Source: Flavobacteriales bacterium (GTDB taxonomy: Bacteria > Bacteroidota > Bacteroidia > Flavobacteriales_F > PHOS-HE28). From it: a DNA stretch of 64,000 nucleotides. The notes below the pieces were generated by a model, which saw only the letters and a program-made list of their open reading frames with translations, had not been told where the DNA came from and ran no database searches. The stretch spans positions 81,932-145,931 of the forward strand of contig JAHDVX010000004.1 in NCBI GenBank assembly GCA_023382455.1, read 5' to 3'. Position 1 is the stretch's first letter. Each line of letters begins with the position of its first letter. Below are positions 1-64,000 of the stretch, one piece after another. The position numbers and the translations under genes are program-made.

Positions 1-715
1 TGGCCCGGGCATAGCCCAGGAAGATGCCCATGGGCAGCACATGCAGCAGGAGGATGTACCACTCGTATTGCTGGTGCAGCAGGGTGAAGACGCCGGCAGT
101 GACGGCCACGGCCATGTGCTTGTCCAACAGGTGGCGCAGCGAGCCGTAGAGCAGCCCGCGCAACAGGAACTCCTCGAAGAGCGCGGGCAGAAGCCCCAAG
201 CCGAGGAAAAGCACGGGGTAATTGGTCACGGAGGATAGTACCTCGCCCATGAACGGGCTTTCCATCTCCGGCAGGAAATAGGCGACGGCCTCCAGCGCGG
301 CGAAGAGCAATACAAAGAGCCCGGTCCAGGTGAGGACGGACTTCAGTGAAGGCAGGCCCAAGGCCAGGAAGAATGTGGTGCGTCCTCTTTTCCACGGGTA
401 TACGACAAGCAGGAGCGCGGCCAGGCCGGCGACGCCCGAGACGAGGCTGGCCATGGCCAGCACATCGCCGTTGGTGGCCAGCTCGCCCCAGCGCTGCTGG
501 AAGGCCGGGGAGTCCAGCAGGGCCAAGGAGAAGCCCTGGGCGGAGAGGTCCGGTGAGAGGGCGAACACGCGCCAGATGAGCGCCATCATCTGGGCGAACA
601 TGAAGATCATGAACACCAGGGTGAAGTAGAGCAGCCCCCGGGCCATTTCCAGCCCCGGGGGGCGGAAGGGCGAGAAATCAGTGGAGGGCTTCTCCGGCGC
701 GGACGATCCTTCCAT
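1..715 (-). CDS. CPBP family intramembrane metalloprotease, 3' end outside window
   Basis: Membrane protein of the CPBP (Abi/CAAX-protease-like) family, expected to cleave or bind substrates within the membrane; its substrate is unknown. About 238 codons are present and the C-terminus lies beyond base 1. Several hydrophobic segments are visible, and the family motif EEFLLRG is near residue 179, with a later TLLHQQYEW stretch that should carry the second metal-ligand region. The ATG at 715 lies inside the 3' end of hutI (38 bp overlap) and gives a short soluble N-terminus (MEGSSAPEKP). A later ATG at 646 begins the first membrane helix and is the alternative start. The overlap suggests cotranscription with hutI. 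Confidence 0.8.
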   Translation of the reverse strand, partial: MEGSSAPEKPSTDFSPFRPPGLEMARGLLYFTLVFMIFMFAQMMALIWRVFALSPDLSAQGFSLALLDSPAFQQRWGELATNGDVLAMASLVSGVAGLAALLLVVYPWKRGRTTFFLALGLPSLKSVLTWTGLFVLLFAALEAVAYFLPEMESPFMGEVLSSVTNYPVLFLGLGLLPALFEEFLLRGLLYGSLRHLLDKHMAVAVTAGVFTLLHQQYEWYILLLHVLPMGIFLGYARA

Positions 716-1952
716 CAATGATCACGGTATCGATATGGTCCTGGCTGAATGCGTAGGGGAGGAAAGCGAGCGAAGGTACCGGCTTGGAAATGATGAAGCT
801 GGCGCGTTTGCCGGGGGTGATGCTGCCCAGCTCGTGCCCCAGGTCCATTGCGGCGGCGGCATTGATCGTCGCAGCGTGCACGGCCTCTTCCGGCAGCATG
901 CGCAGTTTGATGCAGCCCAGGGAGACCACGAAGTTCATGTTGCCGCCGGGGGTGGTGCCCGGGTTGAAGTCCGTGGCCAGGGCCACGGCGGTTCCCGCCT
1001 CGATCAGTTGCCGGGCCGGCCCGTAGGGAATGCCCAGGAAGAAGGAGCAGGAGGGAAGCAGGGTGGGGATGGTTTCCGTGCCGGCCAAGGCCTGGATGTC
1101 CCCCGGCTCCATCACTTCCAGGTGGTCCACGCTCAGCGCCCCGTGGGCCACGGCCGCCGGTATGGCACCGATGCTGGTGAACTGGTTCACGTGCACCTTG
1201 CCGGGCAGGCCGTGCGCGGCACCTGCTTGCAGGATGCGCTCCATCTCGGCCACGGTGAAGTAGTTCGTCTCGCAGAAGCAATCCACGTACTGCGCGAGGC
1301 CTTCGCGCGCCACGCGGGGGATCAGCTGGTCCACGATCAGGTCCACGTAGGCCGTGCGGTCCTCCTTGAATTCGGGTGGCAAGGCATGCGCGGCCAGCAG
1401 GGTGGCCCGGACCTGCAGCGGCAAGGCTTCCTTCAGGCGTTTCACCACGCGGAGCATCATCAGCTCACTTTCCAGGTCGAGGCCATAGCCGCTCTTGATC
1501 TCCACGGCCACGGTGCCTTGCTGCATCATCCCTTCCAAGCGTGCCTTGGCCTGGGTGAACAGGGTGTCCTCGTCCATGCCGCGCAGGCGCTTGGCACTGT
1601 TGAGGATGCCCCCGCCCTTGGCGGCGATCTCCTGGTAGCTGAGCCCTTGGATACGGTCCACGAACTCGCCTTCGCGCCACGCGGCGAACACGGTGTGGGT
1701 GTGCGGGTCGCACCAGCCCGGCAGCACGTAGCGGTCCGTGGCATCGATCACCTCCAGCCCGTTCCAATCGTTGATGCCCGGCCAGGAATCGGCATCGCCC
1801 ACGGCGGTGATCCGGCCATCCTCGGCCATCACCCAGCCGTTGGCCACTTGGGGCAGGTCGCGCATGGCCGCACCCGCCACCCGCCCGATGCCCGCGGGAT
1901 GCGTGCCGACCAGGGCCTTGGCATTCTTGATCAATAGCCGGTTGTGTTCCAT
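678..1952 (-). CDS. hutI: Imidazolonepropionase
   Basis: Catalyses hydrolysis of 4-imidazolone-5-propanoate to N-formimidoylglutamate in cytosolic histidine degradation. The 424-residue protein has the amidohydrolase metal motif DPHTHTVF near residue 81, and the HutI-typical stretches FVDRIQG, GGGILNS and TDFNPGTTPGG (about residue 326). An in-frame extension runs upstream to 2063, but homology begins at MEHNRLLIKN, so the ATG at 1952 is used. No other hut gene is in the window, so the rest of the pathway must lie elsewhere. The 3' end overlaps the CPBP protease gene. Confidence 0.93.
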   Translation of the reverse strand: MEHNRLLIKNAKALVGTHPAGIGRVAGAAMRDLPQVANGWVMAEDGRITAVGDADSWPGINDWNGLEVIDATDRYVLPGWCDPHTHTVFAAWREGEFVDRIQGLSYQEIAAKGGGILNSAKRLRGMDEDTLFTQAKARLEGMMQQGTVAVEIKSGYGLDLESELMMLRVVKRLKEALPLQVRATLLAAHALPPEFKEDRTAYVDLIVDQLIPRVAREGLAQYVDCFCETNYFTVAEMERILQAGAAHGLPGKVHVNQFTSIGAIPAAVAHGALSVDHLEVMEPGDIQALAGTETIPTLLPSCSFFLGIPYGPARQLIEAGTAVALATDFNPGTTPGGNMNFVVSLGCIKLRMLPEEAVHAATINAAAAMDLGHELGSITPGKRASFIISKPVPSLAFLPYAFSQDHIDTVIIDGRIVRAGEALH

Positions 1953-2016
1953 CGCTGCGAAGTACGGCATGATGGCCGGATCTTCCACCCGGACCGGCGG
2001 GAGCCCGCTCCGTGGA

Positions 2017-2859
2017 TCAGCGGGTCTCCTTCGGTGGGGCGTTGTACGGCTTGCCCTTGCCACCTCCCCTAAAATCGATGTCGCGGTCCAGGCGCCAGTG
2101 ATCCTTGTCCCAGGTCCAGCTGTCGAAGGTCAAGTCCGGGGCCATGAACGCCGCCTGTCCGGCAAATTCGGGCTTTGTGGGGGAGAGGTGGTCCAGGATG
2201 ATCGCCTTCCGCACGGGGTCCCAACGCAGTTGCATGGTGGCCTGGGCCGAGTAGGCATACACCTGGCGCAGCGGGCGCTTCCGCTCGCCGGGGAACAGGG
2301 GGGCGCCGAACCTGGGCATGCTGCCCGAGATACTGAGCACCTCGACCACCTTTTGCGTTTCCACCGCGCTTTGTCCCTTCCAGCCGAGCAGGGTGTAATA
2401 CGTCTTCGCGCCGCGCTTCACCGGCACCAGTGCATAGTAGAGCGCACCGTACCAATTCTCCGGGCTCAGTGGCGCGAAGGCCGGGTCGGTGATCTGCTCC
2501 GTCATGTCGCGCAGTTCGTACAGCACCTGCTTGCGGCCCTTGTTCACCAGCAGGAGTCCTTCATAGCGGTGTGTGCCGTTGGTGCGCGGCACGTTCCAGG
2601 TGAACAGGCGCAGCTTCCCGTCCGGGGCGTCCACACGGCTGATGGGCACCTTCGGGAAGTCGGCGGTGAAAGCGCTGTCGGCGGAGAGTACCGCGCGCAG
2701 GTCGGCTTTCAGCCGGTCGCTCGCGCTGTCGCGCAAGGCATCCGTACCGGCCTCGGCCACGGCCCTCAGGTGGGCCGTGATCGTTGCGGCGGACTGGCCA
2801 CGGACCACGCCGGGCAGTGCCAAAAAGATCAGCAGGAGCGGGAACAATGCACGGTACAC
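2017..2859 (-). CDS. Secreted protein of unknown function
   Basis: I do not recognise a characterised family. The protein is about 280 residues. It begins with a signal-peptide-like segment (YRALFPLLLIFLALPG, then VRGQS as a likely cleavage area) and continues as a soluble, Trp/Tyr-rich domain with the sequence ENWYGALYYALVP in the middle and DLTFDSWTWDKDHW near the end. No C-terminal T9SS sorting domain is seen, so periplasmic location is the simplest inference. The start is uncertain: the reading frame is open far upstream, but the signal peptide fits a GTG at 2859. It is divergent from the GH3 gene and convergent with nothing; hutI follows 64 bp downstream on the same strand. Confidence 0.7.
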   Translation of the reverse strand: MYRALFPLLLIFLALPGVVRGQSAATITAHLRAVAEAGTDALRDSASDRLKADLRAVLSADSAFTADFPKVPISRVDAPDGKLRLFTWNVPRTNGTHRYEGLLLVNKGRKQVLYELRDMTEQITDPAFAPLSPENWYGALYYALVPVKRGAKTYYTLLGWKGQSAVETQKVVEVLSISGSMPRFGAPLFPGERKRPLRQVYAYSAQATMQLRWDPVRKAIILDHLSPTKPEFAGQAAFMAPDLTFDSWTWDKDHWRLDRDIDFRGGGKGKPYNAPPKETR

Positions 2860-2992
2860 GGCGGATGAACGTTGGAACGGATGCGAAAGTACCCGGCGGA
2901 ACAGAGGGATCGGCCGCGCCACGATCGCGCTATACCGTCCGTTCTGTTGACAAGTGCCGCGCCCAACGCGGCATACTCCTTGAGGGTGCCGG

Positions 2993-3000
2993 TAGTTTTG
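2993..3000 (+). promoter_or_regulatory. Possible Bacteroidota -7 element
   Basis: TAGTTTTG fits the TAnnTTTG -7 consensus and ends 10 bp before the ATG of the GH3/beta-lactamase gene. No TTG is found at the usual 19-20 bp upstream, so support is weak and a very short leader would result. Confidence 0.3.
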
Positions 3001-3010
3001 ACCGCTGTGC

Positions 3011-6004
3011 ATGAAAAGAACGTTCATTTTCTCCATCGGGGTCCTGGCCGGGATCATGGCTGAAGGCGGAGGCCCTCCTGCCAGTCCCGTGCCGCATTCC
3101 GGCCCGGCATTCCTGGAAAGACCTTCCCCTTGGGCTGACTCCGTGCTGGCGTCGCTCAACCTGGATCAGCGCATCGCGCAGCTGATGATGGTGGCCGCCT
3201 ACAGCAACAAGGATGCGCAGCAGCATGCCCAGCTGGAGCAGCTGGTGCGGCAATACAACCTGGGCGGCCTCATCTTCTTCCAAGGCGGGCCGGTGCGGCA
3301 AGCCGTGCTGTGCAACCGGCTGCAGGCCGCTGCCCGCACGCCCATGCTCATCGGCATGGACTTGGAGTGGGGCCTTTCCATGCGCTTGGACAGCACCATG
3401 GGCTTCCCTCGCCAAATGGCGCTCGGCGCCATGGCCGATGACAGCCTGCTGGAGCGCATGGGCGGCGAGGTGGCCCGGCAGATGAAGCGCCTCGGTGTAC
3501 ACGTGAGCTTCAGCCCCGATGTGGACGTGAACATCAATGCGGCCAACCCGGTGATCAACGACCGGAGCTTCGGTGAGGATCCCGCGCTGGTGGCCCGCAA
3601 GGGCATTGCCTACATGCGCGGCCTGCAGGACGGCGGGGTGATCGCCACGGCCAAACATTTCCCCGGCCATGGCGACACCGACAAGGACAGCCACAAGACC
3701 CTGCCGGTGGTCAACGCTTCCCGGGCCCGGCTGGACTCCGTGGAGCTGCTGCCGTTCCGCCGGTTGGTGGATGCCGGCGTGGCCGGCGTGATGGTGGCCC
3801 ACCTGGAGGTGCCCGCGCTCGACGGAACGCCCGGCCCCAGCACCATGAGCAAGGCCATCGTGACGGACCTGCTCCAGCGGGACCTCGGGTTCCAGGGCCT
3901 GGTGTTCACCGATGCGCTCAACATGCGGGGCATCGCCGATGCGGCCAAGCCCGGTGAAATTGAGCTGCGCGCCTTGCTCGCCGGCAATGACGTACTGCTC
4001 TTCCCGCAGGATCCCGTGACGGCGATCCAGCGCATCCGCCAAGCCGTGGACAGCGGCCTGGTATCCCCGGAGCTGATCGCGGCCAAGTGCCTGAAGGTGC
4101 TCCGCGCCAAGGAATGGGCCGGCCTGGGCCAGTACCACCCGGTAGCGCTGGAGCACCTTTACGAGGACCTGCACACCCCGGAAGCCTTGGCCCTGCGGCG
4201 AGCTGTCTACGCCGCCACCCTCACCGTGGCCAGGAATGACGGCACCTTGCCCATCCGCGGGCTGGACAGTCTGCGCATCGCCTCACTGGTGATCGGCGAC
4301 ACCCTGCACAATGGCTTCCAGCAGGCCCTGGGCCGATACGCTGCCATTGCGGAGTTCCGGTGCGACAAGGTGCTCAACCCGCAACAATCCGCGGCCTTGC
4401 TCGACAGCCTGAAGCCCTTCGACCTGGTGATCGCATCCGTGCACCAGACCACCTTCCGGGTGAACAAGGAGTTCGGGGTGCCCCAGATCACCTTGGATTT
4501 CCTGCGCCGCCTGGCCGACCAGCAACGCATGGCGTTCGTGCTGTTCGCCAATCCCTACCGCATGGCCACGGCCTTCGGCGCCCAACGTTGGAATGCGGTG
4601 GTGGTGGGCTATGATGAAAACCCCGTGGTACAGGACATGGCGGCCCAGCTGCTCTTCGGGGCCATCCCCGCCAGAGCCACCCTGCCGGTCACCGCCTCCA
4701 CGTACTTCGCAGCAGGTCAGGGCAAGCAAATTCCTGCCGATGGAAGCCTGCGCTATGGCCTGCCAGAGGAAGCAGGCATGAGCAGCGGCGAATTGGAACG
4801 GATCGACAGCCTGGTGCATGCGGGCCTGAAAGCAGAAGCCTTCCCCGGTTGCCAAGTGCTGGTGGCACGCAATGGCATGGTGGTGTGGGACAAGTCCTAC
4901 GGTTCGCCCACCTACGCGGGCGACCGGCAGGTGGACAACAGCGACATCTACGACCTGGCCAGCATCACCAAGGTGGCCGGCACCACACTGGCCCTGATGA
5001 AATTGGTGGATGACGGCCGCGTGGACGTGGAGAAGACCTTGGGGGACTACATCCCCGAGGTGGTCAGGAACCACCCGTACCACGCCTCGCTGAAGCTGTC
5101 CGAGATCCTGGCCCATCAGGCCGGCCTGAAGCCGTTCGTTCCCTTCTACCTGCGCTTAATGGATAACGGCAAGTTGAAGCCTGGCGTGATGGCCAACGTG
5201 GACGATGCGGACCACGACCTGCGTGTGGCCGAGGGCTTCTATATCCACCACAGTTACCGGGATTCCATCTTGAAGTGGATCCTGGACACACCGGTCCAGA
5301 AACGCGGAAAGTACGTGTACAGCGACATGGGCATGTACCTGCTCCTGCACGTGGTGGAGGAGGTATCCGGCCAACCGATCGAGGCCTTCCTGAAGGAGCA
5401 TTTCTACGCTCCGCTGGGCCTGGCCACCATGGGCTTCAATCCCCTGGACCGCTTCCCGATCGAACGGATCATGCCCACGGAGAATGATACCGTGTTCCGG
5501 CATGAGCTGGTGCGCGGCACGGTGCACGACCCCGGAGCCGCCATGATGGGCGGTGTGGCCGGCCATGCGGGTCTCTTCTCCAACGCCCACGACCTGGCGG
5601 TGATCATGCAGATGCTGCTCAACGGAGGCACCTATGGCGGGCGCCGCTACCTGAACGCGGGCACCATCGACCTGTTCACGGCCTGCAGGTACTGCACGGG
5701 GCACCCTGCCAAGGATAACCGGCGTGGTCTTGGCTGGGATAAGCCGCAGCCCGTGGGCACACCCGGCCCCAGCTGCGATGAGGCCAGCCGCTCCAGTTAC
5801 GGACATACCGGGTTCACGGGAACCATGGTGTGGGCCGACCCGTTCAACGGCACGATCTACGTTTTCCTCAGCAACCGCGTGTATCCCGATGCCGACAACA
5901 AGCTCCTCCAACGCATGAACACGCGGACGGAGATCCAGCGGGTGGTGGAACGCGCCGTGGAAGGGACGCAGGCCGTAGCCCCGGCAGTGGACCTGCAAGA
6001 TTGA
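3011..6004 (+). CDS. Glycoside hydrolase family 3 / serine beta-lactamase-like fusion
   Basis: A 997-residue exported two-domain protein. The N-terminal half (about 40-370) is a GH3 beta-N-acetylhexosaminidase-like domain with the NagZ signature KHFPGHGDTDKDSH near residue 213, including the Asp/His pair used by that subgroup. A GH3 C-terminal domain follows (to about 570). The C-terminal third (about 585-985) is a class C beta-lactamase/DD-peptidase fold with the SxxK motif LASITK near residue 651 and a late HTGFTGT motif. A short hydrophobic N-terminus suggests export. This fusion is familiar in Bacteroidota and is inferred to act on peptidoglycan: sugar cleavage by one half, peptide or ester cleavage by the other. 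It is encoded alone, before rpsP. Confidence 0.9.
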   Translation: MKRTFIFSIGVLAGIMAEGGGPPASPVPHSGPAFLERPSPWADSVLASLNLDQRIAQLMMVAAYSNKDAQQHAQLEQLVRQYNLGGLIFFQGGPVRQAVLCNRLQAAARTPMLIGMDLEWGLSMRLDSTMGFPRQMALGAMADDSLLERMGGEVARQMKRLGVHVSFSPDVDVNINAANPVINDRSFGEDPALVARKGIAYMRGLQDGGVIATAKHFPGHGDTDKDSHKTLPVVNASRARLDSVELLPFRRLVDAGVAGVMVAHLEVPALDGTPGPSTMSKAIVTDLLQRDLGFQGLVFTDALNMRGIADAAKPGEIELRALLAGNDVLLFPQDPVTAIQRIRQAVDSGLVSPELIAAKCLKVLRAKEWAGLGQYHPVALEHLYEDLHTPEALALRRAVYAATLTVARNDGTLPIRGLDSLRIASLVIGDTLHNGFQQALGRYAAIAEFRCDKVLNPQQSAALLDSLKPFDLVIASVHQTTFRVNKEFGVPQITLDFLRRLADQQRMAFVLFANPYRMATAFGAQRWNAVVVGYDENPVVQDMAAQLLFGAIPARATLPVTASTYFAAGQGKQIPADGSLRYGLPEEAGMSSGELERIDSLVHAGLKAEAFPGCQVLVARNGMVVWDKSYGSPTYAGDRQVDNSDIYDLASITKVAGTTLALMKLVDDGRVDVEKTLGDYIPEVVRNHPYHASLKLSEILAHQAGLKPFVPFYLRLMDNGKLKPGVMANVDDADHDLRVAEGFYIHHSYRDSILKWILDTPVQKRGKYVYSDMGMYLLLHVVEEVSGQPIEAFLKEHFYAPLGLATMGFNPLDRFPIERIMPTENDTVFRHELVRGTVHDPGAAMMGGVAGHAGLFSNAHDLAVIMQMLLNGGTYGGRRYLNAGTIDLFTACRYCTGHPAKDNRRGLGWDKPQPVGTPGPSCDEASRSSYGHTGFTGTMVWADPFNGTIYVFLSNRVYPDADNKLLQRMNTRTEIQRVVERAVEGTQAVAPAVDLQD

Positions 6005-6043
6005 CCCCGCCACGGAACAGTTGAGGCCCGCCGCAGAACCGGT

Positions 6044-6074
6044 TTGGCCGGATCGGCGGAAATTCCGACATTTG
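6044..6074 (+). promoter_or_regulatory. Candidate promoter of rpsP
   Basis: TTG at 6044-6046 is followed after 20 bp by GACATTTG (6067-6074), one mismatch from the Bacteroidota TAnnTTTG element. This would give a leader of about 33 nt before the rpsP ATG at 6114. Confidence 0.4.
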
Positions 6075-6113
6075 CCACCCCTTAACGAAAAGGGAACAAA
6101 ACCAAACAGCGAC

Positions 6114-6689
6114 ATGCCGACCCGCATCCGCCTTCAGAGGAAAGGCAAGAAAGGCAGGCCCTACTACCACGTGGTGGTGGCCGATCAGCGCGCCCCGCGC
6201 GATGGACGTTACATTGAGCGCATCGGTGCCTATGACCCGAACCGCAACCCCGCCCTGGTGGAAGTGGACCGCGACAAGGCCCTGGATTGGCTCCAGAAAG
6301 GCGCGCAGCCCAGCGATACCGCGCGGGCCATCCTCAGCTACACCGGCGTGCTCTACCGCAATCACCTGCAGAACGGCGTGAAGAAAGGCGCCTTCGACCA
6401 GGCTGAGGCCGAGCGCCGCTTCGAATCCTGGCTGGAAGCGAAGAAGGGCAAGGTGGAGGCCAAGCGTACCTCCTTGGAGGACAATGCTGCCAAGGCCTAC
6501 AAGGAGCGCATCGCCGTGGAGACCAAGAAATCCCATGACCGCGCGGACGCCCTTACCGCCCGCCTTGCCGCCGAAAGCGCCGCAGCTGCCGCTGCTGCCG
6601 CTCCGCCCCCTGCGGAGGCTGAAGCTGAATCAGCCCCGGCCGAAAGTGAAGCTCCTGCCGCAGAAGGCGAAGCCCCTGCTGCCGAGTAA
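6114..6689 (+). CDS. rpsP: 30S ribosomal protein S16
   Basis: Structural component of the small ribosomal subunit. The first 80 or so of 191 residues match S16 (MPTRIRLQRKGKKGRPYY, then IERIGAYDPNRNP). A long extension follows: a basic/charged helix (about 105-150), then an Ala/Pro/Glu-rich tail ending EAPAAEGEAPAAE. S16 is normally about 80-120 residues outside Bacteroidota, where extended tails are common. An in-frame region reaches 6021, but the ATG at 6114 gives the conserved N-terminus. rpsP normally precedes rimM; here the two are separated by about 3.1 kb of accessory DNA, and a diverged copy of this gene's 3' tail lies beside rimM. Confidence 0.96.
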   Translation: MPTRIRLQRKGKKGRPYYHVVVADQRAPRDGRYIERIGAYDPNRNPALVEVDRDKALDWLQKGAQPSDTARAILSYTGVLYRNHLQNGVKKGAFDQAEAERRFESWLEAKKGKVEAKRTSLEDNAAKAYKERIAVETKKSHDRADALTARLAAESAAAAAAAAPPPAEAEAESAPAESEAPAAEGEAPAAE

Positions 6690-6710
6690 TATTGAACCAT
6701 CCGATTGCAA

Positions 6711-6741
6711 AAGCCCGGCTCCTGTGGAGCCGGGCTTTTTT
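6711..6741 (+). terminator. Rho-independent terminator of rpsP
   Basis: A perfect 12-bp stem (AAGCCCGGCTCC, loop TGT, GGAGCCGGGCTT) ends in a run of six T, 22 bp after the rpsP stop. It makes rpsP monocistronic here. Confidence 0.93.
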
Positions 6742-6815
6742 GCGTGCTGCTTGTTCGGTGGAGGGATGGTCAGTGCGAAATGGCCAGTTTGCCGGTCCAA
6801 GTGCGGCCCCCATCC

Positions 6816-6950
6816 CTCGCTCCCGCAAGTCTTCCCGGCCAACCGGCCTGTGCGCCCCAACGCAAATAGCCGGGGTGACTTGTGGGTGCTGCCCGAGGTT
6901 TCCATGCGTGCCTTCCCGTGAAGTCTCCGGACTTCACAACAAATGACTAG
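6816..6950. repeat. Long direct repeat, copy 1, with REP-like hairpin
   Basis: About 135 bp nearly identical to 8838-8981 apart from a 9-bp indel and a few substitutions. Near its end is GTGAAGTC-TCCG-GACTTCAC (6918-6937), a perfect 8-bp stem. The repeat ends at GACTAG, exactly where the IS5-like element begins. Copy 2 abuts the stop codon of a REP-associated transposase, so both are probably REP-type repeats. The stretch 6742-6815 before it shows nothing recognisable. Confidence 0.85.
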
Positions 6951-6958
6951 AGGGCATC

Positions 6959-7724
6959 TCAAAAAAGCTGACGTGTTAGGATCATGATGCACGCGAGTTG
7001 AACAAAGCCCAGGTAGTTCTCGACATGGTACTCGTAGCGGACCACTGTTCTGCGCCAGTTGAAGAGCCAGGAAAAGAGGCGTTCGACCTTCCATCGACGG
7101 CAGTATCTGCGCAAGGTCCTGCCATCCTGAGTGGCCTTTCTGGTCCTGTTGCGGCGATGGGGACAGATGAGCTTGATCCCCCGTTTGGCAAGAGAGGTGC
7201 GGAGCTTGTCGCTGTCGTAGGCGCGATCGGCGGTCACACGTTCGGGCTTGAGCGGGCTGCTGCGGACCGTACGCTCAGCAAGGGTCACTTCATTGGGTCG
7301 GGCGCTGAAGGTCCGTACGGCGATAGGAAGACCATGAGCGTCTGTGAGGGCCATGATCTTGGTGCCTTTACCTCGCTTAGTCGGTCCAATATCACGCCCC
7401 CTTTTTTGGCACTTGCGAAGGTGCCGTCCAAGAAGCACTCGGTGATATCGATCTTCCCTCTGTCGCGCAGGTCCTGGGCAAGCCGGACAGCACCTTGTCC
7501 CACACACCCGCATTGCACCACTGACTGAAGTACCGATGGCACGTTTGGTAAGGCGGATAACGGGCAGGGAGATCCTTCCATGGCGCCCCGGTCCGGCATA
7601 CCCACAGGATCCCGTTGAGTACCGCGCGAAGGTCCTGTCGGGGTCTTCCTCTGGGATCCTTCTTTGCGGTCAAACCTTCCAACAAGTCCTTGACCACTTC
7701 CCATTGTTCGTCCCGGCAGTCCAT
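6959..7724 (-). pseudogene. IS5-like DDE transposase, frame-disrupted
   Basis: The three DDE parts lie in three reading frames. The N-terminal helix-turn-helix-like part starts MDCRDEQWEVV at 7724. The first Asp is in FLDGTFASAKKGG in a second frame. The second Asp (VTADRAYDSD) and Glu (RWKVERLFSW) are in a third frame ending at 6959. The second switch coincides with the run A6G5 (plus-strand 7397-7407) and is a -1 shift, as expected for programmed frameshifting in IS427-type elements. The first switch, near 7475-7485, has no slippery run and looks like a one-base deletion. The copy is therefore probably inactive, unless this is a sequencing error. Confidence 0.8.
7397..7407 (-). promoter_or_regulatory. 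Candidate programmed -1 frameshift site
   Basis: On the transposase strand this reads AAAAAAGGGGG. Reading shifts by -1 here from the frame with the first catalytic Asp to the frame with the remaining DDE residues, the arrangement known for two-ORF IS5/IS427 elements. Confidence 0.55.
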
Positions 7725-7847
7725 GGCAGTTTTTTTTTGCCAAGATCCCAGCGCTATGTTCGGGGATCAAGTACCCCTGCTTTGGAGTTCTCAAACGGCC
7801 ATGGTTCATAGCCTATGACAGCTCAACTATTTTTGAGATGCCCTCTA

Positions 7848-7959
7848 ACAGCTGGGGTGGCGGCGCTGGATCCAAGAACTGGCATTCTTGCCCAAAGGCA
7901 GCGGTGATGCTGATCAGTGCTGCACATGCGGCGTTAAGGCATCTTTTCAAATAGGCCAT
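7848..7959 (-). pseudogene. Secreted-protein gene truncated by the IS
   Basis: The ATG at 7959 starts a clear signal peptide (MAYLKRCLNAACAALISITA, then AFGQECQF). The frame runs into the IS right end after about 37 codons and stops within it at 7813. No plausible continuation is seen on the far side of the IS, so the rest was lost, not merely split. The start overlaps the last 26 bp of the upstream T9SS gene, showing it was once translationally coupled to it. Confidence 0.7.
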
Positions 7960-8752
7960 GGTAATGGAGGTTTTGGGTAGAGATGAGGTGAACTTGGTAA
8001 AGCCCAGGAGGTAGCATTGAAACATCTACGGTGCCAGAGGAAGTGGAGATGCCATGGCAAGGTATCTTCCTGCCAGTTAAGTCCGTTATCAAAACATCTT
8101 TCACTTCACTTGTTGGCAAGCGAAAGCAAATCTGGCTTGCAGTAGGGTTTGGCCAGATACGCAGGATCGTATCGCTCATTACTTGGTCGGCTAACCCCAC
8201 ATCGTCCACTGCGCCGAACGCTACACCAAATGGAAATAGTAACTCAGATAGGAAATCAATGGTTACATCATCGCTTGTCAGCATGTTGTACATGCCAAAG
8301 CCCAAGCCAGTATCAAATTGGGAAAAAGCAATTGCATCCATGTACGCTATGCCAAAATGCCCTTGGATATACGGCAGGTATGGCGCATGGAACAGGCTGG
8401 TATCCCAGCTAATGGTCATGGGAGGTGTCCAGTTGATGGCATCGATAATAGTGCCATCATGAAATGGATAATGTGTGTAAGGAAGCGCATGTATTTTTGT
8501 GGAATCTCCATCCCAGTTCCAAGTAAAAACATTGAACGAGCTGTAGTCAATTTGTGCCGCCCCCTCTCCAAGGGCATAATCAACTTGTGGCTGAAAGTCT
8601 GAACCTACGGTTGCCATCGTATCATACACCATCCATATCGTATCCCTTGCCCCGGTTCCATCCTCAAAGGCCAAGTGGAAGCGCCAGGTGGGCTGGGCGG
8701 CGGCGGCAATTGCAAGGGCGCAAGCGAAGGCGAGGAGGAGGTTGCTGCGCAT
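7934..8752 (-). CDS. Secreted protein with T9SS type A sorting domain
   Basis: A 272-residue protein with an N-terminal signal peptide (MRSNLLLAFACALAIAAAAQ) and a C-terminal sorting domain starting RIWPNPTAS near residue 200 and ending in a Gly-Leu-Tyr-Gln-Val strand. Substrates of this type cross the outer membrane through T9SS and are processed at the surface. The central part (about 21-195) matches no family I know. Base composition is clearly more AT-rich than the surrounding genes, suggesting acquisition together with the flanking mobile elements. It overlaps the IS-truncated gene downstream. Confidence 0.85.
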   Translation of the reverse strand: MRSNLLLAFACALAIAAAAQPTWRFHLAFEDGTGARDTIWMVYDTMATVGSDFQPQVDYALGEGAAQIDYSSFNVFTWNWDGDSTKIHALPYTHYPFHDGTIIDAINWTPPMTISWDTSLFHAPYLPYIQGHFGIAYMDAIAFSQFDTGLGFGMYNMLTSDDVTIDFLSELLFPFGVAFGAVDDVGLADQVMSDTILRIWPNPTASQICFRLPTSEVKDVLITDLTGRKIPCHGISTSSGTVDVSMLPPGLYQVHLISTQNLHYHGLFEKMP

Positions 8753-8837
8753 GAGTTGCTGGGTTTTGGTGATTCAATGTAACCAATTTTATGAAGGCGA
8801 GTGTAATTTATTCAAAAGTATTTCACATAGTGAGCCC

Positions 8838-8981
8838 CTCGCTCCCGCAAGTGCCACCAGGCATCCCGGCCAACCGGCCTGTGCGCCCCAACGCAAATAG
8901 CCGGGGTGACTTGTGGGTGCTGCCCGAGGTTTCCATGCGTGCTTTTCCGTGAAGTCTCCGGACTTCACAACAAACGACTAG
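8838..8981. repeat. Long direct repeat, copy 2, next to REP-associated transposase
   Basis: About 144 bp matching 6816-6950, with the hairpin GTGAAGTC-TCCG-GACTTCAC at 8949-8968. Its last bases include the stop codon of the extended transposase frame (8978-8980). The AT-rich strip 8753-8837 before it is upstream DNA of the T9SS gene. Confidence 0.85.
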
Positions 8982-9526
8982 TACGGCTCCAATTTAAGCA
9001 ACCCCGGTTTACCTGCAATGGCCGGTGCGGAGCAGTAAACGTAGTCCTCGGCCTGTTCCACTTAGCCTTCCGTCACCGGGTTATTGTGCAGATAATTCAG
9101 CTTCTGCTCGAACACTGCCGCCGTGGTCAACTGCACGGGCCGGTTGTCCTGCCTCCAGAATTGAAAGTGCGTATTGTTCGGGTTTGCCGCTCCGGCCTTG
9201 GCGAAGATCGGCAGCATCCAATGCTTCCGGCTCTCCTGGCCATTCCCTGCAATGGCCTTCAAGATCCGTGTGGCCGTATATTTCTTCAGGTCACGCAGGA
9301 TGTCCGGCACGGCATGGCCTTCAGCAGCGGCTGCTATGAGGTGGATGTGGTTGCTCATGATCACCCAGGCATACAGCAGCAGGCCCTTCTTCTCTTGGCA
9401 ATGCTTCAAGCTCTCCACCAGGATGTCCTTGTACGCCCTTCGTGTAAAGACATCCACCCACTCCACCGTGGCGAAGGTGATGAAGTAGGTTCCTCCAGGA
9501 TCGTGGAATTTGTAGCTACGGCTCAT
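8978..9526 (-). pseudogene. REP-associated tyrosine transposase (RAYT, Y1/HUH), internal stop
   Basis: HUH-superfamily Y1 transposase of the REP-associated class. The intact part (9062-9526, 154 residues) starts MSRSYKFHDPGGTYFIT and has the HUH motif MSNHIHLIAA and the Tyr motif LKKYTATRI. Reading stops at a TAA (9062-9064) right after YLHNNPVTEG, but the same frame continues with VEQAEDYVYCSA and AGKPGLLKLEPY to a TAG at 8978, the normal family C-terminus and a total of 182 residues. So a Leu codon has probably become a stop. HUH and Tyr motifs lie before it, so partial function cannot be excluded. Hairpins flank the gene on both sides. Confidence 0.85.
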
Positions 9527-9549
9527 GTGCTCCGAAGGTAGCTTGGCGT

Positions 9550-9567
9550 GGCAGTCTGAAGACTGCC
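9550..9567. repeat. REP-like hairpin upstream of RAYT
   Basis: GGCAGTCT-GA-AGACTGCC is a perfect 8-bp palindrome 23 bp upstream of the RAYT start. It differs in sequence from the hairpin on the other side of the gene but has the same stem length. Confidence 0.65.
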
Positions 9568-9605
9568 GGAAGCCTCTTAGCCTTGAACCGACCTAGTAGG
9601 CGGAC

Positions 9606-9670
9606 CCACCAGTGACCCCGGCCTGTTCCTGCTGGAACTCACTTCCCGTTAGGGCCGGGAACACTGGCGG
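9606..9670. repeat. Nested imperfect inverted repeat at island right edge
   Basis: Outer arms 9606-9623 and 9653-9670 pair over 18 bp with about three mismatches, and an inner hairpin GTTCC-TGCT-GGAAC (9625-9638) lies in the loop. The structure ends about 10 bp before the rpsP tail remnant and probably marks the edge of the REP/RAYT-derived DNA. Confidence 0.55.
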
Positions 9671-9679
9671 GAGCGGGGG

Positions 9680-9775
9680 AAGCTGGCCGCTGAAAGCGCT
9701 GCCGCCGCCGCTGCCACGGAGGCGCCTGCTCCTGCCGAAGGTGAAGCTGCTGCCGAGGCTCCTGCAGCCGAGTAA
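9680..9775 (+). pseudogene. Remnant 3' tail of a second rpsP
   Basis: Thirty-one codons plus stop read KLAAESAAAAATEAPAPAEG and end AEAPAAE, closely matching the C-terminal tail of the S16 gene upstream (RLAAESAAAAA to APAAE), with many synonymous differences. No S16 core or start precedes it. After the stop, AAAGCCCGGTTCC and GGCCGGGT (about 9796-9829) resemble a decayed form of the rpsP terminator. rimM starts 86 bp later, so this probably marks the ancestral rpsP-rimM junction. Confidence 0.75.
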
Positions 9776-9861
9776 CACTGGCCTATTCGAGACCGAAAGC
9801 CCGGTTCCCCATTTTCATTATGGCCGGGTGCATCCTCAGCCCACACTAATTTCACAGCCGC

Positions 9862-10413
9862 ATGGACCTGGGAAGTCTCCGCCATATTGGCCGCTTGGGC
9901 AAGCCATGGGGGCATCGTGGCGAGCTGGTGCTGCATGTGGATGAATCCCGGGCCGCAGTGGTGATGGACCTGGGCGTGCTGTTCGCTGAGATCGATGGAT
10001 CACGGGTTCCCTTTCACATCAGCTCCCTGCGGGAGCATCCGCGCGTGGGAGCCGTGGTGAAATTCGAGGGCCTGGATGATCCGCAGGCTTGCGCATTCTT
10101 AGTGAATCGCGAGGTGTTCGAGCCGCCCGGAGATTCCCCGCAGGACGTGGAAGACAGTGACGATGAGGACGACAGCCTGGATCCCGGGGACTTGATCGGC
10201 CTGCAAGTGGTGGATGAGGAACACGGCGAACTCGGGCCGATCATTCGTACCGAAGGCACCGATGATAATCCGTTGATGGTGGTGCAGGACCGGGGCGGGA
10301 AGGAGATCCTGATCCCCTTGGTGAACGAGCTGATCACCGGGATCGACATGGAGACGGGGAAACTGGTGGTGCAAACGCCCCCCGGGCTGGTGGACCTCTA
10401 CCGCGGCGCGTAA
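9862..10413 (+). CDS. rimM: Ribosome maturation factor RimM
   Basis: Assists assembly of the 30S head by binding the S19 region of the small subunit. The 183-residue protein has the N-terminal RimM barrel (HIGRLGKPWGHRGELVL near residue 8) and the PRC-barrel half (LIGLQVVDEEHGELG near residue 112, EILIPLVNELITGID near residue 150). A strongly acidic linker (about 90-110, Asp/Glu-rich) joins the halves. trmN6 follows after 6 bp and is probably cotranscribed. Confidence 0.94.
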   Translation: MDLGSLRHIGRLGKPWGHRGELVLHVDESRAAVVMDLGVLFAEIDGSRVPFHISSLREHPRVGAVVKFEGLDDPQACAFLVNREVFEPPGDSPQDVEDSDDEDDSLDPGDLIGLQVVDEEHGELGPIIRTEGTDDNPLMVVQDRGGKEILIPLVNELITGIDMETGKLVVQTPPGLVDLYRGA

Positions 10414-10419
10414 GCGGCC

Positions 10420-11130
10420 ATGGCCAACGCCTGGTTCCGGTTCAAGCAGTTCACCGTGCGGCAGGACCGGTGCGCCATGAAAGTGGGCACGGACGGCGTG
10501 CTGCTGGGGGCCTGGACGGACTATGCCGGGGCGGTGCGGATCCTGGACATCGGAACGGGGACGGGCCTGTTGGCGCTGATCGCTGCACAACGCACCCCGG
10601 ACGCCCTGGTGGATGCCGTGGAGATCGATCCCGATGCGGCGCAACAAGCCCGGGATAATGCCCTGGGAAGCCCATGGTCCGCACGTATCGCCGTTCACCG
10701 TGCCGACATCCGCCAGTGGGCTCCGCATTTGCGCTACGACCTGATCCTCTGCAACCCGCCCTTCTACAAAGGCCATGGAGCCTCGCAGGATCAGCGCACG
10801 GCCCAGGCCAAGCATGAAGGCGCTTTGGACCTTGGCTCCCTGATGCGATCCATGGACCGCCTTGCGGCGGATGGCGGGCGCGCGAGCCTGATCTTGCCGG
10901 TGGATCGAACGGCGGAGGTGGTGGAGCTGGCGGAGGCATCAGGTTTTATACCCGTGCGGTTCTGTGACGTGCACTATGCGGAACACCGTCCGGCAAAACG
11001 TGTGCTGGTGGAACTGGCGCGGCAGACAGGCAGTATCACGGAGCGGTGTCGCCTCGCGGTGCAGGATCGCCATGGAGCCTTCACCGCGGCCTACAGGGAA
11101 CTGCTGGCCGATCTGGAAGAGGATTTCTGA
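10420..11130 (+). CDS. trmN6: tRNA1(Val) (adenine(37)-N6)-methyltransferase
   Basis: SAM-dependent methyltransferase of the YfiC/TrmN6 family, known to form m6A37 in tRNA-Val. The 236 residues contain the family start FRFKQFTVRQ, a GTDGVLLGAW segment, the SAM loop DIGTGTG near residue 43 and the N6-adenine catalytic motif NPPF near residue 111. It lies 6 bp after rimM, forming a translation/RNA-modification pair. Confidence 0.92.
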   Translation: MANAWFRFKQFTVRQDRCAMKVGTDGVLLGAWTDYAGAVRILDIGTGTGLLALIAAQRTPDALVDAVEIDPDAAQQARDNALGSPWSARIAVHRADIRQWAPHLRYDLILCNPPFYKGHGASQDQRTAQAKHEGALDLGSLMRSMDRLAADGGRASLILPVDRTAEVVELAEASGFIPVRFCDVHYAEHRPAKRVLVELARQTGSITERCRLAVQDRHGAFTAAYRELLADLEEDF

Positions 11131-11145
11131 ACCGGGCGGCCGGCT

Positions 11146-11817
11146 TCACTTCGACCAGAAGACCTGCTTGATCTTCGGGTGCTTCCGCAGATCGTGGATC
11201 AAGGCCTCGAGGTTGTCCAGGTTCCTGCTGTTGTACTTCAGCTCGAAAACAAGTTCCTCGTTGTTCTTCTCGAAGATCATTTCCTCCACGGGTGAATCAT
11301 CGTTCTTCAATAGGTCCTGGAGCAGTTCGGCGTGATCGGCGTGCGGCTCCACCACCACGCGCAGAGTTGCCTGCTTGAAGCGCCGCAGATAGCGCTGCTC
11401 CAAAGGCTGCAGGCCCCAGAGGATCACCAAGGCGATCACGGTGGTGGCGGCCCCTGCGAAGTAGAGGCCACCCCCCACGGCCATTCCAATGGCCGCCACG
11501 GTCCACAGGCCGGCGGCGGTGGTGAGCCCGCGGATGGTGCCCTGCTTGGAGAACAGGATGGCACCGGCGCCGATGAACCCCACACCGCTCACGATCTGCG
11601 CGGCCACGCGGGAGGGATCGAGCACGACCAGCCCCTCTTTCAGGACATCATGGAAGGCATAGGCCGAAACGATCATCACCAGGCAGGCGCCCACGCACAC
11701 CATCATGTGCGTGCGTAGCCCGGCGGCCCAATCCTTCCGCTCCCGCTCCAGCCCGATCAAGCCGCCACAAAGCGCTGCCAGGCCCAACCTCAGCAATACC
11801 TCCTTTCCGTCGATCAT
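11146..11817 (-). CDS. MgtC/SapB family membrane protein
   Basis: A 223-residue inner-membrane protein with the MgtC signature LIGLERERKDWAAGLRTHM near residue 21 and the following helix GVGFIGAGAILFSKQG, then a cytoplasmic ACT-like C-terminal domain (about 150-223). MgtC relatives modulate membrane energetics and magnesium- or virulence-related stress; the role here is not deducible. Its stop lies 15 bp from the trmN6 stop, so the two genes converge. Confidence 0.9.
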   Translation of the reverse strand: MIDGKEVLLRLGLAALCGGLIGLERERKDWAAGLRTHMMVCVGACLVMIVSAYAFHDVLKEGLVVLDPSRVAAQIVSGVGFIGAGAILFSKQGTIRGLTTAAGLWTVAAIGMAVGGGLYFAGAATTVIALVILWGLQPLEQRYLRRFKQATLRVVVEPHADHAELLQDLLKNDDSPVEEMIFEKNNEELVFELKYNSRNLDNLEALIHDLRKHPKIKQVFWSK

Positions 11818-11862
11818 GCCCGGTTCCCTTGTTGGTCCCGGATGCCAACACCCAAGTCCGGG

Positions 11863-13206
11863 TCAAAGTTCAAGCTCCAGCTCCGTGAAGGCGATGCCCA
11901 GCGTGGCCAATTCGTCCAGAATGGGGTCGTAGAGCGATGGCCTCAGCGGGAGCAGCACGCCCCGATCGGCAACCTGGCCATTGAGCAGGAGCTTGGCACC
12001 GATGGCCATGGGCAGCCCCACGGTGCGGGCCATGGCGGTGTACGTGCTGTCCATTCCGGTGACGGCCAGGGTGGCGTGGATCTCGTGCGTGCGGCCATTG
12101 AGCGCATAGCGGAAGCGGTGCCACATGGCCAGCAGGTCCTTGTCCTCGGGGCGGAGCACCCATTTGGCTTCCAGCAGGCGCTGCAGGGTGGCCGCCGGTG
12201 AGAGTCCGGCCTGGCCAATGGTGCCATTGCCGAAAAGGCCCAGCCATTCCAAGCGGTCCATTTCTTCACCGCGGGGATCGAGGCCCAGGTAGTTGGCGGC
12301 GGCCGTACGCAGGTCTTGTCCCAGTGCGGTCTCCGGCAGGAAGGCACGCACGTATTCCGCCCATGTGGCGTCGGCGGGCAGTTCCATCCGGAAGCCATCC
12401 TCGGTGCATCCCAATTGCACCAGCGCATCCCAGGCGGCGCTGTATCCGGCCTTGCGGAGGGTGCCCCGCAGCATGGTGGGGATGCCGGCGATGCCGTACA
12501 TCTCACGGTACTTCAGCGAATCACGATTGGCGTAACCTTCAAACGCACCCACGCCGGGGATCTCCACGCGCGAGGTGCGCCGGAAAAGCTTGTGGTAGGG
12601 GATGTACTTCAGCTCACCCTGCTCGATGTAACGTGCTGCGGGGCCCTGCCCGGCCAGCACCACGTTGCGCGGGTTCCAGCTGAACTTGTAGCCCCAAGGG
12701 TTGTCGTCGCTCTCCGGCGCCACCAGTCCGCCGCAGTAGCTCTCAAAAGCCTCGATCCGTGCCCCCTTGGCCCGCAATGCGTCCAGGATCCGCATGGCGC
12801 TCATGTGGTCGATGCCGGGGTCCACGCCCATCTCGTTCAGCACCACCAGGCCCGCCGCCTTGAATTCCGCGTCAAGCGGCCAGAGGTCCTCGGGCACATA
12901 GCTCGGGGTGATCACGTTCTTCTTCAGCCGGAGACAGTCGCGCAGCACGTCCATGTGCATGAAGTGCGGCAGCATGCTGATCACCAGGTCGTGCTTGGCG
13001 ATCAACGCCGCGCGATCCTCCGCTTTCGAGGCATCCAGCTCCACCACGGCGGCCACGTCCTCGCCACCGTGCACCAGGCGCTTGGCCGCGGCCATGTCGC
13101 GCTCGGCCACGGTGATCCGCCATTGCTGCCCGCCCGCGTGCTGGATCAAGTATTGAATGAGGGCCGAGGCGGAACGGCCGGCACCGAGCAGGAGGATGGA
13201 TCGCAT
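11863..13206 (-). CDS. Saccharopine dehydrogenase-like oxidoreductase
   Basis: A 447-residue protein with an N-terminal Rossmann motif (ILLLGAGRSASALIQYL) and a saccharopine dehydrogenase/lysine-ketoglutarate-reductase type C-terminal domain (for example NEMGVDPGIDHMSAMR near residue 145, and NPWGYKFSWNPR). Such enzymes form or cleave a secondary amine between an amino acid and an oxoacid. The exact substrate is unclear. The ATG at 13206 is chosen because the Rossmann fold begins there. The gene lies 66 bp downstream of the amidoligase operon on the same strand and may be its fifth member. Confidence 0.85.
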   Translation of the reverse strand: MRSILLLGAGRSASALIQYLIQHAGGQQWRITVAERDMAAAKRLVHGGEDVAAVVELDASKAEDRAALIAKHDLVISMLPHFMHMDVLRDCLRLKKNVITPSYVPEDLWPLDAEFKAAGLVVLNEMGVDPGIDHMSAMRILDALRAKGARIEAFESYCGGLVAPESDDNPWGYKFSWNPRNVVLAGQGPAARYIEQGELKYIPYHKLFRRTSRVEIPGVGAFEGYANRDSLKYREMYGIAGIPTMLRGTLRKAGYSAAWDALVQLGCTEDGFRMELPADATWAEYVRAFLPETALGQDLRTAAANYLGLDPRGEEMDRLEWLGLFGNGTIGQAGLSPAATLQRLLEAKWVLRPEDKDLLAMWHRFRYALNGRTHEIHATLAVTGMDSTYTAMARTVGLPMAIGAKLLLNGQVADRGVLLPLRPSLYDPILDELATLGIAFTELELEL

Positions 13207-13272
13207 GTGTTTGGGGTCAATGAATGGACAGGGCCGCAAAATTGCGGAACAGGATTTTGGCCGTTCGGGACA

Positions 13273-13971
13273 TCACGCCGTGTGGCTCCCTGCCAGTGCT
13301 TCCGACAGGCTGGAGCGAACTGCGGCCGCCAGCTTGCGGTCCATGCGGCCGTTCGACGCGAAGCGCTGGTTCACCTCCAGTTCCACGCCGGCGTAATGCT
13401 TGGGGAACTTGTGGCGCAGCGCGGTGGGCAGCCCGTTGGAGGTGCCTTTGTACGGCTGGTTCATCCGCACGGTGAGCCCGGGCAGGTGCCGCAGCAACGC
13501 CTGGCGCCACCGCAGGCAGAAGGTGCGTTCCCCACTGCGTTTCGGGTCGTACAGCAGGCCGATGTCCAGATCTCGCTTGCGGCCGTCCAGCACGGGGGTG
13601 AAGCTGTGTACCGCGATGTGCAGCACTTCCCGGCCGCCGCTGATGCGTTCGCGGATGCGCGCCGCGATATCGCCGGCATAAGCGCGATGGAGCGCCAGCA
13701 GTTCCTGGCGCTGCGCCGGGGAGGCCGCGCGCATGTAGGCGGAGAAAAGCTGTGGATGGCCTTCTGTGCGGTTCATTTCAATGCACAGGCGCGAGAGCGT
13801 GGCATGTGCCGTTTCGTCCGCCAAGGAGGCCAGGCTGCGGAAGAGGTCCAGCGCGCCGATGTCGTATCCCCGGTGGGTCTCCAGTACGTCCTCGTGTCCC
13901 GTGAAGAAGGCCTTCAGGTGCCGGGGCACCCGGTTGCCGCCATGCTCACAGGTGAGGAAGAGCGTGCTCAT
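13273..13971 (-). CDS. N-formylglutamate amidohydrolase family protein
   Basis: A 232-residue member of the N-formylglutamate amidohydrolase family, which removes an acyl group from the amino nitrogen of glutamate using a metal. The family start LTCEHGGNRVPRHLK is at the N-terminus, followed by ETHRGYDIGALDLFRSLA, HIAVHSFTPVL (about residue 118) and VELEVNQRF near the end. Its ATG overlaps the GCS2 stop by 4 bp, so it is the last of four coupled genes. With no hut genes adjacent, a role in trimming a ligated glutamyl product is more likely than histidine catabolism (inference). Confidence 0.88.
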   Translation of the reverse strand: MSTLFLTCEHGGNRVPRHLKAFFTGHEDVLETHRGYDIGALDLFRSLASLADETAHATLSRLCIEMNRTEGHPQLFSAYMRAASPAQRQELLALHRAYAGDIAARIRERISGGREVLHIAVHSFTPVLDGRKRDLDIGLLYDPKRSGERTFCLRWRQALLRHLPGLTVRMNQPYKGTSNGLPTALRHKFPKHYAGVELEVNQRFASNGRMDRKLAAAVRSSLSEALAGSHTA

Positions 13972-15200
13972 GCCAACTGCCGGTCCTCTTGCAGGCACTG
14001 GGCCAGCTCCTTGTAAACGGCAATGATGCGTTCCCGGTCCGGTGCTGGACCGGTGCGGGCCAGGATGCGCTTGGCCAGGCAGCCGTGGTTGAGCACGTGG
14101 TTGATGCGTGCCCGGCCGTCCTTGCTGATCCCGGCCCCGACTTCCTCCAGGATGTGGCCCCAAAGCTCACTGGCCGTGGCTTCCTTCCGATGCAGGCCGA
14201 ACATCAGCAGGAAGTCGCCATTGGTGATCACCGTGTCGCCCGCGTTCCGGATCACCTCCTTGAAGAGGGCGAGCAGGTCATTGTGGTGCCAGGCGCGCTG
14301 GAGGTAGTTGCTCACCCATCGGCCGTCCACCAAGGCTTTCAGGGTTTCGTTGATCAGTTCGGCGATGGCCAGGTCCGCAGCTGGGCATTCCTGGATGTCC
14401 ACCACGCGGATCTCGATGGCGCCCCGGTCGAAGCGGGCGATGGCGCCGCGCGAGTTGGCGAACTGGTGGTCCATGATGCCCTTTTCATCGAAAGGGGCCA
14501 AGGCCTTCCCGATGGGGCCGAAGATCTCGCGGTAGTACTCCTCCTCGGTGAGCACGGCCTCGGGGATCAGGCTGCCCATGAGCTGCGGCAGGCGCTCCTG
14601 ATGGTGCAGGTAGGCCTCCATGCGCGAATCCATGTAGCCGGTGGGCTTGCCGTCCAGGATGGGGGAGCTGGCGCTGAGGGCCGGGATGATGGGCAGCAGC
14701 AGGCGGATGGCGGTATGCAGCTTGCCGAACTCGATGTCGTTGGCGAAGGGGAGGTTGATGTGCACGCTTTGGAGGTTGCTCCAGCCATGGCCCCGGCAGT
14801 CGAAGATGCGGTTGTACAGTTCGTACACGTCATTGTATTCGTGCGTCCACAGCACCGTTTCGGTAAAGGGGTCGAACAGGGGATGGGCGGCGGTGGGCAG
14901 CAGCATCAGGCCGCGCTTGGCCAACAGGGCGTTGATGGTGCGCACCTCGGCGGCGAATTTCTCCCGGAAGGCGGGGATCTCCGGCGTGGGCAACGCCGTT
15001 TTCATCTCCACCACGTGGGCCACCAATTCGTTGCTCCATTCCACGTCGCCGCGCTCCACATCGCCGGTGATGCGCCCGGTCACATCCTTGAACAGCAGGT
15101 CCACTGTAGGGCTGGCGCGCAGGGTGTCACGCTCCACCACCATGTACTCCAATTCGATGCCGGCCACCTCGAAGAGGCCGAAAGGTTTGTGCTCGCTCAT
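13968..15200 (-). CDS. Glutamate-cysteine ligase type 2 (GCS2/YbdK-like)
   Basis: ATP-dependent carboxylate-amine ligase of 410 residues. GCS2 features seen are IELEYMVVERDTL near the N-terminus, the VEMKTALPTP segment, SVHINLPFAND near residue 146 and the FDRGAIEIRVVDIQE segment near residue 265. Family members join the gamma-carboxyl of glutamate, or a related acid, to an amine. True glutathione synthesis is not implied by this subfamily. The ATG overlaps the upstream ATP-grasp gene stop by 4 bp, and its own stop overlaps the amidohydrolase start by 4 bp, so expression in fixed proportion is expected. Confidence 0.88.
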   Translation of the reverse strand: MSEHKPFGLFEVAGIELEYMVVERDTLRASPTVDLLFKDVTGRITGDVERGDVEWSNELVAHVVEMKTALPTPEIPAFREKFAAEVRTINALLAKRGLMLLPTAAHPLFDPFTETVLWTHEYNDVYELYNRIFDCRGHGWSNLQSVHINLPFANDIEFGKLHTAIRLLLPIIPALSASSPILDGKPTGYMDSRMEAYLHHQERLPQLMGSLIPEAVLTEEEYYREIFGPIGKALAPFDEKGIMDHQFANSRGAIARFDRGAIEIRVVDIQECPAADLAIAELINETLKALVDGRWVSNYLQRAWHHNDLLALFKEVIRNAGDTVITNGDFLLMFGLHRKEATASELWGHILEEVGAGISKDGRARINHVLNHGCLAKRILARTGPAPDRERIIAVYKELAQCLQEDRQLA

Positions 15201-16699
15201 GCTTTGGCTGCGGTAGTGGATAGGTGTGCGGGTGCGATCCCGATCTTTCTTTCGATGCTGCGCTTCAGTGAACCGATGATGCGGCGATAGATCTCGTCAC
15301 CGAGCTCCACATCCTCGATGCCGTGGTCGATGTTGGGGCATTCGTTCACTTCGATCACGTAGGCCTTGCCTTCGTGTTCCTTGATGTCCACGCCGAACAG
15401 GCCCTGTTCGCCGACCATGGCGCGCACGGCCCTGAGGGCGGTATCGGCGATGTGCTTGGGGCAATCGTCCACGCGCACGGTGTCGAAGTCGCCGGTCTCG
15501 TCGTGCTTGGTGGCGCTGTTCCAGTTGTAGATCTGCCAGTGCCCGCGGGCCATGTAGTACTTGCAGACATAGAGCACGCGGCCGTCCAGCACACCCACAC
15601 GCCAGTCGAAATCGCTGGGCATGTAGGCTTGGGCCACGGCCAGGTCGCTGCCCTCCAGGATCTTGTCGAGCTTTTCCTCGAGCTCATCCGGGGTGCGGGC
15701 CTTCTCCACGCCGATGCTGAAGGTGCTGTCGGGCAGCTTGAGCACCACGGGGAAACCCAGGCGCTTGGCCACTTCAGCGCGGTTCTCCGCATGCACCACC
15801 AAGGTGGGCGGGGTGGGGATGTGGTGGGCCTCCATCACCTCGGCGAGGAAGACCTTGTTGTTGCACTTGAGGATGGCGTCCGGAGCATCCATCACGGCAA
15901 GGCCTTCCTGCTGGGCCTTGCGGGCCATGCGGTAAGTGTGGTTGTTCACGTAGGTGTTCTCGCGGATCAACAGGGCGTCGTATTCGCCGATGCGGTCGAT
16001 GTCGCCCGGGCCGATGATGTCCACGCGGAACCCCAATTCCTCGGCGGCCTGGCGGAACTTCACGATGGCGCGCTTGTTCGACGGTGCCGCCTTGTCCGCG
16101 ATGTTCACCAGGATGGCCAGGTCGTACGCGCTGCGGTCCTCGCGGGCGGTGTCGTAGCGTTTTTTGCTGAAGTATTCCGCGGCGAACTTCTTCAGCAGGG
16201 GGATGTGCTCATCCTCGATGTCCTTGTAGGGTACGGGGCGGATGGACCGCAGTTCCCATTTCTCGCCCTTCACGAACCGGGCGCGCATCAACGGCGCCTC
16301 GAACACCTTGTACAGCTCATGGGCCAGCTTGTCGTAACGCGGGTTCACGTTTCGGCCGAAGTAGATGCTGAGGGTGAAATCGTGCTTCTCCTTGTGGCTG
16401 AGGCTGTGCTGGATCACGTCGTCCAGGTCGCGCGAGAGCACTTTGACGATGCTGGGGTTCTTCAGGTCGAGGATGGTCTTCGCGCTGGGGATCACCTTCT
16501 GGCCGCGTGCCTCGGCCAGCAGGCTCACGTAGTAGCCGCGGCTCTGGTAGTTGAAGCTCCGGGCCAGGTTGAAGATGCGGGTGTTCTTCAGCTGCGCGAA
16601 GCGCTGGTCGGTGAGGTAGTCCTTGCTGGACACCACCTCCACCCCGGGCGCGCCCAGCTTGAAGACCTTGGGGTCCTGGACCACGATGAGCTTCTTCAT
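15197..16699 (-). CDS. RimK-type ATP-grasp ligase with RLAN N-terminal domain
   Basis: A 500-residue two-domain ligase. The N-terminal part (about 1-170) resembles the RimK-like ATP-grasp N-terminal (RLAN) domain, including NLARSFNYQSRGYYVSLLAE. The ATP-grasp domain (about 270-470) has a Lys in VVLKLPDSTFSIGVEK and the Mg-binding IEVNECPNIDHG near residue 450. Such enzymes add amino acids to a carboxylate by an acyl-phosphate. Both ends overlap their neighbours by 4 bp. Together with the GCS2 gene, two different amidoligases are coupled, implying successive additions to one small molecule or peptide (inference). Confidence 0.9.
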   Translation of the reverse strand: MKKLIVVQDPKVFKLGAPGVEVVSSKDYLTDQRFAQLKNTRIFNLARSFNYQSRGYYVSLLAEARGQKVIPSAKTILDLKNPSIVKVLSRDLDDVIQHSLSHKEKHDFTLSIYFGRNVNPRYDKLAHELYKVFEAPLMRARFVKGEKWELRSIRPVPYKDIEDEHIPLLKKFAAEYFSKKRYDTAREDRSAYDLAILVNIADKAAPSNKRAIVKFRQAAEELGFRVDIIGPGDIDRIGEYDALLIRENTYVNNHTYRMARKAQQEGLAVMDAPDAILKCNNKVFLAEVMEAHHIPTPPTLVVHAENRAEVAKRLGFPVVLKLPDSTFSIGVEKARTPDELEEKLDKILEGSDLAVAQAYMPSDFDWRVGVLDGRVLYVCKYYMARGHWQIYNWNSATKHDETGDFDTVRVDDCPKHIADTALRAVRAMVGEQGLFGVDIKEHEGKAYVIEVNECPNIDHGIEDVELGDEIYRRIIGSLKRSIERKIGIAPAHLSTTAAKA

Positions 16700-17403
16700 T
16701 CGTCGAACGGTGTTGGGGAGAGCACCAGCAGGTTGGCGTCGTAGGTGACGATGCCGAGCATGATGCTGTTGATCAGGCGGCCCACGGGCACATCGTAGGT
16801 GCGCCCTTCGCCCAAGGGATTGTCCTGGTACGGATCGGCGACAAACACGCGCTTGTTCCCCATGCCGCGCAGCACCACGAAATGGCCCATGGGCTTCCCT
16901 TTCAGGTCGTGGTACACGCTGCGGCCCCTGTGGTCGGCGTATTCCCGCTTGCTGCGGTACAGGTAGGTGGCGCTGAGGCCGGCCAGCACGGGCATGTTGC
17001 GCCTGAAATAGCCGCCCAGCAGGTCGGGTGTGGGGTCGTCGAAGCGGATCTCCCCGCCTTCATGCAGGAAGCGGGCGTAGGCCAGGCAGGCGGACTGCAG
17101 TTTCTTGCCCGGTTTGATCCGCGTTTGGGCCAGCAGCTTGCGCCGCAGTGTCTTGGTCGGCAGGCCTTCCCACGACGGGTCGAACACCTTGAGGTTGTAG
17201 CTGTACAGCCTGGCGTGGTAGCCGTGCTGCAGGGCATGGATGCCGAGGAAGACCGCCAGGGTGCCGCCACCTTCCATCTGGTGTACCTCGCGGATCACTT
17301 GCTCCAAGGGGCGATGGTCGCCGAAATGGCCGTACACCGCATGGAGCGCGGTGGCCCCGCACGTGTTGTCGTCCGGCTGAGCCTCGATCAGCAGGTTCTG
17401 CAT
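16696..17403 (-). CDS. C39-like (papain-fold) cysteine peptidase
   Basis: A 235-residue protein resembling the C39-like/DUF3335 family found beside RimK-type ligases. Catalytic Cys15 sits in QPDDNTCGATALHAVYG; the likely His is in GHFVVLRG (about 172) and the Asp in VADPYQDN (about 187). No signal peptide or membrane helix is seen, so it is cytosolic and is not the bacteriocin-transporter type. In other bacteria this domain is often fused to a GNAT acetyltransferase; here it stands alone. The ATG at 17403 gives the conserved N-terminus. It is the first gene of the four-gene amidoligase operon. Confidence 0.87.
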   Translation of the reverse strand: MQNLLIEAQPDDNTCGATALHAVYGHFGDHRPLEQVIREVHQMEGGGTLAVFLGIHALQHGYHARLYSYNLKVFDPSWEGLPTKTLRRKLLAQTRIKPGKKLQSACLAYARFLHEGGEIRFDDPTPDLLGGYFRRNMPVLAGLSATYLYRSKREYADHRGRSVYHDLKGKPMGHFVVLRGMGNKRVFVADPYQDNPLGEGRTYDVPVGRLINSIMLGIVTYDANLLVLSPTPFDE

Positions 17404-17465
17404 GAATGCCGCCTGTGGACCGGCTGTAGCGGGGCCGAAAGGCCCGCCGGTGGTCCTCGGTGATG

Positions 17466-17496
17466 CAAAGTTGGCGCGATCCCGGCCGTAATGGAA
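17466..17496 (-). promoter_or_regulatory. Candidate promoter of the amidoligase operon
   Basis: On the minus strand TTC, 20 bp, then CAACTTTG, each one mismatch from the Bacteroidota elements TTG and TAnnTTTG. It lies about 63 bp upstream of the C39-like peptidase ATG. Confidence 0.35.
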
Positions 17497-17542
17497 GGCC
17501 GTGGCGGCGATGATCAACAACGGATCGTTCGCACGGGTGGCA

Positions 17543-18481
17543 TCATGGATGCGCCTCACGGGGCAGGAAGGCCTCCGGCGGGCGGAACATGCGGGGCAGC
17601 TCCGTCTGTGGGTCGAAGGTCATCACCAGCCAGCGCGGCGCCAGGGTGCTGCGTGCGATCAGATGGTCGCCGGCGTTGAAGATGCCCAGGAACACGGGGT
17701 CTTTGCGGGAGCGGCCGTCCACTCGCAGCTGGTAGATGAGCTGGGCATGGAGTGTGTCGACGGGGTTGGCCAGGTCCCTGCCGTAGTACCGGGAAAGCGC
17801 GTGGAGATACTTGGCCACCTTGGTGCTGTCGGCCGGTTGACCGTTGGTGGTCCAGCCTGCCGGGGTGCGTTCCAAGGCATAGCTGATGTTGCCCGGGAAG
17901 GTGAAGGTGAGTCGCTCCCAATCGGCCGGGTTCCCGTTCACCATGGGCTTGGGTATCCAGCCGGTGAAGCCCAGTTCGGTGATCCAGGCGAAGGTGCCGG
18001 GCACCAGGTATGCGTTAGGGTCGCCGGCCAGACGTACCGCGGTGGCGGGATCCTCTCCGCTGGTGGTGGTCCCGATGAACAGGGATGTTTTGGAGCCGGG
18101 CAGGTCGATCCGCGTGGCGAGCGTGTCGGAAAGGCGGTATCGCTCCATGGTGGCGGGGGCGGCACCGGGCATGGCCATCGGGCGTATATCGGCGATGGCC
18201 GCGAAGAGCTCATTGAGCGGCCGCGTGAAGGCAGGTGTGCGGTGTTCGCCCTGTGCGGCCGTCCAACCGGTGTTTTCACGCTTGAAACGGATGGTCTTTC
18301 CTCCACGCCCTACGGGCTCGGTGATGGAGAAGGCCTGCAGGGCGGCGGTGTCCACCTGTAGCAGGATGTTCTTGAAGGTGCGCATCCGCGCACGTTCCGG
18401 GGCCTGCCTGCCGATCCACCACGCCGTGGCCAAGGCGATCACCAAGGCGACCAGTAAGCCGGTCTTCAGCTTATCGGACAT
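17543..18481 (-). CDS. DUF4340 domain-containing protein
   Basis: A 312-residue protein with one N-terminal membrane anchor (TGLLVALVIALATAWWIG) and a large soluble part repeating a DUF4340-like unit (FNILL..DTAALQAFSI early; IPKPMVNGNPADWERL in the middle). DUF4340 proteins regularly accompany GldG-type ABC components and are thought to form part of that envelope complex. The start overlaps the gldG stop by 11 bp; the ATG at 18481 is preferred to an upstream in-frame ATG. It is the last gene of the gldA-F-G cluster. Confidence 0.82.
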   Translation of the reverse strand: MSDKLKTGLLVALVIALATAWWIGRQAPERARMRTFKNILLQVDTAALQAFSITEPVGRGGKTIRFKRENTGWTAAQGEHRTPAFTRPLNELFAAIADIRPMAMPGAAPATMERYRLSDTLATRIDLPGSKTSLFIGTTTSGEDPATAVRLAGDPNAYLVPGTFAWITELGFTGWIPKPMVNGNPADWERLTFTFPGNISYALERTPAGWTTNGQPADSTKVAKYLHALSRYYGRDLANPVDTLHAQLIYQLRVDGRSRKDPVFLGIFNAGDHLIARSTLAPRWLVMTFDPQTELPRMFRPPEAFLPREAHP

Positions 18482-19985
18482 GGCCCGGTTGTTTGCGCCT
18501 TGCACGCTGCCGCTGCCTCCAGATCCGCCGCCCCAGGCCGTACAACAGCACGATCACCACGGGCAGCAACAGGTTCATCCACTTGAGCAGGTTGCGAACC
18601 CCTTCCCCCTGATCGGCGATCGGCCGGTGGTCCTGCTGCTTACCGCGAATGGAGAGCAGGGCGGTGTTGCGCTGCACCCAGTCAGTGGCGTTCACCATCA
18701 GGTCCAGGTTGCCCTTGGGCAGGGCCACTTGCTGTCCGCCCTGGTCACCGGTACAGAAGTTGCCGTTGCCGAACACCACCAGCCGTCCTCCGGAAGCATC
18801 GGTGCGCTCCACGGCCGCGCCGAGCACTTGGGGGCCGGAGCGGAAGTCCGCATCGCTCCACCTGTGCCGCAGGTCGATGAGGAACGGCGCGGGTTGAACG
18901 GCGCTCTTGGCACTGCTCAACAGGATGGGTTCCTGCCTTAGCGCGGTGTCACCCCCGATGATGGTGATCGGGGAAATGCATTGGAACATCACCTGGTCCA
19001 GCCCATGGGCCACGGGGTGGTCCGTGAACTGGTCCACCAGCGGGTAATAGGGGAAGGGCAGGGAGATGGGGCGTTGTGTGCCGCTCTGCATCACGCCCAC
19101 CTCGCCGCATTTCGCATCGGCCACCAGGCTGTGGTCCAGGCGCAGGCCCTTGGCGGCCAGCCACGGACCCAGGCCGACGTCGCGCGGCAGGGCCTCGGCC
19201 GAGGTGGCGAGCTGTGTGGCCACCGGGCTGAAGGCCAGCACCACGCCGTGCCCTTTGGCCATGTATTCGTCCAACCGGTGGAGCTGCCAAGGTGTGATGC
19301 TGTCCTTGGGGTCGATCCAAAGCAGGGAGCTGAACCGCTCGTTGATGGGGAAGGAGTCGTAGATCACGGTGGCCTCCACATCGTACTGGGCGGAAAGTTG
19401 GATGGCCAGCTCATCCAGTGCGCGCAGCGGTGGTTCCTCGTGGCCCTGCATCACGCCGATCAATGGTTTCTCCACAAGGGTCACCTGGGCGATGGCCGAG
19501 GAAAGGACCCACTCCATGCCGGGCCCGGCCTGCAGGGCGGGGATCACGGCCTTGCGTCCGCCCATGCGCACCACGGCGCCCATGAGCACTTGGATGTTCT
19601 CGCTGCGGTCCTGCTTTCGTGTCTGGGCCAGCAGGGGGCGCACACCTTCGCTGATAGCCAGTTCCTGCATCGGTGCGGAAGGGCCCGGGTCGAGGAACTC
19701 GAACACCAGGTTGCCGCCCGAGCGGCTCGCGTATTCGGCCAGCAGGTCCTTGAAATCCTGGCGGACGGCGGCGAGTTCCGGCGGCAGGTCGCCGGTGAAG
19801 TAGGCTGTGACGGTGACGGCCTCGGGCAGGCTGTGCAGCAGGTGGGTCGTGGCGGTGTCCAGCGTGAACCGCTTGTCGGCGGTGAGGTCGGCGCGGAAGG
19901 GGTGTTGCTGGGCAAGCAGGTTAAGCAGGGTGCCGGCGGCCAAGGCGAGCACCAGGTTCAGGGTGGCCACGCTGCGCCTGCTCAT
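18471..19985 (-). CDS. gldG: Gliding-motility-associated ABC component GldG
   Basis: A 504-residue protein with an N-terminal membrane helix (LNLVLALAAGTLLNLL), a long periplasmic ABC-type accessory domain (about 40-460; VIGVMQGHEEPPLRALDE-like region near 180, IIGGDTAL near 350) and a C-terminal helix (LLLPVVIVLLYGLGRR). This is the GldG architecture. GldA-F-G form an ABC transporter needed for gliding in some Flavobacteria, though related systems occur in non-gliders. Its ATG overlaps the gldF stop by 4 bp. Confidence 0.88.
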   Translation of the reverse strand: MSRRSVATLNLVLALAAGTLLNLLAQQHPFRADLTADKRFTLDTATTHLLHSLPEAVTVTAYFTGDLPPELAAVRQDFKDLLAEYASRSGGNLVFEFLDPGPSAPMQELAISEGVRPLLAQTRKQDRSENIQVLMGAVVRMGGRKAVIPALQAGPGMEWVLSSAIAQVTLVEKPLIGVMQGHEEPPLRALDELAIQLSAQYDVEATVIYDSFPINERFSSLLWIDPKDSITPWQLHRLDEYMAKGHGVVLAFSPVATQLATSAEALPRDVGLGPWLAAKGLRLDHSLVADAKCGEVGVMQSGTQRPISLPFPYYPLVDQFTDHPVAHGLDQVMFQCISPITIIGGDTALRQEPILLSSAKSAVQPAPFLIDLRHRWSDADFRSGPQVLGAAVERTDASGGRLVVFGNGNFCTGDQGGQQVALPKGNLDLMVNATDWVQRNTALLSIRGKQQDHRPIADQGEGVRNLLKWMNLLLPVVIVLLYGLGRRIWRQRQRARRKQPGHVR

Positions 19986-20710
19986 GCGTGGGAAGCCCTC
20001 CTGCGGGCCAGTTGGTGGCCGGCCAGCAGCAGGCCGGCCAGGGTGAAGGTGATGAAGAAGGTGAGGTCACGGCTGTCGATCACGCCGCGGCCCATGCTTT
20101 CGAAATGCGTGCCGGTGCTGAGGTAACGCAGTAGCTCGCCCACGCGTCCGGTGGTGTTGGCCGCCACCACGGAAGTGCCGAAATGGAACAGGGCCATGCA
20201 CAGCAGGGCGACGACGAATGCGGTGACCTGGTTTGCGGTGAGGCTGCTGGCGAAGGTGCCGAGGGCCACGTAGCAGGCGCTCATGAGCAGCAGGCCCAGA
20301 TAGCCGCAAGCGGCCGCACCGTGGTCCAATGGACCCAGCCAGGCCACGGTGGCATACCAAGGCAGGGTGCAGGCCAGGGTTAGGGCGATCAAGACCATGC
20401 AGGCGAGGAACTTGCCGGCCACCACCTGGCCGGGGGCCACTGCCCGAGCGAGCAACAGGTCCAGCGTCCCGCTCCGGCGTTCCTCGGCCAAGGTGCGCAT
20501 GGTAAGGGCGGGGATCAGGATGAAGAGCGACCAGTTGGCCACGTGGAAGAAGGTGGCCAGGTCGGCCGTGCCGCGCAGGAAGATGTCGTTGCCGAACCAC
20601 CAGGTGAAGAAGCCCGTGACACCCAGGAAGGCGATGATCACCAGATAGGCCATGGTGGAATCGAAGAAGGAGGCCAGGTCCTTGCGGGCGATGAGCAGCA
20701 CGGCGCGCAT
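19982..20710 (-). CDS. gldF: ABC transporter permease GldF
   Basis: A 242-residue ABC-2 type permease with about six membrane helices. The start LLIARKDLASFFDSTMAYLV and the segment RTLAEERRSGTLDLLLARAV near residue 73 are typical of the GldF/NosY-like group. It works with GldA (ATPase) 6 bp upstream and GldG, which it overlaps by 4 bp. Confidence 0.9.
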   Translation of the reverse strand: MRAVLLIARKDLASFFDSTMAYLVIIAFLGVTGFFTWWFGNDIFLRGTADLATFFHVANWSLFILIPALTMRTLAEERRSGTLDLLLARAVAPGQVVAGKFLACMVLIALTLACTLPWYATVAWLGPLDHGAAACGYLGLLLMSACYVALGTFASSLTANQVTAFVVALLCMALFHFGTSVVAANTTGRVGELLRYLSTGTHFESMGRGVIDSRDLTFFITFTLAGLLLAGHQLARRRASHA

Positions 20711-20716
20711 GGGCGT

Positions 20717-21643
20717 TCAGGGTTTGGTGGCCTTGCGGAACACGTCTTCCAGGCGCTCCTCCACGGGGCGCAGCTCGCTGATGCCCCAGCCACGGGCCGT
20801 GCAGGCGGCGAAGAGCGGCCCACCGTCGGGCGCGGTGAGGCGCACCTCGAAGCGTCCTTGGCGGCCGGGTGCCTCTTGGGCCGAGGCCACTGCGGGCAGC
20901 TCCTGGAGCATCGCCAGCACGGCTTCCGCCGAGGGCGCGCCATCCACCTCCACCAGGTACAAGGCATGGCCGCTGTCTTGTGCCGCCAGTTCACGAGCCG
21001 TTCCATCGGCGGTGATCTTGCCGTGGTTGATGATGAGGATGCGGTCGCAAACGGCCTCGGCCTCCGGCAGGATGTGCGTGCTGAAGATCACGGTGCGCGT
21101 TCGGCCCAGTTCCTTGATCAGGTTGCGGATGTCCACTACCTGGTTGGGATCAAGCCCGGTGGTGGGTTCGTCCAGGATCAGCACGGCGGGGTCGTTCACC
21201 AGGGCCAGGGCCAGGCCGGCCCGCTGGCGGTAGCCGCGGCTCAATTCGCCTATGCGCTTGTGCTTCTCGCTGTCCAACCCGCATGCCTCCACCACGTAGC
21301 GGATCCGCTTTTCCGCCTCCGCCTGTGCCATGCCTTGGATGCACGCACCGAAACGCAGCAGGTCGGGCACGGGCATGTCCTCGTACAGCGGGTTCGCCTC
21401 GGGCAGGTAGCCGATGGCGCGGCGGAGTTGCAGGTTTCCGGGACCCATGACGGAATTGCCGATGTGCACGGTACCGCCATCGGGCTCGGTAAGCCCGCAG
21501 ATCATGCGCATGGTCGTGGTCTTTCCCGCGCCGTTGGGGCCCAGGAAGCCGAGGATCTCACCCGGTCTGGCGGTAAAGGAGATGCCGTCCACGGCGACCT
21601 GTTTGCCGTAGCGCTTGGCGAGTTGCCCGGTGCGGATCTCCAT
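20717..21643 (-). CDS. gldA: ABC transporter ATP-binding protein GldA
   Basis: A 308-residue ABC ATPase: Walker A GPNGAGKTTT near residue 37, signature LSRGYRQRAGLA near 131, Walker B VLILDEPTTGLDP near 152, and a GldA-type C-terminal extension (about 220-308). It energises the GldF permease. The ATG at 21643 matches the family start MEIRTGQLAKRYG; an upstream in-frame ATG at 21703 would overlap the previous gene. First gene of the cluster gldA-gldF-gldG-DUF4340. Confidence 0.9.
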   Translation of the reverse strand: MEIRTGQLAKRYGKQVAVDGISFTARPGEILGFLGPNGAGKTTTMRMICGLTEPDGGTVHIGNSVMGPGNLQLRRAIGYLPEANPLYEDMPVPDLLRFGACIQGMAQAEAEKRIRYVVEACGLDSEKHKRIGELSRGYRQRAGLALALVNDPAVLILDEPTTGLDPNQVVDIRNLIKELGRTRTVIFSTHILPEAEAVCDRILIINHGKITADGTARELAAQDSGHALYLVEVDGAPSAEAVLAMLQELPAVASAQEAPGRQGRFEVRLTAPDGGPLFAACTARGWGISELRPVEERLEDVFRKATKP

Positions 21644-21695
21644 GGCGTAGTCGGGGCACTGCCGGCGCCTGGGCGTTGCCGGGGCCGTCGCGCGT

Positions 21696-22298
21696 TCAGG
21701 CACCTTTCACGCGGTGCTCCTCCTCTTGCCGGGTGAAGCCGGTGCGGATCATCTCCAAGGCCTGGGCGATGCGGCGTTTGCGGGTCTCCTCGCTGCGGCC
21801 ATCGTTGACCCATTCCTCGTATTCACGGCGGCAGGATGGAGAGAAGGACCCCCAGTTGGCCCAGGCACTGGGGTCCTTGCGCAGCACGGCCTCCAATTCG
21901 GTGTGGAGGGGATCCTTGCCCTCGCTGCCCGCCTTGGCCAGCTTCTGGTTCAAAGCAGCGGCCTTTGTCACCAAGGAGGAAAATCCGGCCTCGTGGATGG
22001 CGCTTCCCTCGTGGAACTTCACGGTGCGGCCGGGTTTGTCCTCGGCGCAGGGCTCGTAAGGTTGCCGGGTGGACTTGAACTGCGCACCTTTTGGGAACTG
22101 CACGCTGATGCAGGTCTTGCCCGCGGTGATGGTGAGCAGGGGCTGGGAGGCCAGGTCGAAGTGCGGGGCTTGGGCCCGCCAGGCCTCCTCCACCTCAGGG
22201 CACGCGGAATGGATGAGCTGCCGGAGGCGCACCATCAGCTTGCGTTGCCATTCGGGCTGCTCCGCGATATAGAGATTGATCTGTTCGGAAGGGAGCAT
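21696..22298 (-). CDS. DUF1801 / YdeI (OmdA-like) protein
   Basis: A 200-residue cytosolic protein. The N-terminal half (about 5-115) resembles DUF1801 (IHSACPEVEEAWRAQAPHFD), and the C-terminal part (about 140-195) is YdeI/OmdA-like (SPSCRREYEEWVNDGRSEET). The biochemical function of this family is not established. It precedes gldA by 52 bp but is probably functionally separate. Confidence 0.82.
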   Translation of the reverse strand: MLPSEQINLYIAEQPEWQRKLMVRLRQLIHSACPEVEEAWRAQAPHFDLASQPLLTITAGKTCISVQFPKGAQFKSTRQPYEPCAEDKPGRTVKFHEGSAIHEAGFSSLVTKAAALNQKLAKAGSEGKDPLHTELEAVLRKDPSAWANWGSFSPSCRREYEEWVNDGRSEETRKRRIAQALEMIRTGFTRQEEEHRVKGA

Positions 22299-22331
22299 GG
22301 TGTTCGGTATTTGGTGTGGCGAATATGGTGT

Positions 22332-23939
22332 TCAGCGGCTATTCCCGTCGCCCATTTCGATCAGCACCGTGAAGGTACGGTCCTTTCGGAAGTCGGGCGC
22401 ACCTTCAAGACCGAAAAGGCCATTGCCCATCGGCCATACCGCGTCCGCATCGAAGAAGCCCTGTTTCCCGCCTTCCGCCAGCACGGTCCGTTCCTTGTAC
22501 CCGCCGTCGTCCTTGAACTCCAGCATGAGGGCGTCCTTGGGCTTGTCCACGGGCTCGATGGGCAGCTTTTTCTTTCGCAGGTCGATGTTGCCCGCGTCGT
22601 CGTTGAAAAACAGGAAGAGCACGTTCCCTTGTGCGATGGAGAAGGCCTTGCCGGGCCCGTCATTGGTGAAGCTCATCTCGCGAGGCACCTCCGTGTACCA
22701 GGTGGCGCTGCCGGAGGCGTCCAGTGCCATGACATGGAAGTTGCCATTGACCCATTCGGTCTTTTCCACCTTCTTCCCGCTGAGGTCGCTCACCGTATGG
22801 GTTTCCATGCCCGAGCGGTGGGCCACCACGAAGAGGCCACCGTCCGACTTGGCCCACACGCGCTCCATGTGCATGTTCGCCTGCAGGCGTTCCACTTTCT
22901 TCACGGTGCGCAGGTTGAAGGGCGTTCGTGTGGCCATGGGCCATTTGCCGGAGGCCTGGTCCAAGGTCATTTGGAAGATCCCGATGGATTCATCCCGGTT
23001 GGCCTCGTTGTTCGAATAGATGCCCGCACAGGTGACGCGGCCGTCGGGAAGGAAGGCCACCTGGGCCTCCTGTACGAAATCCTTTTTGCCCAGGGTGAGG
23101 GGGTAGGCCTGCTGCCCGGCGCTGTCCAAGCGATAGAGGCAGTAGCTGTAGCCGAGTTCCTCCTTGACCTTGGGGGCGGCGTTGGAAACATTGCGCACCA
23201 GGTACCAGGCGGCACCGTTGCCGTCCACCAGGGTGTTCACCACGTCGGTGCGCACGTTACCGGGCTCGGTGGCAAGGCTCCTGGCCCAGGTGGGCTGCAT
23301 CTTGGCGTCAACCATTACGCCGACTATGGGGCTGCCGGCGCTCCGGGTGGTGCTGGCGGGCGTAAGGCCGATGAGCATGTGTTGCCCGTTTTCGGCCAAG
23401 GTTGTGGTGAACCCCACGGTGACGCCGGGCTTGAAATAGTCCGGGGTCTTGCCGAATAGGTCGTACGGGATGTCGGCCACCTTGGCGGCGGCGCGGCCGG
23501 TGAGGCTGCGTGGGCTCAGCACCTGTTCGATCAGCATCAGGCTGCCGTGCTCCGGGTCGGGTTTGGAGAGCAGCATGCGGAATTGCTTGCCGAAGGTCTC
23601 GATGGTCTCAAACGCCAGTGGCCCGATGCCCCAGACCACCTTGGGATGGTCGTGCTTCACCAGGTTCATTTTGTCGCTGGCCACCACCTGCAGCTGCCAG
23701 CCGATCTCCGCCTCGGAAAGGCCGCCAAGCACGGTCTTTCCGCCCAGGGTCTTCAAGGCGATGAAACTGCCCGCATCGCCGTAGACGGTCTTGGCAAGGC
23801 CGAGCTCCCGGTCAGGTGGGGCGTTCAGGTCCGCTTTCACTTTCACCCGTACCGTGCTTTGCTGGGCCTTGGCGGCAGTGATCAACAGGGCTGGTATCAG
23901 GGCGATGGCGGCCGATCGCAGGCTGGAGGATATGTTCAT
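22332..23939 (-). CDS. Large secreted protein of unknown function
   Basis: A 535-residue protein with a signal peptide (MNISSSLRSAAIALIPALLI, then TAAKAQQS). The mature part is beta-rich with repeated units of the form VFLPDGRVTCAGIYSN and KSDGGLFVVAHR, like the non-enzymatic secreted proteins common in Bacteroidota. No C-terminal T9SS domain is visible, so the periplasm is the likely location. An in-frame extension upstream lacks a signal peptide, so the ATG at 23939 is chosen. No operon partner is evident. Confidence 0.75.
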   Translation of the reverse strand: MNISSSLRSAAIALIPALLITAAKAQQSTVRVKVKADLNAPPDRELGLAKTVYGDAGSFIALKTLGGKTVLGGLSEAEIGWQLQVVASDKMNLVKHDHPKVVWGIGPLAFETIETFGKQFRMLLSKPDPEHGSLMLIEQVLSPRSLTGRAAAKVADIPYDLFGKTPDYFKPGVTVGFTTTLAENGQHMLIGLTPASTTRSAGSPIVGVMVDAKMQPTWARSLATEPGNVRTDVVNTLVDGNGAAWYLVRNVSNAAPKVKEELGYSYCLYRLDSAGQQAYPLTLGKKDFVQEAQVAFLPDGRVTCAGIYSNNEANRDESIGIFQMTLDQASGKWPMATRTPFNLRTVKKVERLQANMHMERVWAKSDGGLFVVAHRSGMETHTVSDLSGKKVEKTEWVNGNFHVMALDASGSATWYTEVPREMSFTNDGPGKAFSIAQGNVLFLFFNDDAGNIDLRKKKLPIEPVDKPKDALMLEFKDDGGYKERTVLAEGGKQGFFDADAVWPMGNGLFGLEGAPDFRKDRTFTVLIEMGDGNSR

Positions 23940-23989
23940 GCGGTGTTCCGGTCTCAGGTTTGGAGGGTGAAAGTAACGGGTGGTGGCGA

Positions 23990-25195
23990 TCAGGCGCGCT
24001 CCAGCACCGTGGCGTAGCCTTGGCCCACGCCGATGCACATGGTGCAAAGGGCGTACCGCTTGCCGGTGCGGTGCAGTTCCAGCGCGGCCGTGAGCAGCAA
24101 CCGCGCGCCGGTCATGCCCAGTGGATGGCCCAAGGCCACGGCCCCCCCATTGGGGTTCAGCCGCTGGTCATCGTCGGCGATGCCCCAGGTGCGCGTGCAT
24201 GCGAGGGCCTGGGCGGCAAATGCCTCGTTGAGTTCGATCACGTCCATCTGCTCCAGCGTCAATCCCGCCCGCTTCAGGGCGATCTCCGTGGCGCGCACCG
24301 GGCCGATGCCCATGATGCGCGGCTCCACACCGGCCACGCCGCTGCTCACGATGCGTGCCAAGGGCCGCAGCCCATGCTCCTTGATGCCCGCTTCACCGGC
24401 CACCAGCAGGGCCGCGGCCCCATCGTTGAGGCCGCTGCTGTTGCCGGCCGTTACGCTGCCGCCTTTCCGGAAGGCAGGCTTCAGGCCCGCCAATACGTCC
24501 ATGGTGGTGCCCGGCTTCACGAATTCGTCCTGGGCGAACAGCACGGGGTCCTTCTTGCGCTGCGGGATGCTCACCGGGGCGATCTCCAGCGCCAGCCTGC
24601 CGTTGCGTTGGGCCTCGGCGGCCTTCCCCTGGCTCCACAGGGCGAACCGGTCCTGGTCCTCCCGGGTGATGGATCGGGTCTCAAGCAGGTTTTCCGCAGT
24701 CTCGCCCATGGCGTCGATGCCGTATTGCTCCTGCATGGCGGGGTTCACGAAGCGCCAGCCGAAGCTGCTGTCGTACATCTTGGCATCGCGGCCGTACGGC
24801 GTACTGGTCTTGCTGATCACCCACGGGCTGCGTGTCATGTGCTCCACCCCGCCGGCGATGAAGACCTGGCCGTGTCCGGCGGCGATGGCCCGCCCGGCCT
24901 GCACCACGGCGCTCATGCCCGATGCGCAGAGACGGTTCACCGTTTCACCGGGTACGCTCACCGGCAGGCCCGCCAACAGCAGCGCCATCCGGGCCACATT
25001 GCGGTTGTCCTCACCGGCCTGGTTGGCGCAGCCCATGATCACGTCGTCGATCACCGCAGGGTCCAGCCCGGCATGGCGCGCGGCCAGCGCACGGATCACG
25101 TGTGCAGCCAGGTCGTCCGCGCGGACAGGGGAGAGGCTGCCGCCGATCTGGCCGATGGGGCTGCGGATGCCGTCGATGATGTAGGCTTCGTTCAT
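23990..25195 (-). CDS. paaJ: Acyl-CoA thiolase, probable 3-oxoadipyl-CoA thiolase
   Basis: A 401-residue degradative thiolase. The nucleophile Cys is in RLCASGMSAVV near residue 88, the His in ALGHPLGMTGARL near 352 and the second Cys in TMCIGVGQG near 383. YDSSFGWRFVNPAM and MGETAENL resemble the PaaJ/PcaF subgroup, which splits 3-oxoadipyl-CoA into succinyl-CoA and acetyl-CoA at the end of phenylacetate or beta-ketoadipate degradation. The divergent neighbour is PaaI, which supports PaaJ over general FadA. No other paa genes are in the window. Confidence 0.8.
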   Translation of the reverse strand: MNEAYIIDGIRSPIGQIGGSLSPVRADDLAAHVIRALAARHAGLDPAVIDDVIMGCANQAGEDNRNVARMALLLAGLPVSVPGETVNRLCASGMSAVVQAGRAIAAGHGQVFIAGGVEHMTRSPWVISKTSTPYGRDAKMYDSSFGWRFVNPAMQEQYGIDAMGETAENLLETRSITREDQDRFALWSQGKAAEAQRNGRLALEIAPVSIPQRKKDPVLFAQDEFVKPGTTMDVLAGLKPAFRKGGSVTAGNSSGLNDGAAALLVAGEAGIKEHGLRPLARIVSSGVAGVEPRIMGIGPVRATEIALKRAGLTLEQMDVIELNEAFAAQALACTRTWGIADDDQRLNPNGGAVALGHPLGMTGARLLLTAALELHRTGKRYALCTMCIGVGQGYATVLERA

Positions 25196-25287
25196 GGGGC
25201 AAATGTGGTGAACCTGAGGGGAACGGGGCGCACCGCACCAAGGGGGCCATACCGCGTCCTTCACCTTTCCAGGTCTACTTTCGCCGT

Positions 25288-25716
25288 ATGCAGCATCCCG
25301 ATGATTTGGCCGCACGCGTGGTGGCACGCATGATGGAGGGTGATGCCTTCAGCCAATGGTTGGGCATCGAAGTGGTGCGTACCGGGCCGGGCCATTGCGA
25401 ACTCCGCATGACGGTGCGCCCCGAAATGGACAACGGCTTCCACATCACGCACGGAGGCATTGCCTATTCCCTGGCCGACAGCGCCCTGGCCTTCGCTTCC
25501 AATGGCCACGGCACGCACGCCGTCAGCATCGAGACGTCCATCTCGCATGTAAAACCGGTGAAGGCCGGCGATATGCTCACCGCCAAGGCCGAAGAAGCGA
25601 GCCGCAGTAATCGCATCGGCATTTATCAGGTGCGTGTCACCAACCAGGAGGGTATCGTGGTGGCGCTCTTCAAGGGCACCGTGTTCCGCACGGGGAAGGA
25701 TTGGGAGCTGGGGTGA
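25288..25716 (+). CDS. paaI: PaaI-type hydroxyphenylacetyl-CoA thioesterase
   Basis: A 142-residue hotdog-fold thioesterase. The motif ITHGGIAYSLADSALAFASN (about residue 53) is diagnostic for PaaI, with the catalytic Asp in LADSA. PaaI hydrolyses stalled hydroxyphenylacetyl-CoA esters and frees CoA. It is divergent from the thiolase gene with a 92-bp shared upstream region that contains TACTTTCG (near a -7 element) shortly before the ATG. No gene is seen in the 128 bp after it. Confidence 0.9.
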   Translation: MQHPDDLAARVVARMMEGDAFSQWLGIEVVRTGPGHCELRMTVRPEMDNGFHITHGGIAYSLADSALAFASNGHGTHAVSIETSISHVKPVKAGDMLTAKAEEASRSNRIGIYQVRVTNQEGIVVALFKGTVFRTGKDWELG

Positions 25717-25844
25717 AGGGGTGTGGCGCAGGCGCTAGGGCGGGTGCCATGCGAACTGCGCAACTACGAACTGCCCCACCCTTGCCACGTGCCGCTGCCC
25801 GTGCCCCCTCAAACACCCAATAGCGGAGAACGGACAACCAACAA

Positions 25845-26483
25845 CTACCCCACAAACATTTCCTTCCTCCCGACCACCTTGCAGATCGGACAGACCCTCG
25901 GGTCGTGCTTCTTTGCCGGGCAGTGTTCCCGCCCGAAGTAGATGATCTGCAGGTGCAGCGTGTTCCACGACTCCTCGGGGAAGAGGCGCTTGAGGTCCTT
26001 CTCCGTCTGCTCCACGCTCTTTCCAGTACTCAGGCCCCAGCGCCAGGCGAGGCGGTGAATGTGCGTGTCCACCGGGAAGGCGGGCACGCCGAAGGCCTGT
26101 GACATCACCACGCTAGCGGTCTTGTGCCCCACGCCGGGCAGGGCTTCCAGTTCCTCGAAATTGTCGGGCACCTTGCCGCCGTGCTTCTCCATGATGATCT
26201 GCGACAACCCTTGCAGGGCCTTGCTCTTGGCGGGTGAAAGGCCGCAGGGCTTGATGATGGCGCGGATCTTGTCCACCGGCATCCTGGCCATCTGCTTCGG
26301 GTTGTCGGCCTTGGCGAAGAGGACGGGTGTGACCTCGTTCACCTTCTTGTCGGTGCACTGGGCGCTTAGCACCACGGCCACCAAGAGCGTGTAGGCATCG
26401 GCGTGGTCCAGGGGGATCGCCGGATGCGGGTAGAATTTGTTCAGGGTCCTGGCCACGAAGGCGGCCTTTTCCTTTTTGGTCAT
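25845..26483 (-). CDS. nth: Endonuclease III
   Basis: Base-excision repair DNA glycosylase/AP lyase of 212 residues acting on oxidised pyrimidines. The helix-hairpin-helix LPGVGHKTASVV carries the catalytic Lys (about 117), and VDTHIHRLA carries the Asp (about 136). Usual length is about 210. The C-terminal FeS loop is unusual: Cys appears in REHCPAKKHDPRVCPICK as C-x9-C-x2-C, with no fourth Cys at the expected position, so the usual [4Fe-4S] ligand set is incomplete. The deaminase gene lies 62 bp upstream on the same strand. Confidence 0.92.
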   Translation of the reverse strand: MTKKEKAAFVARTLNKFYPHPAIPLDHADAYTLLVAVVLSAQCTDKKVNEVTPVLFAKADNPKQMARMPVDKIRAIIKPCGLSPAKSKALQGLSQIIMEKHGGKVPDNFEELEALPGVGHKTASVVMSQAFGVPAFPVDTHIHRLAWRWGLSTGKSVEQTEKDLKRLFPEESWNTLHLQIIYFGREHCPAKKHDPRVCPICKVVGRKEMFVG

Positions 26484-26545
26484 GATGGGCAAAGGTGCCG
26501 ATTCGGCGATTGGTATTCACCCGACGTGTGGCTTCGTCCTTTTGC

Positions 26546-26998
26546 TCACACCCCACGGCATTCCTCCTCCAGCACCCCGCCGATCACCTCCGGCGGCTCG
26601 CCCCAGCGCTTCACCGTCCGGTCCTTCAGCACGGCCAGTTCGGAACTGTACCCGCCGATCTCGCCCACGGCCACCCCGAAGACCACCAACGGAATGCGGT
26701 GGTGGCGGATGGCGTAGGAGCAAAGGATGCACGGCTCGTGCGTGGTGACCAGCGTGCAGTCCGAGAGGTCGGCCGTGCCCAACGCACGCCGGGCGTTGTT
26801 GATGGCGATGACCTCCGCATGGCGGGTGATATCCTGTTCCGTCCGGACGGCCTCGATGCCTTCGGCAACGATCCGCCCGCCACGGGCGATCACCGCTCCG
26901 ACGGGGCGCTCGCCACGCTCCTTGGCTCGGCGGGCCAGTTCGATGCACCGATGCATCAGCGTTTCAAGAAGGGCTTGGTCGGGGCTCGTCATGGTCAT
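26546..26998 (-). CDS. Nucleoside/cytidine-like deaminase
   Basis: A 150-residue zinc deaminase of the CDA/tRNA-adenosine-deaminase superfamily with RHAEVIAINNA (zinc His, catalytic Glu) near residue 60 and HEPCILCSYA (two zinc Cys) near 91. The insertion FGVAVGEIGGYSSE and lack of typical TadA features point to a guanine- or nucleoside-deaminase-like role; the substrate is uncertain. The ATG at 26998 overlaps the lipid kinase stop by 4 bp, which decides this start over the second ATG at 26992. Confidence 0.85.
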   Translation of the reverse strand: MTMTSPDQALLETLMHRCIELARRAKERGERPVGAVIARGGRIVAEGIEAVRTEQDITRHAEVIAINNARRALGTADLSDCTLVTTHEPCILCSYAIRHHRIPLVVFGVAVGEIGGYSSELAVLKDRTVKRWGEPPEVIGGVLEEECRGV

Positions 26999-27879
26999 CC
27001 GCGCGTATTGGTCCCGGGTGCCACCACCCAAAGCCGTTTGGGCTCCAGGCGGAACACCAGTTCCGGGCCGATCTCCACGGGTTCGCCATCGAGGTGGGCC
27101 AGCGTGCCCTCCTGGAAGACGGTGGCGCCGGTGGTCGCTACGTTGGTGAGGTAGCGGCTCCTGTCGATGGTGCCGTCGTACATGCGGACGAAGGCACGCA
27201 CCAGCGGCAGCAGCGGCGGCTTGCGCACGATGCGCAGTTCAGCCAAGCCGTCGTCCGGTAGCGAGCCGGGGCTGATCACCGCACCGTTGCCGAATTCACG
27301 CGTGTTGCAGAACACCAGCATCAGCACGTGCTCCTCGCGGATCTCGCTGTTGGCCTTCACCACCACACGCATGGGCTTGGCGCCGATCACGTGCTTCATG
27401 ATCAGCCGGGCATAGTTCCACATGCCGCGGCCACGGCTTTGGTCGAACTCCCAGGCCACGCGTGCATCGAAGCCGATGCCGGCGGTGCCGAGGAAAAGGC
27501 GGTCGTTGAGGTAACACACGTCCACCAACCTGGCCTGGCCGGTGAAGGCCAGTTGCAGCGCGGCCTTGGGGTCGCGCGGCAGCCGCAGCGAGCGGGCGTA
27601 GCCATTTCCGGAACCCATGGGCACGATGCCGAGCTGCACGGTGCTGCCCGCGATGCCCGCGGCCACGGCGTTCAGGGTGCCGTCGCCGCCGATGGAGATG
27701 ATGCGCTGCCGCCCTTGGGCCACGGCCTCCTGCCCGAAGCGCGTGCCGTCGCCGGGCGCTGCGATGAAACGAAGCTCCAACTGCGCGCCATGCAGCTTGG
27801 CCAAGCGCTCCGCCTCGGTCTGCATGTCGGCCGCACGGCCCTTCCCCGAGCGGGGATTGATCACCACGGTCACCTTCAT
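26995..27879 (-). CDS. Diacylglycerol/lipid kinase family protein
   Basis: A 294-residue cytosolic or membrane-associated lipid kinase of the DAGK catalytic family (YegS/DgkB type). VVINPRSGKG at the N-terminus and the nucleotide loop SIGGDGTLNAVAAG near residue 60 are present, with GSGNGYARSLRLP shortly after. The ATG overlaps the stop of the LTA-synthase-like gene by 1 bp (TGATG), and its stop overlaps the deaminase start by 4 bp. It may rephosphorylate the diacylglycerol released by its neighbour (inference), but a sphingoid or other lipid substrate is possible. Confidence 0.88.
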   Translation of the reverse strand: MKVTVVINPRSGKGRAADMQTEAERLAKLHGAQLELRFIAAPGDGTRFGQEAVAQGRQRIISIGGDGTLNAVAAGIAGSTVQLGIVPMGSGNGYARSLRLPRDPKAALQLAFTGQARLVDVCYLNDRLFLGTAGIGFDARVAWEFDQSRGRGMWNYARLIMKHVIGAKPMRVVVKANSEIREEHVLMLVFCNTREFGNGAVISPGSLPDDGLAELRIVRKPPLLPLVRAFVRMYDGTIDRSRYLTNVATTGATVFQEGTLAHLDGEPVEIGPELVFRLEPKRLWVVAPGTNTRG

Positions 27880-29735
27880 CAGCGGGGTGCGGCCATGTCG
27901 CCGCGCAGCAGGTGGAAGTTGTACTGCTGGATGGCCGCCTGCAGCACGGGCATCAGGCGTTGTTGCAGGCTGTCCGGTGCGGCTTGGCCGTTTTCCACTG
28001 CGCCGGACGACCAGAGCACGCGGTCGCCGTCGGTGCGCAGCTGGGCATGGTCGCCCACGATGAGCCAGGTGGCGTTGCTTTCGCTCACGGCGGCGGGGAT
28101 CTGTTCGTTGCGAAGGCTGCTGCTGCCGAAGGCGAAGAAGGGCTTGGGGTAGCCGATGAGGTCCAGCACGGTGGGCAGGATGTCGATCTGCTGGGTGACG
28201 CGGGTCTCGTGGCGCGGCGCGAGGCGGCCTGGCATGTAGTAGCACAGCGGCACCCAATGGTCGTAGGCCGATCCGCTGGTCTCGCCTTGGCGCAGCAGGT
28301 CGGCGGTGTGGTCGGCGGTGATGATGAAGAGCGTGTTCCGGAACCAGGGCATGGTGCGCGCTGTGGTGAAGAAACGGCGCAGGGCATCGTCGGCGTAGCG
28401 CAGCGTGGGCATGATGGCCAGCTCGCCGCCGGCGAAGCGCTTGGCATCGGCCTCGGGCAGCTTGTAGGGATGGTGGGTGGAAAGCGTGAAGAGGCAGCTC
28501 ATGAACGGTTGCCGTTCACCTTCCATCTGCCGCGCCCAGAACTGCAGGAAGGGCCGGTCGCGGATGCCCCACACGCCGTCGTCGTCCTTCGGGTCGGGGT
28601 ACTGGTCGCGGCCCACGTACGTGTCGAAACCGGCGGAACGCGCGAAGGCATCGAAGCCCATGGTGCCGTTGTGCCCGCCGTGGAAGAAGCTGGTGGCGTA
28701 GCCCTCGGCGCCGAGCAGCCCGGGCAGCGCGGTGATGGGCCGTGTGGCATAGGGCGATTCGATGAAGGCTTCCTCCATCATCTTCGGCATGGAGGCCACC
28801 ACGGCGGGGATGCCGTCGATGCTTCGGCGCCCGTTGGCGTAGGCCCGGCTGTACCAGAGGCTTTGGCCCATCAGCGAATCCAGGAAGGGCATGTAGCCTT
28901 CACCGGTGCCGTTGAGCCGCCCGCTGTAGGCCGCGCTGAAGCTTTCCAGGATGATGATGGCCACGTTAGGCCGGTGGGGGATGAGCATGGTATCGCCGTA
29001 GCGGTGCACCACGGGCCACAGGCGGTCGGCCTCCTCCTGCGGCATGAAGGTTTTCTCCACCACCAACGGCTTGCCGATGCTGGTCATGAAGGTGAACGGC
29101 GTGTTCAGCACCACGGGCATGTAGGCCGGTGCGGCGTACTTGCTGGCGTCGATCACCGTGAGGGGGATGTATTGCAGGCCGCCGCGCGAGAGCAGCACCA
29201 CCAGGCCGATCACCGCCATGCGCCACAGCCACCAAGGGTGGGCGTTCCCTGCCGCGGGCTTCCGCCCGGCCAGGCGATAGCCCCATTCGGCCAAGGCCAC
29301 GGAGCCCAGGAAGATCAGCACCACGTACCAGTAATCGGTGAGGAAGACCGGCGCGAGGTTGGCCAGGTCGTTCCCGCCGGCGGCGATGCCGAAGAGGTCG
29401 GCCGTGCTGCGTTTCAAGGTGAATTTGAAGTACTCGAGGTCGGTGCAGTTGAGAAAGAAACAGAATACGTTGCTGATGTGGAACAGCACCTTTTGGATGA
29501 CCCCGGCGGCTTTCGAGCGTTGCTCCGAAAGCAGCAGCACGGCGAGGGTCCACGGCAGATAGAGCCAGGCGATGGCGCTGAGGTCGAAGCGGATACCGCC
29601 GAGGAAGGCCGCGGCGGGCGTGGCTGGAAAGGCCTCGTGGTTCAGCAGCACGAACAGCACCCGTTGCAGGGAGAAGACCAGGGCCACCACGCCAAGACGC
29701 AGCAGCCAGACGCGAAGGGGACGCAAATTCGGCAC
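27879..29735 (-). CDS. LTA synthase-like phosphoglycerol transferase (sulfatase fold)
   Basis: A 618-residue inner-membrane enzyme with about five N-terminal helices (to about residue 215) and a large extracytoplasmic sulfatase/alkaline-phosphatase-like domain. Metal or catalytic positions are seen in IIILESFSAAYSG (about 262), GRRSIDGIPA (nucleophile region, about 300) and ITADHTADLL (about 472). Relatives transfer phosphoglycerol or phosphoethanolamine head groups to glycans. The GTG at 29735 is preferred because an upstream ATG (29792) falls in the divergent gene's promoter region; either is possible. It is the first gene of a run with lipid kinase and deaminase. Confidence 0.85.
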   Translation of the reverse strand: MPNLRPLRVWLLRLGVVALVFSLQRVLFVLLNHEAFPATPAAAFLGGIRFDLSAIAWLYLPWTLAVLLLSEQRSKAAGVIQKVLFHISNVFCFFLNCTDLEYFKFTLKRSTADLFGIAAGGNDLANLAPVFLTDYWYVVLIFLGSVALAEWGYRLAGRKPAAGNAHPWWLWRMAVIGLVVLLSRGGLQYIPLTVIDASKYAAPAYMPVVLNTPFTFMTSIGKPLVVEKTFMPQEEADRLWPVVHRYGDTMLIPHRPNVAIIILESFSAAYSGRLNGTGEGYMPFLDSLMGQSLWYSRAYANGRRSIDGIPAVVASMPKMMEEAFIESPYATRPITALPGLLGAEGYATSFFHGGHNGTMGFDAFARSAGFDTYVGRDQYPDPKDDDGVWGIRDRPFLQFWARQMEGERQPFMSCLFTLSTHHPYKLPEADAKRFAGGELAIMPTLRYADDALRRFFTTARTMPWFRNTLFIITADHTADLLRQGETSGSAYDHWVPLCYYMPGRLAPRHETRVTQQIDILPTVLDLIGYPKPFFAFGSSSLRNEQIPAAVSESNATWLIVGDHAQLRTDGDRVLWSSGAVENGQAAPDSLQQRLMPVLQAAIQQYNFHLLRGDMAAPR

Positions 29736-29787
29736 GGGGGCGAAGATCGGTATGCTTGCCGGTTCGCGGAGCGGTGCTCTTACCCGG

Positions 29788-29795
29788 TACATTTG
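29788..29795 (+). promoter_or_regulatory. Possible -7 element of the E1 dehydrogenase gene
   Basis: TACATTTG matches TAnnTTTG and lies 40 bp before the ATG at 29836. No clear TTG lies at the expected distance upstream. Confidence 0.35.
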
Positions 29796-29835
29796 CCGCC
29801 GCAATCCACCTGCACCAGCAGATGCGCTTGCCCCC

Positions 29836-31857
29836 ATGTTCCTGGAAACCATCGAGAAGAAGCAGCTCGCCTTCGACCGCAAGAAGCTGCAGGACGCCGA
29901 ATTGCTGGACATTTATGAGAAGCTGCTCCGCCCGCGGCTGATCGAGGAGAAGATGCTGAGCATGCTGCGCCAAGGGCGGATCAGCAAATGGTTCAGCGGC
30001 ATCGGGCAGGAAGCGGTGGCCGTGGGTTCCGCCTTGGCCATGGAGGGCGATGAGTACATCCTGCCCATGCACCGCAACCTGGGCGTGTTCACCACGCGGG
30101 GCGTGCCCATGGCGCGGCTCTTCGGGCAGTTCCAAGGCCATGCCAGCGGCTTCACCAAGGGCCGCGACCGCAGCTTCCACTTCGGCACGCAGGAGCATAA
30201 GATCGTGGGCATGATCAGCCACCTGGGCCCGCAAATGGGCGTGGCCGACGGCATCGCCCTGGCGCACAAACTGCGCAAGGAGCAGCAATGCACGCTGGTG
30301 TTCACCGGCGACGGCGCCACCAGCGAGGGCGACTTCCACGAAAGCGTGAACACCGCCGCCGTGTGGGACCTGCCGGTGATCATCCTCGTGGAGAACAACG
30401 GCTACGGCCTGAGCACTCCCAGCAGCGAGCAGTTCCGCTGCCGCTTCCTCAGCGACAAGGCCCTGGGCTACGGCATCGAAAGCCGCGTGGTGGCGGGCAA
30501 CAACATCCTGGAGGTGGTGCACACGCTGCGCGAGGTGGCGACGAGCATCCGCCGCCGTCCGCGCCCGGTGCTGGTGGAGTGCATGACCTTCCGCATGCGC
30601 GGCCACGAAGAGGCCAGCGGCACCAAGTACGTGCCCAAGGAGCTGATGGAGGAGTGGGGGCGGAAGGACCCCGTGGCCAACTACGAGAACTGGCTGCTGG
30701 CACAGGGCATCCTGAGCGAGACCATGCGCGATGCCACGCACCACGCCATCAAGCAGGAAGTGGCCCAGGCCGTAGAGATCGCCTTCTCCGAGGAGCCGGT
30801 GAAGGCCGACCTGGCCACCGAACTGAACGACGTGTACGCAAAGCCGATCGTGCACGGGGACCGCGGCCCGGCGCGCGTGGAAACCCCGGTGCAAGGCAAG
30901 GAGATGCGCTTCATCGACGGCATCACCGACGGCCTGCGCGAAAGCATGCGGCGATTCGACAACCTGGTGCTCATGGGCCAGGATATCGCCGAGTACGGCG
31001 GCGCCTTCAAGGTGACCGACGGCTTTGTGGCGGAGTTCGGCAAGGACCGGGTGCGCAACACGCCCCTGTGTGAGAGCGCCATCCTGGGCGTGGGGCTGGG
31101 GCTGAGCATCAACGGCATGAAGGCCATGGTGGAGATGCAGTTCGCCGACTTCGTGAGCGAGGGTATGACGCAGATCTGCAACAACCTGGCGAAGACCCAT
31201 TGGCGTTGGGGTCAGAACGCCGACGTGGTGGTGCGCATGCCCACGGGCGCCGGCAGCGGCGCGGGGCCCTTCCACAGCCAGAGCAACGAGGCCTGGTTCT
31301 TCAAGACTCCCGGACTGAAGATCGTCTATCCGGCCTTCCCGAATGATGCGAAAGGCTTGCTGTGCGCGGCCTTCGAAGATCCCGACCCGGTGATGTACTT
31401 CGAGCACAAGAACCTGTACCGCAGCCTGCACGGCAACGTGCGCGAAGGCTGGTTCACGCTGCCCATTGGGGAGGCCGCGCTGGTGCGGGAAGGCCGCGAC
31501 CTCTCGGTGATCACCTACGGTATGGGCGTACACTGGGCCCTGGCTGCGGTGGAGGAGTTGGGCCTGGACGCGGACGTGATCGACCTGCGCAGCCTGCTGC
31601 CCTGGGACAAGGAGCGGGTGCTGGAAAGCGTGCGCAAGACCGGCAAGGCGCTGGTGCTGCACGAGGACACGCTCACGGGCGGTATCGGCGGCGAGATAAG
31701 CGCCACCATCATGGAGGAATGCTTCACCGACTTGGATGCGCCGGTGATGCGCGTGGCTTCCATCGACACGCCCATCCCGTTCTCCCAAGAGCTGGAAGCG
31801 CAGTTCCTGCCCAAGCAAAGGCTGAAAGGGGCCTTGGAGAAGCTGGCCGCTTACTGA
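29836..31857 (+). CDS. Fused E1 alpha/beta branched-chain 2-oxoacid dehydrogenase
   Basis: A 673-residue fusion of thiamine-diphosphate dehydrogenase E1 alpha (about 1-330) and beta (about 350-673) chains. The ThDP motif FTGDGATSEGDFHES lies near residue 157. The alpha half has the branched-chain type RQGRISKWFSGIGQEA near residue 45, and the beta half has GQDIAEYGGAFKVTDG near residue 380. The enzyme decarboxylates branched-chain oxoacids (or pyruvate) and passes the acyl group to an E2 component, which is not in the window. It supplies precursors for the iso-branched fatty acids typical of Bacteroidota. The ATG at 29836 begins the homologous region. Confidence 0.93.
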   Translation: MFLETIEKKQLAFDRKKLQDAELLDIYEKLLRPRLIEEKMLSMLRQGRISKWFSGIGQEAVAVGSALAMEGDEYILPMHRNLGVFTTRGVPMARLFGQFQGHASGFTKGRDRSFHFGTQEHKIVGMISHLGPQMGVADGIALAHKLRKEQQCTLVFTGDGATSEGDFHESVNTAAVWDLPVIILVENNGYGLSTPSSEQFRCRFLSDKALGYGIESRVVAGNNILEVVHTLREVATSIRRRPRPVLVECMTFRMRGHEEASGTKYVPKELMEEWGRKDPVANYENWLLAQGILSETMRDATHHAIKQEVAQAVEIAFSEEPVKADLATELNDVYAKPIVHGDRGPARVETPVQGKEMRFIDGITDGLRESMRRFDNLVLMGQDIAEYGGAFKVTDGFVAEFGKDRVRNTPLCESAILGVGLGLSINGMKAMVEMQFADFVSEGMTQICNNLAKTHWRWGQNADVVVRMPTGAGSGAGPFHSQSNEAWFFKTPGLKIVYPAFPNDAKGLLCAAFEDPDPVMYFEHKNLYRSLHGNVREGWFTLPIGEAALVREGRDLSVITYGMGVHWALAAVEELGLDADVIDLRSLLPWDKERVLESVRKTGKALVLHEDTLTGGIGGEISATIMEECFTDLDAPVMRVASIDTPIPFSQELEAQFLPKQRLKGALEKLAAY

Positions 31858-31875
31858 AATCGCCCCCCAAAGGGT

Positions 31876-33195
31876 TCAGCGGAGGAACCGTCCCACGGCG
31901 ATGCCTTCGGGGCCGATCAGCCTCAAGGCATACGAACCCGGCTTTAAGGCCCGTACATCAACCTTGTGCCCGTTGGATGCCGGTATGATCCCCGCCATCA
32001 CTACCGCGCCGCGGGTATCAATGACCTCATAATTCCGGGCCGTTTGGCCGGCAGGCAAGTAAATGAGGTCGCTGGTGGGATTAGGCCACAGGTTCAGGCC
32101 CGCAACTGGCTGTTCCCGGATGCCTGTTCCGGAGTTGCTGCCGATGCAGAAATTGTCCACGTACACGGTTTCATCGCCGGAGAAATACTCAAGCTGCACC
32201 TTGATCTCCGCGACTTCCTGAAGAAGGGAGGTCCAATCACCCGTTTCCACTGTCCAGGCCGCTTCCTCAATGGGCAGGGTCCAATGGGTCCAGGCATTCT
32301 TCGCCGCCTGCACCTGGTCATTCGCGACATTAATAGTGGCGGCGCCACCCGCGCCTGAAATCCTGACGGCAAAAGGCCTTTCACTCTGTGACGTGGCACT
32401 GGTCTGCACCATGATGTCCAGATCGATGGTGCCGGTACCGTCCACCGCGCTCCAATCGCCGCGGAACTTGGGCGGAGCCATGCCGATGCCCAGCACGCCG
32501 GATTCATCACCTATCCGCAATGCATTCGGCAGGACGCCTTGCGCGGTATCCACATCGGCGGAAGAAACATTCAAGAATCCCCATCCGTCCAGGTTGTCAG
32601 GCAGGTCGAATGTGGAACAGACCTGGGGTGTGCCCAAGGCACCATGAGCGGGGGAAAAGCTCAAGCCGATGTTGTCCATCAGCACGTACTCATCGCCTGC
32701 AATGAACTCAGCCCGGATCCGGATCAAGGTCACATCGGCCAATAAATCCCCCCAATTGCCGGAGGTGACGGTCCATGCCGCGGGATCGATCGGCACGGCG
32801 ATCCTTTGCCATTGGTTCATCGCAGGCACAAAATCCGGAAGCGCCGTGGCGGAACCACCCGGGCCGTTCAACTGGATCAGGAATGGATCTCCGGTGATCA
32901 GGTCCGGGTCGGAACTGATGGGCTTGAGGTCGTAAGTGATCGAATCCGTCAATGTGGCGCCGCTCCAATCCCCGATCAAGGAGAACGGGGTGATCAGCAT
33001 CACCATGTCGCCCGTGGCATCATCGTTCACTTGCAGGCATTGACCGGGAAGCCCATCGGTGGTGTTCAGCTCAAAATCTCCGTCACCTTCGGAATACCAT
33101 TGAGTGATTACATCGTCCTCAAAATCATAGAATACTTGCCCTTGGGCTGACAGGCTGATGAACAAGGTTGAGAGCAATAGTGTAAGCAAGCGCAT
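31876..33195 (-). CDS. T9SS-sorted secreted protein with two repeated beta domains
   Basis: A 439-residue protein with a signal peptide (MRLLTLLLSTLFISLSAQGQ), two homologous beta-sandwich units of about 165 residues, and a C-terminal T9SS sorting domain (LNLWPNPTSDLIYLPAG near 365, ending VGRFLR). The repeats share a Trp-rich core: WQRIAVPIDPAAWTVTSGNW in the first, WTHWTLPIEEAAWTVETGDW in the second, each followed by a VLMDN/VYVDN strand. They resemble laminin-B-like carbohydrate-binding modules. It is probably a surface adhesin or carbohydrate binder. A good Bacteroidota promoter lies just upstream. Confidence 0.87.
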   Translation of the reverse strand: MRLLTLLLSTLFISLSAQGQVFYDFEDDVITQWYSEGDGDFELNTTDGLPGQCLQVNDDATGDMVMLITPFSLIGDWSGATLTDSITYDLKPISSDPDLITGDPFLIQLNGPGGSATALPDFVPAMNQWQRIAVPIDPAAWTVTSGNWGDLLADVTLIRIRAEFIAGDEYVLMDNIGLSFSPAHGALGTPQVCSTFDLPDNLDGWGFLNVSSADVDTAQGVLPNALRIGDESGVLGIGMAPPKFRGDWSAVDGTGTIDLDIMVQTSATSQSERPFAVRISGAGGAATINVANDQVQAAKNAWTHWTLPIEEAAWTVETGDWTSLLQEVAEIKVQLEYFSGDETVYVDNFCIGSNSGTGIREQPVAGLNLWPNPTSDLIYLPAGQTARNYEVIDTRGAVVMAGIIPASNGHKVDVRALKPGSYALRLIGPEGIAVGRFLR

Positions 33196-33213
33196 GGCGA
33201 TCTGTATTTCAGT

Positions 33214-33243
33214 CAAAATTAGAGCCTTGCCAATGATCGGCAA
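33214..33243 (-). promoter_or_regulatory. Bacteroidota-type promoter
   Basis: On the minus strand TTG, 19 bp, then TAATTTTG, an exact fit to TTG-N19-TAnnTTTG. The -7 element ends 18 bp before the ATG (33195) of the T9SS gene. The remaining strip to 33419 shows nothing else. Confidence 0.62.
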
Positions 33244-33419
33244 TACCAAGATCGGGGGACTCCCTCCTCCAATGCGGATCTGGATCTCATGGAAAGAACG
33301 ATCACATAAATGGCCGATCCCCTTTGGTTTGGCCGCTCCAACATCGCTGCATAAGCAGGGCCGGATGCCACCGTAACTAACCGAGTTTTGAAGGAACGGG
33401 TTGCCAATGGCGAATACGA

Positions 33420-34193
33420 TCAATCCACCGTGGCCAGGAGTTCCCGGGCGGCTTGGTTGAAAGCCTCCGGGGCCTCCAGACAGGAGAGATGCCCGACCCC
33501 GGGGATCACCATCAGCTTCGCGTTGGGAAGGCGGGCGGCCATGGCCTCGCTCTCGGCCGGTGCCATCAGCCTGTCCCCATTACCGGTGACCACCAAGGCG
33601 GGCACCTTGATCCGGTGCAGCAGCCCCATGCGGTCGGGGCGTACGGCCATGCCACGTGAGGAGGCGGCCACCCCCGCGGGATCCTGCCGCCCGATCATGG
33701 CCTCCATGAACTTGATCAGCTGCGGTTGCGCCTTCCGTGTCTGGTCCGACAGCAGCGGCTGCACCAGGATGGGGGCCAGCGCGGTCATGCCTTCTTCAAG
33801 GGCTCGGCGGGCAACGGTCTCCCGGGTCTTCTTGGCGTCGTCGGCATCGGCCACCGCCCGTGTGTTGCACAAGATCAGGCCGGTCAAGCGCTCCGGGAAC
33901 AGCTCCGCGAAGGCCAAGGCCACATAGCCGCCCATGGACAGGCCACCGATCACCGCACGATCCAGGCCGAGCCGGTCCAGCAGGTGCGCCACGTCGCGGG
34001 CGTGCTGCTCCATGGTCACCGCCCGGCGGGCCTCCGGGCTTTTCCCGAACCCCCGCAGGTCCGGCGCGATCACCCGGGCCACATCACGCAGGCCGCCCAA
34101 TTGGTGGTGCCACAGCGTGTGGTCCAGCGGAAATCCGTGGATCAGCACCAAGGGCATGCCGTGCCCGGCCTCGGCGTGGTATAGCTTCTTCAT
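33420..34193 (-). CDS. Alpha/beta hydrolase
   Basis: A 257-residue cytosolic alpha/beta-hydrolase-fold protein. The oxyanion region is VLIHGFPLDHTLW near residue 16, the nucleophile elbow GLSMGGYVAL near 87 and the catalytic His GVGHLSCLEAPE near 237. It resembles 3-oxoadipate enol-lactonase (PcaD)/haloperoxidase-like esterases. An enol-lactonase role would fit the thiolase upstream in the window but is not proved. Start at MKKLYH; an ATG three codons earlier is possible. Confidence 0.87.
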   Translation of the reverse strand: MKKLYHAEAGHGMPLVLIHGFPLDHTLWHHQLGGLRDVARVIAPDLRGFGKSPEARRAVTMEQHARDVAHLLDRLGLDRAVIGGLSMGGYVALAFAELFPERLTGLILCNTRAVADADDAKKTRETVARRALEEGMTALAPILVQPLLSDQTRKAQPQLIKFMEAMIGRQDPAGVAASSRGMAVRPDRMGLLHRIKVPALVVTGNGDRLMAPAESEAMAARLPNAKLMVIPGVGHLSCLEAPEAFNQAARELLATVD

Positions 34194-34251
34194 CGTCCGC
34201 AAAGTTCGGCGGACCCGCGCTTTTGCGTTGGATCCGTTGGAACAGGTCCGG

Positions 34252-34599
34252 TCATTTCGCCAACAGCACCCCGCGCAGCACCACGGCCTGGTTATGCTCC
34301 TCGTCCTTGGCGCTGTACACCAGGGTCAGCCGTTGCTTCTTGGCCAGGTCGCGGATGTGCTTCAACAGCTCGGGTTGGCCGTGCAGCTCCTGCTCGTAGC
34401 GCTTCTTGAACTCGAGGTATTTCGGCGGTTCATGCCCGAACCATTTTCGCAACTCGTTGCTCGGCCCGATCTCCTTCAGCCACTCGTCCACATGCGCCTC
34501 TTCCTTGCTGATGCCGCGCGGCCAAAGCCGGTCCACCAGAATGCGGTATCCATCATCCTTGGCCGGTGCCTCATAAACGCGTTTGATGCGGATGTCCAT
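34252..34599 (-). CDS. DUF488 family protein
   Basis: A 115-residue cytosolic protein of the DUF488 (YeaO-like) family. Typical segments are IRIKRVYEAP, YRILVDRLWPRGISKEEA and LVYSAKDEEHNQAVVL. The function is not established. It precedes the alpha/beta hydrolase by 58 bp on the same strand. Confidence 0.88.
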   Translation of the reverse strand: MDIRIKRVYEAPAKDDGYRILVDRLWPRGISKEEAHVDEWLKEIGPSNELRKWFGHEPPKYLEFKKRYEQELHGQPELLKHIRDLAKKQRLTLVYSAKDEEHNQAVVLRGVLLAK

Positions 34600-34614
34600 C
34601 GTCGTGATCGTTGT

Positions 34615-34642
34615 CCGCTGAACCCTGTTTGCTGTTCAGCGG
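34615..34642. repeat. Hairpin between DUF488 and small secreted protein genes
   Basis: CCGCTGAAC and GTTCAGCGG form a perfect 9-bp stem around a 10-nt loop. There is no T run, so it is more likely an attenuating or RNA-stability structure than a standard terminator. Confidence 0.5.
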
Positions 34643-34686
34643 GAGGGGAACAACTGCGGACAGCCCTTGGTTCTGGCCCGGCCGGA

Positions 34687-35079
34687 TCAGTGGTTATTGA
34701 TGATGATCACCGGTGTGTTCTGGATGTGCTTGGCCGACCGGGATGCGAAGCGGAGGTTTTTCTCCCCTTTCTTCTCCTTGATCTTGTACACCGTTGCCAT
34801 GGGTCCGGATGGTGTGGTGCCCGGCGCCGCGATCTGCAGGTTCTTGCGCTCAATGTCCGGCGTGGTGCCGTCAGCGAAACGGATCACCACCTTGGCGAAA
34901 TCGAAAGCGATGTCCTTGGCCGTTACACTGGTCGCCGGTTCGGCATTGATGGTCTGGCCGTTCACGACCAGGGTGAACAGGTCGCCGTCCTCCGAGTAGA
35001 TGGTGAGGTCGTGGTTGATCTGGGCTGACGCGAACAAGGTGGCGGTCAGGAACGCTAGCAGGCAGAGGAGCTTCTTCAT
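34687..35079 (-). CDS. Small secreted protein of unknown function
   Basis: A 130-residue protein with a signal peptide (MKKLLCLLAFLTATLFASAQ) and a short beta-rich domain starting INHDLTIYSEDGDLFTLVVN, with QTINAEPATSV after it. This start resembles the small periplasmic proteins of Bacteroidota related to DUF4476-type genes, but the conserved C-terminal helical part of that family is absent. It ends in a polar VIIINNH tail. Confidence 0.72.
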   Translation of the reverse strand: MKKLLCLLAFLTATLFASAQINHDLTIYSEDGDLFTLVVNGQTINAEPATSVTAKDIAFDFAKVVIRFADGTTPDIERKNLQIAAPGTTPSGPMATVYKIKEKKGEKNLRFASRSAKHIQNTPVIIINNH

Positions 35080-35124
35080 GGGTTCGGTTGTTGGGGAGGG
35101 GGGGACAAGAATAAGCAGGTCTGT

Positions 35125-35391
35125 TCAACCGTTCCGATGGCTGGGCCTGAAGGCGTAGAGGCGCAACAGCCCGCACTGGCCGCACCGGAAGGCCGTGATG
35201 GGGAAGGAGAGCTTCCCGGAGAGCTTCACGCCCCGGGTTAGGCTTTCCACCGGCTGGCCTTCCACCCAGGCCGACTGGTTCGATCCAAACATGTTCAGGT
35301 CATCCGGCATGAAACCGGGCGTCATTTCGGTGCTGCAGTCCGGGCACTTCGGAACGGCGGGTACAGGGTAACGGGATCGTTCAGCGCTCAT
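35125..35391 (-). CDS. Small zinc-ribbon protein (DUF6487-like)
   Basis: An 88-residue protein with two CxxC pairs, [15 protein letters not shown] near residue 14 and [14 protein letters not shown] near 70, enclosing a short beta domain. This is the layout of DUF6487/PF20097-type zinc ribbons. Function unknown. The ATG at 35391 overlaps the stop of the SUI1 gene by 4 bp, so the two are translationally coupled. Confidence 0.75.
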
Positions 35392-35720
35392 CCTCCTGCT
35401 TTCTTGGCTTTGTATCCTTTTTCGTTCAGCAGGGCCAACACCTTGTCGCGGTGGTCGCCTTGCAACAAGATCACGCCATCCTTGGTGTTGCCGCCCACTC
35501 CACACTTGCTTTTCAGCGTGCGGCCCAGGTCATCCAGGTCGGCCGGCTTGCCCACGAAGCCCACGATGCGCGTCACGGTCTTGTTGCCGCCCAGCCGGTC
35601 CAGGTGGATGCGGAGGTCCTGCTGCTGCGGGGGCAGCGTGGCGGGCTCCCGCTCCGTGCCGATGTTCTTGTTGGTGCTGTACACCAGGCCGCCAAGGCCG
35701 CTCAACGGTCGTTTCTTCAT
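35388..35720 (-). CDS. YciH/SUI1-type translation factor
   Basis: A 110-residue protein of the eIF1/SUI1 (YciH) family. The core is [18 protein letters not shown] near residue 38, then [20 protein letters not shown] and the C-terminal [16 protein letters not shown]. Bacterial YciH proteins are thought to affect initiation fidelity under stress; the physiological role is uncertain. It is coupled to the zinc-ribbon gene downstream. Confidence 0.9.
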
Positions 35721-35761
35721 GGTTGCATCGGGCAGACAGGACCACCTTGCGGTCGGGGACT

Positions 35762-36187
35762 TCAACCGAAGGTGATCTCCAAGTGGATCTTGGCCCCGGT
35801 CAACAGGCGGCTCACCGGGCATTTGGCCTTGGCATCCTCAGCGATCGTGCGGAAGGTGGCCTCGTCGATGCCGGGCACCTTGCCGTGGATCTTCAGATGG
35901 ATGTCGGTGATGGTGGGCAGTCCGCCCGCTTCACCCAGCACCACGCGGGCCTCGGTGTCCAGTTGCTCCGGTGTGTGCCCGGCCTTGGTCAGCAGGCCGG
36001 AGGTCATCATGGCGAAGCAGCCGGCGTGGGCGGCGCCAATCAGTTCCTCGGGGTTGGTGCCCTTGGCGTTCTCAAAACGGGTGAGGAAGGTGTAGGGGCT
36101 GCTGGCCAACGCGCCGCTGGGGATGCTCATGGAGCCCGATCCCTCCTTCAACGTGCCTTTCCACTGTGCTTTCGATGTGCGTTCCAT
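35762..36187 (-). CDS. osmC: OsmC family peroxiredoxin
   Basis: A 141-residue organic-hydroperoxide reductase. The redox Cys pair is in [10 protein letters not shown] near residue 56 and AKCPVSRLL near 123, and the family start [15 protein letters not shown] is seen. OsmC reduces lipid and organic hydroperoxides using the two Cys. An in-frame extension to 36253 exists, but MERTSKAQW matches the family N-terminus. It precedes the SUI1 gene by 41 bp on the same strand. Confidence 0.92.
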
Positions 36188-36396
36188 ATTGGATCCTTGT
36201 TTGTGCAGGTAACGTTCGGGGGTAAAGTTCGGTTCGCCGATCGGAATGCCCATGGTCGTGCCGGAATTCCGGATCCAGCCGTGCCGGGGCAGAAGTGAAA
36301 GCCTCCCGCATCACCGGGGTTTCGCTGTCACCTTCGGGAGGAGCAGGCCATGGCTGATCGCTCCGGCCATGGATGGTGCCGCTGTTCCGGTGGTCC

Positions 36397-36404
36397 TACC
36401 TTTG
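36397..36404 (+). promoter_or_regulatory. Possible -7 element of kdnA
   Basis: TACCTTTG matches TAnnTTTG, 20 bp before the kdnA ATG. No good TTG lies upstream at the usual distance. Confidence 0.35.
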
Positions 36405-36424
36405 GCGCTCAAAATCCAATAAGA

Positions 36425-37630
36425 ATGCCCGGTACGGAACTGTTCGGCGACGAGGAACGCAAGGAGGTGATGGACGTCCTGGAAACGGGCGTGCTCTTCC
36501 GCTACAACCACGATGCGCAGCGTAAGGGCCACTGGAAGGCCAAGGCATTCGAGGCGGAGATCGCGAAGTTCACCGGGGCCAAGCACGCCCTGGGCGTCAG
36601 CAGTGGCAGCACCGCCGTAAGCACCATGCTCGCGGCATGCGGCGTGGGCTACGGCGACCACGTGATCGTGCCTCCCTTCACCTTCATCGCCACCATCGAA
36701 AGCGTGCTGCTGGCCGGTGCCATCCCCGTCTTTGCCGAGATCGACGAGACGCTCTGCCTCAGCGCCGAGGGCATCCGCAACGCCATCACGCCCAAGACCA
36801 AGGCCGTGCTGCTGGTGCACATGTGCGGCGCCGCCGCCGACCTGGACGGCATCCTGGCCGTGTGCAAGGAGAAGAACGTGATGCTGATCGAGGACACCGC
36901 GCAGGCCTTGGGCGCCACTTACAAGGGCAAGCACCTCGGCCTCTACGGCAAGATGGGCAGCTTCAGCTTCGACTTCTTCAAGATCAACACCTGCGGCGAA
37001 GGCGGCGTGGTGATCACCAACGACGACCACCTGGCCACCACCGCGGAACACTTCAGTGACCACGGCCACAGCCACGAGGGCGATAACCGGGGCATGGAGC
37101 CGCACTACATCCTGGGCACCAACTATCGCCTGGGCGAGATCAACGCCGCCATCGGCCTGGCCCAGGCGCGGAAGCTGCCCTACATCCTGCAGCAGCAGCG
37201 CAAGCACAAGGCCATCATCCAGGAACGCCTCTCGAAGATCCCCGGCCTCGGCTTCCGCAAGCAATGCGACGATGCGGGCGACAGCGCCACCTTCTTCCAC
37301 ATGCTCTTCCCCAGCGAGGCCGTGGCGCGCGCGGCGAACAAGGCCATGGGCGAGGCCGGCGTGGGCGGGGCGTATTGGTACGACAACATGTACCACTACA
37401 TCAAGCAGTGGAACCAGCTGAAGGACCTGAAGATGCCCTTCCGCACCGTGGCCCACGAGCTCGGCCTGCCGCAAGACCTCAAGACACTGAAGTTCCCCAA
37501 GAGCGATGCCGTGCTCAGCCGCCTCATCAGCTTCAACATCCGCGTCACATGGACCGAGGCGGAGCTGAACACCTACTTGGACAAGGTGGAAGGGGCGGTG
37601 AAGAAGGCGATGCAGGTCGTTTCCGCCTAA
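36425..37630 (+). CDS. kdnA: Kdo8N aminotransferase KdnA (DegT/DnrJ family)
   Basis: A 401-residue PLP aminotransferase of the DegT/DnrJ/EryC1 family. The Schiff-base Lys is in SFDFFKINTCGEGG near residue 186, and the N-terminal substrate region includes VLFRYNHDAQRKGHW. That segment and the downstream KdnB-type oxidase identify it as the transaminase that turns 8-oxo-Kdo into 8-amino-3,8-dideoxy-Kdo (Kdo8N), a lipid A inner-core sugar. In Shewanella kdnA and kdnB are adjacent; here 1.57 kb of repeats, a transposase and doxX separate them. The ATG at 36425 excludes an unconserved N-terminal extension. Confidence 0.87.
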   Translation: MPGTELFGDEERKEVMDVLETGVLFRYNHDAQRKGHWKAKAFEAEIAKFTGAKHALGVSSGSTAVSTMLAACGVGYGDHVIVPPFTFIATIESVLLAGAIPVFAEIDETLCLSAEGIRNAITPKTKAVLLVHMCGAAADLDGILAVCKEKNVMLIEDTAQALGATYKGKHLGLYGKMGSFSFDFFKINTCGEGGVVITNDDHLATTAEHFSDHGHSHEGDNRGMEPHYILGTNYRLGEINAAIGLAQARKLPYILQQQRKHKAIIQERLSKIPGLGFRKQCDDAGDSATFFHMLFPSEAVARAANKAMGEAGVGGAYWYDNMYHYIKQWNQLKDLKMPFRTVAHELGLPQDLKTLKFPKSDAVLSRLISFNIRVTWTEAELNTYLDKVEGAVKKAMQVVSA

Positions 37631-37632
37631 GT

Positions 37633-37655
37633 AATCCTGAGCCTGTCGAAGGATT
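37633..37655. repeat. Palindromic intergenic repeat (TCCTGAGCCTGTCGAAGGA type)
   Basis: AATCCTGAGCCTGTCGAAGGATT follows the kdnA stop by 2 bp. The outer AATCCT/AGGATT arms pair. This sequence is a widespread bacterial intergenic repeat and may act as a 3' structure for kdnA. The GC-rich 37656-37860 shows no gene I can support. Confidence 0.55.
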
Positions 37656-37867
37656 GGGCGCCACCCCGCCCGCGCACAAGGCGGCACACGGGCCGGGCTA
37701 TCCGCTTTGGCCGGTTTGCCGGTGCTGGCGCTGCTGCTGCTGCGGGGGCTTCCTGCACGCCTTCGCAGGGCTACGGCGGCGCAAGGGGTCGCCTCCTCGC
37801 TGGCGCGTTGCCACGCACCGCCTGCACCGGGCCGCCGCTGCTATCCCTGGCGCGGAACACCCGCTGC

Positions 37868-38052
37868 GACCCCTTCGGGGTCGGAATGCATCCATCGCGC
37901 GATCCCGCGCTTCATGCTGCGACCCCTTCGGGGTCGAATACAGCATCTGCCGAACGGTGGGGACATGGTTCACATCACCGCTCGCGCGGACCCCGACGGG
38001 GTCCAAGCCTGTTGCATTTGCATCACCAAGGTCCATCGACCCTGAAGGGGTC
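37868..38052. repeat. Array of four REP-like hairpins
   Basis: Four palindromes of the form GACCCCTTCGGGGTC lie at 37868-37882, 37921-37935, 37988-38004 (GGACCCCGACGGGGTCC) and 38038-38052 (GACCCTGAAGGGGTC). Spacing is about 50-67 bp and the spacers differ. The last lies 24 bp beyond the stop of an IS200-type transposase on the opposite strand, a REP-type arrangement. Confidence 0.8.
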
Positions 38053-38076
38053 GTAGCGGGTGTTGCTGCCGGCCGA

Positions 38077-38520
38077 TCACGGCAGGTACTTCGGGTCGAA
38101 TTCCACCCCGGCCTCGTTCAACAGGCCAATGAGTTCCTCCCGGAAAGTCTTGCTTCGGTGATGGTCCTCCTGGTTGGCGATGTACCGCTCGATCCTGTCC
38201 TTCTCCCGCCAACCCACCGTGAACACGCCGTACCCTTCCTGCCATTGGAAGGTCTTCATCCCCGTATGCTGGCGTACCCATTCGGTAGAGGCATTCTTCA
38301 ACTCCCGCACCAGGTCGGGGATCAGTTGCGTCGGCTTCAGGTCCACCAACAGGTGCACATGGTCATGGAAACCACCGACCCCGTGCGGCACACCGCCAAG
38401 GCCGCGGACGGTCCCGCCCATGTATTCCCAAAGCTGTGGCCTCCAATCCTTGGCCAAGCAGGGGACCCGCATTTTAGTTCCGAACACGATGTGGTAATGC
38501 AGCCTGAAGTATGTGGACAT
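38077..38520 (-). CDS. IS200/IS605-type Y1 (HUH) transposase
   Basis: A 147-residue HUH transposase. It starts MSTYFRLHYHIVFGTKMR, has the HUH motif FHDHVHLLVDLKP near residue 58 and the catalytic Tyr in RIERYIANQEDHH near 117. Full length for a TnpA. The upstream in-frame part to 38580 is not conserved. No tnpB or IS ends are seen; instead a hairpin array lies immediately downstream, so it may serve those repeats as a REP-type enzyme. Confidence 0.88.
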   Translation of the reverse strand: MSTYFRLHYHIVFGTKMRVPCLAKDWRPQLWEYMGGTVRGLGGVPHGVGGFHDHVHLLVDLKPTQLIPDLVRELKNASTEWVRQHTGMKTFQWQEGYGVFTVGWREKDRIERYIANQEDHHRSKTFREELIGLLNEAGVEFDPKYLP

Positions 38521-38629
38521 GGTTCCGGCCGTTTCCAGTGAAAATAGGGAAGGGGGCCTTCGGTAACGCAAACATTGCAACCACCAGCGGCCGTTACCGA
38601 CCCCGGGTGCTTCCCTTGTCCACCTACCG

Positions 38630-39061
38630 TTACGCCCCCAAGAACACCCACAACCCCGCTACTGCCACCAAAAAATACGGCACCAGTACGGCGGCGCCCT
38701 TGTAGTCCTTGGCCACGCGCTGGCCGAAGAAGAGCATGGTGAGCGCGGCCACCGCGAAGAGCATGCCCAGGGTGCCGATGCCGGTCTGTTGCGTGAACAG
38801 CACCTGGAAGAAGCCGATCGCCGAAAGCACGCCGGCCGCCAGTTCCATCAGGGTGATGGTGGGCATCAACAGCGGCACCGAACCGTTCAGGATGCTCTTG
38901 CTGAAGTGCTGGGTGTAGAAGTCCTTTTCACTTTTCCAGTTGAAGACCTTGTCCAGGCCGGACTGGATGAACAGCACCGCGACGAAGGCGGCAAACGCCA
39001 GTTGGAGGACATTTCCGGGTGTGAGGCCAAGGTTGGCCAAGCAATCTGCGGTGCAATTCAT
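38630..39061 (-). CDS. DoxX family membrane protein
   Basis: A 143-residue protein with four membrane helices (LQLAFAAFVAVLFIQSGLDK first), matching DoxX-like proteins: SGLDKVFNW, then LMELAAGVLSAIGFF and FFGQRVAKDYKGAAVL. DoxX proteins are linked to redox stress and quinone-related activities, but the role here is unknown. It is divergent from kdnB with 139 bp between; that gap contains the short direct repeat TTTTCTGATC twice just before kdnB. Confidence 0.85.
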   Translation of the reverse strand: MNCTADCLANLGLTPGNVLQLAFAAFVAVLFIQSGLDKVFNWKSEKDFYTQHFSKSILNGSVPLLMPTITLMELAAGVLSAIGFFQVLFTQQTGIGTLGMLFAVAALTMLFFGQRVAKDYKGAAVLVPYFLVAVAGLWVFLGA

Positions 39062-39200
39062 GGGGAAAGGCTTCTGCTGCAAGGATACGAAGCTGGGCAC
39101 ACTGGATTCCGTTTCCTGCACTTCCTGTGGTTCCTTTGCACCACCGATCAGGTGGCTTTCTAATTTTCTGATCCCCTGATCGTCTGATTTTCTGATCCAC

Positions 39201-40283
39201 ATGAACCTCTTCCGCAATTTCAAGTCCGTTACCAAAACCTGCTACGGCCGGGGCAGCTTCGGCAAGCTTGACGAGATTCTTGCACCGCAGCGCGCGGCCA
39301 ACAAGGGCTTCATGGTCTTCGTGGTGGACGACTACTTCGCCGACAAGACCGATTTCAAGAAGCGCATCCCGGTCCACGAAGGCGATGAGCTCTTCTTCAT
39401 CAGCGCCAAGGACGAGCCCAAGACCTCCCAGATAGATGCCCTGCGTGACGACGTGCTGAAGCGCAAAGGCCTGCCGGCGGGCATCATCGGCATTGGCGGG
39501 GGAACGATGATGGACATCGCCAAGGCCACCTCGCTGATGTTCACCAATGAGGGCAGCAGCGTGCAGTACCAGGGCCTGAATCTGATCAAGAAGCCGGGGA
39601 TCTGGCATGCCGTGGTGCCCACCATCAGTGGCACGGGCGCGGAGGTGAGCATGACCGCCGTGCTCACGGGGCCGGTGAAAAAGCTGGGCCTGAAGTGCGA
39701 CTGGACCGTGTGCGACCAGATCGTGCTGGATCCCGACCTGATCGCCACCGTGCCGCAGGACCAGTGGTTCTACACGGGCATGGACACCTACATCCACAGC
39801 GTGGAGGCCATCACCGGCACCAAGAAGAACACCTTCGCGGAGGCGTACAGCGAGAAGGCGTTGGAGATGTGCCGCCGCGTGTATCTGGAACTGGACCGCC
39901 AGGACCCCAAGAGCGACGAGCTGTTGATGGTGGCCAGTTACATGGGCGGCCTTAGCCTTACCTACAGCGAGGTGGGCGTGTGCCACGCGCTCAGCTACGG
40001 CTTGGGCAAGGTGCTCGATATCCACCACTGCATCGCCAACTGCATCGCCTTCGATAAACTGGAGGACGTCTATGGCGACTATGTGCAGGAGTTCAAGGGC
40101 ATGGTGAAGCACAACAACATCCACATCCCGCAGGGCCTGGCCAAGGACTGGAGCGAGGAGACCATCGACGCCATGGCGGAGGTGGCCTGGAACCTGCCGC
40201 ACATGTGGGACCACGCCTTCGGGCCGGAATGGGAAAAGGTGCTGGACCGCGAACGGATCAAGGGCTGGTACAGGAGGATGTGA
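39201..40283 (+). CDS. kdnB: 3-deoxy-alpha-D-manno-octulosonate 8-oxidase KdnB
   Basis: A 360-residue iron-containing alcohol dehydrogenase-like enzyme that oxidises C8 of Kdo, the first step to Kdo8N. Nucleotide region GIIGIGGGTMMDIAKATS near residue 93 and the Fe/substrate region YIHSVEAITGTKKN near 196, VGVCHALSYGLGKVL near 257 and HHCIANC near 275 match KdnB. The KdnA-type transaminase lies upstream on the same strand, supporting the assignment. Confidence 0.9.
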   Translation: MNLFRNFKSVTKTCYGRGSFGKLDEILAPQRAANKGFMVFVVDDYFADKTDFKKRIPVHEGDELFFISAKDEPKTSQIDALRDDVLKRKGLPAGIIGIGGGTMMDIAKATSLMFTNEGSSVQYQGLNLIKKPGIWHAVVPTISGTGAEVSMTAVLTGPVKKLGLKCDWTVCDQIVLDPDLIATVPQDQWFYTGMDTYIHSVEAITGTKKNTFAEAYSEKALEMCRRVYLELDRQDPKSDELLMVASYMGGLSLTYSEVGVCHALSYGLGKVLDIHHCIANCIAFDKLEDVYGDYVQEFKGMVKHNNIHIPQGLAKDWSEETIDAMAEVAWNLPHMWDHAFGPEWEKVLDRERIKGWYRRM

Positions 40284-40311
40284 GGTGCTGCTGTTGCTTA
40301 TTTTGCCGCCG

Positions 40312-40704
40312 ATGAACCGCTTGCACGCCTTGGGACTTGCCGTAGCGATCGCATGCACGTGGGGCTGCAAGAAGGAGGAGAAGCCCCTGCTGTCCGCCAA
40401 CCTGCACGCCCAGTGTCGCGGCTGCGTGGTGAGCTATGCGGCGGGTGTGGCCCAATCCCGGCAGGATACCGTGTTCGAGGTGGTGGACCCGGGAACGGGC
40501 GACACGCTGCCCGGTACCGGATCCTGGACCGTGCACTTGAAGGATGGTGACAACCTCTTTTTCCGGGCCTGCCGGCTTTATGGCGACAGTGCGCTGCACG
40601 GGGATATCCTGATCCAGGTGGATGGCGAGGTGCGGCCCTTGCAGGCGAGTGCGGACACCAGCCTCGATTGCACCGAGATCAACAGGACGGTGCAGGGGTC
40701 ATAG
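40312..40704 (+). CDS. Small lipoprotein of unknown function
   Basis: A 130-residue protein with a lipoprotein-like signal (MNRLHALGLAVAIACTWGCK), where Cys at about 23 is followed by KKEE. The mature part has four further Cys (CRGCVVSY, FRACRLYG and DCTEIN) and looks like a small beta domain resembling secreted Bacteroidota proteins. No function is deducible. It follows kdnB by 28 bp and may be cotranscribed. Confidence 0.72.
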   Translation: MNRLHALGLAVAIACTWGCKKEEKPLLSANLHAQCRGCVVSYAAGVAQSRQDTVFEVVDPGTGDTLPGTGSWTVHLKDGDNLFFRACRLYGDSALHGDILIQVDGEVRPLQASADTSLDCTEINRTVQGS

Positions 40705-40709
40705 GGCGA

Positions 40710-41387
40710 TCAGGGCCGCTCACCGAATATGGCCGTGCCGATGCGCACCATGGTGCTGCCCGACGCCAACGCCTGCCGCAGGTCGCCGCTCATGCCCATG
40801 GACAGTTCACTGAACGCCTCGGACGGCACCGCGTGGAGTGCACGAAGCTCCCGGTGAAGGGCAGCCAGCCCATCGAACTCGTGGCTCACTTGGCCCATGT
40901 CCTCCGTATTGGTGGCCATGCCCATCAGTCCACGGAATTGCAAGGCGGGCCAGCGGGCGTTCAAGTCCCCTTGCCGGAACAACGCGCGCAGCTCGTCCGG
41001 CGCGAACCCGTGCTTGGTTTCTTCCTGGGCAATGTGCACTTGGAACAGTACGCCGATGGTGCGGCCCGCCGTGGTGGCCCGCTTGTTCAGGTCATCCAGC
41101 AGGCTGCCGCGGTCCACACCGTGCACCAGGTGGACGAACGGGGCGATGTATTTCACCTTGTTCCCTTGCAGGTGGCCGATGAAGTGCCACTCTATGTCGG
41201 CAGGCAGCAACGGTTGCTTGTCGCGGAGCTCCTGGGGGTAGTTCTCACCGAAGGCGCGGTGGCCCAGGTCGTATAACGCCTGGATCTCTTCCACGGTGCG
41301 CAGCTTGCTCACGGCGATCAGCTTCACACCTTCGGGGATGGTCGCCTTCACCTGGCCGTAGCGTTGCGCCAGTGCCTGCCGGTCCAT
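40710..41387 (-). CDS. yggS: YggS family PLP homeostasis protein
   Basis: A 225-residue PLP-binding protein (PLPBP). The PLP Lys is in KLIAVSKLRTVEEI near residue 27, with GENYPQELRDK and HFIGHLQGNKVKYI typical of the family, and SMGMSGDLRQAL and VRIGTAIFG at the C-terminus. It controls free pyridoxal phosphate and amino-acid balance. It is the last gene of serC-serA-DUF1015-yggS, 3 bp after DUF1015; SerC is itself PLP-dependent. Confidence 0.93.
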   Translation of the reverse strand: MDRQALAQRYGQVKATIPEGVKLIAVSKLRTVEEIQALYDLGHRAFGENYPQELRDKQPLLPADIEWHFIGHLQGNKVKYIAPFVHLVHGVDRGSLLDDLNKRATTAGRTIGVLFQVHIAQEETKHGFAPDELRALFRQGDLNARWPALQFRGLMGMATNTEDMGQVSHEFDGLAALHRELRALHAVPSEAFSELSMGMSGDLRQALASGSTMVRIGTAIFGERP

Positions 41388-41390
41388 GGG

Positions 41391-42608
41391 TCACACGTCG
41401 TTCAGCGGGTAGATGGTGAGGCCGCTGCGGAGCTTGGGCTCGATCCAGGTGGTCTTCGGAGGCATGCACGCACCGCTGTCCGCCACCGCCCGCAATTCCC
41501 CGAAAGTAAGGGGCCGGAGATGGAATGCCACATCGGCCTTACCTTGGTGCAGCAGCCGTTCACAAGCTTGCGGCCCGAGCGTTCCCGGCACGAAATGGAC
41601 GCGGGGGTCGGTGCGCAGGTCGGTGATGCCCAGGACGGGGCCGAGGACCTGCTCGTTGAGCCGGGCGGCCTCCAGGGTTTCCGCGGCGGAGGGAGTGGCG
41701 GGCGGCGCCAGTTCAAGGTCGTACCAACGTCCTTGGAGAAGCACTTGCACGTGGCCGCCGGCCGGTGTGCCCGGGCCATCCGGCAGTTCGTGCATCGGGC
41801 CGATATGGCGCAGCCGCTCCAGGAACGCATCCGGAGAAAGGCCATGCAGGCCTTTCACCACGCGGTCGTAATTGTAGATGTGCAGTTGGCTGGCAGGGAC
41901 CAGGAAGGCCAGGAAGGCGGACTTTGGTGATCCTGCTTCCGCACCGTGCTTCCCGGCCAGCCGCACACTGCTCGCGCAGCGGTGGTGGCCATCGGCGATG
42001 TACAAGGCCTCCATGCTGTTGAAATGCGCACGGAAGGTGGCCAGGTGCGGGAGGCTGTCCACCCGCCAGAAGCGGTGCCGCACTTGGTCCGTGGTAAGGA
42101 AATCGAAGAGCGTGGGCAGTTGGAAGAAGGCATCCATTTCAGCCTCCAGCGCCGGGCTTTCGGGCATGGCCAGCAGCACCGGTTCAGCGTTGATGGCCGT
42201 ATGGTCGAGGTACTCGGTGAAGAGCTCCTCCCGATGGGACAAGGTGTGTTCGTGCCGCTTGACGCGCCCTTCGATGTAGTCCCCAACACCCACCGCACCG
42301 ATAATGCCGCGCGAGGTGAAGGCCGCACAGCTTTGTTCATACAGGTAAAGGGCCGGGGCGTGGTCGCGCTCCAGGATCCCTTTCCGGGTGAACTCCTGGA
42401 ACATGGCCCGCACGTTGTCGAAATGTCCCGCACGGTCGATGCCGGGCATCTCTCCGTCCGGATGGATGATGTGCAGGAAGGAGTAGGGGTTTCCGGCCAG
42501 CTTTTCCTTGATCTGGTCGGCGGTGTAGCTTACGAAGGAGCGCGAGCCCACCAGGTGCGCGGCGTGCGGCACGGGGCGCCACGCCCGGAAAGGGCGCAGG
42601 TCGATCAT
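41391..42608 (-). CDS. DUF1015 family protein in serine operon
   Basis: A 405-residue cytosolic protein of the DUF1015 family. Typical segments are RPFRAWRPVPHAAHLVGSRS at the start, PYSFLHIIHPD, and IADGHHRCASSV near residue 204. The DGHHR motif resembles the catalytic motif of ParB/SerK-type free-serine kinases (comparison from memory, not tested). It overlaps the serA stop by 4 bp and precedes yggS by 3 bp, so it belongs to serine biosynthesis by context. No serB is in the window; it may act on serine or phosphoserine. Confidence 0.85.
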   Translation of the reverse strand: MIDLRPFRAWRPVPHAAHLVGSRSFVSYTADQIKEKLAGNPYSFLHIIHPDGEMPGIDRAGHFDNVRAMFQEFTRKGILERDHAPALYLYEQSCAAFTSRGIIGAVGVGDYIEGRVKRHEHTLSHREELFTEYLDHTAINAEPVLLAMPESPALEAEMDAFFQLPTLFDFLTTDQVRHRFWRVDSLPHLATFRAHFNSMEALYIADGHHRCASSVRLAGKHGAEAGSPKSAFLAFLVPASQLHIYNYDRVVKGLHGLSPDAFLERLRHIGPMHELPDGPGTPAGGHVQVLLQGRWYDLELAPPATPSAAETLEAARLNEQVLGPVLGITDLRTDPRVHFVPGTLGPQACERLLHQGKADVAFHLRPLTFGELRAVADSGACMPPKTTWIEPKLRSGLTIYPLNDV

Positions 42609-43579
42609 CCGCGGTTCACGGCCACCTCATCGCGCCAGGCCACCAACTGCTCGGCCAGCTCACGGCCCACACGGGCCTGGGCCTCCGCCGTGGCGGCGCC
42701 CACGTGTGGCGAAAGGCTGACGTTGGGCAGGCCCAGCAGCTCGGCATCGGGTGTGGGCTCATCCATGAACACATCCAGTCCCGCCGCCTTGATACGGCCG
42801 CTCTTCAATGCCTGGACCAGGGCGTGCTCATCGATGGAGTTGCCCCGGGCCGCATTGATCAGCACCATGCCGGGCCGCATCATGGCGAACTCCTTGGGGC
42901 CCAAGGCCACCGGGTCGTTGGGCCGCACGCTGACGTGGATGGTGACGAAGTCGCTCTTGGCCAGGAGCTCCTCAATGGGTACCTGTTTGATCCCCACGCG
43001 GTGGGTCTCCCCGTTCAGCTCCAGCTCGATATAGTCCACCGTGGCCGTGTTGTCGGTGTAGATCACCTTCATGCCCGCCCCCAGCGCGTAGCGGGCCACC
43101 CAGCGGCCGATGCGGCCATAGCCCAGGATGCCCAGGGTCTTCCCGCGCAGCTCGGTGCCCTTGCCGTACTCTTTCTTCATTTCATTGAAGGCGGTGCGGC
43201 CCTCGGTGGGCATGCGGCGGTTGGACTTGTACAGGTCGCGGCTCAAGCTGAAGAGGTGGGCCATCACCAGTTCGGCCACGCTGATGCTGCTGCTGCCGGG
43301 CGTGTTCACCACGCGCAGGCCCTTTTTGCGGGCATGCTCCACGTCGATGTTGTCCATGCCCACACCGCCGCGGCCGATCAGCTTCAGCTCCGGGCAGGCG
43401 TCGATCAAATCCTTGCGCACCTTGGTGGCGCTGCGCACCAGGAGCGCATCCACTTTCTCCTTGTTGATGTATTCCGCCAGCTTGTCTTGGGGCACCTTCT
43501 CCGTGGTGACCACGAAGCCTTCCTCCTTCAACTGTTCCAGGGCATCCGCCGAGATGCCGTCGTTTGCATGTACGCGCAT
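42605..43579 (-). CDS. serA: D-3-phosphoglycerate dehydrogenase
   Basis: Catalyses the first step of serine biosynthesis, oxidising 3-phosphoglycerate with NAD. The 324 residues contain the Rossmann motif LGILGYGRIGRWVARYALG near residue 148 and the catalytic ARGNSIDE (Arg), MDEPTPDAE (Glu) and LSPHVGAATAEAQ (His) segments. It is the short form without a C-terminal ACT domain, so it lacks the usual serine-feedback domain. serC ends 4 bp before; DUF1015 overlaps its stop. Confidence 0.93.
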   Translation of the reverse strand: MRVHANDGISADALEQLKEEGFVVTTEKVPQDKLAEYINKEKVDALLVRSATKVRKDLIDACPELKLIGRGGVGMDNIDVEHARKKGLRVVNTPGSSSISVAELVMAHLFSLSRDLYKSNRRMPTEGRTAFNEMKKEYGKGTELRGKTLGILGYGRIGRWVARYALGAGMKVIYTDNTATVDYIELELNGETHRVGIKQVPIEELLAKSDFVTIHVSVRPNDPVALGPKEFAMMRPGMVLINAARGNSIDEHALVQALKSGRIKAAGLDVFMDEPTPDAELLGLPNVSLSPHVGAATAEAQARVGRELAEQLVAWRDEVAVNRG

Positions 43580-43583
43580 AGGG

Positions 43584-44672
43584 TCAACCGTTCCGTTTTG
43601 CGAATTCCTCCATCACCTCGGCCAAGGCCTTCACGCTCTCCAGGGGCAGGGCGTTGTACAGGCTGGCGCGGTAGCCGCCCACGCTGCGGTGGCCGCGGAT
43701 GCCGCTGATGCCGGCCTCTTTCCACAGTTCATCGAAAGCAGGCTCCAGGTTCTTGTCCTTGAGCACGAAGGTGGCGTTCATCTCCGAGCGGTCCTCGCGT
43801 GCCGTGGTGCCCTCGAACAGCGGCAACCGGTCGATGGTGGCATAGAGCAACTCCGCCTTGGCCGCGTTCCGCTTTTGGATCTCGGCGATGCCGCCGATAC
43901 CCTTGAGCCATTCCAGGGTGAGCATGATCACGTACACCGGGAACACCGGCGGGGTGTTGTACATGCTTTCCTTGGCGGCATGGTTCGCCAGGTCCATCAT
44001 GGGGCTCAACTTGCGGCCGGTCTTGCCCAAGGCACCGGGGTCGAAAAGGTACATGGTGGCGCCGGCCGGCCCCATGTTCTTCTGGGCACCGGCATAGATC
44101 ATGGCGAAGTCGGACACGTTCACCGGGCGGCTGAAGATGTCGCTGCTCATGTCGCACACCATCGGCACGGGGCTGGTGGGGAAGGCCTTGTACTGGGTGC
44201 CGAAAATGGTGTTGTTGCTGGTGAAGTGGAAGTAGTCCACCTCCTTGGGCACCGTGAATCCCTTGGGGATGTAGTTGAAGTTCTTGTCCTCACTGCTGGC
44301 CACCACCACGGCATCGCCGGCCAGCTTGGCCTCCGCGATGGCCCGCTTGGACCATTCACCGGTATGGGCATAGGCCCCCTTGCCGCCTGTCCGCATGAAG
44401 TTCTGGGGCACCAGGTGGAACCCCATGCTGGCACCGCCGCCGAGGAAGACCACCTGGTAGTGGTCGGGGGCGCCCAGCAATTCCTTCACCAAGGCCCGCG
44501 CCTTCTCCATGATGGCGATGAACGGCTTGCTGCGGTGGCTGATCTCCAGGATGCTCAGCCCGCTGCCGTCCAGGTCCATCACCGCCTGAGCGGATTTCTC
44601 GAAGACCTCCTTGGGCAGGATGCAAGGCCCGGCGCTGAAATTGTGGACTCGGGCGGACGTGTCGACGGACAT
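43584..44672 (-). CDS. serC: Phosphoserine aminotransferase
   Basis: PLP-dependent transaminase making 3-phosphoserine from 3-phosphohydroxypyruvate. The 362 residues show the family start VHNFSAGPCILPKEV, SGLSILEISHRSK, FLGGGASMGFHLVP and the PLP Lys in IYAGAQKNMGPAG near residue 197, and the C-terminal SGIRGHRSVGGYRASLYNA. The ATG at 44672 matches the family; an in-frame extension runs further. First gene of the serine operon. Confidence 0.95.
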   Translation of the reverse strand: MSVDTSARVHNFSAGPCILPKEVFEKSAQAVMDLDGSGLSILEISHRSKPFIAIMEKARALVKELLGAPDHYQVVFLGGGASMGFHLVPQNFMRTGGKGAYAHTGEWSKRAIAEAKLAGDAVVVASSEDKNFNYIPKGFTVPKEVDYFHFTSNNTIFGTQYKAFPTSPVPMVCDMSSDIFSRPVNVSDFAMIYAGAQKNMGPAGATMYLFDPGALGKTGRKLSPMMDLANHAAKESMYNTPPVFPVYVIMLTLEWLKGIGGIAEIQKRNAAKAELLYATIDRLPLFEGTTAREDRSEMNATFVLKDKNLEPAFDELWKEAGISGIRGHRSVGGYRASLYNALPLESVKALAEVMEEFAKRNG

Positions 44673-44695
44673 GGGACGTTTTGATTTTTCGGGCG

Positions 44696-44703
44696 CAAAG
44701 GTA
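44696..44703 (-). promoter_or_regulatory. Candidate -7 element of the serine operon
   Basis: TACCTTTG on the minus strand fits TAnnTTTG and lies 23 bp before the serC ATG. A TTC (one mismatch to TTG) is about 19 bp upstream of it. Confidence 0.42.
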
Positions 44704-44814
44704 GCCGTCAGCCCGTGGGATGGAAAACCCTTGGTCGCGGTGGGGAACAGGCCGGGCCGTGGCCTCGGCATCGCCGGGAATGATGCGTGAAGGTGGCATC
44801 TTCCGGATCACACC

Positions 44815-44822
44815 TAAATTTG
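44815..44822 (+). promoter_or_regulatory. Candidate -7 element of bamD operon
   Basis: TAAATTTG matches TAnnTTTG and ends 8 bp before the bamD ATG (44831). No clear TTG lies 19-20 bp upstream; the leader would be very short. Confidence 0.4.
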
Positions 44823-44830
44823 CCCCCCTT

Positions 44831-45637
44831 ATGCGCTTGTTCATCCCGGCCGCCGTGGCCGTTGCCCTGCTGACCTCCTGCAGCGAATTCAGCAAGGCGG
44901 TGAAAAGCACGGACATGCAGTACAAGTACCGCATGGCCCTGAAATACATGGAAAAGCCCGATTACGACCGGGCCATGCCCCTGCTCGAGGAATTGCTCAG
45001 CCTCACCCGCGGCGACACGCTCTACGAGCCGGTGAGCTACCACTACGCCAAAGGGTATTTCGGCATGAAGGACTACATCATGGCGAGCTACTACCTGGGC
45101 AATTTCGCCAAGACCTTCCCCAACAGTGTGCACGCCGAGGAGGCCTCCTTCCTGGCGGCCTATTGCCATTACAAGGAATCCCCGGAGTTCGAGCTGGACC
45201 AGCAGGACACCCGCACCGCCATCGACAAGCTCGAGCTGTTCATGGTGCGCTACCCCGAGAGCAGCCTGAAGGATTCCTCCTTGGTATTGATCGACGAATT
45301 GCGCTTCAAGCTCCAGCGGAAAGACTACCATGCCGCGCAGCAATACCTGCGTACCCGCCAGTACGAGGCCGCCAGCTTGGCCCTGCAGCGCTTCTTGAGC
45401 AAATGGCCCAACTCGGCCTTCCGGGAGGAGGCCATGTTCAGCATCCTCCAGGCGGACCACGACCTGGCGGTCAACAGCGTGGAGGAGAAGAAGGCCGACC
45501 GGGTGGCGGCCGGTATCCGTTCATTCAATACCTTCGCGGACGCTTTTCCGAAAAGTACCAGGCTCCCGTCGGCCAAGAACCTGCTCCGGGACCTCACGGC
45601 CCTACAATCCAGCGCAGCCAGCACAGACACACCATGA
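44831..45637 (+). CDS. bamD: Outer membrane assembly lipoprotein BamD
   Basis: A 268-residue lipoprotein of the BAM complex, which inserts beta-barrel proteins into the outer membrane. The lipobox is LLTSCSE (Cys17), followed by tetratricopeptide-like repeats (YMEKPDYDRAMPLLEELL near 37, FGMKDYIMASYYLGNFAK near 77). The start at MRLFIPA matches the lipoprotein signal. Its stop overlaps rpoZ by 4 bp, and coaBC follows, a gene order seen in many Bacteroidota. Confidence 0.92.
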   Translation: MRLFIPAAVAVALLTSCSEFSKAVKSTDMQYKYRMALKYMEKPDYDRAMPLLEELLSLTRGDTLYEPVSYHYAKGYFGMKDYIMASYYLGNFAKTFPNSVHAEEASFLAAYCHYKESPEFELDQQDTRTAIDKLELFMVRYPESSLKDSSLVLIDELRFKLQRKDYHAAQQYLRTRQYEAASLALQRFLSKWPNSAFREEAMFSILQADHDLAVNSVEEKKADRVAAGIRSFNTFADAFPKSTRLPSAKNLLRDLTALQSSAASTDTP

Positions 45638-45969
45638 ACGCCAAGTACATCAACGCCGCCAAGACCACGGTCACCCGGAATGTCGACCGTTTGGACAAGG
45701 AGACGGGCAACATCTACGAGAGCATCGTCATCATCGGCAAGCGCGCCAACCAGATCGCCGTGGAGATCAAGGAGGAGCTGCATGAGAAGCTGGAGGAATT
45801 CACCGTGACCGGGGAGAACATCGAGGAGATCTACGAGAACCGCGAGCAGATCGAGATGAGCCGGCAGTACGAGCGCATGCCCAAGCCCGCGGCCATCGCC
45901 ATCGAAGAGATGCTCGAGGGCCGTGTGGTGTTCCGGCACCCCGAGCACCCGGCGAAAGGCGCCGAATAG
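45634..45969 (+). CDS. rpoZ: RNA polymerase omega subunit
   Basis: A 111-residue protein of the Bacteroidota omega/Rpb6-type group. The region ESIVIIGKRANQIAVEIKEE near residue 30 carries the beta-prime contact found in omega, and KPAAIAIEEMLEG near 86 closes the conserved part. It helps assembly of the core enzyme. It is coupled to bamD by a 4-bp overlap and coaBC follows after 15 bp. Confidence 0.9.
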   Translation: MNAKYINAAKTTVTRNVDRLDKETGNIYESIVIIGKRANQIAVEIKEELHEKLEEFTVTGENIEEIYENREQIEMSRQYERMPKPAAIAIEEMLEGRVVFRHPEHPAKGAE

Positions 45970-45984
45970 GCCCTGCTTGAGAAA

Positions 45985-47211
45985 ATGGGGGAGGCCCATG
46001 TCCTTCCACGAAGAGTGCTGCTGGGCGTCACCGGCGGCATTGCCGCATACAAGGCGCCGCACTTGGTGCGTGCACTGGTGAAGGCCGGTGCGGAGGTGCA
46101 GGTGGTGCTGACCCCGGATGCTGTGGACTTCGTTTCCCCGCTGGTGCTGTCCACCCTCAGCAGGCGGCCGGCCCTGATACGGCTCACGGAGCAGGACGGC
46201 GCGGCCGTCACGTGGAACGATCACGTGCACCTGGCCCGCTGGGCCGATGTGATGGTGGTGGCCCCGGCCACGGCCAACACCTTGGCCAAGATGGCGCTCG
46301 GCCTGTGCGACAACCTGTTGCTAGCCTGCTGGCTCAGCACCGAATGCCCCGTCTTTGTGGCCCCGGCCATGGACCTGGAGATGTACCGCAACGAGGCCGT
46401 GCTGCACAACATTGCCCTGCTGCGGGAGCGTGGTGTGCGCACCATCGGCCCCGAGAGCGGTGAACTGGCCAGCGGCCTGTTGGGCGAGGGGCGCATGACC
46501 GAACCGGAGGGCATCGTGGAAATGCTGTCCAGGTCGCTTGCGGAGGATTCCCCATGGCGCGGCCGCCGGGTGCTCATCACGGCCGGGCCCACCCACGAGG
46601 CCATCGATCCCGTGCGCTACATCAGCAACGCCAGCTCGGGTAAAATGGGCTTCGCCCTGGCCGAGGAGGCCGCCGCAAGAGGAGCCGAGGTGGATCTGGT
46701 GGCCGGCCCGGTGACCTTGACCGCCCGCCACCCGGCCATCCGCCGCACGGATGTGGTCTCGGCCGCCCAGATGGCCGAAGCGGCCAAGGCGCTGTACGGG
46801 GCTTGCGACATGGCCATCATGAGCGCCGCCGTGGCCGATTGGCGCCCCGCCCATGCCGCGGCCGCCAAGATGAAGAAGAAGGACAACCTGCCGGCCTTGG
46901 AACTTGAGCCCACGGAGGATATCCTTGCATGGATGGGAGCCCATAAGAAGAGTGCCCAGGTCCTGGTGGGCTTTGCCCTGGAGACCAACAACGAACAGGG
47001 CAACGCCCGGGAAAAGCTCCAGCGGAAGAACCTCGATCTGATCGTGCTCAACTCCCTCCGTGATACCGGCGCAGGCTTCGGCCATGACACCAACAAGGTG
47101 ACCTTGATCGGCCGTGGCACTGATCCTGCCGAATTGCCGTTGATGTCCAAGGCCGACGTGGCGCGCGCCATCCTGGACCATGCCGAAAAATTGCTGCCCC
47201 ATGCGAAGTAA
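45985..47211 (+). CDS. coaBC: Bifunctional phosphopantothenoylcysteine decarboxylase/ligase CoaBC
   Basis: Makes 4'-phosphopantetheine in coenzyme A synthesis: CTP-dependent ligation of cysteine, then decarboxylation. The 408 residues have the flavin CoaC half (LLGVTGGIAAYKAPHLVR near 12, the His in NDHVHLARWADVMVVAPAT near 75, PAMDLEMY near 129 in place of the classic PAMNxxMW) and the CoaB half (ITAGPTHEAIDPVRYISN near 198, NASSGKMG near 213). The next gene overlaps its stop by 11 bp. Confidence 0.94.
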   Translation: MGEAHVLPRRVLLGVTGGIAAYKAPHLVRALVKAGAEVQVVLTPDAVDFVSPLVLSTLSRRPALIRLTEQDGAAVTWNDHVHLARWADVMVVAPATANTLAKMALGLCDNLLLACWLSTECPVFVAPAMDLEMYRNEAVLHNIALLRERGVRTIGPESGELASGLLGEGRMTEPEGIVEMLSRSLAEDSPWRGRRVLITAGPTHEAIDPVRYISNASSGKMGFALAEEAAARGAEVDLVAGPVTLTARHPAIRRTDVVSAAQMAEAAKALYGACDMAIMSAAVADWRPAHAAAAKMKKKDNLPALELEPTEDILAWMGAHKKSAQVLVGFALETNNEQGNAREKLQRKNLDLIVLNSLRDTGAGFGHDTNKVTLIGRGTDPAELPLMSKADVARAILDHAEKLLPHAK

Positions 47212-48106
47212 GTTCCTCCTGTTGCCGCTCCTCTTTGCCGCCACCGTGGCCCAGGCGCAGGAGTTCAACTGCAAGGTCTCGGTGATCGCCCCCAAGATCC
47301 AGAGCACGCCGGAGCGTGTGTTCAAGAGCATGGAGACCAGCATCGCCCAGCTGATGAACACCCGGCGCTGGACCAACCTGAACTTCAGCCCGCAGGAGCG
47401 CATCGATTGCAACATGCTGCTCACCATCAACGAGCAGGCCTCCTCCAGCAGCTTCCGCGGGACCTTGCAGGTGATCTACTCCCGCCCCGTGTTCGGCAGT
47501 GATTATATGAGCCCGGTGGTGGACATCCTGGACAACAACGTCCAGTTCAACTTCCTGGAGAACACCCAGATCGAGTTCTCCCCGGAGCGCTTCACGGACA
47601 ACCTCTCCTCGGTCATTGCCTTTTACGCCTACTACATCCTGGGCGTGGATGCGGACACCTTTTCGCCCATGGGCGGCACCGACCTGTACAAGCAGGCCCA
47701 GACCGTGGTGACCAATGCCCAGAACGCAAGCGAGCCGGGCTGGAAGGCGTTCGAGGACCAGAAGAACCGCTACTGGCTGATCGACAACCAGCAGCAGGCC
47801 GTGTTCCGCCCCCTGCGCGAATTCCTGTACGAGTACCACCGCTCCGGTTTCGATGAGATGGCCGCAGACATCGCCAAGGGACGCAAGGCCTGCACCACGT
47901 CCATCGAATCATTGAAATCCGTGCACCAGGCAAAGCCCAGCAGCTACAACCTGCAGGTGGTGTTCAATGCCAAGTACAATGAATTGGTGGATCTGTACAA
48001 GAACGCCGACCCGCAGGAGCGTGCCAAGGTGTACAACACGCTGCAGATCATCGATCCCGGCCACATCAACCAGTACATGGGGATGATGAAGGGCAGTGGA
48101 CGATAG
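47201..48106 (+). CDS. DUF4835 protein, PorD-like
   Basis: A 301-residue exported protein with signal peptide (MRSKFLLLPLLFAATVAQAQ) and a DUF4835 domain (EFNCKVSVIAPKIQSTPERV, later AFYAYYILGVDADTFSPMGG near 145). DUF4835 includes PorD, linked to type IX secretion in Porphyromonas. It usually lies near recN and coaBC in Bacteroidota, as here. The start overlaps the coaBC 3' end. Confidence 0.88.
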   Translation: MRSKFLLLPLLFAATVAQAQEFNCKVSVIAPKIQSTPERVFKSMETSIAQLMNTRRWTNLNFSPQERIDCNMLLTINEQASSSSFRGTLQVIYSRPVFGSDYMSPVVDILDNNVQFNFLENTQIEFSPERFTDNLSSVIAFYAYYILGVDADTFSPMGGTDLYKQAQTVVTNAQNASEPGWKAFEDQKNRYWLIDNQQQAVFRPLREFLYEYHRSGFDEMAADIAKGRKACTTSIESLKSVHQAKPSSYNLQVVFNAKYNELVDLYKNADPQERAKVYNTLQIIDPGHINQYMGMMKGSGR

Positions 48107-48169
48107 GCAGGGGCATTTTTTCAGGTGGCCACTTCGTGATCGGTGCCGAAAACCGAACTTCACGCCCGC

Positions 48170-49822
48170 ATGCTGCGCCGCCTTTACTTACGTAACTTCC
48201 TACTGATCGAGGAACTGGAGCTGGACCTCGGCCCCGGTCTCACCGTGATCACCGGCGAGACCGGTAGCGGCAAGAGCATCCTGATCGGCGCGCTGGGCCT
48301 GGCCATGGGCGAACGGGCCGATGGCAACCTGCTGCGCGACCCCGCCCGGCGGTGTGTGATCGAGCTGGAGGTGGAGGCCGACCAGGAGGCCGCGGTGCAG
48401 TGGTGCGCAGCCAACCAGGTTCCGCGGGAAGAGCCGATGATCCTACGGCGCCAGCTGGAGCCCAACGGCCGAAGCCGCGCCTTCGTGAACGATACGCCCG
48501 TGCGCCTGGAGCAATTGCGGGATTTGGGGGAGCGGCTGGTGCACGTGCACAGCCAGCACCAGACCTTATTGCTGCAAGCGCCGGCCTTCCAGCTGGGCCT
48601 GCTGGACAGCGCTGCCGGGCAGGAAGCCGAAGCGAGGGAATACGCCGGTCTCTTCCGGGCATGGCAGCAGGCCCGGCGGGAACTGGAGCTGGCCGTGGCG
48701 CAGGAAGCCCAGGCACAGGGGGGGCGGGACTACCTGGAGTTCCAATTCGAGGAATTGGCCGCCATCGGCCTGGTGGCCGGTGAACAGCGGGAACTGGAAT
48801 CAGCCCTGGCCCGGGCCGACCATGCGGAGGAATTGCTGGCGGCCTTGGGCGGCATCGAGGAAGGCATCCAAGGAGAGCACGGGGTGACCACGCTGCTGGC
48901 GGACATCCGTCAGCGCGCCGCCAAGGCCGGGCGCGTGGACCCGGCCGTGCAGACCTTGTTGGACCGATTGCAAGGCAGCCTTATCGAACTGAAGGACATC
49001 GCCGAGGAGGCCGGCCAGCAGGCCGGGAAGGTGAACACCGATCCCCGGGAAGCCGAGAAACTTCGCGAGCGCTACGACCTGTTGGCCAAACTGCAGCACA
49101 AACACCGCGTGGAGGATGCGGACGGGCTGATCGCCATCCGCGACGACCTGGGGCGGCGCATTGCCAACATGGGTTCCCTGGCGGAGCAGGTGAAGGCATT
49201 GCAATTGCGGGAGCAGGAGCTGTGGAAGGAGCTGAACGGTCGCGCCATGTCCATCAGCGCGGCACGCACCAAGGCCGCAGGTCCCTTGGCTGGGCAGGTC
49301 CAAAGCCTCCTGGTGGAACTCGGCATGCCCCATGCCGAATTCCGCTTCCGCATGGAGCGCACCGAGCCGGGGCCGGCCGGTGTGGATGCCGTACGTGCCC
49401 TCTTTTCCGCGAACAAGGACCGCGCACCCGAGCCCCTGGACAAGGTGGCCAGCGGTGGTGAGCTCAGCCGCGTGATGCTCGCCCTCATCAGCCTGGCCGC
49501 TGCCAGCAAGGAATTGCCCACCGTGGTATTCGATGAGATCGACACCGGCGTGAGCGGCGAGACCGCCCACCGTATCGGTGCGCTGCTGGCCCGCATGGGC
49601 CGCCAACGCCAGCTGCTTGCCATCAGCCACCTTCCCCAAATAGCCAGCAAGGCCGACACGCACCTGCTGGTGACCAAGGACCACGAGGCCGAGCATGTAC
49701 AGAGCGATATCCGGCCCCTCAAGGCCGAAGAACGTGTGGAGGCGCTGGCCCGCATGCTCAGTGGCAAGAAGACCACCAAGGCCGCGCTGGAGAATGCGCG
49801 TGAGCTGCTGAAGAGCAGATAA
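48170..49822 (+). CDS. recN: DNA repair protein RecN
   Basis: A 550-residue SMC-like ATPase that holds broken DNA ends for recombination repair. Walker A is ITGETGSGKSILIGAL near residue 26, a long coiled coil spans about 150-370, the signature LDKVASGGELSRVMLAL is near 425 and Walker B VVFDEIDTGVSG near 456. A GTG at 48143 would add nine residues; the ATG at 48170 gives the family N-terminus MLRRLYLRNFLLIEEL. Downstream of coaBC and the DUF4835 gene. Confidence 0.94.
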   Translation: MLRRLYLRNFLLIEELELDLGPGLTVITGETGSGKSILIGALGLAMGERADGNLLRDPARRCVIELEVEADQEAAVQWCAANQVPREEPMILRRQLEPNGRSRAFVNDTPVRLEQLRDLGERLVHVHSQHQTLLLQAPAFQLGLLDSAAGQEAEAREYAGLFRAWQQARRELELAVAQEAQAQGGRDYLEFQFEELAAIGLVAGEQRELESALARADHAEELLAALGGIEEGIQGEHGVTTLLADIRQRAAKAGRVDPAVQTLLDRLQGSLIELKDIAEEAGQQAGKVNTDPREAEKLRERYDLLAKLQHKHRVEDADGLIAIRDDLGRRIANMGSLAEQVKALQLREQELWKELNGRAMSISAARTKAAGPLAGQVQSLLVELGMPHAEFRFRMERTEPGPAGVDAVRALFSANKDRAPEPLDKVASGGELSRVMLALISLAAASKELPTVVFDEIDTGVSGETAHRIGALLARMGRQRQLLAISHLPQIASKADTHLLVTKDHEAEHVQSDIRPLKAEERVEALARMLSGKKTTKAALENARELLKSR

Positions 49823-49921
49823 CGGGAAGGAAGCGATCCTGCCCCGTGGTCCTTATACGTTGGGGCAGGAGGCGGCCACACGCGGCTATCCTTCTATATT
49901 CGACCCGCAAACCATATACCG

Positions 49922-50740
49922 ATGGCCTACGGACTGTTGAAAGGAAAGCGCGGCGTGATCAGCGGCGCATTGAACGAACAAAGCATCGCTTGGAAGGTGG
50001 CCGCCTTGGCCCATGCCGAAGGTGCCAGCATCGTGCTCACCAACGCACCCGTGGCCATGCGGATGGGCGAGATCGACAAGCTTGCGCAAGACACCGGTTC
50101 CATCGTCATCCCCGCCGATGCCACCAAGGACGAGGACTTGGAGAAGCTCTTCACCGGCGCCACCGCACACTTGGGCGGCAAGGTGGACTTCCTGCTGCAC
50201 AGCATCGGCATGAGCCCCAATGTGCGCAAGGGCCGCCCGTACCACGACCTGAACTACGACTGGTACCGGCAAACGCTGGACATCAGCGCCATGAGCTTCC
50301 ACCGCATGATCCAGGCTGCGGCCAAGGCCGATGCACTGGCGGATGGCGGTTCCATCGTAGGCCTGAGCTACATCGCGGCCCAGCGCGTGTTCCCCGGCTA
50401 CGGCGACATGGCCGATGCCAAGGCCCTGCTGGAAAGCATCGGCCGTTCGTGGGGCTATCACCTCGGCATCAGCAAGAAGGTCCGTGTGAACACCGTGAGC
50501 CAGAGCCCCAGCATGACCACCGCCGGCAGTGGTATCAAGGGCTTCTCGGGTCTCTTCGACTTCGCACAGGCCATGAGCCCCTTGGGCAATGCCCCCACCG
50601 AGGATTGCGCCCGCTATGTGATCTCGCTCTTCAGCGACCTCACCCGTTTTGTCACCATGCAGAACCTCTACCACGACGGCGGGTTCAGCAGCACCGGCGC
50701 CACACCGGGCGTGGTGGAGCAGTACGGCAGCGCCGAATAG
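49922..50740 (+). CDS. fabI: Enoyl-[acyl-carrier-protein] reductase FabI
   Basis: A 272-residue NADH-dependent enoyl-ACP reductase, last step of the fatty-acid elongation cycle. The divergent SDR N-terminus GKRGVISGALNEQSIAWKVA near residue 8, the LLHSIGMSPN loop and the catalytic YGDMADAK (Tyr-x6-Lys) near residue 160 are FabI hallmarks. It is preceded by a 99-bp strip and is monocistronic as far as seen. Confidence 0.95.
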   Translation: MAYGLLKGKRGVISGALNEQSIAWKVAALAHAEGASIVLTNAPVAMRMGEIDKLAQDTGSIVIPADATKDEDLEKLFTGATAHLGGKVDFLLHSIGMSPNVRKGRPYHDLNYDWYRQTLDISAMSFHRMIQAAAKADALADGGSIVGLSYIAAQRVFPGYGDMADAKALLESIGRSWGYHLGISKKVRVNTVSQSPSMTTAGSGIKGFSGLFDFAQAMSPLGNAPTEDCARYVISLFSDLTRFVTMQNLYHDGGFSSTGATPGVVEQYGSAE

Positions 50741-50820
50741 TGCGATCGTCCGCATCACACGCGGGCTTGCTTATTTTGGGTGCCCCGTCCACCTCGGGGC
50801 TTCCTTAAGTCCATGCCCGC

Positions 50821-52974
50821 ATGATGATACGTCTACGCCGGTATCTCCTTCCCCAGGTCATCTTCCTGCTCGCCTCCATGGCGCTCAGCGCACAGGATGG
50901 CAGGACATTCCTACGGGATGCGGAGAAGTTGCATAAGGAAGGCCGGTTGGACGCGGCTTTGGAGCAGTACGGCTTCGCCCTGCGCGCCACCCCCGGCTAC
51001 GTGAAAGCCTTGCAAGGGCGCGCTTCGCTGTACTTGGACATGGGGCGCATGGCCGACCGCATGGCCGACCTCGAGGAAGTGGCCAAGCTGACGCCCAAGG
51101 ACGGGGCTAACCTCACACAGGCCGCAGTCGCTTGCCTGGATGCCAGGGAGCCGGGGAAGGCCAGGGGCTATGCGGATGCGGCATTGGCCCTTTCCGGCAG
51201 GAACATGGAGGCCCTTCAGACCAAGGTGCGCGCGTGCCTGGCCCTGAAGGACGTGCCTTGTGCCACCACCACTGCCGATGCCGCGCTTTCGCTGAAGGGA
51301 ACCACGGACACGTACTACCTGCACGCCCTGAGCCGTATGGCTTCCGGCGATTTCACCACGGCCGATGCGGACCTGGACAAGGTGTTGGAATGGAACCCGC
51401 TGTACGAAGCGGCCTACGTGGCCTCCGGTGAAGCACAATTGAACCTGCACAAGGAGTATCGAGGGGTGTCCATGCAGATCCGCGCCCTGGAGAAGGCCAT
51501 CAACCGCTGTACCCGTGGCTTGGAGCTCAACCCCGGCAGCACCGAACTGCTGATCGTGCGCAGCAAGGCCTTCGCCCTGCAGAAGGAATTTGCCAAGGCC
51601 ATCGACGATGTGAGCAAATGCGTGGCCCTGGGGCGCGAGGATTCCGTGGTGTACTTCCAGCGTGCCCTGTACTACCACGGCTTCGGCCAGGAGCAGAATG
51701 CCGTGAACGACCTGAACAAACTGCTGCTGCAGGACCCGGACAATGTGCGCTTCCTGTTGCTGCGTGCCGAATGCCGCGAGGCCAACCTGGACCTCGACGG
51801 CGCCGCCAACGACCTCAGCCTGGCCAGTAAGCTGATGAAGGCGGACGCGGCGTGGACAGCGGCGGACCTGAAGAGGGTGGAGGAGGCCAAGGAACGGGTC
51901 AAGGCGCGCGTATTCGAGATGAACCGCGAGGGGGATCCACCGTCCATCACGGTGCTGGAGCCCTTGCGCAAGGATGACGTGGTGCAGGTGAGCAGCGCCC
52001 TGGACCGCGTGAAGGTGAGCGGCCACATACGCGACAAGAGCCTGATCAAATCCATCCAGGTGCAGGGCATCAACGCAGACTTCGACCCCGATGACAGGTC
52101 GCCGGAGTTCCGCGCCACGGTGCCCCTGTCGGCCACGGCCAAGCAGATCGAAGTGCTGGCCGAGGATGTGTACGGCAACCGCAGTACGGTAACACTGAAC
52201 GTGCAACGCACCGAGGCTGAGCCGCCCGCGCTCGCTATTACACTTCCCGCCATGTCGGCCGACCGCGTGGCGGTGTTGCCCGCGGGAAAGAACGAGGTCT
52301 TCGTGGAAGGCCATGCCGAGGACCCCAGCGGTATCCGCTCCGTAATGGTGGACGGGAAGTTCGCCAGCTTCATCCCCGATACCACCTCCACCGATTTCAG
52401 CATCCGGCTGGACGTCACCGGCAAGGACCGCTTCACCGTCCGCGTGGAGGACAACTACGGCAACGCCACCGAGACGGCCTACATGGTGCAGCACGCTGCC
52501 CCCGTGGTGGCCGTAGCCAAGCCGGAGCCGGAACGAACGGCGGCATCCTCGCCCATGGGCACTACCTGGGTGGTGTACATCGAGAACGGCAACTACCGCA
52601 ACATGCCCGCTCTTACCAACCTCGGCATGGACAAGATGCGCAAATCCTTCGCCAAGTACCAGGCCCAGCGCACTATCGTGAAGAAGAACATGACCAAGAC
52701 CGAACTGGAGCGCTTCTTCAACATCGAACTGCGGGACCTGGTGCGGAAGGACAACGTGAATACCATCCTGGTATGGTACGAGGGGCATGGGCGAAGCCAA
52801 GGAGGAAAAGCCTATTGGGTGCCCGTGGATGGCAAGGCCGATGACATCTATTCCTTCTACAACTATGGCCCGCTCAAGGGCCTGTTGGAGAACTACAGCG
52901 AAAGCGTGAAGACAACGCTGGTGGTGAGCGATGCTGCCGGAACCGACCCCAGCTTTTACGAGCTGACCCGGTGA
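50821..52974 (+). CDS. Exported TPR and caspase-like protein with missing catalytic Cys
   Basis: A 717-residue protein with a signal peptide (PQVIFLLASMALSAQDG), tetratricopeptide repeats (about 25-345; LEQYGFALRATPGYVKALQG first), two beta-sandwich modules (about 370-560) and a C-terminal caspase-like domain (about 580-717). The His motif is present (LVWYEGHGRS near 655), followed by YWVPVDGKADDIYSF. At the Cys position the family has DAC followed by a Gly/Ser-rich turn; here it is SDAAGTD (about 703), so the nucleophile is Ala. The protein ends 10 residues later, before the usual small-subunit region. A MITE-like element begins 8 bp after the stop. It is probably a non-catalytic or decayed relative. 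Confidence 0.82.
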   Translation: MMIRLRRYLLPQVIFLLASMALSAQDGRTFLRDAEKLHKEGRLDAALEQYGFALRATPGYVKALQGRASLYLDMGRMADRMADLEEVAKLTPKDGANLTQAAVACLDAREPGKARGYADAALALSGRNMEALQTKVRACLALKDVPCATTTADAALSLKGTTDTYYLHALSRMASGDFTTADADLDKVLEWNPLYEAAYVASGEAQLNLHKEYRGVSMQIRALEKAINRCTRGLELNPGSTELLIVRSKAFALQKEFAKAIDDVSKCVALGREDSVVYFQRALYYHGFGQEQNAVNDLNKLLLQDPDNVRFLLLRAECREANLDLDGAANDLSLASKLMKADAAWTAADLKRVEEAKERVKARVFEMNREGDPPSITVLEPLRKDDVVQVSSALDRVKVSGHIRDKSLIKSIQVQGINADFDPDDRSPEFRATVPLSATAKQIEVLAEDVYGNRSTVTLNVQRTEAEPPALAITLPAMSADRVAVLPAGKNEVFVEGHAEDPSGIRSVMVDGKFASFIPDTTSTDFSIRLDVTGKDRFTVRVEDNYGNATETAYMVQHAAPVVAVAKPEPERTAASSPMGTTWVVYIENGNYRNMPALTNLGMDKMRKSFAKYQAQRTIVKKNMTKTELERFFNIELRDLVRKDNVNTILVWYEGHGRSQGGKAYWVPVDGKADDIYSFYNYGPLKGLLENYSESVKTTLVVSDAAGTDPSFYELTR

Positions 52975-52981
52975 TGGCCAT

Positions 52982-53163
52982 AGAGCCTGTTTGGGATCTC
53001 TTGCGGCATAGCCTCCGAGGCGGTTTTTTGCTCGGGCGATGCCGAAAAGGTTCGCGTAGCGGTGTCTACGGGAACCTTTTTCGGGGAAGTCCGGGCGGAA
53101 ATGCTTCATCCGTTTGCGGGAAGAGGCCGGAGGGCGCCTGCGAAGAGATTCCCAATAGGCTCT
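52982..53163. mobile_element. MITE-like element with IS5-type ends
   Basis: About 182 bp bounded by imperfect terminal inverted repeats: left AGAGCCTGTTTGGGATCTCT, right the complement of AGAGCCTATTGGGAATCTCT. An internal hairpin has arms CCGAAAAGGTTC and GGAACCTTTTTCGG with about 17 nt between. The GAGCCTGTTTGGGA end type is seen in IS5-family elements. No ORF longer than the downstream gene's extended frame lies within, and no clear target duplication is visible. Confidence 0.7.
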
Positions 53164-53171
53164 TACATTGC

Positions 53172-56100
53172 ATGGCCATGGGCGGCCTGCGCGGAAGATC
53201 TCTCCTCCTGCTAGCTGGAATCGGTCTGTCCTTCCCCGGCTTCGCCCAGCACTACTTCTTTGAGAACATCGCCGTGCGCGACGGCCTGCCGGCATCCAAG
53301 GTGTATGCTGAACTGCAGGACAGTTCAGGCTTGATCTGGATCGGTACCGAGGCCGGGCTGGCCAGCTACGACGGGTTGAAGGTGAAAGCCTATTCCGATG
53401 CCGACGGGCTTGCCACAAATGGGGCGCGGTGCCTCTTCCTCGATCGCGACCAGCGGCTCTGGGCCGGCCATTTGGGCGGGGGCATCAGTCTGGGGGAAGG
53501 AAACCGCTTCCGTACGGTGAAGTTGGCCGAAGGGCAATCCACGCATGACATCACCGGCATCGCCCAGGATGCTTCCGGAGCCATCTGGGTGGCCACCTTC
53601 GGGAGCGGTGCCATGCGCATCGCCGAGGTGACCACCGGAGGACCGGCCAAGGCCGAACGGTTCGGGGAGAAACAGGGCATCGGTGATCGGATCACCGGGA
53701 TCACCCGGCTCAATGACGGGAAACTGCTCTTCCTGGAAGCCCAAGGGGGCATGAAGATCTGGGACCTGGAGAAAGCGGCATTCATCGCTTACAATCCACG
53801 GGGCATGCCCACCTTGATGGGCATCACCTGCATTTTTCAGGACAGTCGCGACCGTCTTTGGGTAGGCACCCAAAACACGGGCGCGGTCTGCTTGGACATC
53901 AAGGAAGGCAAGGCCGTCACCTACGACATCTCCACGGCCATGCCGAGCAATTTCATCATGGCATTCGGGGAGGACGGCCAAGGCAATATCTGGGTGGGGA
54001 CCTGGGATAACGGATTGGCCCGGATCGAGCCAAACGGCATCCGGCGATTCAACATGGGCAACGGTACCCATAGCCAGCGCATGCGTTGCTTGGCCCGCGA
54101 CCGTGAGGGGAACATGCTCATTGGCACGCACGATGCCGGGCTGGAGATCTTCAAGGGCGACCGCTTCCGCTCCTTCACCGAAGCGGACCATCTGGTGGAC
54201 AAACAGGTCTGGGCCATCCTCAATACCCGCGAAGGCCATCTCTGGTTCGGCACCAACGGGGGCATCACCATCCTGTCCGCCGAACCGAACGGCATCTCCA
54301 CCGTGCGCCACCTCACCATGCAGGATGGCCAGCTCACCAGCAATCACGTACGGGCCTTGGTGGAGGATGCGGAAGGCCACGTGTGGATCGGAACCGAAGA
54401 TGGCGGCCTGTTCGATTTCAATCCCGGCAACTTCCGTCCGAGCTACAACATGGAAGTGGCCGGCAGCATCGCCGAGAACAAGGTGACCGCCTTGGCCACC
54501 GGTGCAACTGGGGAACTATGGGTGGGCACCATCAATGGCCTGGTACATGTGGAGCGCGGCAAGTTGCCGGTGCTGCTGCACGTGCCGGACGGCCTACCGG
54601 GTGAGCACGTCACCGCCCTCTATCGGGACCGGAAGGGCGCGGTTTGGGTAGGTGCCGCCGGTGCAGGCATCAGCCGTATCACGGATGGCAAGGCCGTACC
54701 CATCAAGCTGGCCTCGCCGATAAGCCCGACCAGCTTAACGGAGGATGCCCAAGGGCGGCTTTGGGTGGGTACCGAAGGCCAAGGTGTCCTGGTCCTTCAA
54801 AATGGTGCGTTGAAAGCCAACTACAATGTGGACGACGGATTGTCCAGCAACTCCATCCGTTCGCTGGCTTCCACCAAGGATGGCCATGTGTGGATCGGTA
54901 CCAGCCAAGGCTTGAGCGAGTGGCAGCCGGAACACGACCGCTTCGTACGGTACACCGAGCGCAGCGGCTTTACCGGCATCGAGGCCAAGCCCAACAGCGT
55001 GGCCGTTGACGACCAAGGCAACCTCTGGTTCGGCACGGCCAATGGGGCCATGAGCATTGCACCGCACTCCGATCCCGGAAAAGCGGTGCCGCCATTGGTG
55101 GCCATCCGTGGCCTGAAGGTGAACCTCGTTGACCGGCCTTTGGAGGAAGACCTTGAGCTCAGCCATGCCCAAAGCAACATCCGCATAGAGTTCGGCAGCG
55201 TGAGCCTGGATGACCCGCAGGCCGTGCGCTATCAATACTACCTCGATGGCCTCGACCAGGATTGGCAACCCCTGACCGAGGATGTGGACGTGCACTATCC
55301 CTCACTTCCCGCAGGCAATTACGTGTTCAAGGTGAAGGCCATGGGGATGACCGGCCTGTTCAGTACCCGGCCCGCTGAGCTGCACTTCACCATCCTCCCG
55401 CCCTGGTACCGCAGTTGGTGGTTCCTTTCCATCGTAGGCTTCGTACTGGTGAGTGGAACAGTGAGTTATGTGAAACTGCGCGAGCGTCAGCTCCGGATGC
55501 GCAATGTGGTGCTGGAGCGCAAGGTGGAGGAGCGCACGGCGGAGGTTCGTGCAAAGAGCGACGAGATCGCCGGCCAGAAGGTGCGTATCGAGGAACTGTT
55601 GCTCAACATCCTGCCCAAGGCGGTGAGCGATGAGCTGCGCGATACCGGCAAGGCCACCGCCAAGCGGTTCGATCATGTGACGGTGATGTTCACCGACATG
55701 AAAGGCTTCACCACCATGGCCGAGAAGATGACGCCGGAACAGCTGGTCGCCGAGTTGGATGAATGCTTCGTACGCTTCGATCGGATCACCGCCCGCTACG
55801 GCATTGAGAAGATCAAGACCATCGGCGATTCCTACATGAGCGCGTGCGGGCTGCCCATGCCGGTGAAGCACCACGCCTTGCGCGCCGTGATGGCGGCGCT
55901 CGACGTGCGCCAGGAGATGGTGCGGTGGCAGGCGGAAAGCAACGGCACGGGGAGGATGCCTTGGGTGCTTCGCATCGGCCTGCACTCCGGCCCCGTGGTG
56001 GCGGGGGTGGTGGGGAGGCGCAAATTCGCGTACGACATCTGGGGCGATACGGTGAACACCGCCAGCCGCATGGAAAGCAGCGGTGCACCCGGGGAGGTGA

Positions 56101-56309
56101 ACGTCAGCGGCACCACCCATGAATTGGTAAAGGACCATTTCGTCTGCGAGCACCGGGGCCAGGTCGAGGCCAAGAACAAGGGGCGCATCGATATGTACTT
56201 CATCCGGCGACTGAAGCCGGAATTCAGTGCAGATCCCGAAGGCACCACTCCCAACCAGCGGTTCCTGGAGGCCATGGGCCTGGAAAGGGAAACGATACTG
56301 GCGGGTTGA
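53172..56309 (+). CDS. Propeller-receptor adenylate cyclase (class III)
   Basis: A 1045-residue one-protein signalling receptor. After a signal peptide (LLLLAGIGLSFPGFAQ), regulator-propeller repeats with WIGT/WVGT motifs run from about 50 to 640. A Y_Y_Y beta domain (about 655-735), a single membrane helix (WYRSWWFLSIVGFVLVSG near 745), a coiled coil and a class III cyclase domain (about 830-1015) follow. The two metal Asp are in MFTDMKGFTT and TIGDSYM, the adenine-specifying Lys and Asp in IEKIKTIGD and AYDIWGD, and NTASRME closes the site. All catalytic residues are present, so periplasmic ligand sensing probably controls cytoplasmic cAMP. The ATG at 53172 (or 53178) is chosen because the extended frame lies in the MITE. 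Confidence 0.9.
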   Translation: MAMGGLRGRSLLLLAGIGLSFPGFAQHYFFENIAVRDGLPASKVYAELQDSSGLIWIGTEAGLASYDGLKVKAYSDADGLATNGARCLFLDRDQRLWAGHLGGGISLGEGNRFRTVKLAEGQSTHDITGIAQDASGAIWVATFGSGAMRIAEVTTGGPAKAERFGEKQGIGDRITGITRLNDGKLLFLEAQGGMKIWDLEKAAFIAYNPRGMPTLMGITCIFQDSRDRLWVGTQNTGAVCLDIKEGKAVTYDISTAMPSNFIMAFGEDGQGNIWVGTWDNGLARIEPNGIRRFNMGNGTHSQRMRCLARDREGNMLIGTHDAGLEIFKGDRFRSFTEADHLVDKQVWAILNTREGHLWFGTNGGITILSAEPNGISTVRHLTMQDGQLTSNHVRALVEDAEGHVWIGTEDGGLFDFNPGNFRPSYNMEVAGSIAENKVTALATGATGELWVGTINGLVHVERGKLPVLLHVPDGLPGEHVTALYRDRKGAVWVGAAGAGISRITDGKAVPIKLASPISPTSLTEDAQGRLWVGTEGQGVLVLQNGALKANYNVDDGLSSNSIRSLASTKDGHVWIGTSQGLSEWQPEHDRFVRYTERSGFTGIEAKPNSVAVDDQGNLWFGTANGAMSIAPHSDPGKAVPPLVAIRGLKVNLVDRPLEEDLELSHAQSNIRIEFGSVSLDDPQAVRYQYYLDGLDQDWQPLTEDVDVHYPSLPAGNYVFKVKAMGMTGLFSTRPAELHFTILPPWYRSWWFLSIVGFVLVSGTVSYVKLRERQLRMRNVVLERKVEERTAEVRAKSDEIAGQKVRIEELLLNILPKAVSDELRDTGKATAKRFDHVTVMFTDMKGFTTMAEKMTPEQLVAELDECFVRFDRITARYGIEKIKTIGDSYMSACGLPMPVKHHALRAVMAALDVRQEMVRWQAESNGTGRMPWVLRIGLHSGPVVAGVVGRRKFAYDIWGDTVNTASRMESSGAPGEVNVSGTTHELVKDHFVCEHRGQVEAKNKGRIDMYFIRRLKPEFSADPEGTTPNQRFLEAMGLERETILAG

Positions 56310-56536
56310 TCAAGCTTGCATCGAAAGTGCCGGGGGCCGTTCCGTCAGTAGGCCGGTGCCGCATTCGGTGCACGGCCTTATGCACTTGCCTTTTACCCCG
56401 CCAGGCATCATTGGACCGTTTGCAGAGTAGTCAAGTCATAAGCCGCGCTCCGCGGTACGCCAAGACCCGATCCTGCCGGAATATCGCTCCCAGGTGATAC
56501 GCACAAATCTTGAAAGGGCGGGCTTCACCAAGCGGG

Positions 56537-57322
56537 TCAGCGCTTCACGATCCGCCGGGTGATCATCCGGTCCGCGCCGTGCACGCGCAACAGATAGGCC
56601 CCCTTGCTCAGCGTGGTCATGTCCAGCGGAAAGCGCACCGTTCCCGAGGCAGCCGGGCGGTTCTCTTTCCAAACGACCTGGCCAGCGGAGTTCAATAATT
56701 CCAGCTGAAGGTCCTGCGCTTTGTGCAGGTCCAAGGCGATCATCGTGGTCTTGTCCACCGGGTTGGGTACCACGGCCAGGCCCGAATCACCGAACTCGCC
56801 GGCCACGACGCCGGTGGTGATGTCGCCATAGATGACGCCCGTCTCATCCACGCCGCCAAGGGCGAGGTAGTAATCCGCGTTGTTCAGGCCGGTCCACGTG
56901 TTGTTTACCAGGCTGAACTCCGCCGTTCCGGTCACCGGGATGGTCATCACCGTGTACTCCTGCCCGGCCACCCAGTTGGTGGGGATCCATTGCATGGGCG
57001 TCATGCCAAAGCCCACGAAGATCTGGTAGCGGTCGCCGCCATTGTCCTGCTCGCCGCCGCTGCGGCTGATGGGGATGTAGGTGCTGGACGGTTGCTCCTG
57101 TTGGATGGCTCCCAAGTGGGCTTCCGTGGAGGCATCCCACTTGATGGTGAACACCAGGCTGCTCACCATGCCGTCGAAGCTGGCGTTCGGACGCAGCTTC
57201 ACCTCAAGCTGACCGTTATCGCCGGCGCTCATGGTGATGTCCACCGTGGCGGCTTGCAAGGTGGCTACCGTGCCCAAGGCGGCTGCGAGGAGCAGGGGTT
57301 TGCGGAGGGACAGTGTGTTCAT
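56537..57322 (-). CDS. Secreted protein with T9SS sorting domain
   Basis: A 261-residue exported protein with a signal peptide (KPLLLAAALGTVATLQA), a beta domain (about 25-180; TVDITMSAGDNGQLEVKLRP start) with an SGGEQDNGGDRYQIF loop, and a C-terminal sorting domain beginning LAVVPNPVDKTTM near residue 183 and ending RMITRRIVKR. It is expected at the cell surface via T9SS. The function of the N-terminal domain is unknown. The 227 bp between its stop and the cyclase gene show no feature I can support. Confidence 0.85.
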   Translation of the reverse strand: MNTLSLRKPLLLAAALGTVATLQAATVDITMSAGDNGQLEVKLRPNASFDGMVSSLVFTIKWDASTEAHLGAIQQEQPSSTYIPISRSGGEQDNGGDRYQIFVGFGMTPMQWIPTNWVAGQEYTVMTIPVTGTAEFSLVNNTWTGLNNADYYLALGGVDETGVIYGDITTGVVAGEFGDSGLAVVPNPVDKTTMIALDLHKAQDLQLELLNSAGQVVWKENRPAASGTVRFPLDMTTLSKGAYLLRVHGADRMITRRIVKR

Positions 57323-57340
57323 CTTCCGGGGATTAACACG

Positions 57341-57371
57341 CAAATGTACAAGGCTGCCCACTGGGATGCAA
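57341..57371 (-). promoter_or_regulatory. Bacteroidota-type promoter
   Basis: On the minus strand TTG, 20 bp, then TACATTTG, fitting TTG-N19/20-TAnnTTTG. The -7 element ends 18 bp before the ATG of the T9SS gene at 57322, the same spacing as at the other T9SS gene's promoter (33214-33243). Confidence 0.62.
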
Positions 57372-57391
57372 CGTGATCCGGAGCGAGTTCT

Positions 57392-58054
57392 TCACAATCG
57401 CCCCAAAGGCCGATGCGGAGGCAGGGGATGGCCAAGGACAGCCCGGAATTCGGCGATCATCATGGCGGTTGCGCCCCACACCACTTCGCCGTTCACATTC
57501 CAGTAAAGGGCTTCGCGCATGGACCCGTCGAGACCCATGCGGAACGTCTTGCTGTGCAGGATGTCTTTGCGCAGGAGTTCGCTGACCGGGACATCAATCA
57601 GGGCGGCCACCTCGCGTGGGTCTGGCCGCAAGGGGCCTAGTTGCGGGGCCCAGGCCACCACGGGAGTCACCAGGGTGCGGCTCGGCGGGATGTGGATGCG
57701 GGTCAGTTCACCGAGCACCTCGAAGTCCTTGGTGTCCGCGCCGGTTTCCTCGGCAAATTCCCGCAAGGCGGTGGCTTGCAAGGAGGCATCGGAAGCTTCA
57801 CGCTTGCCGCCCGGAAAAGCCACTTGGCCACTGTGTACGCCCTTGTACACGGGCCTGCGCATGAGCAGGGTGTGGGTGGTGTCGCCCATGGGATGCACCA
57901 GGATCAGCACGGCGCTTTCGCGCGGCGGGGGTACCAAGGCGAGGGCCTGTTCGATACTGGGCCTCGGATATCCGCTCAAGTCCGCGAAGGCCGCATGGCC
58001 GGGCAGCGGGCGCAGAAGGGCGGTGCGCAGCGCGGATGCGGACAGGTCGGGCAT
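57392..58054 (-). CDS. NUDIX hydrolase, CoA pyrophosphatase-like
   Basis: A 220-residue NUDIX hydrolase. The NUDIX box is GGKREASDASLQATALREF continuing AEETGA (about residues 82-105), preceded by a CoA-pyrophosphatase-like GQVAFPGG. Members of this group split CoA or nucleoside diphosphate derivatives. The ATG overlaps the stop of the upstream TPR lipoprotein gene by 1 bp (TGATG), so the two are coupled. Confidence 0.88.
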   Translation of the reverse strand: MPDLSASALRTALLRPLPGHAAFADLSGYPRPSIEQALALVPPPRESAVLILVHPMGDTTHTLLMRRPVYKGVHSGQVAFPGGKREASDASLQATALREFAEETGADTKDFEVLGELTRIHIPPSRTLVTPVVAWAPQLGPLRPDPREVAALIDVPVSELLRKDILHSKTFRMGLDGSMREALYWNVNGEVVWGATAMMIAEFRAVLGHPLPPHRPLGRL

Positions 58055-58536
58055 CAGGGGGCAAGTGCCTTGGCCAATTGCGCGGCCTGCTGGCGGTAGG
58101 TGTGCGGCTTGGCCGCGATCTCCCGGGCTTTCCAGCCGGCCCGGGCCGTATCACCCTCGCACAGCCAGCACAACGTGTTGTACCAGTCCACCTGGTCGCT
58201 GTACATGCGGTCGCGGGAGTTCTCCAGGAAATCCAGGTGCATCTCCGCCTTGTAGGGGTCGCCTTCCGCCAACAGCACGTTGACCAGGTAGATGCGCGCT
58301 GCGGCGTTGCGCGGGTCGCGATCCACCACCCGCTGCAGCCCGGGCATGGCTTCGGCGTATTGCCCTTTGGCATACAGGGCCATCGCATCCAGGAACTCGC
58401 CGTTGAGCTTGTTGCGGGCCCGTTGGCTTACGAGGTCCGGGTACGGGGTGAAAAAACGGTTGCAAAGCCGTTCGTGGCTGGAGGAACTGCAGGAAGTGAT
58501 CAACACGGCGAGGACCGCTGCGGCGAGGGAGCGCAT
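58054..58536 (-). CDS. Tetratricopeptide lipoprotein
   Basis: A 160-residue lipoprotein. Lipobox LITSCSSSS (Cys16) follows a short hydrophobic signal, and the mature part holds TPR-like helices (FLDAMALYAKGQYAEAMPGL near 48, ARIYLVNVLLAEGDPYKAEM near 80). No enzymatic domain. The partner is unknown; it is translationally coupled to the NUDIX gene. Confidence 0.8.
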   Translation of the reverse strand: MRSLAAAVLAVLITSCSSSSHERLCNRFFTPYPDLVSQRARNKLNGEFLDAMALYAKGQYAEAMPGLQRVVDRDPRNAAARIYLVNVLLAEGDPYKAEMHLDFLENSRDRMYSDQVDWYNTLCWLCEGDTARAGWKAREIAAKPHTYRQQAAQLAKALAP

Positions 58537-58577
58537 GGGGTGCAAGTTACCGCTCCTGGTCCGGGTTCAGGGCATCA

Positions 58578-59519
58578 TCATCGCCGCAGCCCCAGGAGCC
58601 ATCGACCGGTGGGACCATCCCCGGCCACGGTCCGCGCATTGAGCAGCACAAAGCCGCCCCGGCCCACCACATGGTCCGCCGGCACGAAGCCCCAGTAGCG
58701 CGAATCGGAGCTGTGGTCGCGGCTGTCGCCGAGCACGAAGAAGTAGTCCTGCCGGATCACATAGCGGTCGGCCTTGTCCCCGTTGATCTGCAGCTCCCGG
58801 TCGGCCACGGAGACCCGGTTGTGCTCATACCGGCTGATTATCCGGTCGTAGATGGTCAGGTTGTGCAACGTCAGGTTCACCGTATCGTTCCTGGCCGGCA
58901 CGTGCAGCGGTCCGTAGTTGTCGTTGTTCCACCGGAAGTTGGGGCCGAAAGGGAAGAGGTTGCCGGCCCCGGCCCGCGTACTGCCGCGGGGGGCGACATC
59001 GGCCACGCCCGGCTGCTGCTCCAGTTTCTTGGCCAGTTCCGCGTTCAGCGGAAGGTCCAGCAGGGTGTGGCCAGGCAACACGAAGTCCTCCGGAAGCCCG
59101 AGATCATGGAGCAGGCCGGCCGAGCCGGTATCACTGGTCAGGCGCACTTTCCAGCGGGCGGTTTCGAGCGGGCTGCGCGGTACCCGTTTGCCGTTGACAA
59201 TGAGCTGACCGTCGCGCAATTCCACTTCATCGCCGGGCATGCCCGCAATGCGTTTCACCAGCAGCTGACGCCGGGCCATGGGGCGGTCATCCTGCAAGGG
59301 GTCGTGGAACACCATGATGTCGCCCCGATGCAACCCGGTCCACAAGGGCCAGCGCTCCACGCCGACCAGGTCGCCTGGGAGCAATGTGGCGTACATGCTC
59401 GTGCTGCGCACGGTGACCCAGCGCATAACCAGCACATGCACTACCAAAAGCAGCGCGACAGCGATCAGGAAGGCTTTGCCCCATTCGGGGATCCGGCCCC
59501 AAACGGACAAGGGTCTCAT
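58578..59519 (-). CDS. lepB: Signal peptidase I (shorter paralogue)
   Basis: A 313-residue membrane peptidase removing signal peptides. It has one N-terminal helix (AFLIAVALLLVVHVLVMR), the nucleophile Ser in RSTSMYATLLPGDLV near residue 40, the general-base Lys in LLVKRIAGMPGDEV near 87, and the C-terminal FVLGDSRDHSSDSRYWG signature. It overlaps the longer lepB upstream by 4 bp, so two signal peptidases are made from one message. Confidence 0.92.
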   Translation of the reverse strand: MRPLSVWGRIPEWGKAFLIAVALLLVVHVLVMRWVTVRSTSMYATLLPGDLVGVERWPLWTGLHRGDIMVFHDPLQDDRPMARRQLLVKRIAGMPGDEVELRDGQLIVNGKRVPRSPLETARWKVRLTSDTGSAGLLHDLGLPEDFVLPGHTLLDLPLNAELAKKLEQQPGVADVAPRGSTRAGAGNLFPFGPNFRWNNDNYGPLHVPARNDTVNLTLHNLTIYDRIISRYEHNRVSVADRELQINGDKADRYVIRQDYFFVLGDSRDHSSDSRYWGFVPADHVVGRGGFVLLNARTVAGDGPTGRWLLGLRR

Positions 59520-61072
59520 CGCACCCGGGTGAACAACCGCTTCCACCGGATGCCGGTGGGGAAGCCGCCTTTCTCGGGATCCACCGTGAGCCAGACGAGC
59601 ACCGCCTTGCCCACCACGTGGTCGAAGGGTACGAAGCCCCAGAACCGGGAATCCTGCGAGCGGTGGCGGTTGTCGCCCATCATCCAGTAGTAATCCTGCT
59701 TGAAGGTATAGCTGTCGGCCTTCTCACCGTTGATCCAGATGGCTCCGTCGCGCTCCTCCAGGGTATTCCCCTCATAGGCGGTGATGGCCCTCCGGTAGAG
59801 GGGCAGGTTCAGCGGGGTCAGTTTCACGGTGGCGCCGGTCTTGGGGATCCACAGGGGGCCGAAGTTGTCCTCGCTCCAGTCGTATCGCGGGTCGTTGGGG
59901 AAGATGGGCCAATGATCCCGTTCGCCGTAAATGCCCTTGGGCTTGTCCTCGCGCTCCATGGCCGTTACGTTGCCGAATTTGCTCAAGGCCGCTGCATTGG
60001 CCCGGGTCAACGGCATGTTGGCCGTACCGTTCTCCTCCGCCACATCGGTGGTGGTGATATCGTATTTCTCCTTCAGGATGTTCTTGTTGAAGCTGTCCTT
60101 GATGGTGAAGTCGTAGGCGAACTGGCCGGTGGCCACCAGGGAGTCGGGTTTGCCATCCACGAACACCAGGCCGTGCCGCACCTCGAGTGTCTCACCTGGA
60201 AGCCCCACACAGCGCTTGATGTAGTTCTCCTGCTTGTCCGTGGGCCGGATCAGGATGCCGCCGGTGGGCCGGCTGGCCTGCCTTCCGTCCGGCAGGGTGA
60301 ACACCACGCGCCCGCGTTCCACCAGGTTCTTGCGGCCGCTCATCCGTGCGAGCTGGTAGTAGCTCATGTTCTGGAAATTGGCCACCACCGTATCCCCTTC
60401 CGGGAAGTTGAACACCACGGCATCGTTGCGCTCGGGTTTGCCGAATCCCGGCAGGCGCATGTAGGGCAGCTCAAACCAGTTGGTGAAACTGGGGGTGTGG
60501 GCCGTGAGCGGCAGGGTGTGGTGCGTAAAGGGGAAGGTCACCGGCGTCATGGGCAGGCGCGGGCCGTAGCTGAGCTTGCTTACGAAGAGGTAGTCGCCCA
60601 CCAGCAGCGATTTCTCCATGGATTCCGTGGGGATGGTAAAGGCCTCGAAAGTGAACGTGCGGAAGGTGGTGGCCACGATCACCGCGAAGAGGATGGCGTC
60701 GCCCCATTGCCCCAGCATGTTGCGCTTGTGCTGCCCGGGCAGGATGGGGCCCACCCATTTCTCCGCCCCGAAGGCCAGCCGCGGAAGCTCCACCCAGGGA
60801 AGCACCACCATGAACACGTGCTCCTTCAGGCTGCGCTTTCCCAAGGCGATGCTGGTGTTCACGTTGTAGATGATCAGCATCAGCAGGTTCACGCCGGGGG
60901 CGAGCAGCAGGATCAGCCAGTACCAGGGCTTTCCCAGGATCTTGTTCCATACGTACAGGTTGAGCAGGGGAACGGCCCCTTTCCAAGCCGGCACGCCGGC
61001 CTTGGCGAAAACCTTCGGCAGACAGATGAACAACAAGAGGATGTAAAGGGCGAGCAACAGCCAAGCGATCAT
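59516..61072 (-). CDS. lepB: Signal peptidase I (longer paralogue)
   Basis: A 518-residue signal peptidase I. The N-terminal 120 residues contain two or three extra membrane helices and a DUF5684-like segment (AGVPAWKGAVPLLNLYVWNK). The nucleophile Ser is in IPTESMEKSLLVGDYL near 152 and the Lys in QENYIKRCVGLPGETLEV near 288, with a large insertion between Lys and the C-terminal YYWMMGDNRHRSQDSRFWG motif. This is the Bacteroidota-type arrangement. The ATG at 61072 is used; dapB ends 78 bp before it. Confidence 0.93.
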   Translation of the reverse strand: MIAWLLLALYILLLFICLPKVFAKAGVPAWKGAVPLLNLYVWNKILGKPWYWLILLLAPGVNLLMLIIYNVNTSIALGKRSLKEHVFMVVLPWVELPRLAFGAEKWVGPILPGQHKRNMLGQWGDAILFAVIVATTFRTFTFEAFTIPTESMEKSLLVGDYLFVSKLSYGPRLPMTPVTFPFTHHTLPLTAHTPSFTNWFELPYMRLPGFGKPERNDAVVFNFPEGDTVVANFQNMSYYQLARMSGRKNLVERGRVVFTLPDGRQASRPTGGILIRPTDKQENYIKRCVGLPGETLEVRHGLVFVDGKPDSLVATGQFAYDFTIKDSFNKNILKEKYDITTTDVAEENGTANMPLTRANAAALSKFGNVTAMEREDKPKGIYGERDHWPIFPNDPRYDWSEDNFGPLWIPKTGATVKLTPLNLPLYRRAITAYEGNTLEERDGAIWINGEKADSYTFKQDYYWMMGDNRHRSQDSRFWGFVPFDHVVGKAVLVWLTVDPEKGGFPTGIRWKRLFTRVR

Positions 61073-61150
61073 GCGGAAAGGTTCAGATGTGGGTGCAAGG
61101 TGCGCACACGGCGCGGCATCCGGGGCTAAAAGTTGCAAATGTACCGTGGC

Positions 61151-61873
61151 TCATCGGAGCGGACCGAGCACGTCGGCCATGGTGTGCAGGCCCGTGCGCC
61201 CGCGCAGCCATTCGGCGGCCACTACGGCGCCCACGGCGAAACCGGTGCGCCCGAAAGCCTCGTGTACCAAGGTGATCCGGTCCCCTGCGGATTCCCATCG
61301 CACCTCATGCGTTCCCGGAACCTCACCGGTACGCATGCTGCGGATGGGCACCCGGCCGTTGTCGGGCGCTCCGCCGTCGTCCCCGGTCAAGGCCCAGCCG
61401 GTATAGCGGCCGGATCCCTTCACGATGCCGTCCGCCAAGGTGATCGCAGTGCCGCTGGGGGCGTCCAACTTGTGCACATGATGGATCTCGGTGATGCCGG
61501 CGGCATAGTTCGCATGCGCACCCATCAATGCGGCCAGGTGCTGGTTCAGCCGGAAGAAGAGATTGACCCCGATGCTGAAGTTGCTGGCCCAAAGGAGGCT
61601 TCCCCGGTGTGCTTCCACCAGGGCCTCCACTTCGGCCAGCCGGTCGTACCACCCCGTGGTGCCCACCACCACGGGCACGCCGTGGGCCAGGCAGAGGCGC
61701 ATGTTGTCCATGGCGGTCCCGGGCCGGCTGAACTCGATGGCCACCTCGGCTCCTGTGGGCGGCGTGCCGGCATTGTGCTGGTCCACGCGCAAGACCACTT
61801 CGTGCCCGCGCTGCAAGGCCGCCGCTTCAATGGCCTTGCCCATTCTTCCGTATCCGTACAGCGCGATCTTCAT
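61151..61873 (-). CDS. dapB: 4-hydroxy-tetrahydrodipicolinate reductase
   Basis: Reduces the cyclic intermediate of the diaminopimelate/lysine pathway. The 240 residues have the Rossmann motif IALYGYGRMGKAIEAAAL, the VGTTGWYDRL segment near 71 and the catalytic EIHHVHKLDAPSGTAIT near residue 128. The start overlaps the DUF5683 stop by 4 bp. DUF5683-dapB-lepB is a familiar Bacteroidota order. Confidence 0.93.
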   Translation of the reverse strand: MKIALYGYGRMGKAIEAAALQRGHEVVLRVDQHNAGTPPTGAEVAIEFSRPGTAMDNMRLCLAHGVPVVVGTTGWYDRLAEVEALVEAHRGSLLWASNFSIGVNLFFRLNQHLAALMGAHANYAAGITEIHHVHKLDAPSGTAITLADGIVKGSGRYTGWALTGDDGGAPDNGRVPIRSMRTGEVPGTHEVRWESAGDRITLVHEAFGRTGFAVGAVVAAEWLRGRTGLHTMADVLGPLR

Positions 61874-62454
61874 GGGTGGAGCGGTAGGGGCCGTGGTGCC
61901 CGGTTGAAGGAGAGGGAAACGGAGATCCCGGCGGCTCCTTGTGCGGCAAGGTCCAAGGCCGGTGCAGCGTTCAGGCTGAGGTCATCGCTGACGTCGAAGC
62001 GCACGAAGTAGCCGTCCACCGTGGCATCAATGATGTTCAGTGCATACACCAGGCCGATCGCCACGTAGCTGAGGTCGCGCCAGCGTTGGTAGGTGTCGGC
62101 CACGCTGCGCAGCTGGTCGGCGCCGTACGCCCCGTGAAACTCATCCTCGCGGCCGTTCACCACGTCAAGGTAGGCGGTCTTGTAGCGTTGGAACTCCCGG
62201 TTGTTCTCGCGGATGAACCAATAGGACACACCCAGTCCGCCCAGCACAATGGGCACTTTCCAGTACTTGCGGTTGTACACCTGGCCGGCGCCCGGAAGGA
62301 TCGCCGAGTAAAGTGCGGCTCGCCCGGGCCTGTGGCGTGCGCGCCAATCGGTGGTGCCGGTGCTGTCCCCATCGGCCTCCGCAACCAGCGGTTGGGCCAT
62401 GGCCTGAGCGAAAAGCCCGCCCATCAGCAACAGGAGCAGCATGCACCGGCGCAT
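61870..62454 (-). CDS. DUF5683 domain membrane protein
   Basis: A 194-residue protein with a signal-like N-terminus (MLLLLLMGGLFAQAMAQ) and the DUF5683 core: RAALYSAILPGAGQVYNRKY near residue 47, a helix (IVLGGLGVSYWFIREN) and a second (LSYVAIGLVYALNIIDATVD). Function unknown. It is the first gene of the run with dapB and the two lepB genes. Confidence 0.87.
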   Translation of the reverse strand: MRRCMLLLLLMGGLFAQAMAQPLVAEADGDSTGTTDWRARHRPGRAALYSAILPGAGQVYNRKYWKVPIVLGGLGVSYWFIRENNREFQRYKTAYLDVVNGREDEFHGAYGADQLRSVADTYQRWRDLSYVAIGLVYALNIIDATVDGYFVRFDVSDDLSLNAAPALDLAAQGAAGISVSLSFNRAPRPLPLHP

Positions 62455-62650
62455 GGGGCAAAGATCGCTGCCCGCGCTGAACCGGCCGCCATCCGCCGCA
62501 CCGGGACCTGCTCATCGAGGTTCATGCAAGGGGGCATTCAAGAAGAATCGCGGTAGAGACCAACGGCATCGGGTTGCGTGGCGCGGATCGGCTATCTTGC
62601 CATGGACTGCGGGGAGGGAGCGCTCCAACCTGTTTCCGGCGTTGCTTGGG

Positions 62651-64000
62651 ATGAAAGGAAGCGAAGGCCTTGTCCGGGCGTTCGTACGTGCGCCCATGTT
62701 GCGTGCCGCCGTGCCGTTCGTGGTGGGCTTGGCGCTGGGGCGTGGTGTGCCGCCGCCGCTTGCACCCTGGTGGGTGTTGATGCTCACAATCTTCGGGGCA
62801 TGGGCGGTTCTTTCCTTCCGGAAACAGGTCTTCACGCTGCGTTGGCTCCCGGGTGTATTGCTCGGGGTGGCGTTGTTGTTCTTCGGTGTGCTTTGGCAGG
62901 TGCTTCATGCGGACCGTTTCAGGGAGGACCATGTGGGGCGGCTTGCGGCCGAGGCCGAAGGGTGGGAGGTGCGCGTGGTGGAGGTGACCTCGGAGAAGGC
63001 ACACCTGGTGCGGGCGTGGGCCGAGGTGCATTCGGCGATGGTGGACGGCAAGGCGGTTCCTGCACGGGGAGGGTTATTGCTCACGCTGCTCAAGGACAGC
63101 ACCACCGCGGCCGTGGAGCCCGGCGACCGGTTGCTGTTGGCCTCGCGCGTTGAGCCGATCCACCGCATCCCTGATCCGGGCGGGTTCGATGTGCGGAAAT
63201 GGGCCGCCAGCCGCAGGGTGTTCCACGAATCCTTCGCTCCCGTGGGCAGTTGGAGGCCATTCGGCCGCCCTGCCGGTGGGCCGGACCTCTTTGAACAGGC
63301 CCGGCGGAAGATTGCCCAATGGCTGCAGGCCTCGGGTTTGCCGGAGCGGGAACGTGCGTTGGCCAAGGCGATCCTGCTGGGCCAGCGCGATGAGATGGAA
63401 CGCGACCAGAATATGGCGTTCGTTCGCAGCGGCACCATCCATGTGCTGGCCGTCAGCGGCACGCACGTGGGCATCATCTACGTGGCCGTGCTCTGGGGCC
63501 TGCTGTTCCTGGGCAAGGCCAGGCGGGGGCGCATCATCCGGGGCGTTGTGGCCTTGGTGGCGCTATGGGCCTATGCGGGCCTTACGGGCTTTACGCCTTC
63601 GGTGCTGCGGGCCACCGTCATGTTCACCCTGTTCACCGTGGCCGAAATGGTCCGCTGGCGCACCGATTCACTCAACAGCCTGGCTGCGGCCGGTGTTCTG
63701 CTTCTGCTGTGGGACCCGGACATGCTGGTGCAATTGGGCTTTCAGTTGAGCTTCCTCGCCGTGCTCGGCATCGCCGTGTTCTACCGGCCGCTGCACCTGC
63801 TTTGGACCCCGGGGAATGCCCCGTTCCGGTTCCTCTGGTCCTTGGTGGTGGTAAGCCTTGCGGCGCAGGCCTTCACGGCACCGCTCTGCCTGTACGTTTT
63901 CCAGGCGTTCCCAGTGTGGTTCCTGCCCGCCAATATGGTCATCGTGGGCCTGGTGGGCATCGGCGTATATGGCGGGGTGGCCCTATTGGTTTTGCACGCG
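62651..64000 (+). CDS. comEC: ComEC/Rec2-type competence membrane protein, 3' end outside window
   Basis: A polytopic membrane protein of at least 450 codons, cut by the window end. The N-terminal hydrophobic region (about 15-80) and an OB-like loop domain (about 85-200) precede the ComEC core with ERERALAKAILLGQRDEME near 232 and RSGTIHVLAVSGTHVGIIY near 258, followed by GLTGFTPSVLRATVMF. ComEC forms the inner-membrane DNA channel in natural transformation. The C-terminal metallo-beta-lactamase-like domain would lie beyond the window. It is divergent from DUF5683; the 196 bp between show no other gene. Confidence 0.88.
   Translation, partial: MKGSEGLVRAFVRAPMLRAAVPFVVGLALGRGVPPPLAPWWVLMLTIFGAWAVLSFRKQVFTLRWLPGVLLGVALLFFGVLWQVLHADRFREDHVGRLAAEAEGWEVRVVEVTSEKAHLVRAWAEVHSAMVDGKAVPARGGLLLTLLKDSTTAAVEPGDRLLLASRVEPIHRIPDPGGFDVRKWAASRRVFHESFAPVGSWRPFGRPAGGPDLFEQARRKIAQWLQASGLPERERALAKAILLGQRDEMERDQNMAFVRSGTIHVLAVSGTHVGIIYVAVLWGLLFLGKARRGRIIRGVVALVALWAYAGLTGFTPSVLRATVMFTLFTVAEMVRWRTDSLNSLAAAGVLLLLWDPDMLVQLGFQLSFLAVLGIAVFYRPLHLLWTPGNAPFRFLWSLVVVSLAAQAFTAPLCLYVFQAFPVWFLPANMVIVGLVGIGVYGGVALLVLHA

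Follow-up and report, generated by a model that had tools for sequence, protein, structure and literature searches.

The window analysed here, a stretch of 64,000 nucleotides from a Flavobacteriales bacterium, carries on its reverse strand a cassette of four overlapping genes encoding a C39-like cysteine peptidase, an RLAN-ATP-grasp ligase, a GCS2-family ligase and an N-formylglutamate-amidohydrolase-like (FGase) hydrolase, and the linkage of this cassette across genomes is far beyond chance. We lean slightly towards the reading that the four genes encode a self-contained cytoplasmic pathway, in which two ATP-dependent ligases would build a small non-ribosomal peptide-like amide and two hydrolases would turn it over. 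The cassette, its junctions and the gene next to it are as follows (positions in the window):

16696..17403, reverse strand: gene 1, C39-like cysteine peptidase of the papain fold, 235 aa counted from the ATG at 17403 (Pfam)
16696..16699, reverse strand: ATGA overlap of the C39 stop and the RLAN start (sequence read directly)
15197..16699, reverse strand: gene 2, RLAN domain and RimK-type ATP-grasp amide ligase, 500 aa (Pfam)
15197..15200, reverse strand: ATGA overlap of the RLAN stop and the GCS2 start (sequence read directly)
13968..15200, reverse strand: gene 3, GCS2-family carboxylate-amine ligase, 410 aa (Pfam)
13968..13971, reverse strand: ATGA overlap of the GCS2 stop and the FGase start (sequence read directly)
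13273..13971, reverse strand: gene 4, FGase hydrolase, 232 aa (Pfam)
11863..13206, reverse strand: saccharopine-dehydrogenase-like gene, 66 bp downstream of FGase (PF16653, 1.7e-74)

All three junctions read TCAT on the forward strand, i.e., 4-bp ATGA stop/start overlaps. The description in the earlier note of four genes with three 4-bp overlaps and catalytic motifs in each was confirmed by the open reading frames, the junctions, the Pfam assignments and the conserved residues. A RiPP reading was dropped because the overlapping genes cannot accommodate a precursor within the cassette; in the flanks, open reading frames of at least 60 aa were considered.

The saccharopine-dehydrogenase-like gene was found in the close relatives L031-L035 and was missing from L036 and from other genera; with synteny limited to close relatives, it was dropped as a functional partner of the cassette. 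Directly upstream of the cassette (17543-21703, reverse strand) lie genes for an ABC ATPase, GldF-like, GldG-like and DUF4340 proteins, which resemble a gliding-motility ABC transporter and are syntenic in L031-L035, and these were rejected as partners on the same ground. In L036, a relative of the same clade that has kept the upstream Gld-like genes, the FGase and saccharopine dehydrogenase genes are absent after GCS2, which is a recent loss or gain. Further along the window, a 154-aa open reading frame (9062-9526, reverse strand) resembles, on inspection by eye, a REP-associated (Y1/IS200-type) transposase.

The RLAN protein was used to scan public genome contigs, and this yielded 80 RLAN loci from Bacteroidota, Fibrobacterota and Ignavibacteriota. 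GCS2 adjoined RLAN on the same strand in 78 of the 80 loci, FGase was inside the fetched flank in 71/80, usually straight after GCS2, and a C39 gene stood directly before RLAN in 39/80. In 34 of these 39 loci C39 and RLAN either overlapped by 4 bp or were 1-9 bp apart, and junctions were tight in most genera. All four genes were found in the same order in most Pontibacter, in Melioribacter and Chitinispirillaceae, and in some Fibrobacter; in some Fibrobacter the FGase gene was several kilobases off (L038, L039, L043), and Legionella adelaidensis carried RLAN-GCS2-FGase in the same order. In L134/L002 (G179) RLAN and GCS2 are each in two reading frames, and these frameshifts are sequencing errors or decaying genes.

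Among 296 sampled genomes of the window's phylum, Bacteroidota, RLAN was present in 35. With the window's own genome included (297 Bacteroidota), the GCS2 profile matched strongly (E below 1e-80) in 24/24 genomes with a stand-alone RLAN and in 0/273 others (Fisher 7e-36, related genomes being treated as independent); the remaining matches to this profile were weak, with E values between 1e-7 and 1e-5, consistent with distant paralogues of GCS2. Strong C39 matches were found in 22 of the 24 stand-alone-RLAN genomes and nowhere else, and FGase matches in 16 of the 24 plus two other genomes. In Fibrobacterota RLAN was present in 32/61 genomes, and GCS2 in 31 of those 32 compared with 0/29 others; both hydrolases were missing together in some Fibrobacter. 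Based on these counts the obligate unit is the ligase pair of RLAN and GCS2, with the peptidase and the amidohydrolase as accessories, and since the hydrolases are sometimes missing, jointly so in some Fibrobacter, turnover is not obligatory. A rule that every cassette has at least one hydrolase holds in the 24 Bacteroidota genomes, but it was rejected, as about 0.7 exceptions would be expected there by chance and some Fibrobacter break it. The earlier note had proposed a search for conserved co-occurrence and had counted scattered, unlinked homologues as evidence against its reading; the linkage proved strong both in the adjoining RLAN and GCS2 genes and in the genome counts of the two phyla.

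Flanking genes varied between genera, and the window's own neighbours were common to close relatives only. No transporter, NRPS or regulator recurred beside the cassette across genera, and a minimal internal metabolite pathway therefore fits. In about 22 Pontibacter species genes resembling arginine biosynthesis by sequence (argD, argF', argB, argE, argH) lie upstream of the cassette (at about 700-6300 in loci L057-L108); as candidate partners they were judged to reflect genus-level synteny.

Alignments with relatives revealed that the catalytic residues of all four genes are kept. Compared with the close relatives L031, L032 and L035, dN/dS was 0.11-0.22 for C39, RLAN and GCS2 and 0.34-0.39 for FGase, and compared with the more distant L036 it was 0.32-0.42 for C39, RLAN and GCS2. 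The four genes are thus intact and under purifying selection.

GCS2 enzymes join an amine to a carboxylate, usually the gamma-carboxylate of glutamate, via an acyl phosphate. The GCS2 protein of the window (PF04107, 1.3e-25) has invariant active-site residues (E16, E18, E58, E65, H147, N149, R251, E263, R265), and a sequence search against solved structures gave weak matches to GCL only. It scored below every NCBIfam GCS/YbdK cut-off (best 57 bits vs 176), including every curated glutamate-cysteine-ligase cut-off, so that the use of glutamate is suggested by family membership only.

The RLAN protein combines the RLAN domain (PF14401, E=1.7e-46) with matches to ATP-grasp models. Its ATP-grasp residues K282, K321, R367, D438, E450 and N452 are kept in relatives, and over its ATP-grasp half (about 235-480) the protein can be aligned with the RimK of the same genome, all catalytic residues being retained. 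In a structure model this half was nearest in fold to Ddl (D-Ala ligase), ArgX/LysX and RimK (one plasmid sequence was left out of the alignment for the model); a sequence search against solved structures gave no match at E 1e-5. These relatives (LysX, ArgX, RimK and Ddl) are all amide ligases of amino acids and form an amide from an amine and a carboxylate via an acyl phosphate, often with glutamate. The protein fell below every cut-off of the curated glutathione, RimK and LysX models of NCBIfam, and with 66 bits against TIGR00768 (RimK family, cut-off 143) it is not RimK, of which the same genome has a separate copy (L140; G000:C3), identified by sequence and a PF02955 match.

These scores bear on ordinary glutathione biosynthesis, in which GCS2 would form gamma-Glu-Cys, the ATP-grasp ligase would add Gly and the C39 and FGase proteins would serve in recycling. 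The ligase classes are the same as in that pathway (GCS and ATP-grasp), and the genome contains no other gshB-type gene, its single PF02955 match being RimK. We nevertheless consider this explanation very improbable: GCS2 misses all glutamate-cysteine ligase cut-offs, the RLAN protein is by its scores not a glutathione synthetase, and the genome carries BshC, which makes the bacillithiol route probably the thiol pathway of the host.

Protein tagging in the manner of RimK/RimB has more in its favour but is still rather unlikely. Here RLAN would recognise a protein, the ATP-grasp ligase and GCS2 would attach glutamate or a short peptide, and the hydrolases would remove the tag. The alignment of the ATP-grasp half with RimK is consistent with this, as is the pairing of a RimK-like ligase with a peptidase, known from RimK and the protease RimB and from the RloA/RloC operon (PMC12239564). 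RLAN can moreover be a separate gene (L145), which makes it a unit of its own that could recognise a target; RLAN could deliver a protein substrate to the ligase, which counts against a small-molecule product. However, the genome has its own RimK, no target gene recurs among the loci, and RimK-type tagging uses neither a GCS2 enzyme nor an FGase.

FGase enzymes cleave an N-acyl amide in which glutamate is the amine part. The FGase of the window (PF05013, 4.8e-22) has residues E9, H10, H33, D37, H118, H122, R133 and E197 kept in relatives, and its nearest solved relative is Atu2144 (2ODF). FGases of the cassette type also occur in two genomes without RLAN or GCS2 (L135:7476-8189 in G081, and G151). 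The family name of PF05013 and the presence of hutH in the genome would accord with histidine degradation, with FGase as HutG and the other genes as neighbours by chance. This is hardly credible, as the protein does not match the HutG models, hutH sits on a different contig where inspection by eye showed no hut operon in its surroundings, and FGase follows RLAN-GCS2 across phyla. Service in histidine degradation or in canonical glutathione synthesis, either of which the earlier note had said would speak against its proposal, is disfavoured by these observations together with the ligase scores and BshC.

The C39-like protein (Peptidase_C39, PF03412, 6.3e-8) has papain-fold residues Q9, C15, H174 and D190 that are kept in its relatives. 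The best PDB matches of its structure model (pLDDT 89.5) were PeiR, the C39 peptidases of PCAT1/ComA and the phytochelatin synthase Alr0975, although such resemblance in fold is unspecific (TM about 0.5) and extends to peptidases whose substrates are quite different. PeiR isopeptidase, C39 peptidases and phytochelatin synthase all have a papain fold and cleave or transfer amide bonds, the last of them those of glutathione. According to the earlier note the peptidase lacks a GNAT domain to which it is often fused elsewhere. The lack of GNAT was upheld, but the GNAT-fused family is DUF3335 (PF11814), a sister family that belongs to another cassette architecture. PF11814 gave no match to the window protein and weak matches to only 4/19 members of its family, so that the protein represents a sister family rather than a version from which GNAT was lost. 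A profile alignment showed the two families to be distantly homologous and to share the Cys and the His.

Three RLAN architectures were distinguished, and they sit on separate branches of the tree: RLAN with GCS2 (with or without C39 and FGase), GNAT fused to RLAN-ATP-grasp, and a GNAT-DUF3335 peptidase with RLAN. In 10 of the 35 Bacteroidota genomes with RLAN the domain is in a protein of about 640-730 aa, and these ten genomes gave no strong match to GCS2, C39 or FGase. A Pfam scan of L109, which has the same architecture but comes from another collection, assigned the additional N-terminal part to a GNAT domain, and the other long RLAN proteins inspected resemble L109 by sequence. In G155 (L145:2568-5189) RLAN (207 aa) and ATP-grasp (298 aa) are encoded by two genes that overlap each other, from which it follows that RLAN is an independent unit; a fusion of GNAT and a DUF3335 peptidase comes next, overlapping by 4 bp, an arrangement also found in Azospirillum (L113); G155 was the only one of the 296 genomes with a strong DUF3335 match. 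Among 47 RLAN proteins placed in a tree, those fused to GNAT formed one clade (100/100), the proteobacterial members without GCS2 were together on one side, and the window protein was among the GCS2-linked ones.

Where GNAT belongs to the cassette, GCS2 is mostly missing, a pattern that is a lead and not a law, since few independent changes lie behind it. In ten Flavobacteriaceae-type loci without a C39 gene a GNAT-nitrilase (CN_hydrolase) gene is nearby, upstream or downstream (e.g., L067:6386-7915; L066:11393-12919), and these genes are a partial exception to the alternation. Tentatively, GCS2 and GNAT may be interchangeable first-step amine cappers that add a gamma-glutamyl or an acetyl group, with RLAN extending the carboxylate; the three cassette types would then make related N-capped peptides, and C39 or DUF3335 together with FGase would be the matched de-capping or cleaving enzymes. 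The link to GNAT also bears on an N-acyl peptide compatible solute for osmotic or desiccation stress. N-acetylglutaminylglutamine amide (NAGGN), the analogy for this explanation, is a compatible solute made by a ligase and an acyl-capping enzyme; RLAN relatives are fused or linked to GNAT, and many carriers are, according to record titles, from marine, saline or desert genera. Against this, the cassette also occurs in rumen Fibrobacter and in Legionella and lacks the partners known from NAGGN (an asparagine-synthase-like gene and an M42 peptidase), and we regard such a solute as improbable.

For the two-ligase pathway favoured here, the most economical reading would be a logic like that of glutathione, with an ATP-grasp ligase acting after a ligase of the GCS type. 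In a first step GCS2 would form an acyl phosphate on a carboxylate, which its family suggests is most likely the gamma-carboxylate of glutamate, and couple it to an amine; in related cassettes with GNAT in place of GCS2 this step may be acetyl-CoA-dependent N-capping of the same kind of amine. RLAN-ATP-grasp would then add a further amine, in LysX/ArgX/RimK often an amino acid such as Glu, to a carboxylate of the conjugate. Finally, FGase, as an amidohydrolase of the acyl-NH-Glu type, and the C39-like enzyme would cleave or transfer amides, so that the product is recycled or remodelled. The classes of enzyme chemistry are well supported, while the order of steps, the substrates and a small molecule as product are what we infer. 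The pathway of the earlier note stands in its widely conserved cassette, in which both amide ligases and both amide hydrolases are intact, and is narrowed in that the hydrolases are not obligate and RLAN and GCS2 form the core; the glutamyl conjugate that it proposed, and trimming by the hydrolases, are putative.

The 2009 comparative survey of amidoligases by Iyer et al. reportedly defined the RLAN domain and operons of this type and predicted a novel peptide metabolite from gene context. In the window the RLAN domain is joined to an ATP-grasp of the RimK type whose catalytic residues are intact, in a conserved operon with further ligase, GNAT or peptidase genes, and the cassette is a further case of this known, uncharacterised kind of RLAN operon. 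A literature search for the four-gene combination found no functional study, and the anti-phage defence models of PADLOC gave no match for the cassette. Apparently new are the quantified ligase-pair core, the hydrolases as accessories, the split RLAN gene and the GCS2/GNAT alternation. If the pathway reading is true, many Flavobacteriaceae, Pontibacter, Fibrobacter and some Legionella carry a dedicated two-ligase pathway for an undescribed metabolite. The genes are few and intact and occur in culturable organisms, which makes a long-standing prediction from gene context directly testable, with genomes holding the ligase pair only as clear controls.

With the neighbourhoods reportedly described in that survey, the cassette shares conserved operons in which an RLAN-ATP-grasp ligase is accompanied by other ligases, GNAT and papain-like peptidases. 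The GNAT-DUF3335 and RLAN cassette of Azospirillum (L113) and G155 (L145) likewise links an RLAN ligase to a papain-fold peptidase, but there the peptidase belongs to the sister family PF11814, is fused to GNAT and occurs without GCS2 or FGase. RimK/RimB and RloA/RloC (PMC12239564) share a RimK-like ATP-grasp ligase with a counteracting peptidase; theirs is a retropepsin, whereas the window has a cysteine peptidase and an FGase in addition to GCS2 and RLAN. Glutathione synthesis would share the succession of one ligase of the GCS family and one ATP-grasp ligase, and the window differs from it in a GCS2 outside the curated GCS families, an RLAN domain, two dedicated hydrolases and a host that probably uses bacillithiol.
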